NCBI RefSeq assembly: GCF_013373065.1
Contig: NZ_JABXIN010000002.1
Coordinates: 186,001 to 250,000 of the forward strand
DNA: 64,000 nt
Direction: 5' to 3'
Origin: Algoriphagus sp.
GTDB lineage: Bacteria > Bacteroidota > Bacteroidia > Cytophagales > Cyclobacteriaceae
Part shown: one piece after another, positions 1 through 64,000 of the stretch
Layout of the letters: each line of letters begins with the position of its first letter
Numbering within the stretch: position 1 is the stretch's first letter
Made by a program: the position numbers and the translations under genes
The notes under the pieces: generated by a model
What the model saw: only the letters and a program-made list of their open reading frames with translations
Databases searched by the model: none
Told to the model about the DNA's origin: nothing

Positions 1-402
1 ACCAATGCAAAAGCCTGGCTGTTTCGCATCCTGAAAAACAGCTTCATCAACGAGTACCGCAAGAAGTCTAAGCAGCCTGCCAAAGTCGATTATCAGGAAG
101 TTGAAACTTATTACAACTCAGATGATGTTGACTTTCAAGGAACTACTGATTTGCGGGCGGAATCTGTCAAGGATATGCTGGGAGATGAAATTTCCAATGC
201 ATTGAATGCCTTGGCAGTAGATTTCCGAACGGTGATTATTTTGGCGGATTTGGAAGGCTTTACGTATGAAGAAATGGCCAAAATCCTGGATATCCCCATC
301 GGGACAGTGCGGTCACGGCTTCACCGGGCACGGAACCTGCTGAAAGATAAATTGCGAGGCTATGCCCAATCCATGGGCTATAAGACAGACGAGGAGGAAT
401 AA
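1..402 (+). CDS. ECF-type RNA polymerase sigma factor (5' end cut by window)
   Basis: The frame is open from base 1, so the start lies outside the window and about 133 C-terminal residues are visible. The first residues (AKAWLFRILKNSFINEYRKK) fit the end of sigma region 2. The second half (FEGFTYEEMA-like segment, then KILDIPIGTVRSRLHRAR) is a typical region 4 helix-turn-helix that contacts the -35 element. The protein should direct RNA polymerase to a small stress or envelope regulon. A probable anti-sigma factor begins 12 bp downstream, the usual partner arrangement for ECF sigma factors. The subgroup cannot be assigned without the N-terminus. Confidence 0.92.
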   Translation, partial: TNAKAWLFRILKNSFINEYRKKSKQPAKVDYQEVETYYNSDDVDFQGTTDLRAESVKDMLGDEISNALNALAVDFRTVIILADLEGFTYEEMAKILDIPIGTVRSRLHRARNLLKDKLRGYAQSMGYKTDEEE

Positions 403-414
403 AACGAATACCAA

Positions 415-690
415 ATGGAAAAGAACGGAAAACCCAATTCCGAAGATAGAAAGCTACAGTGCAGCGATGTGAGCAAATGCTTTCAGCTTTTGGAAAGCAT
501 TCTGGACGGAGAAATGGGTGAGGAAGGAAAGGAAATTCTCAAAGAAAAGCTGGATAAATGCCAGCCTTGCTTTGAGCATTTTCACTTGGAGCAAGCCATC
601 CGGGAAGTATTGAAAACCAAGTGCACCAAGCAACCTGTACCCAATCAACTAGCCGATTCCATCCGGCAAATGATCCAAGAAAGCAAATAA
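415..690 (+). CDS. Putative zinc-finger-like anti-sigma factor
   Basis: This 91-residue soluble protein lies directly behind the ECF sigma gene. It carries C16, C22, the pair C49-x2-C52 followed by H55 and H57, and C70, plus an LDGEMGEEGKE segment, which resembles small zf-HC2 or MJ-type anti-sigma factors of Bacteroidota. The His normally placed four residues before the first Cys of the pair is not present (Lys45), so metal binding may use other ligands. There is no transmembrane segment, so any anti-sigma activity would be cytoplasmic and perhaps redox- or metal-responsive. The assignment rests mainly on position and the Cys/His pattern. Confidence 0.7.
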   Translation: MEKNGKPNSEDRKLQCSDVSKCFQLLESILDGEMGEEGKEILKEKLDKCQPCFEHFHLEQAIREVLKTKCTKQPVPNQLADSIRQMIQESK

Positions 691-691
691 G

Positions 692-1264
692 ATGACTCAG
701 GGCAAAGCCATCATTTTTTCCGCACCTTCCGGGTCGGGAAAGACCTCACTGGTCAAACACCTCATCGAACGAATCCCAAATTTGGGATTTTCTATTTCAG
801 CCTGTACACGAGACCGGAGAGGAAGGCATGAGGTTCATGGAAAAGATTATTACTTTTTAACCCAAGAGGAGTTCAAGCAAAAAATCGACGAGGATGCTTT
901 TATCGAATGGGAAGAGGTCTATGCCGGTAACTTTTACGGGACACTGAAAGAAGAAATTCAACGCATCTGGGATTCTGGCAAAGCCGTCATTTTTGATGTA
1001 GACGTGAAAGGCGGATTAGCGCTCAAAAAATATTTCGGTGATCAGGCCTTGGCGATTTTTGTCAAAGTACCTTCTTTGGATGTACTCAAAGACCGTCTTA
1101 ATGATCGGGGTACCGAATCGGAAGAATCACTTTCAAGACGACTTTTTAAGGCAGAGTTTGAAATGAAGTTTGAACCGCAGTTTGACGTAACGATCGTCAA
1201 TGATGACTTTGCGAAGTCCTCACAGGAAGCTGAGCAACTTGTCAGAGATTTTTTAGCCTCCTAA
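692..1264 (+). CDS. gmk: Guanylate kinase
   Basis: This 190-residue protein is the normal length for bacterial GMP kinase, which phosphorylates GMP to GDP with ATP in the cytosol. The P-loop SAPSGSGKTS lies at residues 10-19. It is followed by the GMP-binding segment (SACTRDRRGRHEVHGKDYYF), where the Ser and Arg positions and the DYYF block are conserved, and later by the VIFDVDVKGG segment. The gene starts one base after the anti-sigma stop and is followed within 3 bp by nadD, so the four genes look like one transcription unit. Confidence 0.96.
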   Translation: MTQGKAIIFSAPSGSGKTSLVKHLIERIPNLGFSISACTRDRRGRHEVHGKDYYFLTQEEFKQKIDEDAFIEWEEVYAGNFYGTLKEEIQRIWDSGKAVIFDVDVKGGLALKKYFGDQALAIFVKVPSLDVLKDRLNDRGTESEESLSRRLFKAEFEMKFEPQFDVTIVNDDFAKSSQEAEQLVRDFLAS

Positions 1265-1267
1265 GTT

Positions 1268-1834
1268 GTGAAAATCGGGCTTTTTTTCGGCAGTTTCAAT
1301 CCCATTCATCTTGGTCATCTGATCATCGCGGAGACGATTTATGATCGGACAGATTTGGATGAGGTGTGGTTCGTGGTCAGTCCTCAGAATCCCCTAAAAA
1401 AACGAAAATCACTGGTTCATGAATTTGACCGACTTCGAATGGTCGAGTTGGCGATCGAAGACAATTTCCATTTCCGGGCCAGCGATGTGGAGTTTCACAT
1501 GCCCCGTCCGAGCTATACCATCGATACATTAACCTATCTGTCGGAGAAGTATCCCCAGCATGAATTCAGCATTTTTTTGGGCTCGGATAATCTCAAGCAA
1601 TTCAAGAAATGGAAAAACTATGAGCAGATTCTCGAGCACTATCAGGTCTATGTCTATCCTAGGCCCGGAGAAAAAAGAGAGTTTGATCATCCTGCCGTAC
1701 TTTGGGTAGATGCTCCCCTGCTAGACATTTCAGCGACATTTATCCGCGAATCAGTTCTAAAAGGCTATTCCGTCAAATACCTACTACCCCAGAAAGTAGA
1801 AGAATATATCCTGAACAAGAAGCTATTTTTGTAA
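1268..1834 (+). CDS. nadD: Nicotinate-nucleotide adenylyltransferase
   Basis: This is the NAD biosynthesis enzyme that joins nicotinate mononucleotide and ATP to form deamido-NAD. At 188 residues it has the usual family length. The nucleotidyltransferase motif GSFNPIHLGH lies at residues 8-17 and the ISATFIRES (ISxTxxR) motif lies near the C-terminus. The start codon is GTG, chosen because it begins exactly at the conserved MKIGLFFGSF segment and lies 3 bp after the gmk stop. Co-transcription with gmk is common in Bacteroidota. Confidence 0.96.
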   Translation: MKIGLFFGSFNPIHLGHLIIAETIYDRTDLDEVWFVVSPQNPLKKRKSLVHEFDRLRMVELAIEDNFHFRASDVEFHMPRPSYTIDTLTYLSEKYPQHEFSIFLGSDNLKQFKKWKNYEQILEHYQVYVYPRPGEKREFDHPAVLWVDAPLLDISATFIRESVLKGYSVKYLLPQKVEEYILNKKLFL

Positions 1835-1968
1835 GCTGGCTTACTTTTTTGAATTGAATGCTTGAGTAGACTCAATTGAGCCTAATATTTTGCATCCTAT
1901 CCCCTTTTTTGCTTATTTGCTTCTGACCCAATAGCCGCACTTTTTTCTCAAACCAAAGCTTTAAATCA

Positions 1969-3750
1969 ATGAGCAAACATCTTTACGAATCCGGCCTGAT
2001 CGGAAACTGCGCCTATATTGCCCATATCGAGAAAGACACCAATATTTCCTGGCTTTGCATGCCCCGCTTTGACTCAGACTTTATTTTCGGCGGGATGCTG
2101 GATCGGGAGAAAGGCGGAAAATTCACGATTCTTCCTGATTCCGGAGAGTTTTCTTCCAGTCAGTCCTATGTCGAAAACACGAATATTCTGGAGACGATCA
2201 TTTCCAATGGTTCGTACAGCTATAAGGTCACGGATTTTGCCCCACGCTTCAAAAATTACGACCGTTACTACAAGCCCCTGATGTTGATCCGAAAAGTGGA
2301 ACCACTTTCGGGTGCTCCCAAAATTAAGATTACTTGTCAGCCCGTAACCAACCAAGGGCAGCTCGCACTTACTCCCAGTCAGGGCAGTAATCATATCCGC
2401 TACATGGGTATTGATCATGAACTTAGACTGACTACCAATGCCCCCTTAACCTATATCTGTGAGGGGAAGCCCTTTGTTTTGCAACGACCGGTGTATTTGG
2501 TATTGACCTACGGTCGGCCCCTTGAGGCTCCGATCGAGACGACTTCCGAGCGATTTCTTCAATCAACCACAGACTACTGGAGATCCTGGGTGAAGTCTAC
2601 GAGTATCCCCAATTTCTCGCAGCGTCTTGTCTTACGCTCCGCTTTAATCCTGAAAATTCACCAGTTTGAGGATACGGGTGCCATCATCGCTGCCTCGACG
2701 ACTTCCCTGCCGGAATCTCCGGGTTCGACCCGAAACTGGGACTATCGCTACTGCTGGATTCGTGACACTTACTACACACTGACCTGCTTCAATAGCTTGG
2801 GACACTTCGAAGAATTGGAAAAGTACTTTGACTTTATTTTAAATCTTCCCACCGGACCAGAGGGACGGTATCAGCCCCTGTATTCTATTACGGGAGATTG
2901 GCTGTTGACGGAGGAAATCTCGGAGTTGGATGGCTATCTAGGAAATAAGCCGGTTCGATTTGGAAATCAGGCTTACACCCACATTCAAAATGATTTGTAT
3001 GGGCAGGTGCTGGTTTCTCTCTTACCCTTATACTCCGATCACCGATTTACAGAATCCGAGCGAAGTCATTCCGAGCCCTTGATTATGAATTTGTTGGATA
3101 AAATCGAGGCTACCATGCATGAAAAAGACGCGGGATTGTGGGAGTTTCGAAATCTGGCGCAGGAGCATTGCTACACCTTCCTCTTTCACTGGGCTGGCGC
3201 CAATGCTGCCGCCAAGATTGGAATTCGCTTAAAAAATGAAGCGATGTACCAAAAAGCCATTATGCTACGGGACGAGGCTGCCAAAAAAATCGAAGCCTGC
3301 TACCTACCGGAGCGAAATGCTTATTCCCAGGCCATCGGTTCGCAACATATGGATGCCTCCACACTGCAGTTGATTACCATGGGTTATTTCGGGGATGATC
3401 TGGAGCGGGCTAATAATCATTTGAAAGCTTTAGAAGAAGACTTATTGGCGAAAGACTTTTTGTTTTATCGCTACAAGCACATGGATGATTTCGGCGTGCC
3501 GGAGACCACCTTCTTGATCTGTGCCTTTTGGTATATCGAGGCGTTGGCTTGCGTCAATAGACTGGAAGAGGCGATCGAAGGATTTGAAACCTTAGTGAAG
3601 TATTGTAATCACCTGAATCTATTTTCCGAAGACGTGGATCAGGCAACAGGCAGCCAATGGGGAAATTTCCCCCAGGCCTATTCGCATGTAGGTTTGATGA
3701 ATGCGGCTTTCCGAATTGGGAAAAAGCTGGACCGGCCAAATTTCTTGTAA
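1969..3750 (+). CDS. Glycoside hydrolase family 15 protein (glucoamylase/trehalase-like)
   Basis: This 593-residue protein has no signal peptide, so it is probably cytosolic. The N-terminal third (LIGNCAYIAHIEKDTNISWL, then MPRFDSDFIFGGML) is the beta-sandwich typical of bacterial GH15 enzymes. The (alpha/alpha)6 barrel includes the NWDYRYCWIRDTYYTL substrate-binding segment near residue 257 and GSQWGNFPQAYSHVGLMN near the end. GH15 enzymes of this form hydrolyse alpha-glucans or trehalose by inversion. It converges on a trehalose synthase/phosphatase gene, so a role in trehalose or glycogen turnover is a reasonable inference. Substrate specificity cannot be read from the sequence. Confidence 0.9.
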   Translation: MSKHLYESGLIGNCAYIAHIEKDTNISWLCMPRFDSDFIFGGMLDREKGGKFTILPDSGEFSSSQSYVENTNILETIISNGSYSYKVTDFAPRFKNYDRYYKPLMLIRKVEPLSGAPKIKITCQPVTNQGQLALTPSQGSNHIRYMGIDHELRLTTNAPLTYICEGKPFVLQRPVYLVLTYGRPLEAPIETTSERFLQSTTDYWRSWVKSTSIPNFSQRLVLRSALILKIHQFEDTGAIIAASTTSLPESPGSTRNWDYRYCWIRDTYYTLTCFNSLGHFEELEKYFDFILNLPTGPEGRYQPLYSITGDWLLTEEISELDGYLGNKPVRFGNQAYTHIQNDLYGQVLVSLLPLYSDHRFTESERSHSEPLIMNLLDKIEATMHEKDAGLWEFRNLAQEHCYTFLFHWAGANAAAKIGIRLKNEAMYQKAIMLRDEAAKKIEACYLPERNAYSQAIGSQHMDASTLQLITMGYFGDDLERANNHLKALEEDLLAKDFLFYRYKHMDDFGVPETTFLICAFWYIEALACVNRLEEAIEGFETLVKYCNHLNLFSEDVDQATGSQWGNFPQAYSHVGLMNAAFRIGKKLDRPNFL

Positions 3751-3983
3751 AAAGTCTCCGCTCGCTGAGTCTTAAGGGATCATTCTCCCGCAAAGATGGG
3801 AAGAAGGAAAAGGGAAATTTTTGGGCAAAACTTTGGTCGTTGGGGATAATTTTAACCCCAGCCGTGGATACAATAACAGTTTATTTTTTAATCGAATCTA
3901 GGTCAGTCCGAGTTTTAAACATTCTTGGAACATACAAAAAGGAAGTGCCGGTGATAAAGTCTTAGAGCAAAATTTGGGTCACC

Positions 3984-4018
3984 TTGAGCGGAGTCGAAAG
4001 GTTCTCGACTTCGCTCGA
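3984..4018. repeat. Inverted repeat of the GAGCGGAGTCGA family
   Basis: GAGCGGAGTCGA, a 6-7 base loop and TCGACTTCGCTC can pair as a 12-base stem with one mismatch. The same core appears inside the histidine kinase gene at 52743-52763. This is a dispersed repeat common in Bacteroidota genomes; it may also end transcription from either side. Confidence 0.6.
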
Positions 4019-4174
4019 ACTGACAGAATTTTCTGTACAAGATTAATCCGCAAATGGCATGATAGTCGAGGACCTTTTGATTGCCTGTATTGCAGGTGCA
4101 AAGGAAGGGATGATTTCTCCCACAGATCTGCACAGAAAAAGTCACAGATTTACACAGATCTTACCCTATTATCC

Positions 4175-4266
4175 TATCTCGCCGCAGGCGCATTTCACTG
4201 AGCGTAGCGAAGTGTATTTCTTTATATTTCACGAAGTATATTTCGCGACCGAAGGAAGCGTATTTC
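4175..4266 (+). repeat. Dispersed intergenic repeat, copy 1
   Basis: The stretch reading TATCTCGCC..GGCG, then CACTGAGCG.AGCGAAGTGTAT, then TTTCGCGACCGAAGG reappears on the opposite strand at 11832-11910 with scattered differences. Both copies sit at transcription-unit ends and contain short self-complementary blocks. No gene is encoded. Confidence 0.65.
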
Positions 4267-4272
4267 TTATGA

Positions 4273-6447
4273 TTATTGAATCAACTTCCCTAACAGATTT
4301 CTTACCTGCCGAAACGATTTGATATTGTAATTGGCTTGGGTATAGGCATAGCCGACACGGATGGTGTAGGCATTTTTAGGCATGGCTTTGAAAGTATCTT
4401 CATCCGTCCAATCATCTCCAATCGCTAAAATAAAATCAAACTCCTGCCCTTTCATCAAGGCAGTGGCAGCTCGGCCTTTGTTGATATCCGGACGCTTGAT
4501 CTCGAGAACCATATTTCCTTCCAAAACCTGAAGATTATGACCCCGGGCCATGTACTTCAAATGGCTGAAAAGTTCACGCATACGAAGATCCCCCAAGCCA
4601 CTTTCTACTTTTCGATAGTGCCAAACCAAGGAATGATGTTTCTCTTCGATAAAGGCTCCCGGTGTACGTAGCACATAATATTCCATCACATTTCGGATGT
4701 CTTCTTTCCAACTGTCGTCTACATCTGCATACAATTCCCAATCACTTCGATTGGACTTGCGCTTCACCCAAACTCCATGTTCTGCGATCATATCGATTTG
4801 GAAACCTTTGAACCAAGTTCCCAAGGTATCCTTATCCCGTCCTGAAATTATGACTACCTCTGCCTTTTGACTCAAACCCTTGATGATGGCCTTAAGCTCT
4901 GCATCCGGTTTTGCATCTTGTGGATTAGCCACAAATCCTGTGAGTGTTCCGTCATAATCCAAGAAAAGAATTGGCCGGTCTGCTTTTTTGAAGGCCTTAT
5001 CGATCTCATTGATGACTTTGGTATCCACGTCTTTGGAGGTGAGTTCGGCCTGCTTTTCCTTCACATGCTCGATACGGTCCATGAATACTTTGACCCATTG
5101 GAAGATATCATATTTCTTGACCGTGGATTGAAGAGAAGCAATTCGCTCTTTTTGTTCCTTTGGATCCATAGTAAGCGCATCGTAAATCGCATCTACCACC
5201 CCTTGTTGATCATTAGGATTCACCAAAATAGCATCCTGTAATTCTTTAGAGGCTCCTGCCATTTCCGAAAGGATCAATACTCCACTCTGATCGGTCCGAC
5301 TAGCTACGTATTCCTTGCAGACTAGATTCATCCCGTCCCGAAGTGGAGTGACTAATGCAATATCCGATAGATTGTAAAATGCACTGAGTTCCTCGAATGG
5401 AAAACTTCGATAGAAGTAATGAACTGGAACCCAATTCAGGGTAGAATAATCTGAGTTGATCCGACCTACCAAAAGATCAATTTCCTCCTTGAGCTCTTTG
5501 TAAGACTGCACTTTATCCCGACTGGGCACCACGATCATAATCATGGAAACCTTGCCGTGGAGTTCTTTATGATCTTTGAGTAATTGATCGAAGGCATGTA
5601 AACGCTGCGGGATTCCTTTGGAATAATCCAGGCGATCGATGGTAAGAATCACTTTTTGATCGAAAACCTGTTTTTGGAATTCCTTAACGAGATTTTGGGT
5701 CTTTCGACTCTTGGCTTGCTTCGCAAATTTATCGTAATCGATTCCCATCGGAAAGGAATCCACATTGATGATGCGATTTTCTGCCTGAATGTATCCACTC
5801 TCACTGGAAAGCCCTGTAATCCGTCCTACTGCACTGAGGAAGTGACGCATGTCATCATAGGTATGGAAACCAATCAAATCTGCTCCGCAAACGCCCTCCA
5901 GCAATTGCTTCCTCCAGGGAATCATTCGGATTATCTCATAAGAAGGAAAGGGAATATGCTGGAAAAAGGCAATGGTAGCATCCGGTAAAACTTCCCGTAA
6001 CATTTGGGGAAGGAGTAGCAATTGGTAATCGTGCACCCAAATGGTATCATCCGGATCCGCTTTTTTCAAAATAGCATCGCAAAACTTCCGATTCACGCGC
6101 ACATAAGCCTCCCAATGCTCCGGATTGTAGACCATGTATTGGGTAAAATAGTGAAAGGCGGGCCATAAGGTCTCGTTGCTAAAACCCTCATAAAACTGCT
6201 CCACGTCTTCTTTCGAAAGAAAGACAGGAGCCATCTTCAAATCATGAAGTTCCAAGATGATTTCTGCCCGTTGTTCCGGATCTTCCACTGTATTTCCCGG
6301 CCAGCCGATCCAGATATTTTCCCCGGACTTATAGATCGATCCCAAACCGGTGGCTAATCCTCCTGCTGAAGGCTTGAACTCAAAGCGCCCGTTTCGGTGG
6401 CGAAGTGAAATAGGAAGTCGATTGGATACAATGATGGTTTTTGCCAT
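4273..6447 (-). CDS. Bifunctional trehalose-6-phosphate synthase / trehalose-phosphatase
   Basis: This 724-residue fusion makes trehalose in two steps. Residues ~1-465 form the GT20 synthase, which joins UDP-glucose and glucose-6-phosphate: SNRLPISL at the N-terminus, GLATGLG, WVHDYQLLLLPQML and the LVTPLRDGMNLVCKEY donor site. Residues ~495-724 form the HAD phosphatase, with FLDYDGTLTGF carrying the nucleophile Asp, IISGRDKDTL and AIGDDWTDEDTF as later HAD motifs. OtsA-OtsB fusions of this length are common in Bacteroidota. Trehalose would act as compatible solute or stress protectant. The gene converges on the GH15 gene. Confidence 0.95.
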   Translation of the reverse strand: MAKTIIVSNRLPISLRHRNGRFEFKPSAGGLATGLGSIYKSGENIWIGWPGNTVEDPEQRAEIILELHDLKMAPVFLSKEDVEQFYEGFSNETLWPAFHYFTQYMVYNPEHWEAYVRVNRKFCDAILKKADPDDTIWVHDYQLLLLPQMLREVLPDATIAFFQHIPFPSYEIIRMIPWRKQLLEGVCGADLIGFHTYDDMRHFLSAVGRITGLSSESGYIQAENRIINVDSFPMGIDYDKFAKQAKSRKTQNLVKEFQKQVFDQKVILTIDRLDYSKGIPQRLHAFDQLLKDHKELHGKVSMIMIVVPSRDKVQSYKELKEEIDLLVGRINSDYSTLNWVPVHYFYRSFPFEELSAFYNLSDIALVTPLRDGMNLVCKEYVASRTDQSGVLILSEMAGASKELQDAILVNPNDQQGVVDAIYDALTMDPKEQKERIASLQSTVKKYDIFQWVKVFMDRIEHVKEKQAELTSKDVDTKVINEIDKAFKKADRPILFLDYDGTLTGFVANPQDAKPDAELKAIIKGLSQKAEVVIISGRDKDTLGTWFKGFQIDMIAEHGVWVKRKSNRSDWELYADVDDSWKEDIRNVMEYYVLRTPGAFIEEKHHSLVWHYRKVESGLGDLRMRELFSHLKYMARGHNLQVLEGNMVLEIKRPDINKGRAATALMKGQEFDFILAIGDDWTDEDTFKAMPKNAYTIRVGYAYTQANYNIKSFRQVRNLLGKLIQ

Positions 6448-6580
6448 AATGGATTTTAGATTAAAAACAGGTAAAGGGGAAGGCCCCTTCGCAAAAAGGT
6501 GATATGCTTAAAGATAGGGAAATAGACTTAAAAATGGAGGCTTTTTCGAGGGAAACTGGTCTTTAAGGAACGAGGAAAAC

Positions 6581-6609
6581 AAAAAACCCCGGGTTAAACC
6601 GGGGCTTTT
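6581..6609 (-). terminator. Rho-independent terminator of metK
   Basis: On the minus strand CCCCGG, a six-base loop and CCGGGG form a six-pair GC stem followed by six T. It begins about 20 bp beyond the metK stop. Confidence 0.8.
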
Positions 6610-6627
6610 GAAATGATTTAGATTGGA

Positions 6628-7881
6628 TTACAAACCAAATGCAGATTTGATTTTATCTACGTAATCCAATTTCTCCCAGGTGAAGAGTTCCACATCCAGG
6701 GTGATTTCATCCCTATAAGGAGAATAAAATGTCTTGCTTACCACTTCACTTGTTCGACCCATATGTCCGTAAGCGGCAGTTTCTTCATAGATAGGGTTTC
6801 GAAGCTTCAGTCTTTGCTCGATGGCATAAGGACGCATATCGAAGAGTTTCTCGATTTTCTTAGCAATCTCTCCATCGGTCATTCCCACTTTGGAAGTTCC
6901 GTAAGTATTTACATAGATTCCCATTGGAGCGGCTACTCCAATAGCATAAGAAACTTGTACCAACATTTCGTCAGCAACACCTGCTGCTACCATGTTTTTG
7001 GCAATGTGGCGGGTTGCATAGGCTGCCGAGCGGTCTACTTTTGAGGGGTCTTTTCCGGAGAAAGCTCCTCCACCGTGTGCACCCTTTCCGCCATAGGTAT
7101 CCACAATAATTTTTCGTCCGGTCAAACCGGTATCTCCATGCGGTCCACCGATCACAAACTTACCGGTAGGATTGATGTGGTATTTGATATCGGCGGTGAA
7201 GAGTTTTTGAATATCAGGCGTTAGCCCAGCTTTTACACGAGGAATCAAAATGGAAATCAAATCGGATTTGATTTTAGCCAACATGGCTTCTTCCGTATCA
7301 AACTCGTCGTGCTGTGTAGAAATCACGATCGCATCGATACGTTGCGGCACATTGTCATCGCTGTACTCGATCGTTACCTGAGCTTTGGAGTCAGGACGGA
7401 GGTAGGGAATATCTTTATTCTCACGTCTTAAGGCTGCCAATTCTCTCAGAATCCGGTGAGATAAATCCAGCGCCAAAGGCATGTAGTTCTCGGTTTCGTT
7501 GGTAGCATACCCAAACATCATCCCCTGATCACCTGCACCTTGCTCCTCTGGATTTTCACGTTCAACCCCTTGGTTGATATCCGCAGACTGCTCGTGAATA
7601 GCAGACAATACCCCACAGGAATTGCCCTCAAACATGTATTCACTCTTGGTATAACCGATCCGATTGATCACGTCCCGTGCGATCTTCTGCACATCGAGGT
7701 AAATATCGGATTTGACTTCTCCTGCCAATATCACCTGCCCAGTGGTAACAAGCGTTTCGCAAGCCACTTTGGAACTTGGATCAAAAGCCAAAAAATTATC
7801 AATCAATGCGTCTGAAATTTGGTCAGCGATTTTATCCGGATGACCTTCCGACACAGACTCTGAGGTAAATAAGTAAGGCAT
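6628..7881 (-). CDS. metK: S-adenosylmethionine synthetase
   Basis: This 417-residue enzyme makes S-adenosylmethionine from methionine and ATP. Diagnostic segments are [19 protein letters not shown] at the N-terminus (ATP/Mg site), [15 protein letters not shown] in the middle, and [19 protein letters not shown] near residue 270. Length and start agree with Bacteroidota orthologs. It is monocistronic as far as can be seen, with a clear terminator behind it and a ~350-bp gap before it. Confidence 0.97.
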
Positions 7882-8020
7882 AAATTAAATGATAGTTACT
7901 TTCTTGGATGGTGCGCAAAAATACAGGAACTGAGGGAAATAAAAAACCGGATTTGGATAAGGAGAATAGAAGCGTTAAAGTGATCCTGTCGTTTCAAAAA
8001 GATTCACACCAACTCTTTCA

Positions 8021-8054
8021 AAAAACAAAAAATCCCCGACGAATTGCCGGGGAT
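8021..8054 (-). terminator. Rho-independent terminator, copy of the htpG terminator
   Basis: On the minus strand ATCCCCG, a 9-base loop and CGGGGAT are followed by a T-rich tract. It is almost identical to the htpG terminator at 9768-9796 and would now serve the lipoprotein gene at 8239-9294. Confidence 0.75.
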
Positions 8055-8065
8055 TGGGTATTTAA

Positions 8066-8097
8066 ACCCTCCGAGGGATTAAGAATCCTCGAAGGGT
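8066..8097. repeat. Inverted repeat (hairpin)
   Basis: ACCCTCCGAGGGATT and AATCCTCGAAGGGT pair over about 13 bases around a short loop, with a mismatch. A shorter hairpin sits at the equivalent place beside htpG (9808-9820). It may act as a bidirectional terminator. Confidence 0.55.
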
Positions 8098-8111
8098 AAA
8101 TTCGAACCATC

Positions 8112-8156
8112 AAATCATCTCCACACTTCTCTTTACAAAGGCGGTCAAATCCCTAC
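8112..8156 (-). pseudogene. Duplicated 3' end of htpG (remnant)
   Basis: Read on the minus strand this encodes RDLTAFVKRSVEMI and a TGA stop, matching the last 14 residues of the intact HtpG at 9833-11719 (KDLTAFVKRSVEMI, stop TAA) with a few base changes. The downstream terminator is duplicated too. No upstream htpG sequence remains here, so it is a remnant. It forms one arm of a direct repeat around the lipoprotein/peptide genes. Confidence 0.75.
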
Positions 8157-8238
8157 TTATAGAGGGACTTTGAAATAGTTAGGATTGGAAAACAGCGACA
8201 TAAATCTCCCTAGAGACCAGCCCCTTAATTCATGATAT

Positions 8239-9294
8239 TTATTTCAAATCAACCCGGAAAAGATTTGCCTTTCCATCATCCACATATCCAACCAAATAGT
8301 TGTCATCTTCATGCACAGCAATCCGACTCAAAGTTTGATCTATATCCAGAATTTCAACTGGATTCAACTCCCAGTCATAAACAAGAATTCGATTACTAGT
8401 TTGAAAAAGATCATTTTCCCAAGGTTTATCTCTATAAAGAACGTAAATTTTATTTGCTGAAACGGTAGTGCTTATATTCCCGAATACTGCATCTGGCAGA
8501 ATGGTAGAAGAGAATCTGGAGGAATTTTCGGATGGATCAAAAAGAGTAGGCCAATAATGTCGTGAGGCTGTTATTTCTAAGGCCCCATTTTTATCCAGTT
8601 CTAGAACATCCATATTAAAAGAGTAAGGAGAAGTGCTTAAAGTTTTGGTTTTTTTGGGATTCTTAAAAAAATCAAACTGATAAGCTAAAGCTAAATTGAT
8701 CTCAGGGACAGCGGGAGAATCAGCTTGAAAAGGATAAGCGCCCAAAGACTGAATATTTTCAGCTTCTCGAAACAAGTTGTAAGGTTTTCCGAATAGGGAA
8801 GAACCTAAAAAATGGATTGAATCAAGCTTCACGTATTGTGTGACAAGACCATCAATAGGAAACAAATAAGGTTCACACTGAGCTGTTTCGGCTGAATCCT
8901 CAAGAGAGGAGACGGTAAAGCTTTGAAAGCGAATTTGAGAGGCATCAAATATTCCTAAATTCTCACCATTACTTCCGAATCTATTCAAAAATACTGATGC
9001 ACTTAGTTCGCAGGGACCTTGGCCTGAGCGGCCAAATTTACCCAAGTATCTATCTTCGACAGGATCAATCAAGCGATAGATAAAATCCAAGCCATCGTCA
9101 TTAATAAATAATTTATCCTCCACCAAATACATGTTCCATGCCCGGAACAGTGAATCGGCGGAGGATAATGGGATTGAATTTAGTTTTCTTGACCGGTCAA
9201 ATTCCACCAATGGATCCCGCAATTCGACTTTTTTACCGCAAGAAATGAATAGTGAAACTAGAATTACAAAAGAAAAAAGGAAACTTTTTTTCAT
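8239..9294 (-). CDS. 6-bladed beta-propeller lipoprotein (BF3164-like)
   Basis: This 351-residue protein starts with a lipoprotein signal ending at LFISCGKK (Cys20), so it should be anchored in the envelope. The body has the repeating short-strand pattern of BF3164-type TolB-like propellers, including the LGKFGRSGQGPCEL segment near residue 90 that is typical of this Bacteroidota family, and ends with VHEDDNYLVGYVDDGKANLF. Function is unknown. A 69-residue secreted Cys-rich peptide is encoded immediately upstream on the same strand; propeller proteins of this type are often paired with such small peptides. Both genes lie between two copies of the htpG 3' end. Confidence 0.78.
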   Translation of the reverse strand: MKKSFLFSFVILVSLFISCGKKVELRDPLVEFDRSRKLNSIPLSSADSLFRAWNMYLVEDKLFINDDGLDFIYRLIDPVEDRYLGKFGRSGQGPCELSASVFLNRFGSNGENLGIFDASQIRFQSFTVSSLEDSAETAQCEPYLFPIDGLVTQYVKLDSIHFLGSSLFGKPYNLFREAENIQSLGAYPFQADSPAVPEINLALAYQFDFFKNPKKTKTLSTSPYSFNMDVLELDKNGALEITASRHYWPTLFDPSENSSRFSSTILPDAVFGNISTTVSANKIYVLYRDKPWENDLFQTSNRILVYDWELNPVEILDIDQTLSRIAVHEDDNYLVGYVDDGKANLFRVDLK

Positions 9295-9330
9295 GATCGG
9301 AAAAGAAAACGTATTAAATAAAAAATCAGA

Positions 9331-9540
9331 CTACATATAAGATGGACATCGAACTTCAGTGCCGTTTGCTACATTAAAATTAACCTGATTACCATCTGAG
9401 TCGAAATAAACGACAACGGCACATTTTCGCCATGGATTTTCAAGACAACAAATAACAGTGGGTTCTGCCATTGACTTCTGAGACGTGACCATAGGAAGGA
9501 AAACCATCCCAATACAAATAATTTTGATAATTTTTTTCAT
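9331..9540 (-). CDS. Small secreted Cys-rich peptide (NVEALA-like by context)
   Basis: This 69-residue frame begins with a convincing signal sequence (KKIIKIICIGMVFLPMV) and leaves a mature peptide of about 44 residues with two adjacent Cys, a third seven residues later and a fourth near the C-terminus (RCPSYM). The size, export signal and position just upstream of a propeller lipoprotein recall NVEALA-type peptides of Bacteroidota. The hallmark NVEALA string is not present, so family membership is inference. Separation from the lipoprotein is 36 bp, so they are likely co-transcribed. Confidence 0.6.
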   Translation of the reverse strand: MKKIIKIICIGMVFLPMVTSQKSMAEPTVICCLENPWRKCAVVVYFDSDGNQVNFNVANGTEVRCPSYM

Positions 9541-9767
9541 TTTTTAAAAATTTAGAATTTAACCATCGATTTAAAAGTCCCATGCGCATCGACCTTGAAC
9601 TAAAATTATTCTCTCAAATTTAAAAATGCAAGCTTTCTACTAATTTTAGTTTCCAAACTAAATAAGCCTTTTAGTTTTTCAATGAGGATTTCTTCAATTT
9701 TTTGAAATAGATTTTATTAACAGACACCTATATTGTAAGGTAATAATAGTTTATAGCGTGCTGGAAT

Positions 9768-9796
9768 AAAAAAATCCCCGACGATTTGCCGGGGAT
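9768..9796 (-). terminator. Rho-independent terminator of htpG
   Basis: On the minus strand ATCCCCG, a nine-base loop and CGGGGAT are followed by seven T. It lies about 40 bp after the htpG stop. A near-identical copy is at 8021-8054. Confidence 0.8.
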
Positions 9797-9832
9797 TGGG
9801 TATTTAAACCTTCGGAAGGTGATTCCTATTCC

Positions 9833-11719
9833 TTAAATCATCTCCACACTTCTTTTTACAAAGGCGGTCAGATCCTTACCAGTCAGCAAACCTTGGGAAA
9901 GTTTCGCCAAGTCAAAGGCTTGCTTGGCGAGTTGCAATTGGGCTTCTTCGCCTTCTGCTTTAAGTATTTTATCAACTACGGGGTGGTTCCCGTTGATCGC
10001 CACCTTGTAACTATCCGGCATCTGTCCATAGAAACTCATCGGTCCTCCTCCGGTCTGTGCCATGTCCTTCATTCGGCGCATCCACTCTTCCATAGTGATG
10101 GTCACCGGCATTTCCTCGGGGCTTAAGCCTTCGATTTCTACCGTATAGGACTTGTTATCGATTGCTTTTTCGAAAAGCTCCTTCACCTGCTTGCTTTGCT
10201 CTTCAGTCAGCAAGTTGGCATAGCTATCTTCTTTCTGAATCAGTTTCTCTACGACATCCGCATCTACCCGCTTAAGCTGAGTTTTATCCAATTTCGTTTC
10301 GATATGCTGGATAAAGTGACTGTCAATCGGCGAATCCATCACCAGGACATCGTAATCTTTCTTATTGGCAGAGGCGATAAAGCTATCCTGCTTGTCAACA
10401 TCCGTCGCATATAAGAAAACGGTCTGATCATCCTTATTGGTTTGAATGGCCTTTACCTTTTCAGTGTATTCATCCAAGGTATAGTATTCGTCCTTGGTAT
10501 TTTTAAGCAGGGTAAACTCCTTTCCTTTTTCGTAGAATTTATCCTCGGAGATCATTCCATACTTCACAAAAAGGCCGATATCATTCCACTTAGCTTCGTA
10601 AGCTTTTCTATCCTTTTTGAAGAGTTCGGAAAGCTTATCTGCTACCTTCTTGGTGATGTAGTTGTTAATCTTCTTCACATTTCCATCAGCCTGCAAGAAG
10701 CTTCGGGATACGTTCAACGGAATATCCGGAGAATCAATCACTCCATGCAGCAACATCAAGAATTCAGGTACGATATCCTTCACCTCGTCGGTAATAAAGA
10801 CCTGTCGGCTGAAAAGTTTGATCTTATTGCGTTGCAATTCAAACTCATTCTTCACTTTCGGGAAGTACAATACCCCGGTCAAGTTGAACGGGTAATCTAC
10901 ATTCAAATGAATCCAGAAAAGCGGATCTTCACTCATCGGATAAAGCTCCTTGTAGAAAGCCAGGTAATCCTCATCCTTCAGATCGCTAGGTGACTTGGTC
11001 CAGATTGGAGAAGTGGTATTGATGATATTATCAACTTCGACGGACTTCCATTTCTTCTCACCTTTGTCATCTACACCGTCTTCAACAGATTCGGTCTTGG
11101 TGCCAAACTTGATCGGAACAGGCAAGAACTTGCAGTATTTGTCCAAAATCCCCTGTAGCTTCCACTTGTCAAGGAATTCCTCGGAATCCTCATTGATGTA
11201 CAAAATCACATCAGTTCCACGGTTTTTCCGCTTCCCTTTTTTGATTTCAAATTCGGTGCTGCCATCACAAGTCCAGATAGCTGGCTCTGCGCCATCCTGA
11301 TAAGATAGGGTGTGGATTTCTACTTTTTTGGCCACCATAAAGGCAGAGTAAAAGCCCAAACCAAACTTACCGATGATCTCATTGGCATCTTTGGCATCTT
11401 TGAACTTCTCCACGAATTCGGTAGCACCGGAGAAGGCAATCTGATTGATGTACTTCTTGATCTCCTCGGCGGTCATCCCCAGACCTTTGTCAGAGATGGT
11501 GATAGTCTTCTTTTTCTCATCAAAAGAAACCTCTACGGTAATGTCACCCAACTCACCTTTGTACTGACCTAATGTCGCAAGCCGTTTGATTTTTTGGGTG
11601 GCATCGACTGCATTGGAAACCAATTCACGAAGAAAAATTTCGTGATCAGAATACAAGAATTTTTTAATGATAGGGAAAATATTCTCGGTATGAATCGAGA
11701 TGGTACCTTTTTCCTGCAT
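9833..11719 (-). CDS. htpG: Molecular chaperone HtpG (Hsp90)
   Basis: This 628-residue ATP-dependent cytosolic chaperone has all bacterial Hsp90 hallmarks: FLRELVSNAVDATQK with the ATP-site Glu/Asn, ISDKGLGMTAEEI, GKFGLGFYSAFMVA, and the middle-domain LNVSRSFLQAD. The start chosen is the ATG before QEKGTISIHTENIFPI, the conserved Bacteroidota N-terminus; the frame stays open for 12 codons upstream, but those residues (SNIVITKLIYT) are not family-like. The C-terminal 14 codons and the terminator are duplicated at 8021-8156. Confidence 0.96.
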   Translation of the reverse strand: MQEKGTISIHTENIFPIIKKFLYSDHEIFLRELVSNAVDATQKIKRLATLGQYKGELGDITVEVSFDEKKKTITISDKGLGMTAEEIKKYINQIAFSGATEFVEKFKDAKDANEIIGKFGLGFYSAFMVAKKVEIHTLSYQDGAEPAIWTCDGSTEFEIKKGKRKNRGTDVILYINEDSEEFLDKWKLQGILDKYCKFLPVPIKFGTKTESVEDGVDDKGEKKWKSVEVDNIINTTSPIWTKSPSDLKDEDYLAFYKELYPMSEDPLFWIHLNVDYPFNLTGVLYFPKVKNEFELQRNKIKLFSRQVFITDEVKDIVPEFLMLLHGVIDSPDIPLNVSRSFLQADGNVKKINNYITKKVADKLSELFKKDRKAYEAKWNDIGLFVKYGMISEDKFYEKGKEFTLLKNTKDEYYTLDEYTEKVKAIQTNKDDQTVFLYATDVDKQDSFIASANKKDYDVLVMDSPIDSHFIQHIETKLDKTQLKRVDADVVEKLIQKEDSYANLLTEEQSKQVKELFEKAIDNKSYTVEIEGLSPEEMPVTITMEEWMRRMKDMAQTGGGPMSFYGQMPDSYKVAINGNHPVVDKILKAEGEEAQLQLAKQAFDLAKLSQGLLTGKDLTAFVKRSVEMI

Positions 11720-11831
11720 GGTATAAATCAGTTTAGTTATTACAATATTTGACACTAGCGATTTATCAATGCCCGTTCCAATCGGAAAAAAGTGACAAGT
11801 TGGCAGAATGAATTATTGGGAAATACAATTG

Positions 11832-11910
11832 AAATATACTCCCTTCGGTCGTGAAATAGATTGGAGATACACTTCGCTCCGCTCAGTGAGGTACGCCTGA
11901 GGCGAGATAA
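11832..11910 (-). repeat. Dispersed intergenic repeat, copy 2
   Basis: In inverse orientation this matches 4175-4266: the GGCGAGATA block, the CACTTCGCTCCGCTCAGTG block and the CCTTCGGTCGTGAAATA block occur in the mirrored order. It lies between htpG and the end of the N-ATPase operon, with no gene in the interval. Confidence 0.65.
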
Positions 11911-11995
11911 GCTCTCCTTCGTCGAGCGAGATAGCATTGGTTCACTTCTTCAAATTACTTTACGCCTTCGAAGTTTTGCCGGAGAAAAAGAAAGT

Positions 11996-12919
11996 TTAAT
12001 TAGGTTTTCCGGAAGTTTTGTTCTCATTTTCAGAGGAATCTTTCAAAGCTTCGAATCCCGAAACCACATCAAAAAGTTCTTCATCTATCGAACTTTGTCT
12101 TAAATGATGATAGGCTTGACTGATCTCTTCAAGTAGGCTTTCTATATTTTTCTCAGCTTGTTGCATGGCTCCTAATCGGCTATAATTTTCACTTGCCAAG
12201 GATTCTGCACAGGCTTTATACAGGGTGACAAAAAGATACTCACTAATCAAGGAACCAATGATGTCCTTGTCTTTGCCGATGACTTCTGGGTTCATCTTTT
12301 CCGGCCAGGAATGGGCCATCAAATCTTGTCGCCACTTTTCATCAAAAGGGAGTAATCTTTTCACTGTGGGAGTATAGACTGTCTCCGGTTTGGATTGGTT
12401 ATGGAAAATGTAAAACTCGCTCAGTAAACCTTTTTCATAACTTTCCTCTACACTTATTAGTATCGAGCTAATTAGAGAAGTAATAGCATCAAGGGAATTG
12501 GGCAGGGGAAAATTCCGAGTTTCGTTCATCGCAGTCTCTTTAATCAACAAAGACACCCTGTCCCCGATGGTCCAAACTTCCTTAATCGGTGCGCGCCCCT
12601 GAAAGGATTCGCCAAGAAAATCAATGACTTTGTCGTTGAATTGCCCCACAAAACCCTGATCAGATCCAAAGACTATGGCGCAAACTGAGTTTTCGGAATT
12701 CTTTTTCAATTTCTCCATTTCCAGTAAGGATCCGATCTGCTCATCCTGAAGATAGGCCAAAATACCCATGGCAACAGAAGAATAATATTTGCCGATAGAT
12801 TCCACGGCAGCCTCAAATTGGCCGATATTCGCAGCTGCCATGGCTTTCATGGTGCGCACAATGGATTTTAACTCCTTTGCTCCACCAATCTTTCGACTTA
12901 AACTTTCTAAGGTTTGCAT
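11996..12919 (-). CDS. atpG: N-ATPase gamma subunit
   Basis: This 307-residue protein is the central rotor stalk of an F-type ATPase. The N-terminal helix (LSRKIGGAKELKSIVRTMKAM) and the C-terminal helix (SRLGAMQQAEKNIESLLEE) are the two conserved ends that form the coiled coil. The middle is divergent, as expected for the N-ATPase branch. It is the last gene of the operon and its start overlaps the atpA stop by one base. Confidence 0.9.
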   Translation of the reverse strand: MQTLESLSRKIGGAKELKSIVRTMKAMAAANIGQFEAAVESIGKYYSSVAMGILAYLQDEQIGSLLEMEKLKKNSENSVCAIVFGSDQGFVGQFNDKVIDFLGESFQGRAPIKEVWTIGDRVSLLIKETAMNETRNFPLPNSLDAITSLISSILISVEESYEKGLLSEFYIFHNQSKPETVYTPTVKRLLPFDEKWRQDLMAHSWPEKMNPEVIGKDKDIIGSLISEYLFVTLYKACAESLASENYSRLGAMQQAEKNIESLLEEISQAYHHLRQSSIDEELFDVVSGFEALKDSSENENKTSGKPN

Positions 12920-14469
12920 TATTCCTGACCCGGTTTATTTTCCGTCTTTTCCTGTAAACCCTCAAGGGTATGCTGTGCAAATTCCACCAAGTATTTTCGG
13001 TCCTCCTCGTTCAATACCTCATTTGAATTAAGCCGTGAGATCAGATCATCGGCAAGTTCCGCTGCGGAATTGAGCAAGGCTTCTTCTGCTGCCTCAATTT
13101 TATCGAGTGGTATAGTATCAAAAACACCCTCCTTCAAAGCAAGAAGAATTAAAATTTGAGCTTCTACAGCCATCGGATGGAGTTCTTTTTGCTTTAAGCA
13201 GGCTCTAATTCGCTTTCCATGCTCAATGATTTTTTTGGTGTTTTCGTCCATATGGGAACCAAAACGAGCAAAGGTTTCCAATTCCTCAAACTGTGAAAAA
13301 GCAAGCTTAAGATCACCGGTAATGGAATGGTAAGCCGGCAATTGGGCTTTCCCTCCTACCCTCGATACAGATCTACCTACATCCACGGCTGGAAGTATAC
13401 CCAGCTCAAACAATTTGGGTGACAAATAAATCTGCCCATCTGTAATCGATATTAAATTGGTTGGAATGTAGGCAGAAATATTTTGGGCTTCGGTTTCGAC
13501 GATGGGTAATGCCGTCAGCGAACCGCCGCCAAGTTCTTTGCTCAAATGGGTAGATCGTTCCAATAACCTGGAGTGGATATAAAAAATATCTCCTGGGAAA
13601 GCCTCTCTTCCCGGAGGTCTCCGAAGAAGAAGGGAAAGTTCTCTATAAGCCCTCGCATGATTCGTCAGGTCATCATATACGACCAACACATCTTTACCCT
13701 CTTGCATGAAATATTCAGCCATACTAGTGGCTGCATAAGGAGCTATATATTGTAACCCCGGAGAATTATTCCCCTCAGTAACCATGACAATAGTGTAGCT
13801 CATGGCACCTCTTTCCCGCAGGTTAGCAATCACTTTTGCGGTGGATGATGCTCGCTGTCCAATTGCACAATAAATGCAGATAACGTCTTTGTCTTTTTGA
13901 TTGATAATGGTATCGACAGCAATGGCAGTTTTTCCGGTCTGTCGATCACCAAGAATCAACTCCCGCTGTCCCCGGCCAATCGGAATAAGTGCATCGATCA
14001 CTTTCAAGCCGGTCTGGAGTGGTACTGTCACCGCTGATCGATCCATAATGGGTGTAGCACTTCGTTGAATCGGCAGGCGTTTATTTGCGATTAAAGGCTT
14101 TTGATCATCCAAAGGTTTACCCAAAGGATCTATCACTCTTCCTATCAAAGAATTCCCTACGGGTATATCCATCACACGTCCAGTCCGCTCTACTTCATCC
14201 CCTGTTTTTAGATTTGAGACATCACCCAAGATGACGACGCCTATCTCCTGTTCATCGATATTGAAGGCAATCCCAAAAAGCTCATCTGGAAATTTCAAGA
14301 TTTCCTCATAGCCCACATTCGGCAATCCTGAAACCTTTACCACACCAGCAGACACACTAATCACTTTTCCAACCTCTCGTGGGATAAATGAAAAATTATG
14401 TCCTTCTCTCAATTTATTTAACCGAGTGAAGGTAGTCCCTACAATATTTTTGGCTTTCCCATCGGCCAT
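12919..14469 (-). CDS. atpA: N-ATPase alpha subunit
   Basis: This 516-residue F1 subunit has the Walker A loop GDRQTGKT at residues 174-181 and the alpha signature PAVDVGRSVSRVGGKAQ, which contributes the arginine finger. It forms the catalytic hexamer with the beta subunit of the same operon. The N-terminus (MADGKAKNIVGTTF) is divergent from housekeeping AtpA. It follows atpF by one base. The C-terminal tail is charged and probably flexible. Confidence 0.95.
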   Translation of the reverse strand: MADGKAKNIVGTTFTRLNKLREGHNFSFIPREVGKVISVSAGVVKVSGLPNVGYEEILKFPDELFGIAFNIDEQEIGVVILGDVSNLKTGDEVERTGRVMDIPVGNSLIGRVIDPLGKPLDDQKPLIANKRLPIQRSATPIMDRSAVTVPLQTGLKVIDALIPIGRGQRELILGDRQTGKTAIAVDTIINQKDKDVICIYCAIGQRASSTAKVIANLRERGAMSYTIVMVTEGNNSPGLQYIAPYAATSMAEYFMQEGKDVLVVYDDLTNHARAYRELSLLLRRPPGREAFPGDIFYIHSRLLERSTHLSKELGGGSLTALPIVETEAQNISAYIPTNLISITDGQIYLSPKLFELGILPAVDVGRSVSRVGGKAQLPAYHSITGDLKLAFSQFEELETFARFGSHMDENTKKIIEHGKRIRACLKQKELHPMAVEAQILILLALKEGVFDTIPLDKIEAAEEALLNSAAELADDLISRLNSNEVLNEEDRKYLVEFAQHTLEGLQEKTENKPGQE

Positions 14470-14470
14470 A

Positions 14471-15253
14471 TTACTTTTTATCAGAAGGTTGATCTTTCTT
14501 ATCTTGAATTGGATCGTTCAGTTCGTTTTCGAAGGAATGGATATATTCTGAAATTGTCCATGACAATTTGTACCCATTGGCGGAAAGCTCTATCCCACTA
14601 ATCAACTTGGGGTTAACTTTGAATTCAAAACCATATTCCTTCTTGGTGAGGCCATTTACTTCCTTTTGAATTTCACTTTTTTCGCTTTTTGAAAGATCAA
14701 AAGCGCTCTGCACCAAAATAGGATCTTTACCTGAAGCCAAGGTTGAGACAAACTTTTCCTTTTCTTCTTTTCCCAGCTGATTCACCTTTGCCACAAAGGT
14801 TCGCACCATTTGTTTTTCAAGATCGACTGATGAAAGATCAGCCAAGGTTTTGCGGGCGATTTCAAGTACTTCCCGTTGAATATTTTCTTCTATTTCATTT
14901 TTTTGAGCAGCATGATTAGCCAGAATTTCATCATCGAGTTTTTTCTTTAATGCATTCGCTTCGAGTCTGGCTTTTTCAGTTAGTTTCTTTTTTTGCTCCT
15001 TACTTTCAGCGATGACTTTCTGCATCAATTCATCCCGTTCGCTGTCGAATTTTTCATTCTTTTTGTTGAATTCCTCCCGTTCTTTCAGAGCTTCTTTCTT
15101 CTTTGATTCAGCATCTTTCAGCTGGGCCACAATTTTACTTTCTCGCTCATCTATTGCTTTCAGAATAGGCTTATAGAGATAGCGTCTCAGCAACCACATC
15201 AAAACTAGAAAGTTGATAACCTGCGCTACTAATGTGAACCAGTCGATTTGCAT
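14471..15253 (-). CDS. atpF: N-ATPase b subunit with delta-like C-terminus
   Basis: At 260 residues this is about 100 longer than a plain b subunit. Residues ~8-28 form the membrane anchor (VAQVINFLVLMWLLRRYLYKP), residues ~30-150 a highly charged stalk helix, and the C-terminal ~100 residues contain a delta-subunit-like end (ISGIELSANGYKLSWTISEY). No separate delta gene exists in the operon, so this b-delta arrangement, known for N-ATPases, would supply the peripheral stalk cap. The coupling to atpA is tight (one base). Confidence 0.88.
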   Translation of the reverse strand: MQIDWFTLVAQVINFLVLMWLLRRYLYKPILKAIDERESKIVAQLKDAESKKKEALKEREEFNKKNEKFDSERDELMQKVIAESKEQKKKLTEKARLEANALKKKLDDEILANHAAQKNEIEENIQREVLEIARKTLADLSSVDLEKQMVRTFVAKVNQLGKEEKEKFVSTLASGKDPILVQSAFDLSKSEKSEIQKEVNGLTKKEYGFEFKVNPKLISGIELSANGYKLSWTISEYIHSFENELNDPIQDKKDQPSDKK

Positions 15254-15266
15254 GTTTTTGTCTTAA

Positions 15267-15533
15267 TTAACCGATAATGTGATTCCAGAAAGGATTGGCG
15301 AAAATGAGAATCATCGAAATGACGAAACAGTATATTGCCAAGGACTCAAGCATTGCAAGACCAACAAAAAGGGTCCGTGTAATGGTCTGACCGGCGTCGG
15401 GTTGCTGGGCCATAGAGGTTAAAGCAGCAGAAATCGATTTTCCCTGACCCATAGCCGGTATCATACATCCAATTCCGGTGGTCAGCCCAGCGGTAATGAT
15501 GGATATCACTGCAATTAGGGTTGTATTATCCAT
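15267..15533 (-). CDS. atpE: N-ATPase c subunit (probably Na+-binding)
   Basis: This 88-residue two-helix proteolipid builds the rotor ring. Helix 1 contains IPAMGQGKS with Gln30 and helix 2 contains MLESLAIYCF with Glu63, Ser64 and Tyr68. Gln, Glu-Ser and Tyr in these positions match the Na+ ligand set of the Ilyobacter tartaricus c-ring, although the Thr after Glu-Ser is Leu65 here. The loop MAQQPD is the usual polar loop. Na+ rather than H+ transport is therefore likely but not proven. Confidence 0.93.
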   Translation of the reverse strand: MDNTTLIAVISIITAGLTTGIGCMIPAMGQGKSISAALTSMAQQPDAGQTITRTLFVGLAMLESLAIYCFVISMILIFANPFWNHIIG

Positions 15534-15538
15534 AGTGT

Positions 15539-16237
15539 TTAATTTTTAGGTTTCAGTTTGATTTTTTTGGATTTGGATTCCTGCGTGGCAGCAGCAATGT
15601 AAACTGTAGCAAGAATGCTGAAGATATAAGCCTGAATCAACCCGGTGATTAGCCCAAGTACAGTCATCAGAATAGGAAATAGCAAAGGAGCAATACTCAA
15701 TAGAATTGCTACGATCAGTCCACCGCTCATGATATTTCCAAACAATCGCACCGCTAGTGCAAGCGTCCTTGAAAGTTCGCTGATGATATTGAAAGGCAGC
15801 ATAATAAAGGTGGGCTGCACATAGGTTTTCAAATATCCGATTACTCCGCTCTCCGAAATTCCGAAAATAGGAACCGCCAAGAAAACGCTGATTGCCAATG
15901 CCGCAGTCGTGGAAAGGGAACTTGTCGGCGGAACGTAGCCTGGAAAGACAATGGATAGATTGGAGAAAGCAATAAAAATGAAAATGGTCCCAATAAAGTC
16001 TAGGTACTTCTTTGGCTCTTCAAGACCGATTTCTTGGATCTGCTTATTCATCCCCAAAACGAGCATTTCCAAAATGCACTGCCAACGTGAAATACGGATA
16101 TCAGTCCTCAACCTGCGTGTAATCAAGTAGGAAACAATCACCAAAACCGCCATGAGAACCCAGGTGGTAACTAAGGTGAGATTGATATGGATAAATCCAT
16201 ATTCCCAGAAGACCCGCTCATCAGGACTGAGTTCCAT
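15539..16237 (-). CDS. atpB: N-ATPase a subunit
   Basis: This 232-residue multi-span membrane protein forms the ion half-channels beside the c-ring. The essential arginine sits in SRTLALAVRLFGNIMSGG, and the N-terminal ERVFWEYGFIHINLTLV segment is of the N-ATPase type. It lies five bases before atpE and one base after atpR. Hydrophobic segments are spread over the whole length, as expected. Confidence 0.93.
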   Translation of the reverse strand: MELSPDERVFWEYGFIHINLTLVTTWVLMAVLVIVSYLITRRLRTDIRISRWQCILEMLVLGMNKQIQEIGLEEPKKYLDFIGTIFIFIAFSNLSIVFPGYVPPTSSLSTTAALAISVFLAVPIFGISESGVIGYLKTYVQPTFIMLPFNIISELSRTLALAVRLFGNIMSGGLIVAILLSIAPLLFPILMTVLGLITGLIQAYIFSILATVYIAAATQESKSKKIKLKPKN

Positions 16238-16238
16238 T

Positions 16239-16541
16239 TCAGATTCCGTTTTTAATTTTCACTGACTTATCATCTCTAGTTTTCACATAATGCTGGACTA
16301 GAAAACGGGCCAATACAAAACCCACTAAGCTGAGCAGCATATGGATCCAACCGCCCGGAGAAATAAAATAAAATCCCATCAGCACGAAGGCTGTCCGCCC
16401 TATCATACTAAGAAAATACCACAGTGCAGGTCTTTTTGAAGTAATTGTTTTCTTGACCGTCAACCAGAGGCCTCCGAAAAACACAAGACCCATGGCCATG
16501 CCTGCCATCAATACCAAAAACTTAATTAAAAATTCATTCAT
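16239..16541 (-). CDS. atpR: N-ATPase-specific subunit AtpR
   Basis: This 100-residue protein has three predicted membrane helices, with MAMGLVFFGGLWLTVKK first and conserved arginines inside or at the edge of helices 2 and 3 (MIGRTAFVLMGF and VGFVLARFLVQHY). AtpR is a hallmark of N-ATPase operons and is thought to aid c-ring assembly or ion specificity. It overlaps atpQ by 8 bp and precedes atpB, exactly the canonical order. Confidence 0.87.
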   Translation of the reverse strand: MNEFLIKFLVLMAGMAMGLVFFGGLWLTVKKTITSKRPALWYFLSMIGRTAFVLMGFYFISPGGWIHMLLSLVGFVLARFLVQHYVKTRDDKSVKIKNGI

Positions 16542-16858
16542 CCTCTTCTTCTTTATCTTGGTGCATCATTTCATTTTCTTTTGCCACCCATTGCCAAGCA
16601 ATAAGACAGCCTAACATTAAGCCGGCAATCATCAAGGAAAGCGTCCAGGAAAACGATTTTGGATGATTTTTATCCAGCCATAAGCCTAACATGCATCCCA
16701 ATATCGTGGGAACGGCTACAGACCATCCCACCATCCCGAAAGTACCCAGCCCAGCCCACTCACTACGCTTATGTTGATGAAGTGTCTTGAGCTTCTGTTC
16801 CTCCTTCTTTCCAATTTCCTCACTGAAAGAAAGCTTCTCATCTATGACTGTATTTGGC

Positions 16859-16872
<14 letters not shown>
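16534..16872 (-). CDS. atpQ: N-ATPase-associated AtpQ (AtpI-like)
   Basis: The C-terminal ~80 residues hold two membrane helices (GMVGWSVAVPTILGCMLGLW and TLSLMIAGLMLGCLIAWQW) with the G..G..lGlwlDk pattern of AtpI/AtpQ proteins, and the end is acidic (HQDKEEEDE). The start is uncertain: I use a GTG that overlaps atpC by 14 bp, giving 112 residues; upstream ATG codons at 16947 or 16971 would overlap atpC by ~90-110 bp and add a non-conserved, basic extension. Confidence 0.8.
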
Positions 16873-19160
<2,288 letters not shown>

Positions 19161-19925
19161 ATGCACACGAAGGAAAACGTTTTTCGTCTTTACCCGAATC
19201 TCGGCTATTGGTTGATGGGATTAATTCCCCTAACCATTGCCGGTTTTTTTGTCACGTACATCAGCAAGATTACCTTTCCACAACCTGGAATTGTACACAT
19301 TCATTTTATTCTCATGGCCCTTTGGCTGGGAATGATCGTATCTCAGCCTCTTTTGATTCGATATAAAAAAGTAAAAGCCCACCGAAGCCTGGGTAAGCTG
19401 AGTTATATTCTTGTTCCGCTTGTCATTATTAGTACTTGGTTGATGATGCGGCACTCCTATCAAGTCCAACTATTGTCCTATCAGCAACAGGTAGATGCGG
19501 GTATGGCTAGCGTGAACTTACAAGAGGCTCAACTTGAAATCGCAGCCTTTTTATCCATCGCATTTATCTACTTGTTTTGGTTGATTGTATTTTATTATTT
19601 AGCCATTATCTATCGAAAAAAGCCATCCTTGCATGCTCGTTGGATAATTGCCGCTTCCCTCACTTTTTTGGGTCCCACCATCGATCGAATTTTGATTTTC
19701 TTATTTGACATCTATTACCTAGCGCCGGGAATTCCCGTTGAGGTTCTTGCTTTTGTTTTAATTGATATGGTATTGATTTTCCTCATCTGGAAAGATATTC
19801 GCAAAGGTCAAAACATCCTTCCTTTTGGATTTGCTTTAACACTTTATTTACTGCTTCAGCTTTTCCATTTGACGTTGAATGATACAGCGCTTTGGGAAAA
19901 ATTTGTGAGATTTTCACTAGCCTAA
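19161..19925 (+). CDS. Multi-pass membrane protein of unknown function
   Basis: This 254-residue protein has about seven hydrophobic segments covering nearly the whole chain. The first loop region IVHIHFILMALWLGMIVSQP and the LIRYKKVKAHRSLGKLSYI segment, with several His residues beside helices, recall DUF2306- or b561-like haem membrane proteins. I do not recognise a specific family. It heads the packed rightward gene run, 10 bp before the DUF3500 gene. Confidence 0.75.
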   Translation: MHTKENVFRLYPNLGYWLMGLIPLTIAGFFVTYISKITFPQPGIVHIHFILMALWLGMIVSQPLLIRYKKVKAHRSLGKLSYILVPLVIISTWLMMRHSYQVQLLSYQQQVDAGMASVNLQEAQLEIAAFLSIAFIYLFWLIVFYYLAIIYRKKPSLHARWIIAASLTFLGPTIDRILIFLFDIYYLAPGIPVEVLAFVLIDMVLIFLIWKDIRKGQNILPFGFALTLYLLLQLFHLTLNDTALWEKFVRFSLA

Positions 19926-19935
19926 TTTTATACTA

Positions 19936-21006
19936 ATGACACGAAAAACATTAACTCTATTCTTGCTTCTTACTTCTTTTCCTTTCCTTTCATTTTCCCA
20001 AACTTCTGAAGGAATTCAAAGAAAAGCGCTGGATTTCCTCAATTCCTTGGACCCTTCCCAACAAAATGAAGTGATGGTTTCCATGGAGGATTCAGCAAGA
20101 GTAGCATGGACCAATCTTCCGGTGGGCTTAGCTCCCAGAACAGGTCTTCGCTATGGCGATCTTAGCGAGAAAAGTAAAATCGCCTTTCACCAATTACTGA
20201 GCGAATTACTCAGTTCTCAGGGCTATCTTAAAGCATTTGCCATCATGCAGGTGGATGATATCCTCCACGAACTTTTTGAACTGAAATACCAGCGAGGGGA
20301 AATCAATGAAAACAACATCAAAATGATCCGCGGACTGAATTGGGACTATGGGAACTACTATGTGTTGCTTGCAGGGAATCCAGAGAAAGACAGCCAATGG
20401 GGAGTGAAATTTGAAGGGCATCATCTTTCGCTGAATTTGACAGTTTCAGGGGATGAGTTTAGCATGACACCCTTATTTATGGGTTCGGATCCAGCCGTCG
20501 TAGAAGATACCCAGTATGCCGGGCTTCGGCCTTTAAGTAAGGAGGAAGATTATGGGTTTTGGTTTGTCAATTCCCTTAATGAATCCCAAAAGGCCATCGC
20601 TACATTGGAAGATGAGGTTCCTGGAGATATCATCACAAGTCCCAATCGACCACAATGGTTGGAGGAGTATCAGGGAATCAAAGGAAGTGAGCTTTCCGAA
20701 GCCCAACAGCAAATCTTACATTACTTGATCGAGGAATACATTGGCAATCTCAACCATCCAAAAGCAGAAGAATATCTCGCGAAGCTTCACGCTCATGGAA
20801 TGGATGAAGTATACTTTGCTTGGATCGGAAGTTACGAACCGATGAAACCGCATTATTATGTGATTCATAGCCCGGATTTCTTAATTGAATATGACAATGT
20901 GGGTTTTTTGGATAATGCCAATCACATTCATTCGATATGGAGGGAAAACGGAAATGATTTCGGGGAAGATATTCTCAAAAATCACCGGATGTCGCATAAA
21001 CATTGA
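19936..21006 (+). CDS. Exported DUF3500 domain protein
   Basis: This 356-residue protein has a signal peptide ending near LSFSQ. The mature part begins with a helical QRKALDFLNSLDPSQQNEV segment and contains the DUF3500 core (WTNLPVGLAPRTGLRYGDL, then YYVLLAGNPEKDSQWGVKFE and GHHLSLNLTVSG) and a C-terminal YFAWIGSYEPMKPHYYVIHS with HIHSIWRENGNDFG. The biochemical function of DUF3500 proteins is unknown; the many His near the C-terminus would suit metal or cofactor binding, which is inference. Confidence 0.88.
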   Translation: MTRKTLTLFLLLTSFPFLSFSQTSEGIQRKALDFLNSLDPSQQNEVMVSMEDSARVAWTNLPVGLAPRTGLRYGDLSEKSKIAFHQLLSELLSSQGYLKAFAIMQVDDILHELFELKYQRGEINENNIKMIRGLNWDYGNYYVLLAGNPEKDSQWGVKFEGHHLSLNLTVSGDEFSMTPLFMGSDPAVVEDTQYAGLRPLSKEEDYGFWFVNSLNESQKAIATLEDEVPGDIITSPNRPQWLEEYQGIKGSELSEAQQQILHYLIEEYIGNLNHPKAEEYLAKLHAHGMDEVYFAWIGSYEPMKPHYYVIHSPDFLIEYDNVGFLDNANHIHSIWRENGNDFGEDILKNHRMSHKH

Positions 21007-21043
21007 AAAGCGGCTTTTAAAAACATAAAACAACAATTAAGAC

Positions 21044-21856
21044 ATGAAAAAGCTTCTGGTCATCTTGATTTTACTCTTGGGGATTTGGCAAAATGGTCAA
21101 GGTCAAGTACGCCCGCAGATTGAAATCCAGACCAGCAAGGGCAATCTCATTGTAGAATTGTATCATGAAACTCCCCAGCATCGGGACAATTTCCTTAAGC
21201 TCGTACAAGAAAGCGTTTATGATAGCCTGCTTTTTCATCGGGTCATTGAGGAATTTATGATTCAAGGTGGGGATACCCAAAGTAAAAATGCAGCTCCTGG
21301 GGAAGCCTTGGGAAGTTCGGACCTTCCGTATCAAATACCTGCTGAATTCCACCCTGATCTTTTCCACAAAAAAGGAGCATTGGCTGCTGCCCGAACCAAT
21401 AACCCTCAGCGGGCCTCCAGTAGTACCCAATTTTATTTGGTTCAAGGGAAAATCCAAAATGACAGTCTGTTGACACATAACGAAGGACGGATCAACACCT
21501 TCCTTCAGCGCCATTTTGCTGTAAACAACCCAATGAACAAAGGACTTTTGGACTCATTGACTCAAGCCCGGGAAGTAAAAGATTCTGTGCTTGTCCAAAC
21601 CCTCTCGAAAACCTGGGAATCAAGAATCGCTAATCAGGAATTTGAAAAATACAGCATTCCGGAGGCTCATCGGCAGGTTTACAAAGAAATTGGAGGAACA
21701 CCTCATTTGGATCAAAACTATACTGTTTTCGGTCAGGTGATTTCAGGCCTTGAGTTCATAGATGCAATCGCAGCAGTGGAAACGGACCAGCGAAACCGCC
21801 CGTTAGTAAATGTATACATCCTCAAAATGAAATGGTTAAACCCAAGTAATCCTTAA
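21044..21856 (+). CDS. Exported cyclophilin-type peptidylprolyl isomerase
   Basis: A signal peptide (to about residue 20) precedes a cyclophilin domain that isomerises Xaa-Pro bonds in the periplasm. Core blocks are LLFHRVIEEFMIQGGDTQ, GALAAART near residue 115 and SSTQFYLVQG. About 75 residues of charged helix (roughly 140-215) interrupt the domain before the closing GGTPHLDQNYTVFGQVISG. Length 270 residues. The insertion is seen in other exported Bacteroidota cyclophilins. The next gene starts 6 bp later. Confidence 0.92.
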   Translation: MKKLLVILILLLGIWQNGQGQVRPQIEIQTSKGNLIVELYHETPQHRDNFLKLVQESVYDSLLFHRVIEEFMIQGGDTQSKNAAPGEALGSSDLPYQIPAEFHPDLFHKKGALAAARTNNPQRASSSTQFYLVQGKIQNDSLLTHNEGRINTFLQRHFAVNNPMNKGLLDSLTQAREVKDSVLVQTLSKTWESRIANQEFEKYSIPEAHRQVYKEIGGTPHLDQNYTVFGQVISGLEFIDAIAAVETDQRNRPLVNVYILKMKWLNPSNP

Positions 21857-21862
21857 TCCTAT

Positions 21863-23245
21863 ATGAAAAACCTAATTCTCATAGGAACCTTGATGTTATT
21901 TCTGATTTCCTGTTCAGAGGAACAGAAAACAGAAATGTCCAGTCAATTCCCAAACATCGTCTTCATTTTTACCGATGATTTGGGTTATGGGGATTTAGGG
22001 TGCTTTGGAGCAACAGACATTCTGACGCCGAATATTGACCGGATGGCTAATGAAGGAATTAAGTTCACCAATTTCCTATCCGCCTCGCCAGTATGTAGTC
22101 CATCACGTGCAGGTTTACTTACCGGAAGAATGCCCCAACGTATGGGAATTAACCAAGTATTTTTCCCGGAGAGCTTCACAGGAATGGCCCCTGAGGAAAT
22201 CACCTTTGCGGAAGTCCTTAAAGGAATAGGCTATCAAACAGCCATCGTTGGCAAATGGCATCTTGGACATCGGGAAAAGTATCTTCCACTCAATCAAGGC
22301 TTTGACAGTTACTATGGAATTCCCTACAGCAATGACATGGAATCGGTGGTCTATATGAAGGATAATGAGGTGGACTCCATTCAAGTCAATCAGCGCTATA
22401 CTACCAAAACCTATACCCAAAAATCCTTGGAGTTTATTGATGAAGCAGCAGGAAGTCCATTTTTGCTCTACCTGGCGCATAATATGCCGCACGTACCCAT
22501 CTATGCATCCCCAGCTTTTGAGGGAACTTCCCAACGGGGATTGTATGGGGATGTAATTCAGGAAATAGATTGGAGCGTAGGACAGATTCTTCAGAAACTG
22601 GAGGAAAAAGGTCTTTTGGAGAATACTTTGATCGTCTTTTCCTCAGATAACGGACCTTGGTTGGTGATGGAAGATCATGGTGGATCGGCAGGTCCACTTA
22701 GAGAAGGCAAGCAGTTTACGTTTGAAGGAGGAGTTCGCGTACCTACAGTCGCCATGTGGAAAGGTAAGATTGACCCTGGTCAAGTCTATGAGGAAATGGC
22801 AACCCAAATGGATTGGTTTCCCACCTTTTGCAAACTAGTCGGAGCGGAAATTCCGCAGGATCGGGCTATTGACGGCAAAGACCTAAGTGCCGTTTTATTC
22901 GAAAACGGATACCGTGAAGGAGACGAATTCATTTATTACATGGGCGCCGATCAGCGTGCCTATCAGCAAGATGGTTGGAAGATCAAAAGACCTTTCGGTG
23001 GTTTTCAAGGCGCCGCTTGGATGAGAGGGGTTCCAGCGCATGACACCCTTCTTTTTAATCTTCGAAATGACCCGGAGGAGACCAATAATTTGGCCAAGGA
23101 AAACCCTGAAAAATTAGCGCAAATGATGCGAGCGATGGATTTAGCCGTAGAGCAATTGGGGCCGCTTCCGCCAAGTCTTGTCGTAAGAGGACCGCAAGAT
23201 AATAGCCATTATCAGTATTTGAATCAAAAACGACAGCAGGAATGA
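21863..23245 (+). CDS. Lipoprotein sulfatase (S1 family)
   Basis: This 460-residue enzyme has a lipobox at LFLISC (Cys17). Metal-binding Asp38-Asp39 lie in FTDDLGYGDL and the formylglycine site is Cys78 in the canonical CSPSR, followed by AGLLTGR. VGKWHLGH supplies further active-site Lys and His. S1 sulfatases remove sulfate esters from polysaccharides or small molecules. The enzyme should face the periplasm or cell surface. The stop overlaps the start of the adenylate cyclase gene by 4 bp. The substrate cannot be predicted. Confidence 0.94.
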   Translation: MKNLILIGTLMLFLISCSEEQKTEMSSQFPNIVFIFTDDLGYGDLGCFGATDILTPNIDRMANEGIKFTNFLSASPVCSPSRAGLLTGRMPQRMGINQVFFPESFTGMAPEEITFAEVLKGIGYQTAIVGKWHLGHREKYLPLNQGFDSYYGIPYSNDMESVVYMKDNEVDSIQVNQRYTTKTYTQKSLEFIDEAAGSPFLLYLAHNMPHVPIYASPAFEGTSQRGLYGDVIQEIDWSVGQILQKLEEKGLLENTLIVFSSDNGPWLVMEDHGGSAGPLREGKQFTFEGGVRVPTVAMWKGKIDPGQVYEEMATQMDWFPTFCKLVGAEIPQDRAIDGKDLSAVLFENGYREGDEFIYYMGADQRAYQQDGWKIKRPFGGFQGAAWMRGVPAHDTLLFNLRNDPEETNNLAKENPEKLAQMMRAMDLAVEQLGPLPPSLVVRGPQDNSHYQYLNQKRQQE

Positions 23246-25203
23246 TCAGGCAGGCTATCCTTGTGTTTTTATTTTTGACTTCCTTACAAGGATTTAGTCA
23301 GGAGAAATATGAACAGAAGGTAGATAGTCTCTGTACTTTATCCTACGAAGCCTATGGAAATTATGAATTTGCGAAGGCGCTTGATTTTGCTGAACAGGCT
23401 TTGGTATTGTCGCAAGGTGCGGATTTTTCCGAAGGGAAACTCAAGAGTAATTTTTACAAGATTATTGCCCAAGAAGAATTAAGCCCTTCTTCCTTCGATC
23501 CCAAGTCTATGGAAATCCTAATTCCCCAATTTCAAAAAGCAGGTTTTGATTTGGAAGAAGCTCGGGCCCATACATTTTTAGCTGGCATTTATTCATTTTA
23601 TGGAGATCTTGAAAAAGCAATTCAAAACCACCTCATGGCTTTGGATATTTACGAACGAAAAAAGGATATCCTTGGAGTCGCCAGTGTTCACAATAATTTA
23701 AGTCTGATTTATTATGATCAACATGATTATGAAGAGGCCTTCAGCCATGCTCGGATATCCATGGATCTGGAGAAGAAAGAAGGAGATCCAAGAAGAATCC
23801 ATTCCAGTTTGAATAATCTGGCAATCATTTTTGAGCACACTGGCCCAGTGGATTCCGCCATCTATTATCACCAAATGGCTCTTGACATAGCCTATGAAAT
23901 CAACAACCCATATTCCATTGGTCTTTCCTTGAGCAACTTGGGAAACAATTATGCCGCCAAAGGGGATTTGGATTTGGCTGAAAAGACGCTCTTGCAAGCC
24001 TTACAGGTTCGAGATTCGTTGGGTTATTCCCGGGGGATAGCATACACACACAATAGATTGGCAAATCTGTATCTTCAAAAAGGAGAGTTTGCAAAATCCA
24101 AGCTCCATGCTGAAAAGTCGCTAGAAAATGCCGAAAAAGCCTCAGAGGTCAAGGTAATCCGAATGGCGTACGAGCGCTTAATGGAAGTAGCTGAGAAAAC
24201 CGGAGATATACGATCCGAACTTACCTACCTCAAAAAAGCCTCCACCTTAAAGGATAGCATTCTCAATGAATCCAACACCAAGGAAATCACCCAAATGATG
24301 TTGAAGTATGAATTCAACAAGGAGCAATTGCTTGACAGCATTCAAAATGCTCAAGTACTTCGTGAACAAAGTCTTCTTTTTGATGAACGACTAAAAGTAG
24401 AGCGGAATCAAAGGATCATTTTTATGATTAGCGGGGTCCTGTTTTTGGTGTTGGCAGTAGGCTGGTGGAGAAGGTACAAATTTATCAAAAAAGCAAGCCA
24501 CATCATCGAGCGGGAAAAGGGTCGATCTGACAAACTTCTATTGAATATCCTGCCCCTAAAGGTAGCGGAGGAGCTGAAGGAAACCGGAAAATCCGAAGCC
24601 AGGGACTTTGAAGAGGTGACCGTAATTTTTACGGATTTTGCAGATTTCACCAAGAAAGCCCAGCATCTCACCGCCAAGGAATTAGTGCATGAGTTGAATA
24701 TTTGCTTTAAGGCCTTTGATCAAATCATGGAGGAATTCGGGCTGGAAAAAATCAAAACCATTGGTGATGCTTACCTGGCTGCAGGAGGACTCAACAATCA
24801 TTCCTGCGTCATGGATGTCATTCATGCTGCTCTAAAGATCAAAGAATTTATCACCCAACGAAATTTTGACCCTTCCATTCCCTCCAAGGCCAAATTTGAC
24901 ATGCGGATAGGAATCAATACAGGGCCGGTAGTAGCAGGAATCGTAGGGATCAAGAAATTTCAGTATGATATCTGGGGAGATACGGTTAATACAGCCCAAC
25001 GAATGGAAGCCGCTTGTGGATTGAACAAAATCAATATTTCTAAAACAACCTATACCCGAATCAAAGACAACCCGGATTTATGTTTTGAATTCAGGGGATT
25101 AATCCCGGTTAAGGGAAAAGGTCCACTTTCCATGTGGTATGTTGAATCCAGAAAAAACCAAATTCAAAAGTTTCAAGCAATTCATCACGAGGGGATAATT
25201 TAA
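23242..25203 (+). CDS. TPR-repeat membrane adenylate cyclase (class III)
   Basis: A signal-like N-terminus is followed by about seven tetratricopeptide repeats in the periplasm (residues ~30-350), one membrane helix (~390-410) and a cytosolic class III cyclase domain (~455-620). Metal Asp residues lie in IFTDFADFTKKA and TIGDAYLAAGG. Lys in EKIKTIGDAY and Asp in YDIWGDTVN are the adenine-selecting pair, and NTAQRME supplies the Asn and Arg of the transition-state site, so cAMP is the expected product. It overlaps the preceding sulfatase by 4 bp, hinting at a shared input. Confidence 0.92.
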   Translation: MIRQAILVFLFLTSLQGFSQEKYEQKVDSLCTLSYEAYGNYEFAKALDFAEQALVLSQGADFSEGKLKSNFYKIIAQEELSPSSFDPKSMEILIPQFQKAGFDLEEARAHTFLAGIYSFYGDLEKAIQNHLMALDIYERKKDILGVASVHNNLSLIYYDQHDYEEAFSHARISMDLEKKEGDPRRIHSSLNNLAIIFEHTGPVDSAIYYHQMALDIAYEINNPYSIGLSLSNLGNNYAAKGDLDLAEKTLLQALQVRDSLGYSRGIAYTHNRLANLYLQKGEFAKSKLHAEKSLENAEKASEVKVIRMAYERLMEVAEKTGDIRSELTYLKKASTLKDSILNESNTKEITQMMLKYEFNKEQLLDSIQNAQVLREQSLLFDERLKVERNQRIIFMISGVLFLVLAVGWWRRYKFIKKASHIIEREKGRSDKLLLNILPLKVAEELKETGKSEARDFEEVTVIFTDFADFTKKAQHLTAKELVHELNICFKAFDQIMEEFGLEKIKTIGDAYLAAGGLNNHSCVMDVIHAALKIKEFITQRNFDPSIPSKAKFDMRIGINTGPVVAGIVGIKKFQYDIWGDTVNTAQRMEAACGLNKINISKTTYTRIKDNPDLCFEFRGLIPVKGKGPLSMWYVESRKNQIQKFQAIHHEGII

Positions 25204-25285
25204 TTCCCCCTCCACTTCCAAACTGGAAAATTGCACAAAGTCAAGATAATTCCTTAACTTTTTGAATGCCATTTACTTCAATTTC

Positions 25286-26932
25286 ATGAGAACAGACTTT
25301 TTGTATTCCTTGATTATCGGAATCCTTTTTTTTTCCTGCTCCCCTAAAAACCAAGAAACCTCCCCATCTCAAAAACCAAATATTCTTGTAATTGTAGCTG
25401 ATGATCTAGGCTATGCAGACTTAGGATCTTTCGGAGGAGATATAGAAACACCCAACTTGGATCAGTTGGCTCAAGAAGGGGTTCGCTTTACACAATACCA
25501 TACGGCTCCCTTTTGTGCGGTGACCCGAGCTATGATGCTATCCGGCAACTACAATCACGTGGCAGGAATGGGTTCCCAGGATTTGGTCACGGGAGTACCT
25601 GGCTACGAAGGGCATTTGAGTGACCGCATTATCCCTGTACCCGAATTATTGCAGCAGGCAGGCTATCATACCTATACCGTAGGAAAATGGCATTTAGGTC
25701 TTCGCCCTGAAGACGACCCTCATCAAAAAGGCTTCGAAAAATCATTTGTAACTCTGGAAGGTGGTGCCAATCATTACAGTGACCGGGGAATTTTTCCAGA
25801 TGCTCCAGAATCACCATATACGGAAAATGGCCAAAAAGCCAGTTGGCCAGAAGGTTCCTATTCCACAGATTTCTACACAGATAAGTTGATCTCCTACATC
25901 GAATCTAACAGGGAAGATCAACAACCTTTTTTTGCATTTGCTGCCTATACTTCCCCTCATTGGCCTCTTCAAGTGGACGAAAAATTCTGGAAAAAATACC
26001 AAGGTAGGTACGATGAGGGATATGAAGTTCTACGAGAAAAAAGGTTGGAATCCCTTAAAAAAGCAGGCATCATTCCTTCTAATGCCAACCTGCCTGAATT
26101 ACACCCAAGAGTAAGTCCCTGGGATTCCCTTTCTCCGGAAGATCAACAAACAGAAGCTCGGAAAATGGAGCTCTATGCAGGTATGGTTGATAACTTGGAC
26201 TACAATGTTGGCCGACTATTAACCTACCTCAAGGAAAACGGATTGTATGAAAACACCTTGATTGTTTTTGTCTCTGACAATGGAGCCGCAGCAGAAGACT
26301 TTTTCTACAATTCCTATTTCGGTCCTTTCCTCCAAGAGAATTATACAGATGCTTACGAGGAAATGGGAAGGGAAAATTCCTTTATTTCCTATGGCCCTCA
26401 ATGGGCTGAAGCTGGGTCTGCACCCTATCGCTATTTCAAAGGCTACACCACAGAAGGTGGAATGGTCGCTCCGATGATCATTGCTGGTCCTCAGGTAATT
26501 CAAGAAAATCCAATTGTAGATCAATTTGTGACCGTGATGGACCTGGCTCCTACTTTTTATCAGCTTGCTGACTTAGAATACCCTCCCCAATGGAAAGGAA
26601 AGGAGGTAAATCCCTTGGCTGGAAAATCTCTTTTACCCCTCATCCAAGATGGTCAAGAAACTGTGCATGACTCATCCTATGTATTTGCTCTGGAGCACCG
26701 GGGACGAATTATGCTTCGAAAAGGCAAATGGAAATTGCTCAATATCACCACTCCCTATTCCGAAGAAAATTTTGAATTGTATGACTTATCGGTAGCCCTG
26801 GATGAGCAAATCAATGTGAAAGATCAGTACCCAGCTAAATTTAAAGACTTACTCCAAGAGTGGAATTCTTATTCCAACTCTGTTGGTGTCAAAATCCCTA
26901 CTCCACGGCCTGGCGAAGGCTTAATTGAATAA
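25286..26932 (+). CDS. Lipoprotein arylsulfatase with atypical active-site motif
   Basis: Start set at the ATG that opens a lipoprotein signal (lipobox LFFSC, Cys18); a TTG eight codons upstream would only extend it. The 548-residue protein has metal ligands in VADDLGYADLG, TVGKWHLGL, and the second Asp/Asn pair in VFVSDNGAA. The formylglycine site reads Cys77-Ala-Val-Thr-Arg81, with Val where Pro (or Ala) is usual. It is otherwise a full-length sulfatase of the arylsulfatase A/atsA group. It begins 82 bp after the cyclase gene. Confidence 0.92.
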   Translation: MRTDFLYSLIIGILFFSCSPKNQETSPSQKPNILVIVADDLGYADLGSFGGDIETPNLDQLAQEGVRFTQYHTAPFCAVTRAMMLSGNYNHVAGMGSQDLVTGVPGYEGHLSDRIIPVPELLQQAGYHTYTVGKWHLGLRPEDDPHQKGFEKSFVTLEGGANHYSDRGIFPDAPESPYTENGQKASWPEGSYSTDFYTDKLISYIESNREDQQPFFAFAAYTSPHWPLQVDEKFWKKYQGRYDEGYEVLREKRLESLKKAGIIPSNANLPELHPRVSPWDSLSPEDQQTEARKMELYAGMVDNLDYNVGRLLTYLKENGLYENTLIVFVSDNGAAAEDFFYNSYFGPFLQENYTDAYEEMGRENSFISYGPQWAEAGSAPYRYFKGYTTEGGMVAPMIIAGPQVIQENPIVDQFVTVMDLAPTFYQLADLEYPPQWKGKEVNPLAGKSLLPLIQDGQETVHDSSYVFALEHRGRIMLRKGKWKLLNITTPYSEENFELYDLSVALDEQINVKDQYPAKFKDLLQEWNSYSNSVGVKIPTPRPGEGLIE

Positions 26933-26935
26933 TTT

Positions 26936-28261
26936 ATGAATGAAAAACCGGCACAGGAACTAAAGCGGGAAGTGGGAATGGGTGGAGTCATTACCAATGT
27001 CCTGAGTATTTCCATCGGTAGTGGGATCTTCCTTTTACCGGCTTTGGTTTATGGAATTTTAGGGCATGCCAGCATTTTGGCCTATATCTTTTGTGGTTTG
27101 ATTTTCCTCTTCCTAGGGCTTTGCTTTGGAGAATTAAGCAGTCGGGTACCAGATACTGGAGGTTTGTATGTGTATATCAATCGAGCCTTTGGACCCATGG
27201 CAGGGTTTATTGCCAATATCCTGTACTGGTTCGGTGTGGGAGTTTTAGCCTGCGGAGCTTTGATGAATGCCCTTGCAGATATCGCAGGCTCCTATTTTCC
27301 AATTTTTAAGGAAACAGGAATTCGAATTATCTTTTTCGCAGCCCTAACAGCTTTCAGCGCTTTTCTGAATATCAAGGGAATCAAGGACAGCATGGTCTTT
27401 ATCAAAATTCTCACTTGGACCAAAGTCATTTCCCTGATGGCTCTGGTTAGTATCGCCCTGACTCAGTTGGATTTTGCCAATATTAGTTGGGAAGGATTCC
27501 CTGAATTCGGAAAAATCGGAGAGGCTTCCATCCTTTTGATTTTTGCCTTTTTAGGAGGAGAATTGGCCTTGGCGAATGGAGGTGAGATGAAGGATCCAAC
27601 CCGAACGGGTCCCATCGGATTTTTCATCGGAATTATTATGGTGATCTTGGGATTTTGTACCATTCACTTGGCCGCACAAGGGGTATTGGGAGATCTCATG
27701 CTCACCAATCAAGAAGCCCCGTTAGCGGAGTTAGCAAAGGTAATTTTTGGAGAAACCGGATTTATTCTGGTTCTGATCCTCTCCTTTATCGCCGTTTGGA
27801 GTACCCTAAGTTCCATTCTGACGCTTTTGCCTCGAATTCTCTATGCAGGTGCAAAAGACGGATTGCTCCATCCCACTCTTTCTAAAATTCACCCTAAATA
27901 CGGCACCCCTTACATCGCTATTATTTTCCTGGCCATTTTGGAATTTGGATTCGCTGCATCCGGAAGTTTCCAATATCTCTTGGTTTTGGTTACTGGTGCT
28001 TCTTTGGTCATCTATTTTGGGGCAGTCTTAGCATACCTCAAATTCCGGTGGAATAGTAAAACTGAAGCTCCGAAGTCATTTCAAGTTCCTTTTGGGAATA
28101 CTGTCGGAATTCTCACCCTGATCGCAATTTCCTGGGTATTTTTTCACCTAAGTACTAATGAATTACTAGCAATTGGCCTATTTATGTTGATCCTGGCCAT
28201 GATATACATACTAAGAGCACAGATTAAAAAAAGAAGCAATCAACCGATCATTAATCCATAA
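26936..28261 (+). CDS. APC-family amino acid permease
   Basis: This 441-residue inner membrane protein has about 12 hydrophobic helices. The first contains VLSISIGSGIFLLPALVYG, where the broken GSGIF-type helix binds the substrate carboxylate/amine in APC transporters; GLCFGELSSRVPDTGGLYVY follows. It would import or exchange amino acids or related amines. It starts three bases after the sulfatase stop and is followed by an S9 peptidase 5 bp later, so peptide degradation and amino acid uptake may be linked. Confidence 0.92.
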   Translation: MNEKPAQELKREVGMGGVITNVLSISIGSGIFLLPALVYGILGHASILAYIFCGLIFLFLGLCFGELSSRVPDTGGLYVYINRAFGPMAGFIANILYWFGVGVLACGALMNALADIAGSYFPIFKETGIRIIFFAALTAFSAFLNIKGIKDSMVFIKILTWTKVISLMALVSIALTQLDFANISWEGFPEFGKIGEASILLIFAFLGGELALANGGEMKDPTRTGPIGFFIGIIMVILGFCTIHLAAQGVLGDLMLTNQEAPLAELAKVIFGETGFILVLILSFIAVWSTLSSILTLLPRILYAGAKDGLLHPTLSKIHPKYGTPYIAIIFLAILEFGFAASGSFQYLLVLVTGASLVIYFGAVLAYLKFRWNSKTEAPKSFQVPFGNTVGILTLIAISWVFFHLSTNELLAIGLFMLILAMIYILRAQIKKRSNQPIINP

Positions 28262-28266
28262 ATCCC

Positions 28267-30297
28267 ATGAAAAAAGTACTGGTTTTCCTTTTCCTCTCTT
28301 TTGGGCTATTCACGCTGACAATTGCCCAAGAAAAAACGAATCTCGAATTGACGGATCTATTCGATCTGGAATATATCACTAGCCCGAGTATTTCCCCGGA
28401 TGGAAGTAAAATCGTCTACGTACGAAACTTCAAAGACATCATGACCGATCGCGATTACTCCAATCTTTGGATCGTGAATGCGGACGGCACCCAAAACCGC
28501 CCCATCACCCAAGGAAATCGACGCGACTATGCTCCTGTTTGGTCCCATGATGGAACCAAGTTGGCTTTCCTTTCAAATCAGCAGGACGATAAAGTGAAGC
28601 TTTTTGTCCACTATTTCGATACCAACAGCTCTGTGGCTTTGACCAATTCTGCCAATCCTCCGAGTGCTGTTTCCTGGTCCTATGATAACCAGCATTTGGC
28701 GTTTACTCAGTTTGTTCCCGCAAAACCATCTTCCTTGTTGAATATTCCAAGCAAACCTCAAGGTGCTGAATGGAATGCTGCTCCAATCTTCATCGATGAA
28801 ATGGTTTACCGAAGAGATGGAGGAGGTTACGTAAGTCCGGGTTTCCGCCAGATTTTCACGATAGATCTTACCGGTGGAACGGCTCGACAGCGAACTTTTG
28901 ATGAAAACAATTACGGTTCCCCAGTATGGTCAAAAGACGGGAACTCCTTGTTTTTCTCCGCAAACCTCCACGAAAACGCTGAATTCGAACCCAGAAATCC
29001 TGAGGTCTACCAACTGTCTCTTTCGGATGGAAGTATCAAAGCTTTAACCTCCCGTTTTGGTCCTGATTCCAACCCTACTCTTTCCCCAGATGGAAAGTTA
29101 ATCGCCTTTACAGGAAGTGATGATACATTTCAAGGCTACCAAGTCACACATTTGTATGTGATGAATGTCGATGGTTCGGGCGTGAAAAACCTCACAGCCG
29201 ATCTAGATCGTGATGCAGGAAATCCCCAATGGGAAGCCAATAGCCAAGGTATCTATTTCCAATACGATGAGTTTGGAGACACCAAAGTGGGGCATGTTTC
29301 CTTGAATGGAAAAATTCGAACGCTTGTGGAAGGTCTTGGCGGATTGGATTTGGGAAGACCTTACAATTCCGGCACCTATTCCCTATCTGCGAACAATCGA
29401 ATTGCCTACACCTTAGGTAGTCCCGAGCATCCCGCGGATTTGGCTGTCTGGAGCGGAGGCAATTCTACTCGACTGACTGCGCTGAATGATGATGTGTTCT
29501 CCTACCGAAAAATCGGGAAAACGGAAGAAATCTGGTGGGAATCCAGTTTTGACGGGCGAAAAGTGCAAGGTTGGATCGTAACACCTCCCGACTTTGACCC
29601 CAACAAAAAATATCCATTCATTTTAGAAATTCATGGAGGACCTTTTGCCATGTATGGTCCTTCCTTCGCCTATGAAATCCAAGCCTATGCTGCTGCAGGA
29701 TATGTGGTACTCTATACCAATCCAAGAGGAAGTACTGGGTATGGGCAAGAGTTTGGGAATCTAATTCACCATGATTATCCCAACCATGACTACGAAGACC
29801 TGATGTCCGGAGTAGATGCTGTGATCGAAAAAGGATATATCGATACAGCTAATCTTTTTGTAACCGGAGGTTCCGGAGGTGGTGTATTGACGGCTTGGAT
29901 TGTTGGAAAAACCGACCGCTTTAAGGCCGCTGTAGTAGCCAAACCTGTAATCAATTGGACCAGCTTTGTGCTTCATGCAGACAATCCGGTCTTTTTCACT
30001 AAGTATTGGTTTGGAGCAAATCCTTGGGAAGACATTGAAAATTATTGGCGTAGATCTCCCCTTTCTTTGGTCGGAAATGTGACTACCCCAACCATGCTCT
30101 TAACCGGGGAACGTGATTTCAGAACACCAATCTCCGAATCCGAACAATACTATGCCGCTCTGAAGCTTCAAGGCGTGGAATCCGCAATGGTTCGTATCCC
30201 TAATGCCTCTCATGGTTTGGTGAATCGCCCCAGCATGTTGATGAGCAAGAGTGCTTCTATTTTGAGCTGGTTCAATCATTATCGAGATAAAGAATGA
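28267..30297 (+). CDS. Exported S9-family prolyl oligopeptidase
   Basis: A signal peptide ends near TIAQE. Residues ~30-400 form a WD40/TolB-like propeller with repeated SPDG segments (SISPDGSKIVYV, LSPDGKLIAFTG). The alpha/beta hydrolase domain (~430-676) has Ser536 in TGGSGGGV, Asp617 in GERDFRTP and His649 in NASHGL as the catalytic triad. It cleaves peptides, probably after Pro or Ala, in the periplasm. The gene overlaps the next by 4 bp. Confidence 0.94.
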   Translation: MKKVLVFLFLSFGLFTLTIAQEKTNLELTDLFDLEYITSPSISPDGSKIVYVRNFKDIMTDRDYSNLWIVNADGTQNRPITQGNRRDYAPVWSHDGTKLAFLSNQQDDKVKLFVHYFDTNSSVALTNSANPPSAVSWSYDNQHLAFTQFVPAKPSSLLNIPSKPQGAEWNAAPIFIDEMVYRRDGGGYVSPGFRQIFTIDLTGGTARQRTFDENNYGSPVWSKDGNSLFFSANLHENAEFEPRNPEVYQLSLSDGSIKALTSRFGPDSNPTLSPDGKLIAFTGSDDTFQGYQVTHLYVMNVDGSGVKNLTADLDRDAGNPQWEANSQGIYFQYDEFGDTKVGHVSLNGKIRTLVEGLGGLDLGRPYNSGTYSLSANNRIAYTLGSPEHPADLAVWSGGNSTRLTALNDDVFSYRKIGKTEEIWWESSFDGRKVQGWIVTPPDFDPNKKYPFILEIHGGPFAMYGPSFAYEIQAYAAAGYVVLYTNPRGSTGYGQEFGNLIHHDYPNHDYEDLMSGVDAVIEKGYIDTANLFVTGGSGGGVLTAWIVGKTDRFKAAVVAKPVINWTSFVLHADNPVFFTKYWFGANPWEDIENYWRRSPLSLVGNVTTPTMLLTGERDFRTPISESEQYYAALKLQGVESAMVRIPNASHGLVNRPSMLMSKSASILSWFNHYRDKE

Positions 30298-30728
30298 AAG
30301 GATTTAGCTGCCTCTTTCTTTGCTTTTTATTCCACTTCAGTTTTGCGCAGGAATCTGAGAAATCTCAGATTCTTGCCCAAAGAGCAAAATCCAACGCTGC
30401 CCTACGGGCATTTGATGAACCATTAAATGCGACCTTTTTGACAGATGATGTACTGATCACCACGGGTGCAGGAACTTTGATTTCAGGAAAAGAAGCATTG
30501 ATGGGCTATATCCAAGAAGCTTCTGGACCCCGAATGTATTGGGTTCGAACTCCGGATGAAATCATCGTCAATCCAGAAACTCAACTTGCTTGGGAAAGCG
30601 GAACCTGGAAAGGCTATTTTGAAGATTCAGATGATCCTGTTGTGGGTGGTAATTATGCAGCTCAATGGACCAAGAAGTCGGGAACTTGGCTGATTCAATC
30701 TCAACTGTTTGTGACCTTACCTAAATGA
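30294..30728 (+). CDS. Exported NTF2-like (DUF4440) protein
   Basis: This 144-residue protein has a signal peptide ending near FSFAQE, then an NTF2/SnoaL fold with ALRAFDEPLNATFLTDDVLI, GKEALMGYIQEA and the closing AAQWTKKSGTWLIQSQLF. Such domains bind small ligands or act as isomerases; no catalytic assignment is possible. Translation is coupled to the S9 peptidase through a 4-bp overlap. Confidence 0.85.
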   Translation: MKGFSCLFLCFLFHFSFAQESEKSQILAQRAKSNAALRAFDEPLNATFLTDDVLITTGAGTLISGKEALMGYIQEASGPRMYWVRTPDEIIVNPETQLAWESGTWKGYFEDSDDPVVGGNYAAQWTKKSGTWLIQSQLFVTLPK

Positions 30729-30732
30729 TCTG

Positions 30733-31452
30733 ATGAAAAAGAAAAAAACTCCTTGGTGGGGAAATTTTAAGGACTTCTTCCTGCTTTTCTTGGCAGTATT
30801 CTGTGGATTTCTTGCCGACAATTACCGGGAGTCTTTAAGCAACAAAACCATTGAAAAGGAATTTTTGCTTTCCCTAGTTGAAGACCTAAAATCAGATACA
30901 GCAAATCTGAATAATTACATCACTTTTAAAAAAATGAAAGGGCACTTGATGGATTCCCTGGCCATAATGCTAGTGGATAAAGATCATCACCTTTTGGGAA
31001 ATCAGATTTATTATTTAGCCCGGCAAGTTTTCAATGAAAGTCCATTTGTTTACTCCGATGGAACCATTCAGCAACTAAAAAATGCCGGGAGCCTCCGCTT
31101 GATCAAAAAACGAGTCATTGTCGAAGAATTGCTCAAATATGAAAAAAAGGTAAAAGTACTGACCGATTGGGAGGAAAATGAAAGCCTTACCAAATCCACT
31201 TTTAGAGTAATGGGAGGAAGGGTTTTTAACTCACAAGCCCTAAATGCCACTATGAATGAGGAAATGAACTTCGTGATCCCAACAGATAATCCTCAATTGA
31301 TCACCGATGACTTCCAAACGCTTAATGAGATGGCATTCCAAGTCCATTATTTGTCAAAAATGTGTTTTGGAAACAGTATGAGGGCTACTTCACTTCGGGC
31401 AAATGCTATCAATTTATTGGAATTGATACAGTCAGAATATCAACTGGACTAG
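30733..31452 (+). CDS. DUF6090-related single-pass membrane protein (divergent)
   Basis: This 239-residue protein has a short basic N-terminus, one membrane helix in FKDFFLLFLAVFCGFLADNYRE and a mostly helical remainder. The layout and the central YSDGTIQQLKNAGSLRLI block mirror the DUF6090 paralogs further along (anchor, LVEDLKSD, then an SG.L.L motif), but the FFRKIRQKLL anchor is absent. It stands four bases after the NTF2-like gene and one base before a second protein of the same type. Function unknown. Confidence 0.75.
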   Translation: MKKKKTPWWGNFKDFFLLFLAVFCGFLADNYRESLSNKTIEKEFLLSLVEDLKSDTANLNNYITFKKMKGHLMDSLAIMLVDKDHHLLGNQIYYLARQVFNESPFVYSDGTIQQLKNAGSLRLIKKRVIVEELLKYEKKVKVLTDWEENESLTKSTFRVMGGRVFNSQALNATMNEEMNFVIPTDNPQLITDDFQTLNEMAFQVHYLSKMCFGNSMRATSLRANAINLLELIQSEYQLD

Positions 31453-31453
31453 G

Positions 31454-32197
31454 ATGACAGAACCCATAAAAACCAAAAATCAAGAGGAAGAAAAAACATT
31501 CCCCACTTCCAAAAAACTCAGAAATTGGAGTTCCTATTTTAAGGAATTCCTCATGCTCTTCTTGGCAATCATTTTAGGTTTTTTTGTGGAAAATCAAAGG
31601 GAATCCTACGTTGAGCAAAGAAGCGCAGATGTACTCGCTCAGTCTATTTTGGAGGATTTGGATGAGGACCGGGAATCTTTGAAGGAAGCAATCAGATATC
31701 TCGAAGAAAAGGATAGAAAAATTGTCGAATATATCGAGATGCTACATGCACCACCCAGCTCATGGGATACCTTGAAGATTTACCAGTACATGACCAAGGT
31801 GTTTTCCACCTTTCCGTTTTCCTCAACTGATGGTACCTATAGCCAAATGAAATCCTCGGGGACGCTCAGATATTTTGACCAATCCCTCGTGAATCAAATG
31901 AATGCCTATGACAAGCAAATGAAGAAAACTGTTTTTCGAGATGGATTGGTTGAACGCGCAGAATGGGAATTGGTGCCTCTGGCAGCTACAATATTGAATT
32001 TTGAAGTCACAGGGGAAATGCGGTTTGGAAGACCTCCTACCAAAGAAATGTACCTGAAACTAAAGGATCAACAAACGCTTGATTTATTCATAAACAAAAT
32101 CATGGTCGTCCGTACCATGTGCGGCAGGTCTTTAGAGGAATATAAAATACAACTTGATCTAGCGGAGAAACTTACCTCATCATTGGAGTCTCGGTGA
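31454..32197 (+). CDS. DUF6090-related single-pass membrane protein (divergent)
   Basis: This 247-residue protein has an ~25-residue charged N-terminus, one membrane helix in [22 protein letters not shown] and a helical C-terminal region. The helix and its exit sequence match the preceding protein, and [18 protein letters not shown] matches the central motif of the DUF6090 family. It is best viewed as the second of two outlying members of the array that resumes at 34961. The two molybdenum hydroxylase genes follow. Confidence 0.75.
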
Positions 32198-32237
32198 TTT
32201 CGCAGAAAATACTGATATTGAAATCCTTACAATAAAA

Positions 32238-32732
32238 TTGAACATGATTAACCTTACCATAAACGGAAAAGAATACTCCGTGGAAGCACCCGCAGGAATG
32301 CCCCTGCTTTGGGTGATCCGCGAGCAATGTGAATTGACTGGGACCAAATTTGGATGTGGAATTGCCCAATGCGGAGCCTGCACCGTACATGTGGACGGAA
32401 AGCCTATCCGCTCTTGCATCACTCCAGCTACTTCCGTGGAAGGAAAAAAAATTACCACGATCGAGGGCATTGCTCCTGATGAAAATACCTTACACATCGT
32501 CCAACAAGCTTGGATAGAAGAGCAAACTCCCCAATGTGGCTACTGCCAATCCGGACAAATCATGTCTGCAGTAGCTCTGCTGAATGAAAATCCTGCCCCT
32601 TCCGACGAGGAAATCGAGCAGGCTATGTCCGGAAATATCTGCCGCTGTGGGATGTATGGTCGAATCAAATCCGCGATCAAACGCGCCTCAGCAGCACTTC
32701 AAGCCTCCACCTCTAATCCCCAGTTACGATGA
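32238..32732 (+). CDS. [2Fe-2S] subunit of a periplasmic molybdenum hydroxylase
   Basis: This 164-residue protein is a xanthine dehydrogenase-family small subunit. Plant-type cluster ligands are in [20 protein letters not shown] plus Cys near residue 60, and the second cluster in [13 protein letters not shown] and [12 protein letters not shown]. The closest type is the small subunit of isoquinoline 1-oxidoreductase-like enzymes. It has no signal and would be exported with its Tat-bearing partner, whose start overlaps this stop by 4 bp. Confidence 0.93.
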
Positions 32733-34954
32733 AAAAGTGGACAAGAAGAGCTTTCATTGGCACCGGAATATTAGCAAGCGGAGCCTTGGTCATCGGAGTG
32801 GCTATCCGTCCTGGCAACCGATCCTCAAAAGTGGCTGGTTTAATCGCTGAAGAGGGAGAAACGGTGATGAATATCTGGCTAAAAATCTCCCCGGATAATA
32901 CGGTTACCGTCATCATTCCCCATGCGGAAATGGGACAGGGTGTACATACTACTTTGGCAATGATGCTTGCTGATGAACTAGATGCTGATTGGTCTAAGGT
33001 CAAATTTATGGAAGCCCCTGCAGATAAGGAATATGCAAACTATGTTGTCGCCAAGGGCTTTATCGCTGGAAATAAGACTTTCCCCAAATTTTTGGAAGAA
33101 ACCATTGATGGTGTTTTTCTAACGGCAGTGAAAACCATGAATTTCCAAATCACAGGGGGTAGTGCCTCTGTGAGATTTACCGGTCAACAGGGAATGCGAA
33201 TCGCCGGAGCTGCTGCCAAGGCTATGCTGCTCCAAGCTGCTGCAGATACATGGAAAGTGCCAATCGAAGAACTCAAAGCTAAAAAAAGTACCATTTCTCA
33301 TCCTGCTAGCAATCAAACCGCAACTTATGCTGAATTGGCCCCTGCCGCGGCCAAAGTAAAGGCGCCCAAACAACCTAAACTGAAAACCCGAGATGAGTTC
33401 ACCCTCATGGGTACTTCCCCAGCCAGATTAGATATTCCTGCCAAAGTTTCCGGGCAAGCTAAATTTGGTATGGACATGATCGTCCCCAACATGAAATATG
33501 CCACCATCAAGGCCGCCCCAGTATTCGGAGCAAAGGTAAAATCAGTGGATACTTCCATCCCTTCAGACAGTGAAGGAGTGTTGAAAGTTCTGAATCTGGA
33601 AAATGCTGTAGCAGTGATTGCTCAAGGTTATTGGCAAGCAAAAAGCATGTTAGACCGTCTTGCTATCAAATTTGAATCCACAGAAAATGATGGTAAAAGC
33701 CAAGAGGATATTTTCAATGGATATAGATTGGCCATGGATAAGGCTCTGGAAGAAGCAAGCCTCAGTGAACATTATCAATCCGGAGATGCGCATTCAGCAC
33801 TTTCAGGCGCTGAGACCGTTGTGGAAGCAGAATACCAACTCCCTTTTCTGGCGCATGCCACCATGGAGCCGATGAATTGTACTGCATGGGTTCATGATGG
33901 AAAATGCGAAATCTGGTGCGGAAGCCAAAACCCCTTAGGTGTGATGGCCGCTGTAGCGGAACTTTTGGACATTTCTCTAGACCAGGTCACTGTGCATAAT
34001 CAGCTTTTGGGCGGTGGTTTTGGAAGACGGTCTGAGACTGATGTGATCAGACAGGCGGTTGCGATAGCCAAGGAAGTCGATTTCCCAGTAAAATTGATCT
34101 GGTCGCGGGAGGAAGACACCCAGCATGACCTATACCGTGAGGCAACGATCAGCCGTATGAAAGCCGGCTTGGATCAGTCCGGAAACCCGGTGGCCTATTC
34201 TCACCAGTTTTTGTTTAAACACCATCCACCAGAAGCAGCGGATTTACCATACGCTGTTCCAAATCAATTGATTCAGTTCACGAGTCCCAGCTCTTTTGTT
34301 CCATGGGGCAATTGGCGAAGCGTGGACCATTCTGTCCACGGGTTTTTGACCGAATCCTTTATTGATGAACTGGCTTTTGCAGCCAAGAAAGATCCTTTAG
34401 CTTTCAGAAAAAGCCTAACCCAGGATAAGCCAAGATTTCAGAAAGTTCTTGACCTAATTCAAGAAAAATCTGATTGGGACTCGCCTTTGCCTGCCAATTG
34501 GGGAAGAGGGATTGCCATTGCCCAATCCTTCGGATCTATTGTAGCCGAAGTAGCCGAAGTGGAAGTCAATGTCGAAGGAAAAGTCAAAGTACATCGGGTA
34601 GTCTGTGTTGCTGACCCAGGTTTTGCCATCCATCCAGACGGGTTTACAGCACAAATGGAAAGTGGAATCATCTATGGATTGGCAGCAGCAATGACCGGAG
34701 AAATCACCATTGAAAACGGAGCGGTAGCGCAAAGCAACTTCCACGATTATCAGGTCACCCGAATGAATGAAGCTCCTAAAATCGAGACGCATATCATCAA
34801 TTCCGGAAATCCTCCGGGAGGAGCAGGTGAACCCAGCACGCCGGTGATTGCTCCTGCGGTAACGAATGCGATATTCAATGCAACTGGAGTTCGAATCCGT
34901 AGGCTACCGATTTCAAAAACCGATTTGCGGGTTTCGATTAGACAAACGACTTAA
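32729..34954 (+). CDS. Molybdopterin-binding subunit of an isoquinoline 1-oxidoreductase-like enzyme
   Basis: This 741-residue protein begins with a Tat signal ([18 protein letters not shown]), so the enzyme works in the periplasm. Cofactor motifs include [30 protein letters not shown] and the C-terminal [14 protein letters not shown], whose Glu is the expected catalytic base. The partner [2Fe-2S] subunit is upstream. No cytochrome c or other electron acceptor gene is adjacent. The pair is enclosed on both sides by DUF6090-type genes, six bases before the first canonical one. The substrate is unknown. Confidence 0.93.
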
Positions 34955-34960
34955 ATAAAT

Positions 34961-35680
34961 ATGATCACCTTTTTCCGCAAAATCCGCCAAAAACTCCTCT
35001 CCCAAAATCGGGTGACTAGGTACCTTGTTTATGCCATTGGCGAAATCATCCTTGTGGTGATCGGAATCCTAATTGCCTTACAGGTCAATAATTGGAATGA
35101 AGCCACAAAGCTGAAACGACAAGAAATTCAGTTACTCAAAGAGATGCTCACGGAGCTGAGGAAACAGCAACAAGATTTTATCTTCAATATCAACCACCAT
35201 AGGGAGGCCAAAGAAGCCTGTGAAATATTGCTACAGGCCTTAAGCAACGACCAGCCATACCATGATTCATTAGACATACACTTTTCCAGAAGTTACAATT
35301 TCACCATTTTAGATAATCAACAAAATGCTTTCGCTGCTTTGAAGAGCAAGGGCATTACCATGATCCAAAATGACAGTCTCCGGTTTTTAATTTCTGAATA
35401 CTACGACGTTCGAATGCCATTTCAGATAAAAATCCAAGAAGGCAGTATGAAGCAAGGGCTCGAAATCTCTCAAAGCCATCTAGGTTTATTTCAAAATTTT
35501 GCTTGGAATAAATCCATGGAACCTTGGGATTTTGAAGAACTGAAAAAAAATCGAGCCTACCTTTCATGGCTTAGCTTTACTGCCGACAACCGAGGTTTTG
35601 AAATGGAAAATTTTCAAACAACTCTTAAGCGGAACAGCGCATTAATCGCTTCAATAACTGAAGAGCTTAACCAAAAATAA
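34961..35680 (+). CDS. DUF6090 family membrane protein, copy 1
   Basis: This 239-residue protein has the shared FFRKIRQKLL basic anchor, RVTRYLVYAIGEIILV entering one membrane helix, and ALQVNNWNE at the exit. The rest is helical, with AFAALKSKGITMIQNDSLRF as its version of the family's central SG.L.li.nd.lr motif. From about residue 95 onward (YHDSLDIHFS, then MEPWDFEELKKN) it closely resembles the protein at 46925, which carries the other anchor type. It starts 6 bp after the molybdenum hydroxylase gene. Confidence 0.88.
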   Translation: MITFFRKIRQKLLSQNRVTRYLVYAIGEIILVVIGILIALQVNNWNEATKLKRQEIQLLKEMLTELRKQQQDFIFNINHHREAKEACEILLQALSNDQPYHDSLDIHFSRSYNFTILDNQQNAFAALKSKGITMIQNDSLRFLISEYYDVRMPFQIKIQEGSMKQGLEISQSHLGLFQNFAWNKSMEPWDFEELKKNRAYLSWLSFTADNRGFEMENFQTTLKRNSALIASITEELNQK

Positions 35681-36405
35681 TGATCTCACTTTTTAGAAAA
35701 ATCCGTCAAAAGCTTCTTCAGCAAAATCGAATCACTAGATACCTAGCCTATGCCCTAGGGGAAATACTATTGGTGATGGTGGGGATTTTACTGGCACTTC
35801 AGGTCAACAATTGGAATGAATACCAAAAGGAGCGAAAACTGGAACAAGTTTTCCTAAAAAAACTGGTGAAAGACCTGACCGATGATATTGTATTACTGGA
35901 AGGAATTATTCAGGAAGACTCGCTGATGTTCATTCGCCTTTCCCAAATGTCCGATGATATTTTGGAAGCAAATGATATTTCCGAAGTTGATATACGGGAT
36001 AATGCACTCTTTAAGGCGAACCTGTTTTACCCAAATAAGATCGCACTAGATAATATTACAGCCTCTGGACAAATCGGATTGATTCGTAATGATTCCTTGA
36101 TCAACAATCTGAGGGAATACTATCGATCCATAAAAATTTTCAATGAAGGAATCGATCAATCCCTAAAAAACTATAGCCGGGATATAGAAAATTTTGTCGT
36201 TGGATTCGACCATAGAAGAGAGCATCCTTCCTTGCCCAAAAAGACTTTAGAAGAATATAGAGAAAATCCTTTCTTCCTCAATTCCTTATATTTTAAGAAT
36301 GGCCTGTTGAAATTTCAGAAAGCCAACTATCAGTCCTTACGAAAAAAGGCAAGGGAAATTAGGGATTTGGCACAGTCGGAAATAAAAGCTTCCCTGAATA
36401 ATTAA
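35680..36405 (+). CDS. DUF6090 family membrane protein, copy 2
   Basis: This 241-residue member has the standard anchor (SLFRKIRQKLLQQNR), a helix slightly changed to LLVMVGILLALQ, and NNWNEYQKER. The central motif is ALDNITASGQIGLIRNDSL followed by REYYRSIKIF. Its C-terminal part is most like the protein at 46119. The ATG shares one base with the previous stop (TAATG), so translation is probably coupled. The C-terminal ~190 residues probably lie outside the inner membrane. Confidence 0.88.
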   Translation: MISLFRKIRQKLLQQNRITRYLAYALGEILLVMVGILLALQVNNWNEYQKERKLEQVFLKKLVKDLTDDIVLLEGIIQEDSLMFIRLSQMSDDILEANDISEVDIRDNALFKANLFYPNKIALDNITASGQIGLIRNDSLINNLREYYRSIKIFNEGIDQSLKNYSRDIENFVVGFDHRREHPSLPKKTLEEYRENPFFLNSLYFKNGLLKFQKANYQSLRKKAREIRDLAQSEIKASLNN

Positions 36406-36411
36406 TGCTGA

Positions 36412-38265
36412 ATGATGATGAAAAAGCTGCTTTTCCTTTTCCTGATTATTTACAGCCATATCGGATTCGCACAAGAATCAATAATCAAAACCTATTCCTA
36501 TTCGGAGTTTTTCAGATTGGTGGAAAACGAACCGGATTCTGTCTTTGAGCTCAAAAATGCCATCATAAAGATGGATTTGGAGGTTGATCAAGCGCATACC
36601 TTTGCCGGGGATACCGGATCAACCAAAAATTATACGCGTAAGGACTCCATAACCCTCACCAAAGAGATCAGACTTGAAAATGTTTTCTTTAATTCTTGGG
36701 GAATTGTTCAAGACAGTAGTATTCTATCTATAAGTCTTTACAAAATTCGGTTTTTAAAACCCGTAATCGTCAAAAATTCTTCATTGGGAGATGTCGACCG
36801 CTGTAGTTTTTTTGATGAGCTTCGAGTTTCCTTTGATGAGAATTTCTCAGGCATCTTTATGAAGGCTAAGGAATTGGAAAAGCAAAATTTTGCATATACC
36901 TCCATTGAAAATTCCTTATTCAAAAAGGGGATATTCTATAATACAGACAAAGCTGATCTATCAGATTTACAATGGGGCCTAATTTCTTGTGAAGTTTTGA
37001 ATTCTTCGAAAGACTTCATTGGCTCAGTATTTCAGGTTGAAAATCAATTCAATCTCTGGATAACCAACACCAAGTTTAGAGGATCAGGAGAGGAGGTTTT
37101 GATTAACGTTTCTTCTGTTCAGAGACTTGACTTTGACAAAAACAGCTTTGAAAATGTCAACCCAATCATCTTACTTGGAAGCAATGGTAAGGTAAACCGA
37201 ATGAACTTTAGTGAAAACCAATTTGACACAAGGGTAAAAATTAGCCTCGGTCAGTTGGAAGATGATTCCACCATCGATTGGAATCAATTTTCTTCCGGAC
37301 TTATTAATTATTTTTCTTATCAAACCTGGTTTGCTTACCTCAATTATTATCAGCTAGATTCCATAGCAACTTTTAAACAAGACCCAGATATATATTCTGA
37401 AAAAAATTTAGCCTATTATCAGAACACTGCCAGAATAGAAAACTCGAAAGTGTACAGGGGGGAGATGAAACTACTGGGTAAGCTTTATTCACTTTATCAG
37501 CAACAGCACGATACAGAATATGCAAACGGGACTTATGTTGAAATGAAAAATCTGGAAACATCCAGATTGGCTTATCTCTATCGTGTCAACCCTTCCTTTG
37601 AGACTTTTTTTACCTGGAAGATCAACCAATTTCTCAAGGTATTCTCTGAATACGGAACCAAACCCTCCAAGGCAATCGTATTCTCTGTCTATGTGATTTT
37701 TGCCTTTGCCCTGATTTACCTGTTCTTCCCCAATTCCTGGGATGCCCATGGCAAAAACCGAATCGTGGATCGCTATCGCTTTTTCTTCAAATACCTCCAG
37801 CGGAATGCCGGCGTACATGAGGTCTATCTGGAAGAAAAACAAAAGGATTTACTGGCCTATGAGGAATTCAGATCCATGATTTCGGATTCCGAGAAGTCCG
37901 TCCCCCGATTTTTCTCAGCAACTGCGCTCCCCCTCTATCGATGGGCGATCTCAGGCACCCAATTGAGCGCGAAAATTTTAAGCAAAATCGATATTCTAAA
38001 AGGTACCTGGGAGGAACTACCTCCTGCACAAAAAGCCTGGAAGTCTTTTCTCTTGACTGGGGCATTTCTGGTGGCGTTACTCTATGACTTTTTAATCAAA
38101 GTCCTCAATGCACTCATGCTCTCCATCAACACCTTTACCACCTTGGGTTTTGGAGAGATTCCCATCAAAGGATTGCCAAGATACCTTGCAATTATCCAGG
38201 GATTTATCGGCTGGTTTATGCTGACAATATTCTCTGTTTCCCTTATTTCTCAATTGCTGAACTGA
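36412..38265 (+). CDS. K+-channel-like membrane protein with large exported N-terminal domain
   Basis: This 617-residue protein begins with a signal peptide (to about FAQES), then ~380 residues with repeated short strands and Asn/Phe-rich blocks (ENSLFKKGIF, KNSFENVNPI, FSENQFD) that suggest a right-handed beta-helix or pentapeptide-like fold. A membrane helix follows near 422-440, another near 545-565, and then the pore segment with selectivity filter TTLGFGE at 576-582 and a last helix (592-612). The filter closely matches TVGYG/TLGFG potassium channels. It sits between DUF6090 genes with 6 and 1 bp gaps. Ion selectivity and gating ligand are unknown. Confidence 0.8.
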   Translation: MMMKKLLFLFLIIYSHIGFAQESIIKTYSYSEFFRLVENEPDSVFELKNAIIKMDLEVDQAHTFAGDTGSTKNYTRKDSITLTKEIRLENVFFNSWGIVQDSSILSISLYKIRFLKPVIVKNSSLGDVDRCSFFDELRVSFDENFSGIFMKAKELEKQNFAYTSIENSLFKKGIFYNTDKADLSDLQWGLISCEVLNSSKDFIGSVFQVENQFNLWITNTKFRGSGEEVLINVSSVQRLDFDKNSFENVNPIILLGSNGKVNRMNFSENQFDTRVKISLGQLEDDSTIDWNQFSSGLINYFSYQTWFAYLNYYQLDSIATFKQDPDIYSEKNLAYYQNTARIENSKVYRGEMKLLGKLYSLYQQQHDTEYANGTYVEMKNLETSRLAYLYRVNPSFETFFTWKINQFLKVFSEYGTKPSKAIVFSVYVIFAFALIYLFFPNSWDAHGKNRIVDRYRFFFKYLQRNAGVHEVYLEEKQKDLLAYEEFRSMISDSEKSVPRFFSATALPLYRWAISGTQLSAKILSKIDILKGTWEELPPAQKAWKSFLLTGAFLVALLYDFLIKVLNALMLSINTFTTLGFGEIPIKGLPRYLAIIQGFIGWFMLTIFSVSLISQLLN

Positions 38266-38266
38266 T

Positions 38267-39049
38267 ATGATCTCCCTTTTCAGAAAAATCCGACAAAAAC
38301 TCCTTTCCCAAAATCGAATCACGCGATACTTGGCTTATGCTCTAGGGGAAATATTGTTGGTAGTCATCGGAATTTTGATTGCGCTGCAAATCAATACCTG
38401 GAACCAGCAACGAATTGAAAATGAGGAGGAATTGGAAATCCTTTCTGGGCTAAAAGAAGAATTTGAAAATAATCTGGAGGAAATAAACTATAGTATCAAT
38501 ATTAACAAAAAAGTAACAGAGGACTGCTTGCAGCTCACTCAGATAATTCGATCTAATTCTATCGAAAATAATGCTGAACTTATAGATGATCTACTGGTGA
38601 AGATAGGCACATTCAATTCCTTTGATGCGCAAACAGGAGTTGCAAGCGAAATAGTCAATTCCGGGAAATTAAATCTTCTGAAAAATGACGCCCTACGCAC
38701 TCAAATAGTAAACTGGCTGACGCTCTTAGTTGATCAGGAGGAGGATATTCTTTTTAGATCAGACAACTATACCATGAATTTAATGCCATTTCTCATGAAG
38801 CGCTTTCCATTAGCAAATGGTGAACTCACCAAAAAACTCCCCTATGACAAGAAAGATTATCTTCAAACCTACCCAGATAAATCTCCTTTCAAGACCCAGC
38901 TCGCCAAAGCGGATTATTTAGAATTTGAAAATCAAATCTGGCACCACAAGCATAACAATGATTACGTTTCAGTCAACGAATTGAACATCAAAGATTTTAT
39001 CAACCTCACACTCAAAATGATTGAGGATGAATTGAATAGAAAAAAATAG
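38267..39049 (+). CDS. DUF6090 family membrane protein, copy 3
   Basis: This 260-residue member has the standard anchor and membrane helix ending IALQINTWNQQR. The central motif is ASEIVNSGKLNLLKNDALR followed by QIVNWLTLL, where Trp replaces the usual Tyr-Tyr. With the proteins at 40460 and 48477 it forms a subgroup sharing SGKL/SGKM, the W position and a later PFL(M/I)K block. The start is one base after the channel stop, tying the channel to the array. Confidence 0.88.
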   Translation: MISLFRKIRQKLLSQNRITRYLAYALGEILLVVIGILIALQINTWNQQRIENEEELEILSGLKEEFENNLEEINYSININKKVTEDCLQLTQIIRSNSIENNAELIDDLLVKIGTFNSFDAQTGVASEIVNSGKLNLLKNDALRTQIVNWLTLLVDQEEDILFRSDNYTMNLMPFLMKRFPLANGELTKKLPYDKKDYLQTYPDKSPFKTQLAKADYLEFENQIWHHKHNNDYVSVNELNIKDFINLTLKMIEDELNRKK

Positions 39050-39050
39050 A

Positions 39051-39110
39051 ATGATCTCATTTTTCCGAAAAATCCTCCAAAAGTATGAAACGTATCTACA
39101 ACGTTCTTAA
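39051..39110 (+). pseudogene. Remnant of a DUF6090 5' end
   Basis: The first 34 bp after the preceding gene read as a DUF6090 start ([11 protein letters not shown]) and then break exactly where the ATG of the next gene, of the other anchor type, begins (39085). Read on, the frame gives 19 residues and a stop. It cannot encode a functional paralog and looks like a recombination scar, although a leader peptide role cannot be excluded. Confidence 0.7.
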
Positions 39111-39783
39111 AGAAAAATGGCCTGAATATATCCTTGAGATTCTGGTGATTACCATCGGTATTTTGGGGGCCTTTGCGCTGAATAATTGGAATGAAAATCG
39201 AAAAGAGACCTCCTCAAGGAAGGAAATGCTCAATTCATACCGAAATGAGCTAACCGACAATATTGCTTTTTTAGAGAACCGAATTACTGCCAAAAATGAA
39301 CCGATATTGACCCGCCTGGAGGCATTCATACAGTCGAATATCGGAATGGAAAAGGATGATGCTGGAAGATGCATCGTGGATGTCTTATCTTTTCCCCCTT
39401 CGGTACCTGAGATATCTATACTGAATGAATTACTAAACTCGAACCTGTTTAAAAATCAGTTGGAGATCCTTGACCCATCTAGGAAACTAAAGCTGACAGT
39501 CAATCAGCTCGAAAATTCTGAAGATTTTCTAAATCAAAATTGGGTGAGTGAAGTCAGTCCATTTATAAATCAAAACAACCTAAATGTGATCAGCTACTCA
39601 GTTTTGCGGGATCTTCCTTATAGTTTGACAGATGAGCAGCTAGAAACAGTAAACTCTCCACAGTTCAAAAATCTAGCAGTTAACAAATTCTTCCTATTGT
39701 CCGACTGGATCGCGGTTCAAAAAACAGCCTTAGGCCAAATGAAGAAAATTTTAGAATTGGTAGAAGAAGAACTCGTGAAATGA
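39085..39783 (+). CDS. DUF6090-like membrane protein with KEKWPEY anchor, copy 1
   Basis: This 232-residue protein has the second anchor type: a short basic N-terminus with [19 protein letters not shown] leading into the single helix and [12 protein letters not shown] at the exit. The C-terminal region is helical with [20 protein letters not shown] in place of the central motif, so it is one of the more divergent members. It overlaps the next gene by 4 bp (ATGA). Confidence 0.83.
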
Positions 39784-40463
39784 AAAGAATCCTCTCTATA
39801 CTCAAAGAAAAATGGCCTGAATATATTCTTGAAATTCTGGTTATTACGATAGGTATTTTAGGAGCTTTCTCACTTAATAGCTGGAATGAAGCCCGAATAG
39901 CCTCTGAGTTTGAGGAAGAGATTCTTTCTCTGATCGATAAAAACCTGGAACAGGATGCTGTTCTTTTGTCCGAAGAGCTATCTAAAGCTAAACAAGCTAT
40001 TGAATTGACCGATCTCCTCCTTGAACAGGCAAATATTAATCCCTTAAATGATAGTCTTAATTTTTGGATGGGGAAAATAATTTCTTTCGAAAGATTTAAA
40101 TCTCAATCAAGCGCCTTTGAAGTTCTGAAATCAAAAGGGATTGAATCTATCAGTAATAAAAATCTGCAATTGTCCCTAATCTCCTACTATGATGTATCTC
40201 TTTTCGAGGTGGAAAGGGGTCTACAGGATGTTGAATATTCATTTGTAACTGACTGGACACCAGTCATCAAAGAGCATTTCAAAATTTTTCGCTGGATGAA
40301 TTACCATGAACCAACTGATCCTCAGACATTTTTTAAGACTCCTTCTCACATCGTTCTTTTTAAACTTTACAAGGACAATCGAGAAAGTTCGGTGAGGCAT
40401 ATTGAAAATGCTTTGGAAAAAATTCATGAGATCAGACACCAGATAAAACAGCAATTAAAATGA
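39780..40463 (+). CDS. DUF6090-like membrane protein with KEKWPEY anchor, copy 2
   Basis: This 227-residue protein has an anchor almost identical to the one before it ([20 protein letters not shown]), at both protein and DNA level, followed by [12 protein letters not shown]. The central motif reads [19 protein letters not shown] then [10 protein letters not shown], matching canonical DUF6090 proteins. It overlaps its neighbours on both sides by 4 bp, so the three genes are translationally coupled. Confidence 0.83.
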
Positions 40464-41254
40464 TCTCATTATTCCGAAAAATCCGCCAAAAGCTCCTATC
40501 CCAAAATCGGGTGACTAGGTACCTTGTATATGCCATCGGAGAAATCATCCTTGTGGTGATCGGGATATTGATTGCATTACAGGTCAATAATTGGAATGAA
40601 TACCGCAAAGACAGAATTGAGGAGCAGGAACTCTTAATCCAATTGGAATCCGAATTTCAAAGCAACTTAGAACAGCTGGATGAAAAAATCGATGTACGTA
40701 ATCATTTGATCCAATCTTCCATGAAACTACTGGAATTAATCGACAGCAAGAACCCAGTTTTGCCTGATACGATCATTTATTATACCAGTAAAACCATGAT
40801 CGCTCCCACTTTTGATCCGATTACCAATGACTTGATCTCAGCTGGAAAGCTGCAATTGTTGACCAATAAGCGCCTAAAGAATTTGCTGTCTCTCTGGACC
40901 AGTGAGGTTTTACAAGTGACAGAAGACGAATTGTCTTGGCGGTCAGTGATGAATAATCAGTATTTCCCCTTTTTAATTGAAAAATCTTCCCTTAGAAACC
41001 TGATTTCTGGCTATTGGTCTACGAATCAAATCAATAGTATCCTCTTGGATAAACAAAAACAAGTTCGTTTTTCAATATTGACTAATCAGGAGCTGGAAAA
41101 ATTACCCGAACTTCTTAAGGAAGACGACTTTGGAGATTACCTAGCAGATTGTGCCACTTGGAATACCATCATCAACAGCCAATCTGAAACCTTAAGAGAA
41201 CGGATTGTGGAGATTCTCACGCTGATCCAAGAAGACCTAAAATCCAGCAAATGA
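40460..41254 (+). CDS. DUF6090 family membrane protein, copy 4
   Basis: This 264-residue member has a 5' end almost identical at base level to copy 1 (SLFRKIRQKLLSQNRVTR, VYAIGEIILVV). The central motif is ITNDLISAGKLQLLTNKRL followed by SLWTSEV, then YFPFLIEKSSLRNLI, placing it in the SGKL/W subgroup with 38267 and 48477. Four-base overlaps lie on both sides. Confidence 0.88.
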   Translation: MISLFRKIRQKLLSQNRVTRYLVYAIGEIILVVIGILIALQVNNWNEYRKDRIEEQELLIQLESEFQSNLEQLDEKIDVRNHLIQSSMKLLELIDSKNPVLPDTIIYYTSKTMIAPTFDPITNDLISAGKLQLLTNKRLKNLLSLWTSEVLQVTEDELSWRSVMNNQYFPFLIEKSSLRNLISGYWSTNQINSILLDKQKQVRFSILTNQELEKLPELLKEDDFGDYLADCATWNTIINSQSETLRERIVEILTLIQEDLKSSK

Positions 41255-42294
41255 TACAGCTTTTTCGAAAAATCCGCCAAAAACTCCTTCATCAAAATCG
41301 GATTACCCGATATCTGGCCTATGCGCTGGGAGAAATCATCTTGGTGACCATCGGAATATTGATTGCTCTGCAAGTCAATAACTGGAATGAAGAAAAGAAG
41401 CGACAAGAGGAATTTGAAGTCACCATTGAGCAAATCTACAATGTCTTGGATGTGGAAATTCAAGAACTACTTTTTATCGAATTTCATTCTTCCCAACAAA
41501 ATATATACTTAGACAGCCTATATAACTATCCGGAACTTCTGGACCCTAACCTTCTCCCAGGACTATTGAATTATGAGGAATCAGAATCTAGCCCTTTCCG
41601 AACCAGCATCGGGTTTTTATTGCAAAACCTCAAAGTGAAGCCCGGAAATACTACTGAAATATTACTGGCAAGGGATCTTACTGAATATGCCTCTTTTGCC
41701 AATTTGGAATTTAATCGTTCGGAAAAACTCCTCAAAGAGCTGCTTTTAGTGGAAACCATCCCTACTCCCGATTTGACATTTGGAATTGCTTTAAATCAAA
41801 GATTTTTAGAAATGCCAGGCGTATTTAGCGAAGCTCAGATTCTGAAAAGTCAGGAAATGATTAGTCGACCAGAGGTCAGAGCAGCTTTGATCAAAGCTGC
41901 GGTCCTTCATGACAGCTATGCTGCTGAGGCTTTTCATATCCGCGAGCTTGGTGAAAAATTGAAAGGCGAAATCAAAAAACAATTCCCACAAGTCAAATTA
42001 CTTTATGAAAACCTAGGATTAGTGGGCGAAGGATCTCCGAATAGGGATTGGGGGACTGATATCCCCTTTGAAAAGAAGTCTGAGGAGCCCGCTATTTGGG
42101 AAGCGGAAATTGAATTGGTAGGAGGTCAGGTAAAATTCCGGGAAAACCAAACCTGGAACCGAAACTGGGGAGGCCGAAGCTTCCCTAAAGGGCACTTGGA
42201 ATGGCAAGGACCTAATATCCAAGTACCCGCAGGAAAATATCAGATTAACTTGAATCTGACGGAAAAGACCTACGAATTTATCCCTCTTGACTGA
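41251..42294 (+). CDS. DUF6090 protein fused to a SusE/SusF-like C-terminal domain
   Basis: At 347 residues this is the longest array member. The N-terminus is standard (QLFRKIRQKLLHQNR, YALGEIILVTIGILIALQ). The region equivalent to the central motif is weak. Residues ~283-347 form an added domain with GGQVKFRENQTWNRNWGG, then GPNIQVPAGKYQINLNLTEKTY, which strongly recalls the tandem C-terminal modules of SusE/SusF outer membrane starch-binding proteins. Such a domain would be expected outside the inner membrane, supporting an exported C-terminus for the family. It overlaps both neighbours (4 and 1 bp). Confidence 0.85.
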   Translation: MIQLFRKIRQKLLHQNRITRYLAYALGEIILVTIGILIALQVNNWNEEKKRQEEFEVTIEQIYNVLDVEIQELLFIEFHSSQQNIYLDSLYNYPELLDPNLLPGLLNYEESESSPFRTSIGFLLQNLKVKPGNTTEILLARDLTEYASFANLEFNRSEKLLKELLLVETIPTPDLTFGIALNQRFLEMPGVFSEAQILKSQEMISRPEVRAALIKAAVLHDSYAAEAFHIRELGEKLKGEIKKQFPQVKLLYENLGLVGEGSPNRDWGTDIPFEKKSEEPAIWEAEIELVGGQVKFRENQTWNRNWGGRSFPKGHLEWQGPNIQVPAGKYQINLNLTEKTYEFIPLD

Positions 42295-43034
42295 TGATCT
42301 CCTTCTTCCGAAAAATCCGCCAAAAACTACTTCAACAAAATCGGGTCAGCCGGTATTTAGCCTATGCGCTAGGGGAAATCCTGTTAGTTGTAATTGGAAT
42401 TTTGATTGCGCTACAGGTAAACAATTGGAATGAGAACTTAAAAATTCGGGAAAAGGAAAAATTATTCCTAGAAAGAATAAAGGAGGAAGCATTATGGAAT
42501 ATTGATATTTTGGATAATCAAATAAAAATATATCAACAGAATGCATCTAACCTAGATTCTGTTGCTTTTGCCTTAAACAATGACCTTCCCAAAAATGAAC
42601 ACCTGAGAATTCCTGCATCACCCTTTTTTATTAGTGCATGGAGACTGAGAAATTCGGCCTATACCGAGTTAGTATCTTCTGGTTCATTGGGTATTCTGTC
42701 TGATATTAAGTTGCGGGAAATACTAGATGAAGCGGCAAGCTTCCAGTCTATTACAATCCAGACACTCAATTACTGGAGAGACATGTCGGTTGCAGATATT
42801 AATCTTTTTCAGCCGTACAGAATTCAAGAAATCTTCATAACCAATGGTGATACAACCCAAAATATGAGTCTGGACTATGATCGTATGAAAGGGCAAAGTG
42901 AGGTAATCGCAGGAATACAGTTTTGGAGTCTAGCTAATCGAAAGTTTGCAGGAGGTATTTTAGAGTTTAGAGAGTATTTCCAAAATATTCTGGATCGAAT
43001 TGAGTGCCTGGAAAATAAAAATTGTCCCAATTGA
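42294..43034 (+). CDS. DUF6090 family membrane protein, copy 6
   Basis: This 246-residue member has the standard anchor (SFFRKIRQKLLQQNRVSR) and helix. The central motif is AYTELVSSGSLGILSDIKLR followed by EILDEAASF. RPYRIQEIFI-like and RKFAGGILEFREYF segments occur near the end. It shares one base with the preceding stop (TGATG). The C-terminal two thirds show no close match within the window. Confidence 0.87.
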   Translation: MISFFRKIRQKLLQQNRVSRYLAYALGEILLVVIGILIALQVNNWNENLKIREKEKLFLERIKEEALWNIDILDNQIKIYQQNASNLDSVAFALNNDLPKNEHLRIPASPFFISAWRLRNSAYTELVSSGSLGILSDIKLREILDEAASFQSITIQTLNYWRDMSVADINLFQPYRIQEIFITNGDTTQNMSLDYDRMKGQSEVIAGIQFWSLANRKFAGGILEFREYFQNILDRIECLENKNCPN

Positions 43035-43038
43035 TATC

Positions 43039-43815
43039 ATGATCTCCTTTTTCCGAAAAATCCGCCAAAAACTCCTCCAGCAAAATCGGATCACCCGATA
43101 CCTGGCCTATGCTTTAGGGGAAATCATTTTAGTAGTCCTTGGGATATTAATTGCTTTACAGATCAATACCTGGAATGAATTCCGTAAAAGTAAAACCCTT
43201 GAAAACGATTACTACTGCAAACTCATGGAAGATGTCAGCCTAGACATCTTACAAATCCAAAATCTGATTGAACAAACTCAAATACGACTTCAAGCGAGTA
43301 ATGACCTGCTTTCCTTGCTTCAAAAGGATTCCTTGGACAGACCCCTGATCATGGAAAAAAATCTGGAATCCATTTCCTTGATTACCTATACCTACCGTCC
43401 CAGCATGGCGGCCTATGAAGACCTAAAATCCAGCGGAAACCTGAATATTCTCCGAGACAATGATATAAAAACCATGATCGTCGATTACTACTCCATGATC
43501 GATGGAATGCTGGATGTGATCAATACCAATGCCGACGGTGCGGTTCAGCTTTTCTATAAGAAAGACAACTATGCAGCCATCCAATGGCAGGACATGGACT
43601 TTGTAAAAAACAATCTGGATACCAGCAAAGTAGATCTCAAAAAGTTGGAATCGTTTCATTTAACCGACCGGGAGTTTGTGGAGAAATTAACGAGTGATGC
43701 GGTATATTATGTGGGTGCCAACTCCAGAATATTATTTCTCTACGAATCCATCCTCCCGGATATCATCCAAGCGAAAAATGAATTAGAAAAAAAATGTAAT
43801 TCTAAGTCACCATGA
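43039..43815 (+). CDS. DUF6090 family membrane protein, copy 7
   Basis: This 258-residue member uses the ATG before ISFFRKIRQKL; the frame is open 13 codons further upstream but that part overlaps the previous gene and breaks the family pattern. The helix ends IALQINTWNEFRK. The central motif is AYEDLKSSGNLNILRDNDIK followed by DYYSMIDGML, a textbook example. It overlaps the truncated copy that follows by 4 bp. Confidence 0.88.
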   Translation: MISFFRKIRQKLLQQNRITRYLAYALGEIILVVLGILIALQINTWNEFRKSKTLENDYYCKLMEDVSLDILQIQNLIEQTQIRLQASNDLLSLLQKDSLDRPLIMEKNLESISLITYTYRPSMAAYEDLKSSGNLNILRDNDIKTMIVDYYSMIDGMLDVINTNADGAVQLFYKKDNYAAIQWQDMDFVKNNLDTSKVDLKKLESFHLTDREFVEKLTSDAVYYVGANSRILFLYESILPDIIQAKNELEKKCNSKSP

Positions 43816-43917
43816 TCTCCTTCTTCCGCAAAATCCGCCAAAAACTCCTCCAGCAAAATCGGGTAAGCCGGTATTTGGCTTATTCCGCAGGGGAAATTGC
43901 CTCGGCGATGATTGGTA
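43812..43917 (+). pseudogene. Truncated DUF6090 gene interrupted at an IS200-like element
   Basis: The first ~35 codons match the family (SFFRKIRQKLLQQNRVSR, YLAYSAGEIA..MIG), then homology ends a few bases before the inverted repeat at 43925. The frame continues as unrelated sequence to 44000. The missing remainder is not found beyond the element, where a complete DUF6090 gene begins at 44568. The copy is therefore a fragment left by insertion plus deletion or recombination. Confidence 0.8.
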
Positions 43918-43924
43918 ATGGCAG

Positions 43925-43953
43925 TCCCTTTAGGGGCTCGATATGGGTAGAAC
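43925..43953. repeat. Left outer inverted repeat of the IS200-like element
   Basis: TCCCTTTAGGGGCT..ATATGGGTAGAA is the reverse complement of 44518-44546 at 25 of 29 positions. The CCCTTTAGGG core is itself nearly palindromic and could fold as a recognition hairpin for the transposase. Confidence 0.75.
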
Positions 43954-44010
43954 AAACAATTTTAACAAGCCCCCTACGTGCCTTTAGGTACGGAATATAA
44001 ATTTTTAACT

Positions 44011-44472
44011 ATGGCAAACACCTATACCCAAATCCATATTCAAGTGGTCTTTGCAGTCCAAAACCGCATTTCTCTAATCCAAGCTGACTGGAAAGATGAA
44101 CTTTATAAATACATTACCGGAATAGTCCAAAAACATAATCATAAGGTATTGCAAGTCAACGGTATGCCTGATCATATCCATATATTGATGGGGTTCAGGC
44201 CTACCCAAGCATTATCAGATTTAATGCAAATGGCAAAGGAAGATTCATCAAAATGGATAAATACCAAAGGTTTTGTCAAAGGAAAATTCTCTTGGCAATC
44301 TGGATATGGCGCGTTTTCCTATTCAAAAGTTCAGGTACCAAGAGTGATCAAATACATTCAGGATCAGGAAAAGAATCACTCGCAAAAATCTTTCATTGAA
44401 GAATATGAAGAGCTTCTTAAGATTCATGATGTGGAATATGATCAACGTTACATTTTCAAATCGATCGAATGA
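44011..44472 (+). CDS. tnpA: IS200/IS605-family TnpA transposase
   Basis: This 153-residue HUH endonuclease has His55-Ile-His57 in MPDHIHILMGF as the metal-binding pair and Tyr115 in VIKYIQDQEKNH as the likely catalytic tyrosine; FSWQSGYGAFSYS is a further conserved block. Start taken at the ATG before ANTYTQIHIQVVF, the family N-terminus. All key residues are present, so the enzyme may be active. No tnpB is present. Confidence 0.93.
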   Translation: MANTYTQIHIQVVFAVQNRISLIQADWKDELYKYITGIVQKHNHKVLQVNGMPDHIHILMGFRPTQALSDLMQMAKEDSSKWINTKGFVKGKFSWQSGYGAFSYSKVQVPRVIKYIQDQEKNHSQKSFIEEYEELLKIHDVEYDQRYIFKSIE

Positions 44473-44517
44473 TTATATCCTGTACCTAACGGCACAGCAC
44501 ATTGATTTTAAATGTCA

Positions 44518-44546
44518 TTTCTACCCATATATAGTCCCTAAAGGGA
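44518..44546. repeat. Right outer inverted repeat of the IS200-like element
   Basis: This is the reverse complement of 43925-43953 with four mismatches and contains the hairpin TCCCTAAAGGGA. It ends 21 bp before the ATG of the next DUF6090 gene. Confidence 0.75.
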
Positions 44547-44567
44547 TAAAATAAAGAAAATAACTCT

Positions 44568-45371
44568 ATGATCTCCTTCTTCCGAAAAATCCGCCAAAAA
44601 CTCCTTCAGCAAAATCGGATCACTCGATACCTGACTTATGCAGTTGGGGAGATTATTTTAGTAACCCTGGGTATTTTAATTGCTTTGCAAATGAATACCT
44701 GGAAGGAAGAAAGACAACATCACCTTAGCGAACAGACCTTCTACAAGACCATTCTGGATGACTTAGGAAATGATCAAAAAAAGCTGGAGCAACTTACCAA
44801 GTTTTACAACAGCCGAATTGAAAACCTAAGGTGGTTGCTCACTCATGTAAGGAATCCAAATCTTGGAGTAAGTGGTGTCGAATTTGGAACCCATACCGAA
44901 CCGCTTTATTACAACGAGTCGGCGATCAGCTTTGATGCTACCTATGAAGCAGCAAAAAGTGGAGGAGCCTTTGAAAATTTTTCCAACAAAGAGCTCCTTA
45001 AAAAACTCGTGGAGTACTATTCCAATTTTAAGCAGATAGAAGATGTAATGACCTCAACTGTCCGTTTTTTGGAGTCATCCTTTGAGCCGCTAATGGCATC
45101 AGTTCCTAATGATTTTTTAAATTCAGAAACATCTGAACATGTAATTACCAGCGAAGGAAACAAAGGGTTTTATTCTTTTTTGGATTCCATTCCAGATCAG
45201 CGCAAGATTGATACACAAAGGGAACTCGATGCCTTTTTACAAAAAACAGAGTTTGAGTCCTATCTTATTGGAGATCTAGGCAGGTCTTTCAATATGTCGA
45301 ACGTTTTGAAAGTCCGTTCAGCTCAAATAAAGTCCCTTCAAGAAGAAATCAAATCATTTATCCATGACTAG
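44568..45371 (+). CDS. DUF6090 family membrane protein, copy 8
   Basis: This 267-residue member starts shortly after the IS200-like element. The anchor is standard (SFFRKIRQKLLQQNRITR), the helix reads GEIILVTLGILIALQMNTW. The central motif ATYEAAKSGGAFENFSNKEL then EYYSNFKQIE is a looser version. Because the element lies directly upstream, this gene may depend on a promoter within it. It overlaps the next gene by 8 bp. Confidence 0.87.
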   Translation: MISFFRKIRQKLLQQNRITRYLTYAVGEIILVTLGILIALQMNTWKEERQHHLSEQTFYKTILDDLGNDQKKLEQLTKFYNSRIENLRWLLTHVRNPNLGVSGVEFGTHTEPLYYNESAISFDATYEAAKSGGAFENFSNKELLKKLVEYYSNFKQIEDVMTSTVRFLESSFEPLMASVPNDFLNSETSEHVITSEGNKGFYSFLDSIPDQRKIDTQRELDAFLQKTEFESYLIGDLGRSFNMSNVLKVRSAQIKSLQEEIKSFIHD

Positions 45372-46119
45372 TTTTTTCAGAAAACTCCGCCAAAATCTCC
45401 TTTCCCAAAATCGGGTCACTCGATATTTAGCCTATGCAATCGGAGAAATCTTGCTGGTAGTAATCGGGATACTAATTGCGCTGCAAGTCAACAATTGGAA
45501 CCAAGAACGCCTCGCAAAAATGAAAGCTAAAAGCTATCATGAGCGAATTATTGAAGATCTTGACATTTTCATAGACGAAACCGAAGGGTCAATTCGTCGT
45601 TCGTCATCAATCCGGAAAATAATCCTTCAGACCATTGATATGCTAGAAGCAAAAGAGCTACCTGAAGACAAAATCGGTGCTTTTGAAAGAACGATGCATC
45701 TGTACTATCAAGTACCCTACCGAAACCCTTCAATTTCGACCATTACAGAAATGAGAAGTAACGGAGAGCTTGAGCTAATGCAGAACCTTGATTTAAGAAA
45801 AAGGCTCATACAATTTGAGCAAGAAATCCTTTCAACCGATGAAATCTTGGTAGGTATGGGAAACCATGCCAGCCAACCCGTATTCTATATCGAACAATAC
45901 ATCCGTTCCATTCCAGACACCAATTCTGTTTCGAATGATTGGATAGAAGTAGGGATACAGGCAGATTTTGAAGCAATGGCTAATGATGAAAAAGTAGCCA
46001 ATTTTCTCTCCAAATTTTCTGTACAATGGTCTCACCACATGATGTTCTCTCGAAGATTAAATCAATCTGCCATACAATTGAGGGATGAATTGATACAAGA
46101 CCTAGATGCCCTAAAGTAA
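45364..46119 (+). CDS. DUF6090 family membrane protein, copy 9
   Basis: This 251-residue member begins TSFFRKLRQNLLSQNRVTR, a mild variant of the anchor, with GEILLVVIGILIALQVNNW as helix. The central motif is TITEMRSNGELELMQNLDLR. RLIQFEQEIL replaces the usual Tyr-Tyr end. Its stop shares one base with the next ATG. Little similarity to other members is visible after the helix except the motif. Confidence 0.87.
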   Translation: MTSFFRKLRQNLLSQNRVTRYLAYAIGEILLVVIGILIALQVNNWNQERLAKMKAKSYHERIIEDLDIFIDETEGSIRRSSSIRKIILQTIDMLEAKELPEDKIGAFERTMHLYYQVPYRNPSISTITEMRSNGELELMQNLDLRKRLIQFEQEILSTDEILVGMGNHASQPVFYIEQYIRSIPDTNSVSNDWIEVGIQADFEAMANDEKVANFLSKFSVQWSHHMMFSRRLNQSAIQLRDELIQDLDALK

Positions 46120-46919
46120 TGATCTCCTTCTTCCGTAAAATCCGCCAAAAACTCCTTTCCCAAAATCGGGTCACCCGATATCTGGTATATGCCTTAGGCG
46201 AAATTTTTTTAGTGGTCATCGGAATTCTAATCGCTCTTCAGGTCAACATCTGGAATGAAAACAGAAAGGATCGGGCTTTGGAAAAAAATTACCTCTTAGG
46301 GATTGCAGAAAACCTGGACAGTGATATTAAAGAATTAGAAAGACTCATTGTTGATGATAGCCTCCTTCTAAATGGATACACCAACTTAGTCAGGGCCTTT
46401 TCCGATAAGGCATACAAATCAAACCCAAAAGCATTAATTGAGACCATTTTTAAAATCCAACTGGTAAACTCCTACGAAGGAAACCATATCGTATTTGATG
46501 ATTTGAATTCTTCTGGTAGTACCTACCTCGTCCAATCCGATTCGTTACGCTACCATCTTTTGGAATATTACAATCAAAGTGAGGTCTTAATTACCTCTGA
46601 ACAGGAATTGCACAATCCGGGTATTTTGGAGCTGAGAAAGGAACTCTTCATCACCGATGAAGTGGGCATCAATGGCTTGGAACGACTCTTTTTCCCTCCC
46701 TATTGGGCCTCAGATTTAGATCCCAGCTTACCGATTACTACTTTTTTGGAATTTTTGGATGAAGACATCCACTCTTCAAAAGTACAGGGATTCGCCAATC
46801 GGGCGGGTTATATCAAAGCTTTGACTTTAGCGAAAAGAATAGATAGAATTCGACTTTTAAAAAGTGCCTTGACGCTTCGAGAAGAAATCCAGGGATTTTT
46901 ATTATTTTCTAAAAATTAA
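46119..46919 (+). CDS. DUF6090 family membrane protein, copy 10
   Basis: This 266-residue member has the standard anchor and GEIFLVVIGILIALQVNIW as helix. The central motif is VFDDLNSSGSTYLVQSDSLR followed by LLEYYNQSEVL. The C-terminal part resembles copy 2 (35680) in the LEKNYLLGIAENLDSDIKEL and VDDSLLL segments. It is followed after 5 bp by the third KEKWPEY-type protein. Confidence 0.87.
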   Translation: MISFFRKIRQKLLSQNRVTRYLVYALGEIFLVVIGILIALQVNIWNENRKDRALEKNYLLGIAENLDSDIKELERLIVDDSLLLNGYTNLVRAFSDKAYKSNPKALIETIFKIQLVNSYEGNHIVFDDLNSSGSTYLVQSDSLRYHLLEYYNQSEVLITSEQELHNPGILELRKELFITDEVGINGLERLFFPPYWASDLDPSLPITTFLEFLDEDIHSSKVQGFANRAGYIKALTLAKRIDRIRLLKSALTLREEIQGFLLFSKN

Positions 46920-46924
46920 CCTAA

Positions 46925-47650
46925 ATGAAACGAATCCTATCCATCCTCAAAGAAAAATGGCCGGAATACTTCTTTGAGATTTTGGTACTAATCATCGGTA
47001 TCTATGGGGCTTTTGAGCTGTCAAACTACGGAGAGAACAAAGCTAGAAAACGAGCGGAAATTGAAATCCTCAAAGGCTGCAAAACGGAACTGATGACCGA
47101 TCTGGAGGAAATCAAATTCAACATGAATGAACTCAGGAAAAGCCAGACCGCCCTAAACCTAATCCTTGAAGTTTTAGAAAATGACGGATCCTACCATGAT
47201 TCTCTGGCTTTTCACTTCAATTATACTCTTATCCCTATTCATTTCGTCCACTCGACCAGCTCCTTCGAGACCGCAAAATCAAGGGGCTTGGACATCATTT
47301 CCAACAATGATATCCGAAATAAGCTGATCGCTGTTTATGATTCCCAATATGATTTTTTCCTAAAAGCTGAGCAAGAAGAAATTGCTGAAGTGCAATACCA
47401 AATGAGGCATATACTTCCGGGTCGCTTTGTATCAGGACATAATTTTGAGGGGAAGGATAATACTTTTGACGGAAGTATGGTTCCCAAAGATTTTGAATCC
47501 CTCAAAACTGATCAGGAGTACCATTATTTTATCAAGACCCAACAAAACCGGACTAGATCTTTTTTGGGGTACTTTTATACCAATCTCCAAAAATCAGTAG
47601 AGTCCATGATACACGATTTAGAGGTAGAATTGAAAAGAATCGACAGATAA
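46925..47650 (+). CDS. DUF6090-like membrane protein with KEKWPEY anchor, copy 3
   Basis: This 241-residue protein has the second anchor ([20 protein letters not shown]) but a C-terminal region close to copy 1 at 34961: NDGSYHDSLAFHFN, SFETAKSRGLDIISNNDIR and PKDFESLKTDQEY each have a counterpart there. The anchor and the rest of the protein thus have different closest relatives, which points to exchange of 5' ends between paralogs. Confidence 0.83.
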   Translation: MKRILSILKEKWPEYFFEILVLIIGIYGAFELSNYGENKARKRAEIEILKGCKTELMTDLEEIKFNMNELRKSQTALNLILEVLENDGSYHDSLAFHFNYTLIPIHFVHSTSSFETAKSRGLDIISNNDIRNKLIAVYDSQYDFFLKAEQEEIAEVQYQMRHILPGRFVSGHNFEGKDNTFDGSMVPKDFESLKTDQEYHYFIKTQQNRTRSFLGYFYTNLQKSVESMIHDLEVELKRIDR

Positions 47651-47677
47651 TGACAACCCTATTCATCCACTGATTAT

Positions 47678-48463
47678 ATGATCTCCTTCTTTCGAAAAAT
47701 CCGCCAAAATCTCCTTTCCCAAAATCGGGTCACCCGATACCTGGTATATGCCTTGGGCGAAATTTTTTTAGTTGTTATCGGAATTTTGATTGCACTTCAG
47801 GTGAATAATTGGAATGAAAACCGTCTCGAGCGGCAACTTGAAAAAAAGTATCTCCATGGGCTTCAACGAGATCTAAATCGGGATATTGAAGGCCTCGATC
47901 GGATGACAAACAATCGAAAAGACATCATCAATTCTGCCCTGAAAGTCATGAAAATGAATACTCCAAGTACCCTGGAGGAGCTTCGGGAAGTCAATGATGA
48001 ATTTTTGATGATCCATTTTTGGTATGAGTTCACCCCGAATAACAATACCTTCAATGAATTGACCAGTTCGGGAAATTTAAGCCTAATCAGAAACGACACG
48101 ATCAAAGATCTTCTCATGTCTATGGAAATTTTAAATGCTGAAATTGTCCAAAACAGAAACCACATGCGAAGAGACTATGACCACTATATCTATGATGAGT
48201 TGGCTAATTATGAGTGGCTCCCATTAATCAACTTGGATACCTTGGGAAAGACTAATCGGCTAATTCCCATAGAGGAGGTAAGTGAAGATCGACTTAGAAA
48301 TCTGAATCGAGAAGCCGGAGAAATCATGAATAACAAAGTGATTCGAAACGGGTGGATCTTAGCTATTGCAAATAATGCCTATATGTTGGATCTGTACAAA
48401 GAAATGCGGAAGCAGAATGCCCGATTACAGGATTTAATAGAAAGAGAGCTTCAGGGCTTATGA
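47678..48463 (+). CDS. DUF6090 family membrane protein, copy 11
   Basis: This 261-residue member begins SFFRKIRQNLLSQNRVTR, almost identical in DNA to copy 10, with NNWNENRLERQ after the helix. The central motif NTFNELTSSGNLSLIRNDTIK is canonical, then the protein becomes Asn- and Arg-rich (NRNHMRRDYDHYIYDEL). It lies 27 bp after the previous stop, one of the larger gaps in the array. Confidence 0.88.
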   Translation: MISFFRKIRQNLLSQNRVTRYLVYALGEIFLVVIGILIALQVNNWNENRLERQLEKKYLHGLQRDLNRDIEGLDRMTNNRKDIINSALKVMKMNTPSTLEELREVNDEFLMIHFWYEFTPNNNTFNELTSSGNLSLIRNDTIKDLLMSMEILNAEIVQNRNHMRRDYDHYIYDELANYEWLPLINLDTLGKTNRLIPIEEVSEDRLRNLNREAGEIMNNKVIRNGWILAIANNAYMLDLYKEMRKQNARLQDLIERELQGL

Positions 48464-48476
48464 TAGAGATATACAT

Positions 48477-49217
48477 ATGATTTCATTTTTCAGAAAAATC
48501 CGCCAAAAACTACTCTCGCAAGACCGAATAACCCGATACTTGACCTATGCCGTTGGCGAAATATTTTTAGTGGTACTTGGAATCCTAATCGCCTTGCAAA
48601 TCAATACCTGGAATGATCAACGCATCAATAGGATCAAGGAACGGGCAACTCTTAATGACCTGCATTTGGAGTTTCAGAAAAACAAGCAAAAACTTGACTC
48701 CACCATCACCTATCATAAGGCCATACTTGAAGCTATTCAAGAAGTCATGAGTTTAATGAATGAGCCGGAATCCAGCCTAACCAATCAACCTGTAGACAGT
48801 CTCATCTACCTCTCCATCGATTATTTCGACTATAACCCAAGTCAATCTGTCATTTCCGAACTGATTTCCTCTGGAAAAATGAATCTGATTTCTTCAGATT
48901 CTTTGCGCATCCTAATCTTTGATTGGGTGAGTGAAATAGACGAAAAAACAGAAGGCTATGATACCATGGATGAAATCAGTCAAACTCAAACCCTTCCCTA
49001 CCTAACCAAAAAGGGATCGATGAAAAACATTGACTATAATGGACTCGGGAGAGTAAACGGCCGGTCCAAATTTGGCTTTCAAAATCATAGTTTATTTCAA
49101 GATTTGGAATTCGAAAACCACATGGACAATCAGTTTTGGGCGGTTAGCAATTACTTGCTCAAGCTTGAGCGACTCAAAGAAATCGTAGAGGCCACCTTGG
49201 AGAGAACCAAGCCCTAA
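48477..49217 (+). CDS. DUF6090 family membrane protein, copy 12 (end of array)
   Basis: This 246-residue member has anchor SFFRKIRQKLLSQDRITR and helix ending IALQINTWNDQR. The central motif is VISELISSGKMNLISSDSLR followed by FDWVSEIDE, and TLPYLTKKGSMKNI follows, placing it in the subgroup with 38267 and 40460. It is the last gene before a 564-bp gap. Confidence 0.88.
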   Translation: MISFFRKIRQKLLSQDRITRYLTYAVGEIFLVVLGILIALQINTWNDQRINRIKERATLNDLHLEFQKNKQKLDSTITYHKAILEAIQEVMSLMNEPESSLTNQPVDSLIYLSIDYFDYNPSQSVISELISSGKMNLISSDSLRILIFDWVSEIDEKTEGYDTMDEISQTQTLPYLTKKGSMKNIDYNGLGRVNGRSKFGFQNHSLFQDLEFENHMDNQFWAVSNYLLKLERLKEIVEATLERTKP

Positions 49218-49781
49218 AACCCCAATAGAAGCAGGAGTATTCATAAACTTTTTATTAAAAATTTTAGATAGTAGAAAGCCTTAAATTTTTACAGGAAAAT
49301 GAATAGAAATTTACTTCTAAGTGATTTGTATTCATTGGATTAAACTTTCAAAATTTCGAGTAAATCCTATTGTAAATAGAAGAGGGATTTGTATTTTAGA
49401 AAGAAGAAATTTTAGCTAAAACAGATCTAAATTTCTCATTGCAGAAAAATTTTGGATTAAAAGGCAAGTCTCCTTTCCAAGCTTACTCTGTTAATATCTA
49501 CCCAAAAAATCCCAGAAGGGGATTTTAATTAAGCTTCTTTTGATTTTTTATGAATCTAAGATTGCGCTTGGTAAGGCATAATGCTATTAATCTGGATTTC
49601 CAGATTTCTCTCCCATGAAATCTTCCATGCCTGAAAATCAAAGTGTCTAACTAAGTATGGGAAAAGCATCACTATGGAAGATTCCAAATCAAAGCATGAT
49701 TAAATTACCATTTATCTATACAACTTATTCTTTTTACAATCTTCCCGAGCTAGTACCTCCTCGCTCCCAATTTTCCAAAAT
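49218..49781. other. 564-bp AT-rich intergenic region
   Basis: This gap ends the packed array and precedes the histidine kinase gene, so it should contain the array's transcription end and the kinase promoter. I see no clear hairpin-plus-T terminator, no RNA gene and no convincing coding frame. Confidence 0.5.
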
Positions 49782-52700
49782 ATGAAATCTTTAACCCTCT
49801 CCTCCTTTTGTTCCAAGCACATCTATTTTTTCATGTTGATTGCTTTATTGACACAGGTCAGATTCGAATCACAAGCCCAAATCAACGCTTCCAAAGGAGT
49901 ACCAAGCTATACCAACTATGTGATAGGGGGCAATTCTATGGCCGGGCAGCAAGTTTGGAATGTCAATCAAAACAAGGACGGCTTTCTTTTTGTAGGTACC
50001 AGCTCAGGATTGCAAAAATTTGATGGAAAAAACTGGAATCTTTTAGCTTCTCCAAGCACAGAATTCAACACCAATGTCCGGTCTACATTACTCGCCTCTG
50101 ATGGCACTTTTTACTACGGTTCCTTGGGAGATTTTGGAATTGTAACGTCAGATTCCACAGGCAAGACGATTGAAAAATCCCTTTTGGATGGATTCCCCTC
50201 AGACTTTATCTTCAATGATATCTGGTCTATCCGAGAAAGTAAAGGTAAAATCTACTTCCAGGCACGAGAAGCTATATTCATCTACACTCCAGCAACAAAA
50301 GATCAATCAGGGAACCTCAAAATATGGAAACCTGATACCGAGTTTATGTATGGCTTTAGTCTCAATGGGGAGTACTACGCACATCAAATGAACCTAGGAC
50401 TTTTTAAAGAAAATGATGGTGTTTTAGAATTGATCCCCGAAAGTGAATTTTTGGGAAAAGACCGAGTCCAAGTGCTGCTTTCGTATGATTCCGGAGAGTT
50501 TTTGGTAGGTGCTTTTGCAGGGGGGCTCTTTAGGTATGATGGACAGCATTTTATTCCTTTTCCCACGGCCATTGATTCATTACTACAGGAGAGAAGTCTA
50601 TATAAGGCGCTAGCACTTCCTGATAGTACCTATGCCTTAAGTGTATTAGGTCAAGGATTTTTCATCATAGATCGAAAAGGTGCTATCAAGGCCCACTTTA
50701 ACATTAAAAATTCCATCCCAGATCAAAGCGTCTATGCCTTCCATTTGGATAATACCAACAATCTATGGGTAGGGACCAATAGCGGGCTTTCCAAAATCGA
50801 AATATTCTCTCCCCTTACCCGATTTGATTCCGATACCTATGAAATCGGAAATGCCCTTTCACTCTCGGCTTTCGACAATACCCTTTACATCGGCACTTCT
50901 ACCAGTGTATTATACATTGACAAGTCCGACGGAATTGTCAAAAAAGTGGACGGGACACCCAATACTCAGGTTTTTGATCTGCATGCTGATACCAATGGGG
51001 TTTTGAGTACAGGTGTAGGCATTTATGAAATAAGAGGCAATCAAGCCAGAATTATTCCCCAAACGGCAGGCTATCAAACCTTAAGAATATTGGTGTCTGA
51101 GATGCATAAGGGATATGTTTTCATCAGTGGGAATTTCGGTATTCAGGTTTTTAGAAGGGAATTAGGGAGTAATGGAGAATATCAATACGAAGACATTGGC
51201 CCAATAACAGGTGTTTCACGAGCTGTTTATTCATTGGCTGAAAACGAGGAAGGAGAGCTGTGGGGTGGAACCCAAGCCGGAATATTGTACCGCATTTCTT
51301 TGCCAAAGACAGCTTCCGGAAGATTGGACATCCCCAATTCTCGAGTACAGGAGTATAGTGAAAATGATGGAATCAGAGGGCTATCAGGCCTAGCAGTGGG
51401 ACCCATAGGGGGGAAGGTTTATACATCGGGTATTGATGGCTTTTACTTTTTCAATACTTCCGTCCAAAGCTTTGAGCGCGATCCAGTATTTAGCTTTTCC
51501 GATGAAGTAGCAGATATCAATTTGGATACTTATGGTTTGGGTGTTGGAGAAACCGGCAATGTTTTTTTGGACTTCAAAGGAGAAAAAAGATATGCCGTAA
51601 TACAGCCTGATGGAAGTTTTATTCTGGAAACTTATCCGGTGAATTTAATAACAGCGAGTGGCGTGGCTTCAGGATATACTGAACCAAGTGAGGTCATTTG
51701 GATAGGAACTGACGAAGGATTGATCAGAATAGACCCAAATAAGCAATACAAAACTGACTACCAGATCCCATTGTATTTTACTTCAATTTCGGGTACTGAA
51801 GGTGCTCTTCCTGTTGCAAAATTTTTAAATGGTAAATCCCCCGAAATTCCTTTTAAAGCCAATCGGATTTCTTTCAATTATGCCTCTCCTTTTTTTGTAA
51901 GAGAAAACAAGGTCCAATTTCAAACCTACCTAGAAGGGTATGATGAAGACTGGGAGGACTGGAACGACGAGGTCTCCCGTGAATTCACAAACCTTCCTTA
52001 TGGCGACTATAGTTTCCATGTCCGTGCTAAAAACACCTTCAATACGCTATCCGAAGAAATCACCTATAGCTTCACCATCCTTCCTCCTTGGTATGCTACC
52101 TGGTGGGCATTCACGCTCTATTTCTTAGGGTTTGCATTGTTGGTTTATGCATTGGTCAAAATACAGACAAACAGGGTTTTAGCCCGAGAAAAAGAGAAAA
52201 ACAGGGAAAAAGAATTGGCTCATGCCAAAGAAATCGAAAAAGCCTACGAGGAACTTAAATCGACCCAATCCCAACTGATCCATGCTGAAAAAATGGCCTC
52301 TCTTGGTGAACTCACCGCGGGTATAGCCCATGAAATCCAAAACCCTTTGAATTTTGTGAACAATTTCTCCGAAGTAAGTGAGGAATTGGTAGAGGAAATG
52401 AATGAGGAGCTGGAAAATGGAAACCTGGAGGATGCCAAGTCAATTGGAAAAGATCTAAAAGAAAACCTCAGTAAAATCAAGCATCATGGAAAACGGGCTG
52501 ATTCCATCGTCAAGGGCATGCTCGAACATAGTAGGGGAAGCAATACAGAAAAAAAGCTGACCAACCTGAATGCTTTGGCCGATGAATTTCTGAGGCTCAG
52601 TTATCATGGTTTGAAAGCAAAAGACAAAAACTTTTCGGCAGATTTCGAGGCAGATTTAAACCCGGATATTCCAAAAGTTAAGGTGGTATCTCAGGATATA

Positions 52701-53072
52701 GGAAGGGTATTTCTCAACCTGATCAACAATGCCTTCTACGCTTGCGCTGAGCGGAGTCGAAGTGCCTTTAAAAATGGGAACGAAGCCTATTTACCCAAGG
52801 TAACCGTCCAATCCCGTTTGGTGGAATTGGGAGGCTCAGGCGGGGTAGAGATTTGCGTCAAGGACAACGGGGGTGGAATTCCCAAAGCCATCATCGATAA
52901 AATCTTCCAACCCTTCTTTACTACCAAACCTACAGGTAGTGGGACAGGATTGGGTTTGAGTTTAAGCTATGACATTATCAAAGCACATGGGGGTGATCTT
53001 CGGGTGAAGAGTATCGAAGGTGAAGGCACCGAAATGATCATCTATTTACCGATTGAATCTGAGGATAAATGA
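49782..53072 (+). CDS. Two-component-regulator propeller histidine kinase
   Basis: This 1096-residue sensor has a signal anchor, then a periplasmic seven-bladed-type propeller region (residues ~35-650, repeats such as [18 protein letters not shown] and [13 protein letters not shown]), a Y_Y_Y domain (~693-770, with [12 protein letters not shown]) and a membrane helix (~774-794). The cytosolic kinase has His850 in [17 protein letters not shown] and an ATPase domain with [16 protein letters not shown] and GTGLGLSLS. No receiver or AraC domain is fused, so a separate response regulator is needed. A CAERSRS repeat peptide (988-994) interrupts the ATPase domain just after the N-box. Confidence 0.93.
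52743..52763 (+). repeat. In-frame CAERSRS-type dispersed repeat inside the kinase gene
   Basis: TGCGCTGAGCGGAGTCGAAG lies in frame in the kinase ATPase domain and encodes Cys-Ala-Glu-Arg-Ser-Arg-Ser. Its core matches the intergenic inverted repeat near 3984. The related kinase at 55245-61115 lacks the insertion at this place (NNAFDAMRDK). Confidence 0.7.
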
Positions 53073-53622
53073 CAACAGATAAGGAAAGGATCGCCCTTAA
53101 AATCTACGAGTTGTATTGGAAAAACTATATCAAAAGGGGACTTAGAATCTTTCGCCTCCAAGCTTGACGAGAAGTATGAAATGATTGGCACCTCGGAAAG
53201 TGAAATTGCCCATAATAAGGAAGAAAGCATTGCCTTTTTCAAAGGCCAAATGCAGGAAGTAGTCGGAAAGACCAATATGCGAAACCACCAAATTTTCTCC
53301 TAGGCAACCAATGATCTAGTATTGATCATTGAAAGCTGCGATATCTAAGTTATGGGCGAACCGGAATGGACTTTCTATTCCAAAATTCGAATCTCTACCT
53401 TCCTGCCTGAGACAAAATCCGGCTGGAAAGTGCTTCAACAGCATGGTTCTTTTCCCGATATGCGGGTACAGGAAGGTGAAACGATGGCTATCGAAAATCC
53501 TGTCGAGCAGGAAATGGTCCATCAGATGCTTGCCTCACAGGACGGTCACTTTATGGTACATATGAAAGGAAAAGCGCTGAGGGAATTTGAGGCCCATTGA
53601 AAAGAGGAAAATCAATTCTTGA
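53069..53622 (+). pseudogene. Decayed, internally deleted paralog of the giant sensor kinase N-terminus
   Basis: Starting with an ATGA overlap at the kinase stop, this matches the first ~290 codons of the gene at 55245 (KYEMIGTSESEIAHNKEESI, WTFYSKIRISTFLPET, QQHGSFPDMRV). It carries a frameshift near 53142, in-frame stops near 53303, 53347 and 53598, and a ~315-bp deletion that joins MAIEN directly to PVEQEMVHQML. The last ~110 bp are about 95% identical to 55990-56100, so the duplication is recent. No functional product is expected. Confidence 0.85.
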
Positions 53623-53861
53623 TATGTTTAAGACATTGGTAAATGCTATAACGTCTGCCCAATCGACTTTTATTCACCTGCATAACAAATTCTATTTCTC
53701 TTTATTTAAAAGCGCCCCCTCTATATATTTTTTTGATGAAAAAGTAGGATTATTCTTGATAAGAATGGATTAAATCGAGTTGTTATTGAATGATTTTTAA
53801 TAATTTATAATTAAATTAAGAGAACTTACAGACTTTTATATTTTACCTAAATCCCAGCCTA

Positions 53862-54791
53862 ATGAAAAATATAACAACTCTTGTAATCGTAGCTCTACTT
53901 ACAACCTTGCATTTAAGTGCCCAAACCTTCGAAGAATGGGCAAATTTGGATGATAAAAAGTTTGAAAAAACTGCTGCTGAGGTGATTCATAATACTTTCG
54001 AGGTTAAAAAGTTTGCCCTTTCAGATGAAGATTTACCGAAATTTGAAAAAATAGGGTTACTCAGCTTTAGTGTTTTTGATCCCGCCTCTTTCGAAAAAAC
54101 TAACCTCTATTCGTATCAGAGTATAACTATGAGTCAATTGGGAGGAATTTACCTGATCGATGCCATTTTCAAAAAGACCTACTTCCCCATGAATGATAGG
54201 GTACATCAAAACCATGATGTTTATATTCTTCTTCCTGATAATTACAATGACACTGATCAAAAGAAAAAAATCTATGAAGATACAGAATTTGAAATTTCTG
54301 GTTTATTTAAAGCAACAGCTGCTGCTGAAAAGAAAATTAGAGGAGGGTTACTTCCTGATGTGAAAGTGGATATTCCTGGACTTAAACGAGTTGGTTATGC
54401 CAATGCTGATCCAAAAATTTGGAGGGCAGTCGGTAAGCTTGCAGGAGAACTTGATTTGGATGCTTTTTTAATCATTGAAAATTATTTCACTTCCGATAAA
54501 AAAGGAACATATTTAACTGCGGTTACAATGACATTGATTGGGCCTAATCCTGTCCCATATCGGGAGGAAAACGAAAAGAAATTCGCTCCAATAGGTCCTT
54601 TAAAAGGTTATTTGGAAGGACTTGTACTTGGATCCATTCGGATGGAGCCTCCAAAAGAAGCAATTAAGGTTATTACTTACACAGATGGAATGGGAGGTAT
54701 CAATATCGATGGAATGGATCTTTTTTATTCTAGAATGGTCGATTACCTGCTGACAGACACTAAAGAAGCATTTGATGAAATCCGGAAATAA
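53862..54791 (+). CDS. Exported protein of unknown function
   Basis: This 309-residue protein has a clear signal peptide ending near LHLSAQ. I do not recognise the family. It has two alpha/beta-like parts: an N-terminal segment with FEKIGLLSFSVFDPASF and a later part with VPGLKRVGYAN-like and KLAGELDLDAFLIIENYF blocks. This alternation recalls exported proteins that assemble cell-envelope lipid- or ligand-binding folds, but that is only an impression. It stands alone between a pseudogene and a 453-bp gap, separated from the sensor genes. Confidence 0.75.
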   Translation: MKNITTLVIVALLTTLHLSAQTFEEWANLDDKKFEKTAAEVIHNTFEVKKFALSDEDLPKFEKIGLLSFSVFDPASFEKTNLYSYQSITMSQLGGIYLIDAIFKKTYFPMNDRVHQNHDVYILLPDNYNDTDQKKKIYEDTEFEISGLFKATAAAEKKIRGGLLPDVKVDIPGLKRVGYANADPKIWRAVGKLAGELDLDAFLIIENYFTSDKKGTYLTAVTMTLIGPNPVPYREENEKKFAPIGPLKGYLEGLVLGSIRMEPPKEAIKVITYTDGMGGINIDGMDLFYSRMVDYLLTDTKEAFDEIRK

Positions 54792-55244
54792 GTCAACCCA
54801 ATAATATTTAAATTAACCAAAATACTATCCAAACATAGATACTCATAAGAGGAGGCATGGTTGGATTTTTTAGATCCAGTTAATCACCTTAAACTGGTCA
54901 TAATCATTATCTCGATAATCAACAGCTCTAAATCCTAAAACAGCAAAAACCTAAAACAGAGTTTTTGGAATTGAATTATTTCAAGTTAGCTTAATACAAC
55001 TACTATCCATTTTTTCAAAAAGCCCAAGAAAATCAAGGAGATAAATAAGATGGTTTTGATAGGATTTTGTATTTTGAGAAGACCAAACTATTTCCTTGAA
55101 GACTAAGCCATCAGATTCTGCTCTTTTCTTTTTACCAGTCGATAATTTCTAACACGAATTACTTCCTGCTTTTATCTGGAAAAGAGACTTTACGCCTCAT
55201 AGTATCCTGTAAAGGATCCTTGTTTTTACTTTAATTCTTTTCCA
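54792..55244. other. 453-bp AT-rich intergenic region with a small palindrome
   Basis: No gene is visible. ATTATC-TC-GATAAT at 54906-54919 is a perfect six-base inverted repeat with a two-base spacer, and could be a regulator site or chance in AT-rich DNA. The promoter of the giant sensor gene should lie in this interval. Confidence 0.45.
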
Positions 55245-58200
55245 ATGAAGGAAAAAAATACCCGTATAGACCGGGCACTTGAAGTCTATCATACTTACTG
55301 GGATAGCTATCTGAGATTCGATGTAGAGTCCTTTGCTTCCACCTTGGACGATGGCTATGAAATGATCGGAACCTCTGAAACCGAAATCTGCCACTCCAAA
55401 GAAGAGGGTATTGCTTTTTTAAAGGCTCAACGAGATGAATTGGGAGGCAGAGCCGAAATGAGAAATCGGAAAATCCATTCAATTTTAATTGAACCACACG
55501 TATTGATCAATGAGACCTGTGACATATACGTATGGACCGAAGAGGAATGGAGTTTTTATGCCACTATTCGAATCTCCACCCTCCTGCGGGAAACTTCTGA
55601 AGGCTGGAAAGTAGCCCAACAACATGGTTCATTTCCAGATATGCGAGTGGGTGAAGGGCAAACCCTGGCAATCGAAAAAATCAGCAGAGAAAATCAGGAA
55701 CTCCGTGAAGCTGTGAAGCGCCGGACCGTCGAGTTGGAGCAAAAAAACCGCGAATTAGAGATTGAGGCCGGTCTTGAACGAGTAAGAGCCGTTGCGATGG
55801 GGATGAAAAAGCCTGAAGACTTACTTGATGTGTGTCAAGTAATTTCGAGTCAGCTGGAAGAGTTTGGAGTGGATCAAATCCGAAACATTCAGATTGCCAT
55901 CATCGATGAAAAAGCAGGTCTCTACAGCTGCTACCAGTATTTTCCAGCGTATGATCAGACCACCATCGAAGAAACCGAATATTTCAAAAATCCTGTCGAG
56001 CAGGAAATGGTCCATCAGATGCTTGCCTCACGGGACGGACACTTTATGGGGCATATGAAAGGAAAAGCGCTGAGGGAATTTGAGGCCCACAGAAAAGAGG
56101 AAAATCATTTCCCTGATCCTTTGATTGAAGAAAGCTCCGAATTGGGGTATTGCTTTCTTTCTATTGGCGAAGGTGGGCTGGGGATCACTCGCTATAAAGC
56201 GATCAAGGAAGAGGAGTTAAACTTATTCAAGCGCTTCCATATGGTTTTTTCCTTGGCCTATCAGCGATTCATCGATATCCAAAAAGCAGAAGCACAGGCA
56301 CGAGAGGCGCAGATCGAAGTAGCACTAGAAAGAGCCCGTACCCAAAGTATGCTGATGCAGCATTCGGACGAGATCAAAACCATTTCCAACACTTTCCATC
56401 AGCAATTATTAGAATTGGGAATCCCTTCTGAGTTTTCTTATGTCTGGCTCCCGGATGAATCAAACCAAGAACATCAATTTTGGGCGAGTTGGTCCGAAAC
56501 CGAAAATGGAAAAACACTCTTTAAAAGCAAACAGATCACCTATCCACTTGATAAATCAGAACCCTATACCAAAGCTTGTTTTGACGCCTGGGCCCAACCC
56601 GAAATTATCCTGGAAGAATTCATTGCTCCAGATCAGGTTGAAGGATTTTTTGAGGTATGGAAAGAATTACTGGATGGAGCAAAAAAACTCAAAGCAGAAT
56701 TATTTCCTGAAGGAATCTTCTACTCAGAAGCATACATGCGCTATGGATGTTTCGGGATCAATATCCGACGAAAACTAACTGAAGAGGAAAAAACCATTCT
56801 AAAGCGGTTCTCCACTGAATTTGAAAGAGCATACACCCGTTTCCTGGATCTAAAAAAAGCTGAAGAACAAGCAAGAAACGCACAAATTGAGGCAGCTCTT
56901 GAAAGGGTTCGAGCCAGATCTATGGCCATGCATTCAAGTTCCGAACTTGCTGATACTGCATTGGTGGTTTTCCAAGAATTGAATAAGCTGGGAATCGATT
57001 CTGTACGAGTAGGTATTGCTTTGGTAGATTTAGATCAGGGTCAGGCAGAGCTTTGGCTTGTCACTGAGAAAGATGGAAAAGCTGAAACCAAAATTCTAGG
57101 AAAGGCAAATAGCGAGCAACATGAATTTTACAAAAACTATATAGAAGCAGCCCGACAAAAGAAAGACTACTTTTTCGCTGAAATGGAAGGTAAGGAGCTG
57201 AAAGAATATTACGAAGTTGCAACAAAGGCTTTGAATGTACCCAAACCTGAAGTTTTTCCTGATCGTGAATTCTATTATAGTTTCTTCTTCAATGAAGGTT
57301 CAATAAACATCATTGCTAGACAAGAGCTTAATCCAGAGGAGCAAACTATTGGACTCCGCTTCGCCAAGGTTTTTGGATTAATCTATAGGCGCTTTCTTGA
57401 CCTCCAAAAAGCAGAAGCCCAAGCCCGAGAAGCTCAAATTGAAACTGCTCTTGAACGGGTGAGAAGCCGCTCTATTGGCATGCAAAAAAGTGATGAGCTC
57501 CGTGATGTCATCCAGATCATCTTTGAACAATTGGTTCAATTAAATTTCAAAATTGATAATGCAGGTTTTGTGATTGACTATCAAGAAACCGATGATTTCA
57601 AAATTTGGATGACAGATGCTTTTGCTGAATATCCAACCCAGCAATTTATACCCTACTTTGATCATGTGATCAATCGGGAATATTTAACCCATAGAGATCA
57701 TGGGCAGGGACAGCTCTTCACCAAAGTCTATTCTCAGGAAGAAAAAAACAGCTGGCTACTTACTGTTTGGAAATATTTACCAGAAGCACCGAAAGAAATA
57801 ACGGATGCTTTGCTGGATTCACCCGGCTTAGCTATTTCACGAATTCTCATGAAGAATATCGGGCTTTATATTATTGATTATTCGGCCACTCCTTTTTCTG
57901 GAATTCAAAATGAAATACTTGTCCGATTCGCGAGAGTTTTTGAGCAAACCTATATCCGCTTCAATGACTTAAAACAGGTCGAGGAAAGAAATAGAGAAGC
58001 ACAGATCGAATTAGCACTAGAGCGTATCCGAGCACAGGTCACAGCCATGCAGGAGTCATCCGATCTCTTGGAAATCATGGTTACCATGCGAAGCGAATTT
58101 GTAAAGCTGGGCCATGAAGCACATTACTTCTGGCATATGCGATGGCTTCCAGAAACTTATGAAAAAGCCATGACTTCTGGGGATGGTACCCAAATCGGTA

Positions 58201-61115
58201 TGGTTATGACCCTCCCCCGACATATTCATGGTGACATTGCACCAGTGGCGGCTTGGGAAAAAGGGACTGAGCCCTCCTTTGTCTTGGCCATGGATGTAGA
58301 TCTTGCGGTAGATTATGTGGACAAAATGATCCGATTGGGTGATTTTGAGCGTGTGGATCCCCAAGCACCAAGCTTGGATGATATACGACATATTGGAGGG
58401 CTCACCTTTGTGATGGCCCGGACGACTCACGGAGAAATCGGGTACAGTCTTCCGGGAGAAGTTCCTAACCCTTCTCCAGATGCCATGGAAACCCTGGTTC
58501 GATTTGCTGGGGTATTTGATTTGGCTTATAAAAGATTTGAAGACTTAAAGGCAGCCGAACACCGACATCGGGAGGCTCAGATTGAGCTGGCTTTGGAACG
58601 GGTAAGAGCACGAAGTATGGCCATGCATTCCAGTAAGGAATTGGCCGATCTCTCTAGGGAATTGGTGAAGCAGGTGCAGGCTTTGGGGGTTGAAACTTGG
58701 TTTTGTGCCTTCAATATTTACGATGATCCCCATGATTCCATCGAATGGGGTAGCAATGGAGAAGGAACCTTTTCCCAATACCGCACACCCAAGGAAGGAA
58801 TTTTCTTACGCTACTATGAGGCAGGGAAAATGGGAACAGATTTTTTGGTCAATGAAATTGATGAAACGGAATGTCCTGCTCACTATGAGTATTTATGCAG
58901 TCTGCCAGGTGTTGGGGAGCAATTGCTAAAGATGAAAGAGGCTGGAATTCCCTTCCCAAGCTACCAAATCGACCATGTGGCATTCATGAAGTATGGGTAT
59001 TTGATTTTTATCAGCTACAAACCCGTACCTGAATCGCATTCGATTTTTATGCGTTTTGCCAAAGTTTTTGAACAGAGTTACACGCGTTTTTTAGACATCA
59101 AAAAGGCTGAAGCACAAGCAAAAGAAGCCAAATTGGAACTCAGTCTGGAGCGAATCCGAGCTCAGGTCACCGCGATGAGAGAGTCTTCTGACCTATTTGA
59201 CATAGTGGTTGGCATGCGAAAAGAATTCATCTCACTAGGTCATGAGGCAGACTACTTCTGGCACATGAGCTGGCTGCCGGATTCCTACGAAATGTCCATG
59301 ACTTCTGAAGATGGGGATCGGATCGGCATGGTCATATCTCTACCCAAATCTGTTCACGAGGAATTTCCAGACTTAATGCGCTGGGAAAAAGGCAAAAAGC
59401 CCATTTACATCATGGACCTGAACGCAGAGGAGGCTTGGGCCTATCTGGAAAGTATGAATACCTATGGGCACTACGAACTTGCAGATCCCAACGCTCCCTC
59501 TGAAGAAGATATTCATCAACTGGGAGGTCTTACCTTTATCATTGCCCGAACCTCCCATGGAGAATTAGGATTTAGCCTTTCAGGGAAAGTTCCTAACCCT
59601 CCACAGGAATCCCTGGATACCTTGGTTCGATTTGCAGGGGTATTTGATTTGGCTTACAAGCGATTCGAAGATCTGAAAAAAGCGGAAGCCCGAATAAGAG
59701 AAGAGAAGGTAAAAACTGCTTTGGAGAGGGTTCGCTCGAGGTCTCTTGCTATGCATCAATCCACCGAACTGCAAGATGTGATCAAAACCGTAAGCGATCA
59801 GTTCAAAGAATTGGAAATAGACATTTCCGGTGGTGCCTTTATCGTAATCAACAAAGATCTGGAGGAGGGTTTTTACTGTTGGGGTGCAGGAGGTGTGGGT
59901 AATTATATCAGAAAAGTCATGGTGCCCTTTATTGATCTCCCGATCTATACTACGCTTTCGAACGGAATAAAAAACAGAGAGCCCTTCTTTACTGAGCTTT
60001 ATGATGTCCAAGAAAAACACACTTTTTTTAGGCATCTCTTTAATCACGAGCAGTTTATAAACACCCCCATCCAAAGGCAAGAGTACCTGCTTTCTCTTTA
60101 TTCCGGTTACGCCAGATCCTGCGTGGTATCTGACAACACCAGTATTTTTATCATCAATCACGAAGGAAGGCCTTTTTCAGAAGAAGAAAATGAATTTCTA
60201 AAGCAAATGGGGAGGGTATTTGAGCAGGCTTATACCCGTTTTGTTGATCTGGAGAAAGCAGAGCTTCAGGCTCGCCTGATCAGTGAAGAGCGAGACAGAT
60301 TGGAGATTGCCCTAAATGAACTTAAGACCACGCAGGCCCAATTGATCCAACAAGAAAAGTTGGCTTCACTTGGTCAGCTTACAGCAGGAATCGCACATGA
60401 AATCAAAAATCCACTAAACTTCGTCAACAACTTCTCGGACCTGAGTAAAGAATTGATTGAAGAGGTATTTGAAGAACTTGAAAATCTCGAAAATTCAGAG
60501 GTAAAGGAAGAAATCATCTCCATCCTGGAAGATGTACGAAGTAACCTCACCAAGGTACATGAACATGGGAGTCGAGCCGACCGCATCGTCAAATCCATGT
60601 TGCAGCATAGTCGTGCTTCCGAAAGTAAACGTGCTCCTCAACCTTTTAACTCCTTGGTGAAGGAATTTGTAAACCTTTCCTTCCATGGCATGCGCGCCAG
60701 CAAAGCCCCCATCAATGTGGACATTGCATTGGACTTGGATCCCCAAATCGGTGAAGTCAGTTTGATTTCAGAAGACTTTTCCAGAGTAATCCTTAACCTC
60801 TGCAACAATGCCTTCGATGCCATGCGGGATAAAATCCAAACCTCCACTACAGACTATCATCCCAAGCTCACGGTGTCATCGACCCTAAAAAAGGGACAGG
60901 TTCTACTCAGCATTGGAGATAATGGTCCGGGAATTCCTGATGAGATCAAGGATAAAATCCTTCAACCTTTCTTTACCACTAAAAAAGGTACGGAAGGAAC
61001 TGGATTAGGGCTTAGCATTACCCATGATATCATCAAAGCACATGGAGGTGAATTGAATATTAATACTGAGATTGGAAAAGGCACTGCATTTCTCATCCAA
61101 TTACCACAATCTTAA
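55245..61115 (+). CDS. Giant cytosolic sensor histidine kinase with eight repeated sensor modules
   Basis: This 1956-residue protein has no membrane segment. Residues ~1-140 form an NTF2/SnoaL-like domain (ALEVYHTYWDSYLRFDVESF to WKVAQQHGSFPDM). Eight coiled-coil linkers of the form REAQIExALERVR start near residues 171, 355, 543, 728, 916, 1108, 1292 and 1484, each heading a ~185-192-residue GAF-like module; modules 5 and 7 are close relatives (HYFWHMRWLPE and DYFWHMSWLPD). The kinase core has His1718 in AGIAHEIKNPLNF and an ATPase domain with NLCNNAFDAM, GDNGPGIP and GTGLGLSIT. Ligands and response regulator are unknown. The next gene follows in 10 bp. Confidence 0.9.
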   Translation: MKEKNTRIDRALEVYHTYWDSYLRFDVESFASTLDDGYEMIGTSETEICHSKEEGIAFLKAQRDELGGRAEMRNRKIHSILIEPHVLINETCDIYVWTEEEWSFYATIRISTLLRETSEGWKVAQQHGSFPDMRVGEGQTLAIEKISRENQELREAVKRRTVELEQKNRELEIEAGLERVRAVAMGMKKPEDLLDVCQVISSQLEEFGVDQIRNIQIAIIDEKAGLYSCYQYFPAYDQTTIEETEYFKNPVEQEMVHQMLASRDGHFMGHMKGKALREFEAHRKEENHFPDPLIEESSELGYCFLSIGEGGLGITRYKAIKEEELNLFKRFHMVFSLAYQRFIDIQKAEAQAREAQIEVALERARTQSMLMQHSDEIKTISNTFHQQLLELGIPSEFSYVWLPDESNQEHQFWASWSETENGKTLFKSKQITYPLDKSEPYTKACFDAWAQPEIILEEFIAPDQVEGFFEVWKELLDGAKKLKAELFPEGIFYSEAYMRYGCFGINIRRKLTEEEKTILKRFSTEFERAYTRFLDLKKAEEQARNAQIEAALERVRARSMAMHSSSELADTALVVFQELNKLGIDSVRVGIALVDLDQGQAELWLVTEKDGKAETKILGKANSEQHEFYKNYIEAARQKKDYFFAEMEGKELKEYYEVATKALNVPKPEVFPDREFYYSFFFNEGSINIIARQELNPEEQTIGLRFAKVFGLIYRRFLDLQKAEAQAREAQIETALERVRSRSIGMQKSDELRDVIQIIFEQLVQLNFKIDNAGFVIDYQETDDFKIWMTDAFAEYPTQQFIPYFDHVINREYLTHRDHGQGQLFTKVYSQEEKNSWLLTVWKYLPEAPKEITDALLDSPGLAISRILMKNIGLYIIDYSATPFSGIQNEILVRFARVFEQTYIRFNDLKQVEERNREAQIELALERIRAQVTAMQESSDLLEIMVTMRSEFVKLGHEAHYFWHMRWLPETYEKAMTSGDGTQIGMVMTLPRHIHGDIAPVAAWEKGTEPSFVLAMDVDLAVDYVDKMIRLGDFERVDPQAPSLDDIRHIGGLTFVMARTTHGEIGYSLPGEVPNPSPDAMETLVRFAGVFDLAYKRFEDLKAAEHRHREAQIELALERVRARSMAMHSSKELADLSRELVKQVQALGVETWFCAFNIYDDPHDSIEWGSNGEGTFSQYRTPKEGIFLRYYEAGKMGTDFLVNEIDETECPAHYEYLCSLPGVGEQLLKMKEAGIPFPSYQIDHVAFMKYGYLIFISYKPVPESHSIFMRFAKVFEQSYTRFLDIKKAEAQAKEAKLELSLERIRAQVTAMRESSDLFDIVVGMRKEFISLGHEADYFWHMSWLPDSYEMSMTSEDGDRIGMVISLPKSVHEEFPDLMRWEKGKKPIYIMDLNAEEAWAYLESMNTYGHYELADPNAPSEEDIHQLGGLTFIIARTSHGELGFSLSGKVPNPPQESLDTLVRFAGVFDLAYKRFEDLKKAEARIREEKVKTALERVRSRSLAMHQSTELQDVIKTVSDQFKELEIDISGGAFIVINKDLEEGFYCWGAGGVGNYIRKVMVPFIDLPIYTTLSNGIKNREPFFTELYDVQEKHTFFRHLFNHEQFINTPIQRQEYLLSLYSGYARSCVVSDNTSIFIINHEGRPFSEEENEFLKQMGRVFEQAYTRFVDLEKAELQARLISEERDRLEIALNELKTTQAQLIQQEKLASLGQLTAGIAHEIKNPLNFVNNFSDLSKELIEEVFEELENLENSEVKEEIISILEDVRSNLTKVHEHGSRADRIVKSMLQHSRASESKRAPQPFNSLVKEFVNLSFHGMRASKAPINVDIALDLDPQIGEVSLISEDFSRVILNLCNNAFDAMRDKIQTSTTDYHPKLTVSSTLKKGQVLLSIGDNGPGIPDEIKDKILQPFFTTKKGTEGTGLGLSITHDIIKAHGGELNINTEIGKGTAFLIQLPQS

Positions 61116-61125
61116 TCTTTTTCCC

Positions 61126-64000
61126 ATGAATCAGAAAAAGGAGCTGCTACTTAACCAAGCCTACCAAGAGTTCATAGATATCGGGCTAAATATCAAGCCA
61201 ATTATGGACGAGTTAGACCATCTAATTGATCTAAACATCATGGGATTTGGTACTACGGAAGATGAGCGAATATTCTCTCGGAAAGATTTTATTGACCTAA
61301 TCAAAAGACAAGAGGAACAGGCAATTGGATTAAAAATACAACACCACATCGAGCCCGTACATCGGAGAGTATTGGAAGGAGAAAATTCAGCAATCTATGT
61401 CGATGATTTGATTTTAAGGATAACCGCTGGCTCGGATCAAGTTGAAATGAAAATGCGCTTTTCCATGGTTCTTGAATACCAGGAAAGTAGGTGGATAGTG
61501 GTCCACTGGCATGGTTCCAAACCCGAAGAAGTTAAAAGTGAAGAAGATACCTGGGGAGTTGAAAATTGGAAACAAAAAGCAGAAGAACTTGAAAAGCTTG
61601 TGGCAGAAAAAACTTCCGATTTGGTCAAGAAAAATCGGGATCTTGAGATAGAAGCTGCATTAGAAAGAGTTAGATCCCATTCTATGGCCATGTACCATAG
61701 CCAAGAACTCGAGGAAGTAGTTGGAGTAACTTTCAATCAACTTCAAAGCCTGAACCTTCCGGTAGATGGATGTCAATTGATCACTTTTGAAGACCAATCT
61801 CGGGACTTTCATTTTTGGTCTGCCACACCGGACATGACTTATCCTGTCCAAATCAATATTCCTTATTTCGATAACCCAGTATTTATCAGATTTTGGGAAG
61901 CCAAAGATGGTGGGGCCTCATTTACCAGTTTTAATCTGACCCGAGAAGAGACATTGGATTTTTACAATCATGTATACCATCATACCGATTTAGGGAGAAC
62001 AGTCACAAAAGAAAGATGGAAAAAAATTCAATCCATAGAGCACGGCTTCAGAACCTCTTGGGGCATTCAAAAAAATACGGGGCTTTTCATCTTCAATTTT
62101 GACGACCATATTTTTACCCCTGAAGAAAATTCGATAATTGATCGCTTCGCCAAAGTTTTCGAGCAAGCCTACACCCGTTTCCTTGACCTGAAGAAAGCTG
62201 AAGCGCAGGCAAGGGAAGCGCAGATTGAAGCGGCATTGGAAAGGGTCCGAGCTAGGGCAATGGCTATGCATGACAGTAGCGAAATGCTGGAAGTAGCCGA
62301 TGTTTTATTTCAGCAAATCAGGAGTTTGGGAGGAGAGCTGTGGGCCTGTGGAGTAGTAATTTGTAATGGAGACCAGAAAGATGATGAAGTATGGTTTGCA
62401 AATGAAAAAGGTGTCCTCCCTCCTATTGCCATGCCCCATACGGAAGAACCCACCCATCAGAGAATGTATGATGGCTGGAAAAACAAACTAGACTTATTTA
62501 CACATTCCGCCGAAGGAGAAGAGTTACGGAAACATTATGAATACATGCTCTCCGTTGACTCTGCCAAACCCTTGTTTGAAAAGATCCAGGCTTCGGGCAT
62601 GAGCTTTCCGAATTGGCAAAAATGGCATGCTGCCTATTTTTCTCGGGGGTACTTACTCATCATCACTCTTGAGCCCTATGAAGATGTGTCTATTTTTACC
62701 CGTTTTGCCAAAGTGTTTGACCAAGCATACACTCGATTCTTAGACCTGCAAAAATCAGAAGCGCAGGCAAGGGAGTCAGAAATACAACTGGCCCTTGAAA
62801 GAGTTCGGGCCAGGACCATGGCCATGCAGCATTCTGATGAATTGACTGAAGCTTCTAAGGTATTGGATCAGCAGGTCAGAGCCTTGGGAATAGATACATG
62901 GGGCTGTGCATTCCATATCTATGCTGATGATCCAGAAGGGGACTACGAATGGTTCAGCAGCAAAGCTGGAACCCTTCCGTTTTATAAAACACCCAGAGAG
63001 AATTTCTTTCTAAAGTTTTACGAAAAGGGAAAAGCAGGAGAAACATTCCATGTTGAGGAATTTCTGGGAGAGGCCTGCAAGGCGCATTATGAGTACATCA
63101 TGACCATTCCGGTGATGGGTGATGCCTTACGGGAAGTAGTGGCATCAGGAGGTTCTTTACCCGAGTCACAATATGACCATATTGCATTTTTCAAGCATGG
63201 CTTCCTTCTTTTCATTACCTACCAACCGGTACCGGAGGCCCATGATATTTTTCAAAGGTTTGCCAAAGTCTTCGAGCAAACCTACACCCGCTTCCTTGAT
63301 CTCCAAAAAGCAGAAGCACAGGCACGGGAAGCCCAAATTGAGACCGGTCTGGAGCGGGTACGTTCTGCGTCTTTGGCTATGCATACTACAGCAGACATAG
63401 CTAAGGTGGTTTTCGTTTTTTTTGAACAATTAAAAGAATTAAAAGTCGCCTTTGCTCAGGCCTGGATCACCATATTACACTTGGAGGAAGGTTATTTTGA
63501 CACCTGGTTTTCTCCCATAGAAGGAATTTATGACAAGCCTCAGCATTTTCAGATGCCTACCGCCCCTTTCGAAAAGACGACCATCAAGAGTTGGCTAGAA
63601 GGAGCACCTTTTTCCTATTTGACCATTACGGATAAAGATGAGCTGGTTCAGTTCTTCAAAGCTTGTGATGAGATGACAGGGTCCAATTATTTCACCCATA
63701 GTCAAAAAACACTTCAATTAGATCGATTAGAGTTTTTAGAAGCCAATCACAAATTTGGGATGTTGAGTAAGTCACATACTGAACCACCCACCAAAGAAGA
63801 GGAAGATTTGCTCCATCGATTCGGGAAGGTTTTTGAGCAGACCTATACCCGTTTCCTGGATCTTCAAAAAGCAGAAACACAAGCCCGTGAAGCCCAAATT
63901 GAGACCGCTCTTGAGCGAGTTCGTTCGGCTTCCTTGGCTATGCAAAACACAAATGAGCTCGCAAATGTCGTCAGCGTACTTTTTTCACAGTTTGCTGAAC
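61126..64000 (+). CDS. Second giant multi-module sensor protein (3' end beyond window)
   Basis: The frame is open from ATG 61126 to the window edge, about 958 residues. It has the same plan as its upstream neighbour: an NTF2-like N-terminus (EFIDIGLNIKPIMDELDHLI to WIVVHWHGSKPEE), then a coiled coil and at least five linkers of the REAQIEAALERVR type (first near residue 170). Modules contain the closing FAKVFEQAYTRFLDL block. A C-terminal kinase core is expected but not visible. The two genes are tandem paralogs and probably co-transcribed. Confidence 0.88.
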   Translation, partial: MNQKKELLLNQAYQEFIDIGLNIKPIMDELDHLIDLNIMGFGTTEDERIFSRKDFIDLIKRQEEQAIGLKIQHHIEPVHRRVLEGENSAIYVDDLILRITAGSDQVEMKMRFSMVLEYQESRWIVVHWHGSKPEEVKSEEDTWGVENWKQKAEELEKLVAEKTSDLVKKNRDLEIEAALERVRSHSMAMYHSQELEEVVGVTFNQLQSLNLPVDGCQLITFEDQSRDFHFWSATPDMTYPVQINIPYFDNPVFIRFWEAKDGGASFTSFNLTREETLDFYNHVYHHTDLGRTVTKERWKKIQSIEHGFRTSWGIQKNTGLFIFNFDDHIFTPEENSIIDRFAKVFEQAYTRFLDLKKAEAQAREAQIEAALERVRARAMAMHDSSEMLEVADVLFQQIRSLGGELWACGVVICNGDQKDDEVWFANEKGVLPPIAMPHTEEPTHQRMYDGWKNKLDLFTHSAEGEELRKHYEYMLSVDSAKPLFEKIQASGMSFPNWQKWHAAYFSRGYLLIITLEPYEDVSIFTRFAKVFDQAYTRFLDLQKSEAQARESEIQLALERVRARTMAMQHSDELTEASKVLDQQVRALGIDTWGCAFHIYADDPEGDYEWFSSKAGTLPFYKTPRENFFLKFYEKGKAGETFHVEEFLGEACKAHYEYIMTIPVMGDALREVVASGGSLPESQYDHIAFFKHGFLLFITYQPVPEAHDIFQRFAKVFEQTYTRFLDLQKAEAQAREAQIETGLERVRSASLAMHTTADIAKVVFVFFEQLKELKVAFAQAWITILHLEEGYFDTWFSPIEGIYDKPQHFQMPTAPFEKTTIKSWLEGAPFSYLTITDKDELVQFFKACDEMTGSNYFTHSQKTLQLDRLEFLEANHKFGMLSKSHTEPPTKEEEDLLHRFGKVFEQTYTRFLDLQKAETQAREAQIETALERVRSASLAMQNTNELANVVSVLFSQFAE

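What the first reader, a model, noticed from the sequence alone, without database searches (positions are those of the whole stretch)
34961..49217. Dense array of DUF6090 membrane proteins with invariant 5' ends and divergent C-termini
Seen: twelve intact genes share a nearly identical first ~48 codons (FFRKIRQKLL, GEI..V.IGILIALQ, NNWNE), while the remaining ~190 codons are strongly diverged except for a central SG.L.li.nd.lr..yy motif. Most junctions overlap by 1-8 bp. Known: DUF6090 has no assigned function to my knowledge. Inference: the conserved end is either kept by gene conversion or serves assembly with a shared partner, and the exported helical part is the variable, recognising part. 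This is the best candidate here for an undescribed system.
Basis: partly seen in the sequence, partly recalled or inferred. Interest (0 to 1): 0.85.

Follow-up and report, generated by a model that had tools for sequence, protein, structure and literature searches.

The report
Membrane-protein gene array with exchangeable bodies
A bacterium carries a tight row of related membrane-protein genes whose shared first 145 or so bases look like a joint at which whole gene bodies are lost, gained and swapped between relatives; how it evolves is fairly clear, what the proteins do is still unknown.

Summary
In detail: 12 intact DUF6090-type genes (plus 3 with another N-end, 1 truncated) share ~48 codons and little else. 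Codons 2-24 keep synonymous sites (0.64 identical, 0.37 expected); codons 25-48 are conserved mainly as protein (0.43 vs 0.36); bodies are saturated. The 5' end behaves as a recombination seam. Against a sister genome, four large indels have their junctions in 5' ends, and these ends differ 4.5 times more than bodies (57/1440 vs 57/6519). In Algoriphagus, synonymous linkage of the seam to its own body is small up to codon 48 and steps up at codon 49; 238 of 263 left and 185 of 271 right interior homology-block ends lie in seams; one body carries either N-end type; some bodies look transferred between species. I conclude that bodies are gained, lost and swapped by recombination inside an in-frame membrane-anchor sequence. 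Bodies are under purifying selection (dN/dS 0.08-0.20); the one well modelled is a helical bundle (pLDDT 95). Function is inferred only. Closest known kinds: S. aureus lpl clusters, Rhs tip displacement.

The parts
34961..35680 (+). g01, MIS-type DUF6090 gene; this unit is absent from sister genome G066
35680..36405 (+). g02, MIS-type DUF6090 gene (body cluster c18)
36412..38265 (+). cargo gene: membrane protein with Ion_trans_2 pore, between g02 and g03
38267..39049 (+). g03, MIS-type (body c04, in 7 genomes with changing neighbours)
39051..39083 (+). orphan copy of the first ~33 nt of the seam; at this point G066 has ~3.1 kb more (a DUF6090 gene, a truncated copy, a histidine kinase by motif)
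39085..39783 (+). k04, K-type N-end ([11 protein letters not shown])
39780..40463 (+). k05, K-type N-end on body c00, which has an N-type (MIS-like) N-end in 12 other genomes
40460..41254 (+). g06, MIS-type; unit absent from G066
41251..42294 (+). g07, MIS-type with a C-terminal extension; nt 6-76 differ as a tract between G000 and G066
42294..43034 (+). g08, MIS-type (c11)
43039..43815 (+). g09, MIS-type (c31); the G066 copy has a 21-nt in-frame insert in the seam
43812..43977 (+). psi10, truncated copy (conserved for roughly its first 85-90 nt, right edge not fixed); with the next part one unit absent from G066
43978..44472 (+). Y1 (IS200-like) transposase gene inside the psi10 unit (open from GTG 43978; ATG at 44011)
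44568..45371 (+). g11, MIS-type (c03)
45364..46119 (+). g12, MIS-type (c07); nt 57-120 differ as a tract between G000 and G066
46119..46919 (+). g13, MIS-type (c19)
46925..47650 (+). k14, K-type N-end (c02)
47678..48463 (+). g15, MIS-type (c12)
48477..49217 (+). g16, MIS-type (c01); structure predicted

Best explanation
The array is a tandem paralog cluster that works as an open set of exchangeable units. Each unit is one gene body plus the start of the next gene. The first ~145 nt of each gene (or ~100 nt in the K-type) encode a short amphipathic helix and the single membrane anchor; because this stretch is alike in all copies, homologous recombination between two copies joins the upstream part of one unit to the body of another, in frame. 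Repeated crossovers and conversions delete, insert and replace whole bodies and carry bystander genes along. Shown by comparison: indels with seam junctions, tract-like replacement in the seam, near-loss of linkage between seam and body, the two N-end types on one body. Inferred from similarity: passage of bodies between Algoriphagus species. Inferred without test: that general (RecA-type) recombination does it, and N-in/C-out topology. Inferred and weak (about 0.3): the bodies are inner-membrane-anchored periplasmic helical bundles that bind different ligands or partners, displayed on a common anchor.
For: Sister genome G066, same array: the 4 large indels that break the alignment all have their junctions in 5' ends. 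In 10 MIS-type ortholog pairs the first 144 nt differ at 57/1440 sites and bodies at 57/6519. 165 ortholog pairs (three sister-genome pairs and same-upstream pairs removed): codons 25-36 synonymous identity 0.369 (interval 0.338-0.402, baseline 0.339), 45-48 0.656 (baseline 0.638), then 0.597 vs 0.435 at codons 49-56 and 0.532 vs 0.272 at 57-64. When only the upstream body is shared (92 pairs) the 30 nt before the start are 0.615 identical vs 0.302, and codons 13-24 are at baseline. Interior block ends in seams: 238/263 left, 185/271 right, seams being 19% of array length, 29 loci. Body c00 has a K-type N-end in 2 genomes and the other type in 12. A same-site 21-nt insertion in the seam sits on six different bodies. 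Some bodies are more alike than flanking genes, e.g. G022-G047 c08 0.91 vs 0.41-0.46 synonymous identity. Orphan or truncated seam copies in many arrays. Structure of g16: pLDDT 95, pTM 0.84, long N-terminal helix and bundle.
Against: The excess of seam divergence is not in every genome pair: N-end vs body dS 0.133/0.034 (G000-G066) and 0.850/0.322 (G022-G047, 2 gene pairs), but 0.224/0.205 (G038-G060) and 0.271/0.243 (G050-G052). Five of the ten G000-G066 pairs have 0 or 1 seam difference, so the Fisher test (p 6e-15) rests on a few tracts, not independent sites. G066 is a draft of 460 contigs, 85% complete; misassembly at 145-nt repeats could imitate some of its swaps. No donor for the replaced tracts was found in either array. 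Orthologs are slightly above baseline at codons 2-6 (0.553 vs 0.459) and 37-44 (0.429, interval 0.380-0.487, vs 0.373); pairs sharing only the upstream body are slightly above it at codons 25-48 as well (0.368 vs 0.337; 0.486 vs 0.432). Block ends fall at seams partly because genes are units; ends in bodies occur (6 left, 40 right in both genomes). Codons 7-12 are conserved genus-wide (0.70 between unrelated copies), which exchange alone need not explain. In other arrays the 5' excess can be small or absent (L039 0.519 vs 0.552 expected). Function: no family hit beyond DUF6090 and no decisive fold match.
Confidence: 0.8

Rival explanations
1. Ordinary tandem duplication with protein-level purifying selection on the membrane anchor; bodies simply diverged fast, and no special exchange is needed.
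For: Codons 25-48 are conserved as protein while their synonymous sites are near saturation; N-end dN/dS about 0.1 in G000-G066 and G038-G060.
Against: It does not explain synonymous conservation in codons 2-24, the replaced tracts and unit indels, or why seam codons of orthologs are more diverged at synonymous sites than the adjoining body codons.
Confidence: 0.08
2. The first ~60 nt, with the core AAAATCCGCCAAAA, are a cis-acting DNA or RNA element (a site for a recombinase or regulator, or a translation-coupling element), and exchange is site-specific rather than general.
For: Codons 7-10 are the strongest synonymous stretch across unrelated copies (AAA in 130 of 136 genes, ATC in 115, CGC in 101, CAA in 111); the pattern CGNAAAATCCGNCAAAANCT occurs 9 times in the genome, all in this array; the junction before k04 falls in a 10-bp identical run.
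Against: Replaced tracts end at many places, up to nt 120; no Rfam family matches; many arrays of other genera have other codons there; the 9 occurrences are simply 9 of the array's own copies; codon 24 (TAT in 123 of 136) is conserved as strongly without being part of the core.
Confidence: 0.15
3. Functional rival: the bodies are immunity or exclusion proteins against many toxins or phages, i.e. a homogeneous polyimmunity-like locus.
For: Tandem paralogs with content that differs between relatives, as described for polyimmunity loci in PMC3482391 (passages).
Against: Best E-values over the 12 proteins are 0.0079 (NCBIfam), 0.0066 (PADLOC) and 0.018 (PHROGs), each in 1 to 3 of 12 members and of unrelated kinds; bodies under purifying selection; I recognised no toxin gene among the neighbours listed, but ran no toxin search.
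Confidence: 0.25
4. Functional rival: the bodies are extracytoplasmic sensor heads for histidine kinases encoded in or beside the arrays.
Confidence: 0.25

Closest known systems
Staphylococcus aureus lpl (lipoprotein-like) tandem paralog cluster
   Same: Tandem paralogs in which a highly conserved stretch next to variable regions is thought to allow shuffling, duplication and diversification (PMC4470592, passages; [quoted passage not shown] that paper is not held, and was not seen).
   Different: There the conserved region is intragenic with 5'- and 3'-variable regions and the proteins have a lipobox; here the conserved stretch is the 5' end, codes for a membrane anchor without lipobox, lies in mostly overlapping or abutting genes, comes in two types, and some bodies seem to cross species.
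Rhs genes with displaced C-terminal tips
   Same: Core and C-terminus are evolutionarily decoupled, with displacement of C-termini proposed to run by homologous recombination (PMC2935791, abstract).
   Different: Rhs loci show arrays of tips dissociated from the core; here each intact body keeps its own start and anchor, and the orphans are 5' ends without bodies.
Homogeneous polyimmunity loci
   Same: Runs of diverged paralogs with content differing between strains (PMC3482391, passages).
   Different: No toxin partner known; no conserved N-terminal seam is described in the passages seen.
DUF6090 (PF19578)
   Same: 10 of 12 intact genes over the cut-off.
   Different: The Pfam matches start at residue 28 in the MIS-type genes scanned, so the first 27 codons, the part with the strongest nucleotide conservation, lie outside the model.

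Membership tests
DUF6090 (PF19578) | score over the curated cut-off (23.5 bits) | tested here: met
   10 of 12 intact MIS-type genes over it, g12 and g13 at 22.0 and 22.2 bits; of the K-type, k04 24.1 over, k14 14.7 below, k05 not listed
lpl-type tandem paralog cluster (as a way of evolving) | tandem paralogs; conserved stretch next to variable parts; shuffling at that stretch | tested here: met
lpl-type tandem paralog cluster (as a protein family) | lipobox signal sequence | tested here: not met
   no cysteine in the first 48 residues of the 12 MIS-type genes (alignment)
Rhs core/tip system | one core with an array of tips dissociated from it | tested here: not met
   each of the 15 intact family genes of the window has its own start and N-end
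Integron cassette array | integrase and attC sites | not tested
   no search for integrases or attC sites was made; the only transposase-like gene I recognised inside the window array is the Y1 gene
Polyimmunity locus | paralogs neutralise toxins | not testable with these tools
   profile searches gave no immunity family
4-helix-bundle extracytoplasmic sensor domain | fold match well above unrelated bundles | tested here: inconclusive

The most novel reading that the evidence does not exclude
Bacteroidota hold an integron-like gene-exchange platform, with no integrase seen so far (none was searched for): a coding seam that encodes a membrane anchor serves as a universal in-frame joint, so that any periplasmic body, and bystander genes such as kinases, channels or enzymes, can be plugged into a translation-coupled operon and traded between species. 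The strongly conserved core in codons 7-10 could be its dedicated recombination or control site.
Probability: 0.3. Interest if true: 0.85.

Novelty: new variant of a known kind. Interest (0 to 1): 0.62.

Why it matters
It turns a protein family of unknown function, for which the held library gave no paper (terms DUF6090 and PF19578), into a testable case of modular gene evolution: the conserved end is the place where genes are swapped, so copy number and content of such arrays should be read as an exchangeable repertoire. It also warns that conserved 5' ends can mislead gene trees and orthology calls in these genomes.

Tried and rejected
Plain tandem duplication with slow 5' ends was rejected because, between sister genomes, 5' ends differ more than bodies. 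Carriage by plasmids or phages: no match for the DNA 34961-36405 in plasmids nor for the g16 protein in plasmids or phages; other members were not tried. Known RNA element: none in 34800-49900 at gathering scores. Solved relatives by sequence: best E 0.14, to an unrelated protein. The fold search gave no Foldseek match at E <= 0.001; sensor domains were neither established nor excluded. Donors of the replaced tracts: not found in either array. The model of g07 was too poor to use (mean pLDDT 43.5 from two sequences), so its weak C-terminal hits to SusF_SusE (E 0.1) and to a chain named SGBPdex (E 0.044) were not pursued. A channel-array link was looked at: the channel occurs in 6 of 72 genus genomes, too few to conclude. 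Histidine kinase as a general partner was weakened because 10 of the 11 nearby kinases are from Algoriphagus. Excess dS in the seam was not reproduced in two of the four informative genome pairs; in the fifth it was saturated. The odds of the best explanation went from 0.82 to 0.80 because G066 is a fragmented draft.
Full report
WHERE IT IS. The window is bases 186001-250000 of contig C5 of a 3.65-Mb genome. The array 34961-49217 holds 12 intact genes with the [11 protein letters not shown]-end (g01-g03, g06-g09, g11-g13, g15, g16), three with another N-end, [11 protein letters not shown] (k04, k05, k14), a truncated copy with a Y1 transposase gene (psi10), a channel gene, and an orphan ~33-nt copy of the 5' end before k04. 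Eight of 13 direct junctions between family members overlap by 1-8 bp. Over the Algoriphagus loci 79 of 197 same-strand gaps between family genes are zero or negative, 53 of them exactly -4. Ten further members were found elsewhere in this genome; none has the array's exact start and five begin MIKFFR.

WHAT THE 5' CONSERVATION IS. In a codon alignment of the 12 genes I counted, wherever two genes have the same amino acid, how often the codon is the same, against codon usage. Codons 2-24: 0.64 vs 0.37 expected; 25-48: 0.43 vs 0.36; bodies: 0.35 vs 0.38. Between unrelated copies in different genomes (2000 sampled pairs of 132 genes) codons 2-24 still show 0.515 vs 0.37, strongest at codons 7-10, AAA ATC CGC CAA (codon 24, TAT, is another strong one). 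In 28 loci of this and other genera with five or more such genes, bodies are close to expectation and the first 24 codons exceed it in 27 of 28, often by little.

SISTER GENOME. G066 (its contig C26 has the length of JABXHZ010000020.1, MAG HF-Dia38) carries the same array. The alignment breaks into blocks at 93-99% identity with four large differences: g01 absent, g06 absent, the psi10/transposase unit absent, and ~3.1 kb extra in G066 where the window has the orphan 5' end. The junctions of all four lie in 5' ends. At the fourth, the window sequence reads as the start of G066's extra gene joined to the orphan, with the switch inside a 10-bp identical run. Which state is older was not determined. 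In the ten MIS-type genes shared by both, the first 144 nt differ at 57 of 1440 sites, bodies at 57 of 6519. The differences form tracts: g07 nt 6-76, g09 12-69, g12 57-120 (plus nt 22), and k05 39-101 among the K-type; five of the ten have 0 or 1. Donors were not found in either array. G066 is a draft in 460 contigs, so misassembly at repeats could account for part of this.

GENUS. Forty-three of 72 genus genomes have a relative of this type at E <= 1e-15. I used 43 loci from 24 of them; they give 240 full genes, distant relatives and members outside arrays included. Bodies cluster (single linkage, >= 45% identity, >= 70% coverage) into 49 groups of two or more and 60 singletons, in strongly different orders. 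Body c00 is joined to a K-type N-end in G000 and G066 and to the other type in 12 genomes. In five pairs of loci, homology blocks mostly begin at a gene start and end about 130-150 nt into the next gene, or about 90-100 nt when that gene is K-type. Over 29 loci (matches of 450 bp or more; seam = 60 nt before the start to 165, K-type 120, nt after it), 238 of 263 left and 185 of 271 right interior block ends lie in a seam in both genomes; ends outside the array (181 and 173) were set aside; seams make up 19% of array length. Part of this follows simply from genes being units.

LINKAGE TEST. For 165 ortholog pairs (24 clusters; the pairs G000-G066, G038-G060, G050-G052 and pairs with the same upstream body removed), synonymous identity is 0.553 at codons 2-6 (baseline 0.459), 0.746 at 7-12 (0.698), 0.456 at 13-24 (0.442), 0.369 at 25-36 (0.339), 0.429 at 37-44 (0.373), 0.656 at 45-48 (0.638), then 0.597 at 49-56 (0.435), 0.532 at 57-64 (0.272) and 0.597 at 65-80 (0.418). 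Orthologous bodies thus carry 5' ends only slightly more alike than those of unrelated copies, with a step where protein conservation ends. The small excess at codons 2-6 and 37-44 I do not explain. From the other side, 92 pairs sharing only the upstream body are 0.615 identical over the 30 nt before the start (baseline 0.302) and 0.557 at codons 2-6 (0.456), at baseline in codons 13-24, and a little above it at 25-36 (0.368 vs 0.337) and 37-48 (0.486 vs 0.432). Seven pairs sharing both neighbours are alike throughout, but may owe this to closely related genomes, since only G000-G066 was excluded there.

MORE MARKERS. A 21-nt in-frame, REP-like insertion at the same place in the seam (about codons 15/16) sits on c10, c45, c31, c25 and two singletons, while c10, c31 and c25 exist without it elsewhere; similar inserts sit at other points of the seam in G048 and G001, so repeated insertion is not excluded. 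Of 29 hits to the 5'-end probe that were not starts of listed full genes I count 25 as orphan or truncated seams; they occur inside and at the ends of arrays, and two of them are fused in frame before an amidohydrolase-like gene (L094, L130; the name is my reading) (set aside: one cut by a contig end, one gene start with an early stop, two in L094, which was not screened for genes). In G001 the same flanking oxidoreductase gene is followed by a decayed copy only, in G004 by none in the stretch held. Some bodies are far more alike than flanking genes of the same genome pair: synonymous identity 0.91 vs 0.41-0.46 (c08, G022-G047), 0.88 vs 0.50 (c08, G044-G058), 0.82 vs 0.40-0.45 (c04, G000-G022); others, such as c00 between G000 and G050 (0.34), are not. 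I read this as transfer between species for some bodies.

NEIGHBOURS. Histidine kinases (by motif) are over-represented next to family genes, 11 of 58 large ORFs vs 17 of 406, some overlapping them by 4 or 8 bp; but 10 of the 11 are from Algoriphagus, so I treat them as frequent cargo or partner candidates. The window's own neighbour 49782-53072 has Reg_prop, Y_Y_Y, HisKA and HATPase_c domains. The family is patchy in the phylum: 59 of 392 sampled genomes, 38 of 178 genera.

CONCLUSION. The way of evolving is well supported: exchange of gene bodies at an in-frame anchor-coding seam. It resembles known tandem paralog clusters (lpl; PMC4470592, passages) and Rhs tip displacement (PMC2935791, abstract), but with the seam at the gene start, in two types, in mostly overlapping or abutting genes, and with bodies that seem to cross species. 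The molecular function is open. Searches for DUF6090 and PF19578 in the held papers found none.

Noticed in passing
window 43978-44472: A Y1 (IS200-like) transposase gene lies in a truncated family copy, flanked by an imperfect inverted repeat (CCCTTTAGGG...CCCTAAAGGG); similar genes sit beside truncated copies in G058 (L120) and G074 (L119).
   Followed up: partly
window 36412-38265; G000 contigs C12, C23, C33, C36: The channel gene has eight further matches (some partial) in this genome but is found in only 6 of 72 genus genomes; on C12 copies lie on both sides of two DUF6090 genes.
   Followed up: partly
window 30733-31452 and 31454-32197: Two distant relatives (E 1e-8 and 7e-8 with the array profile) with another N-end precede the array on the other side of an oxidoreductase gene pair and have relatives near arrays in other genomes.
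   Followed up: partly
window 41986-42291: The C-terminal extension of g07 resembles SusF_SusE and a PDB chain named SGBPdex only weakly (E 0.1 and 0.044); two other long members (L092, L039) have weak DUF3471 matches at their C-terminus.
   Followed up: partly
seams of G050, G052, G066, G048, G072 genes: A 21-nt REP-like palindromic insertion at about codons 15/16 of the seam, on six different bodies.
   Followed up: partly
L094:8543, L130:1903: An amidohydrolase-like gene starts with about 12 codons of the DUF6090 5' end fused in frame to its signal peptide.
   Followed up: no
G200 (unnamed, same class): 93 first-look candidates for DUF6090 (8 scored) in one 4.1-Mb genome, the largest number among the genomes listed.
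   Followed up: no
L045, L056, L103: Relatives on contigs labelled Gammaproteobacteria or Lysobacterales MAG; mis-binning or transfer, not resolved.
   Followed up: no
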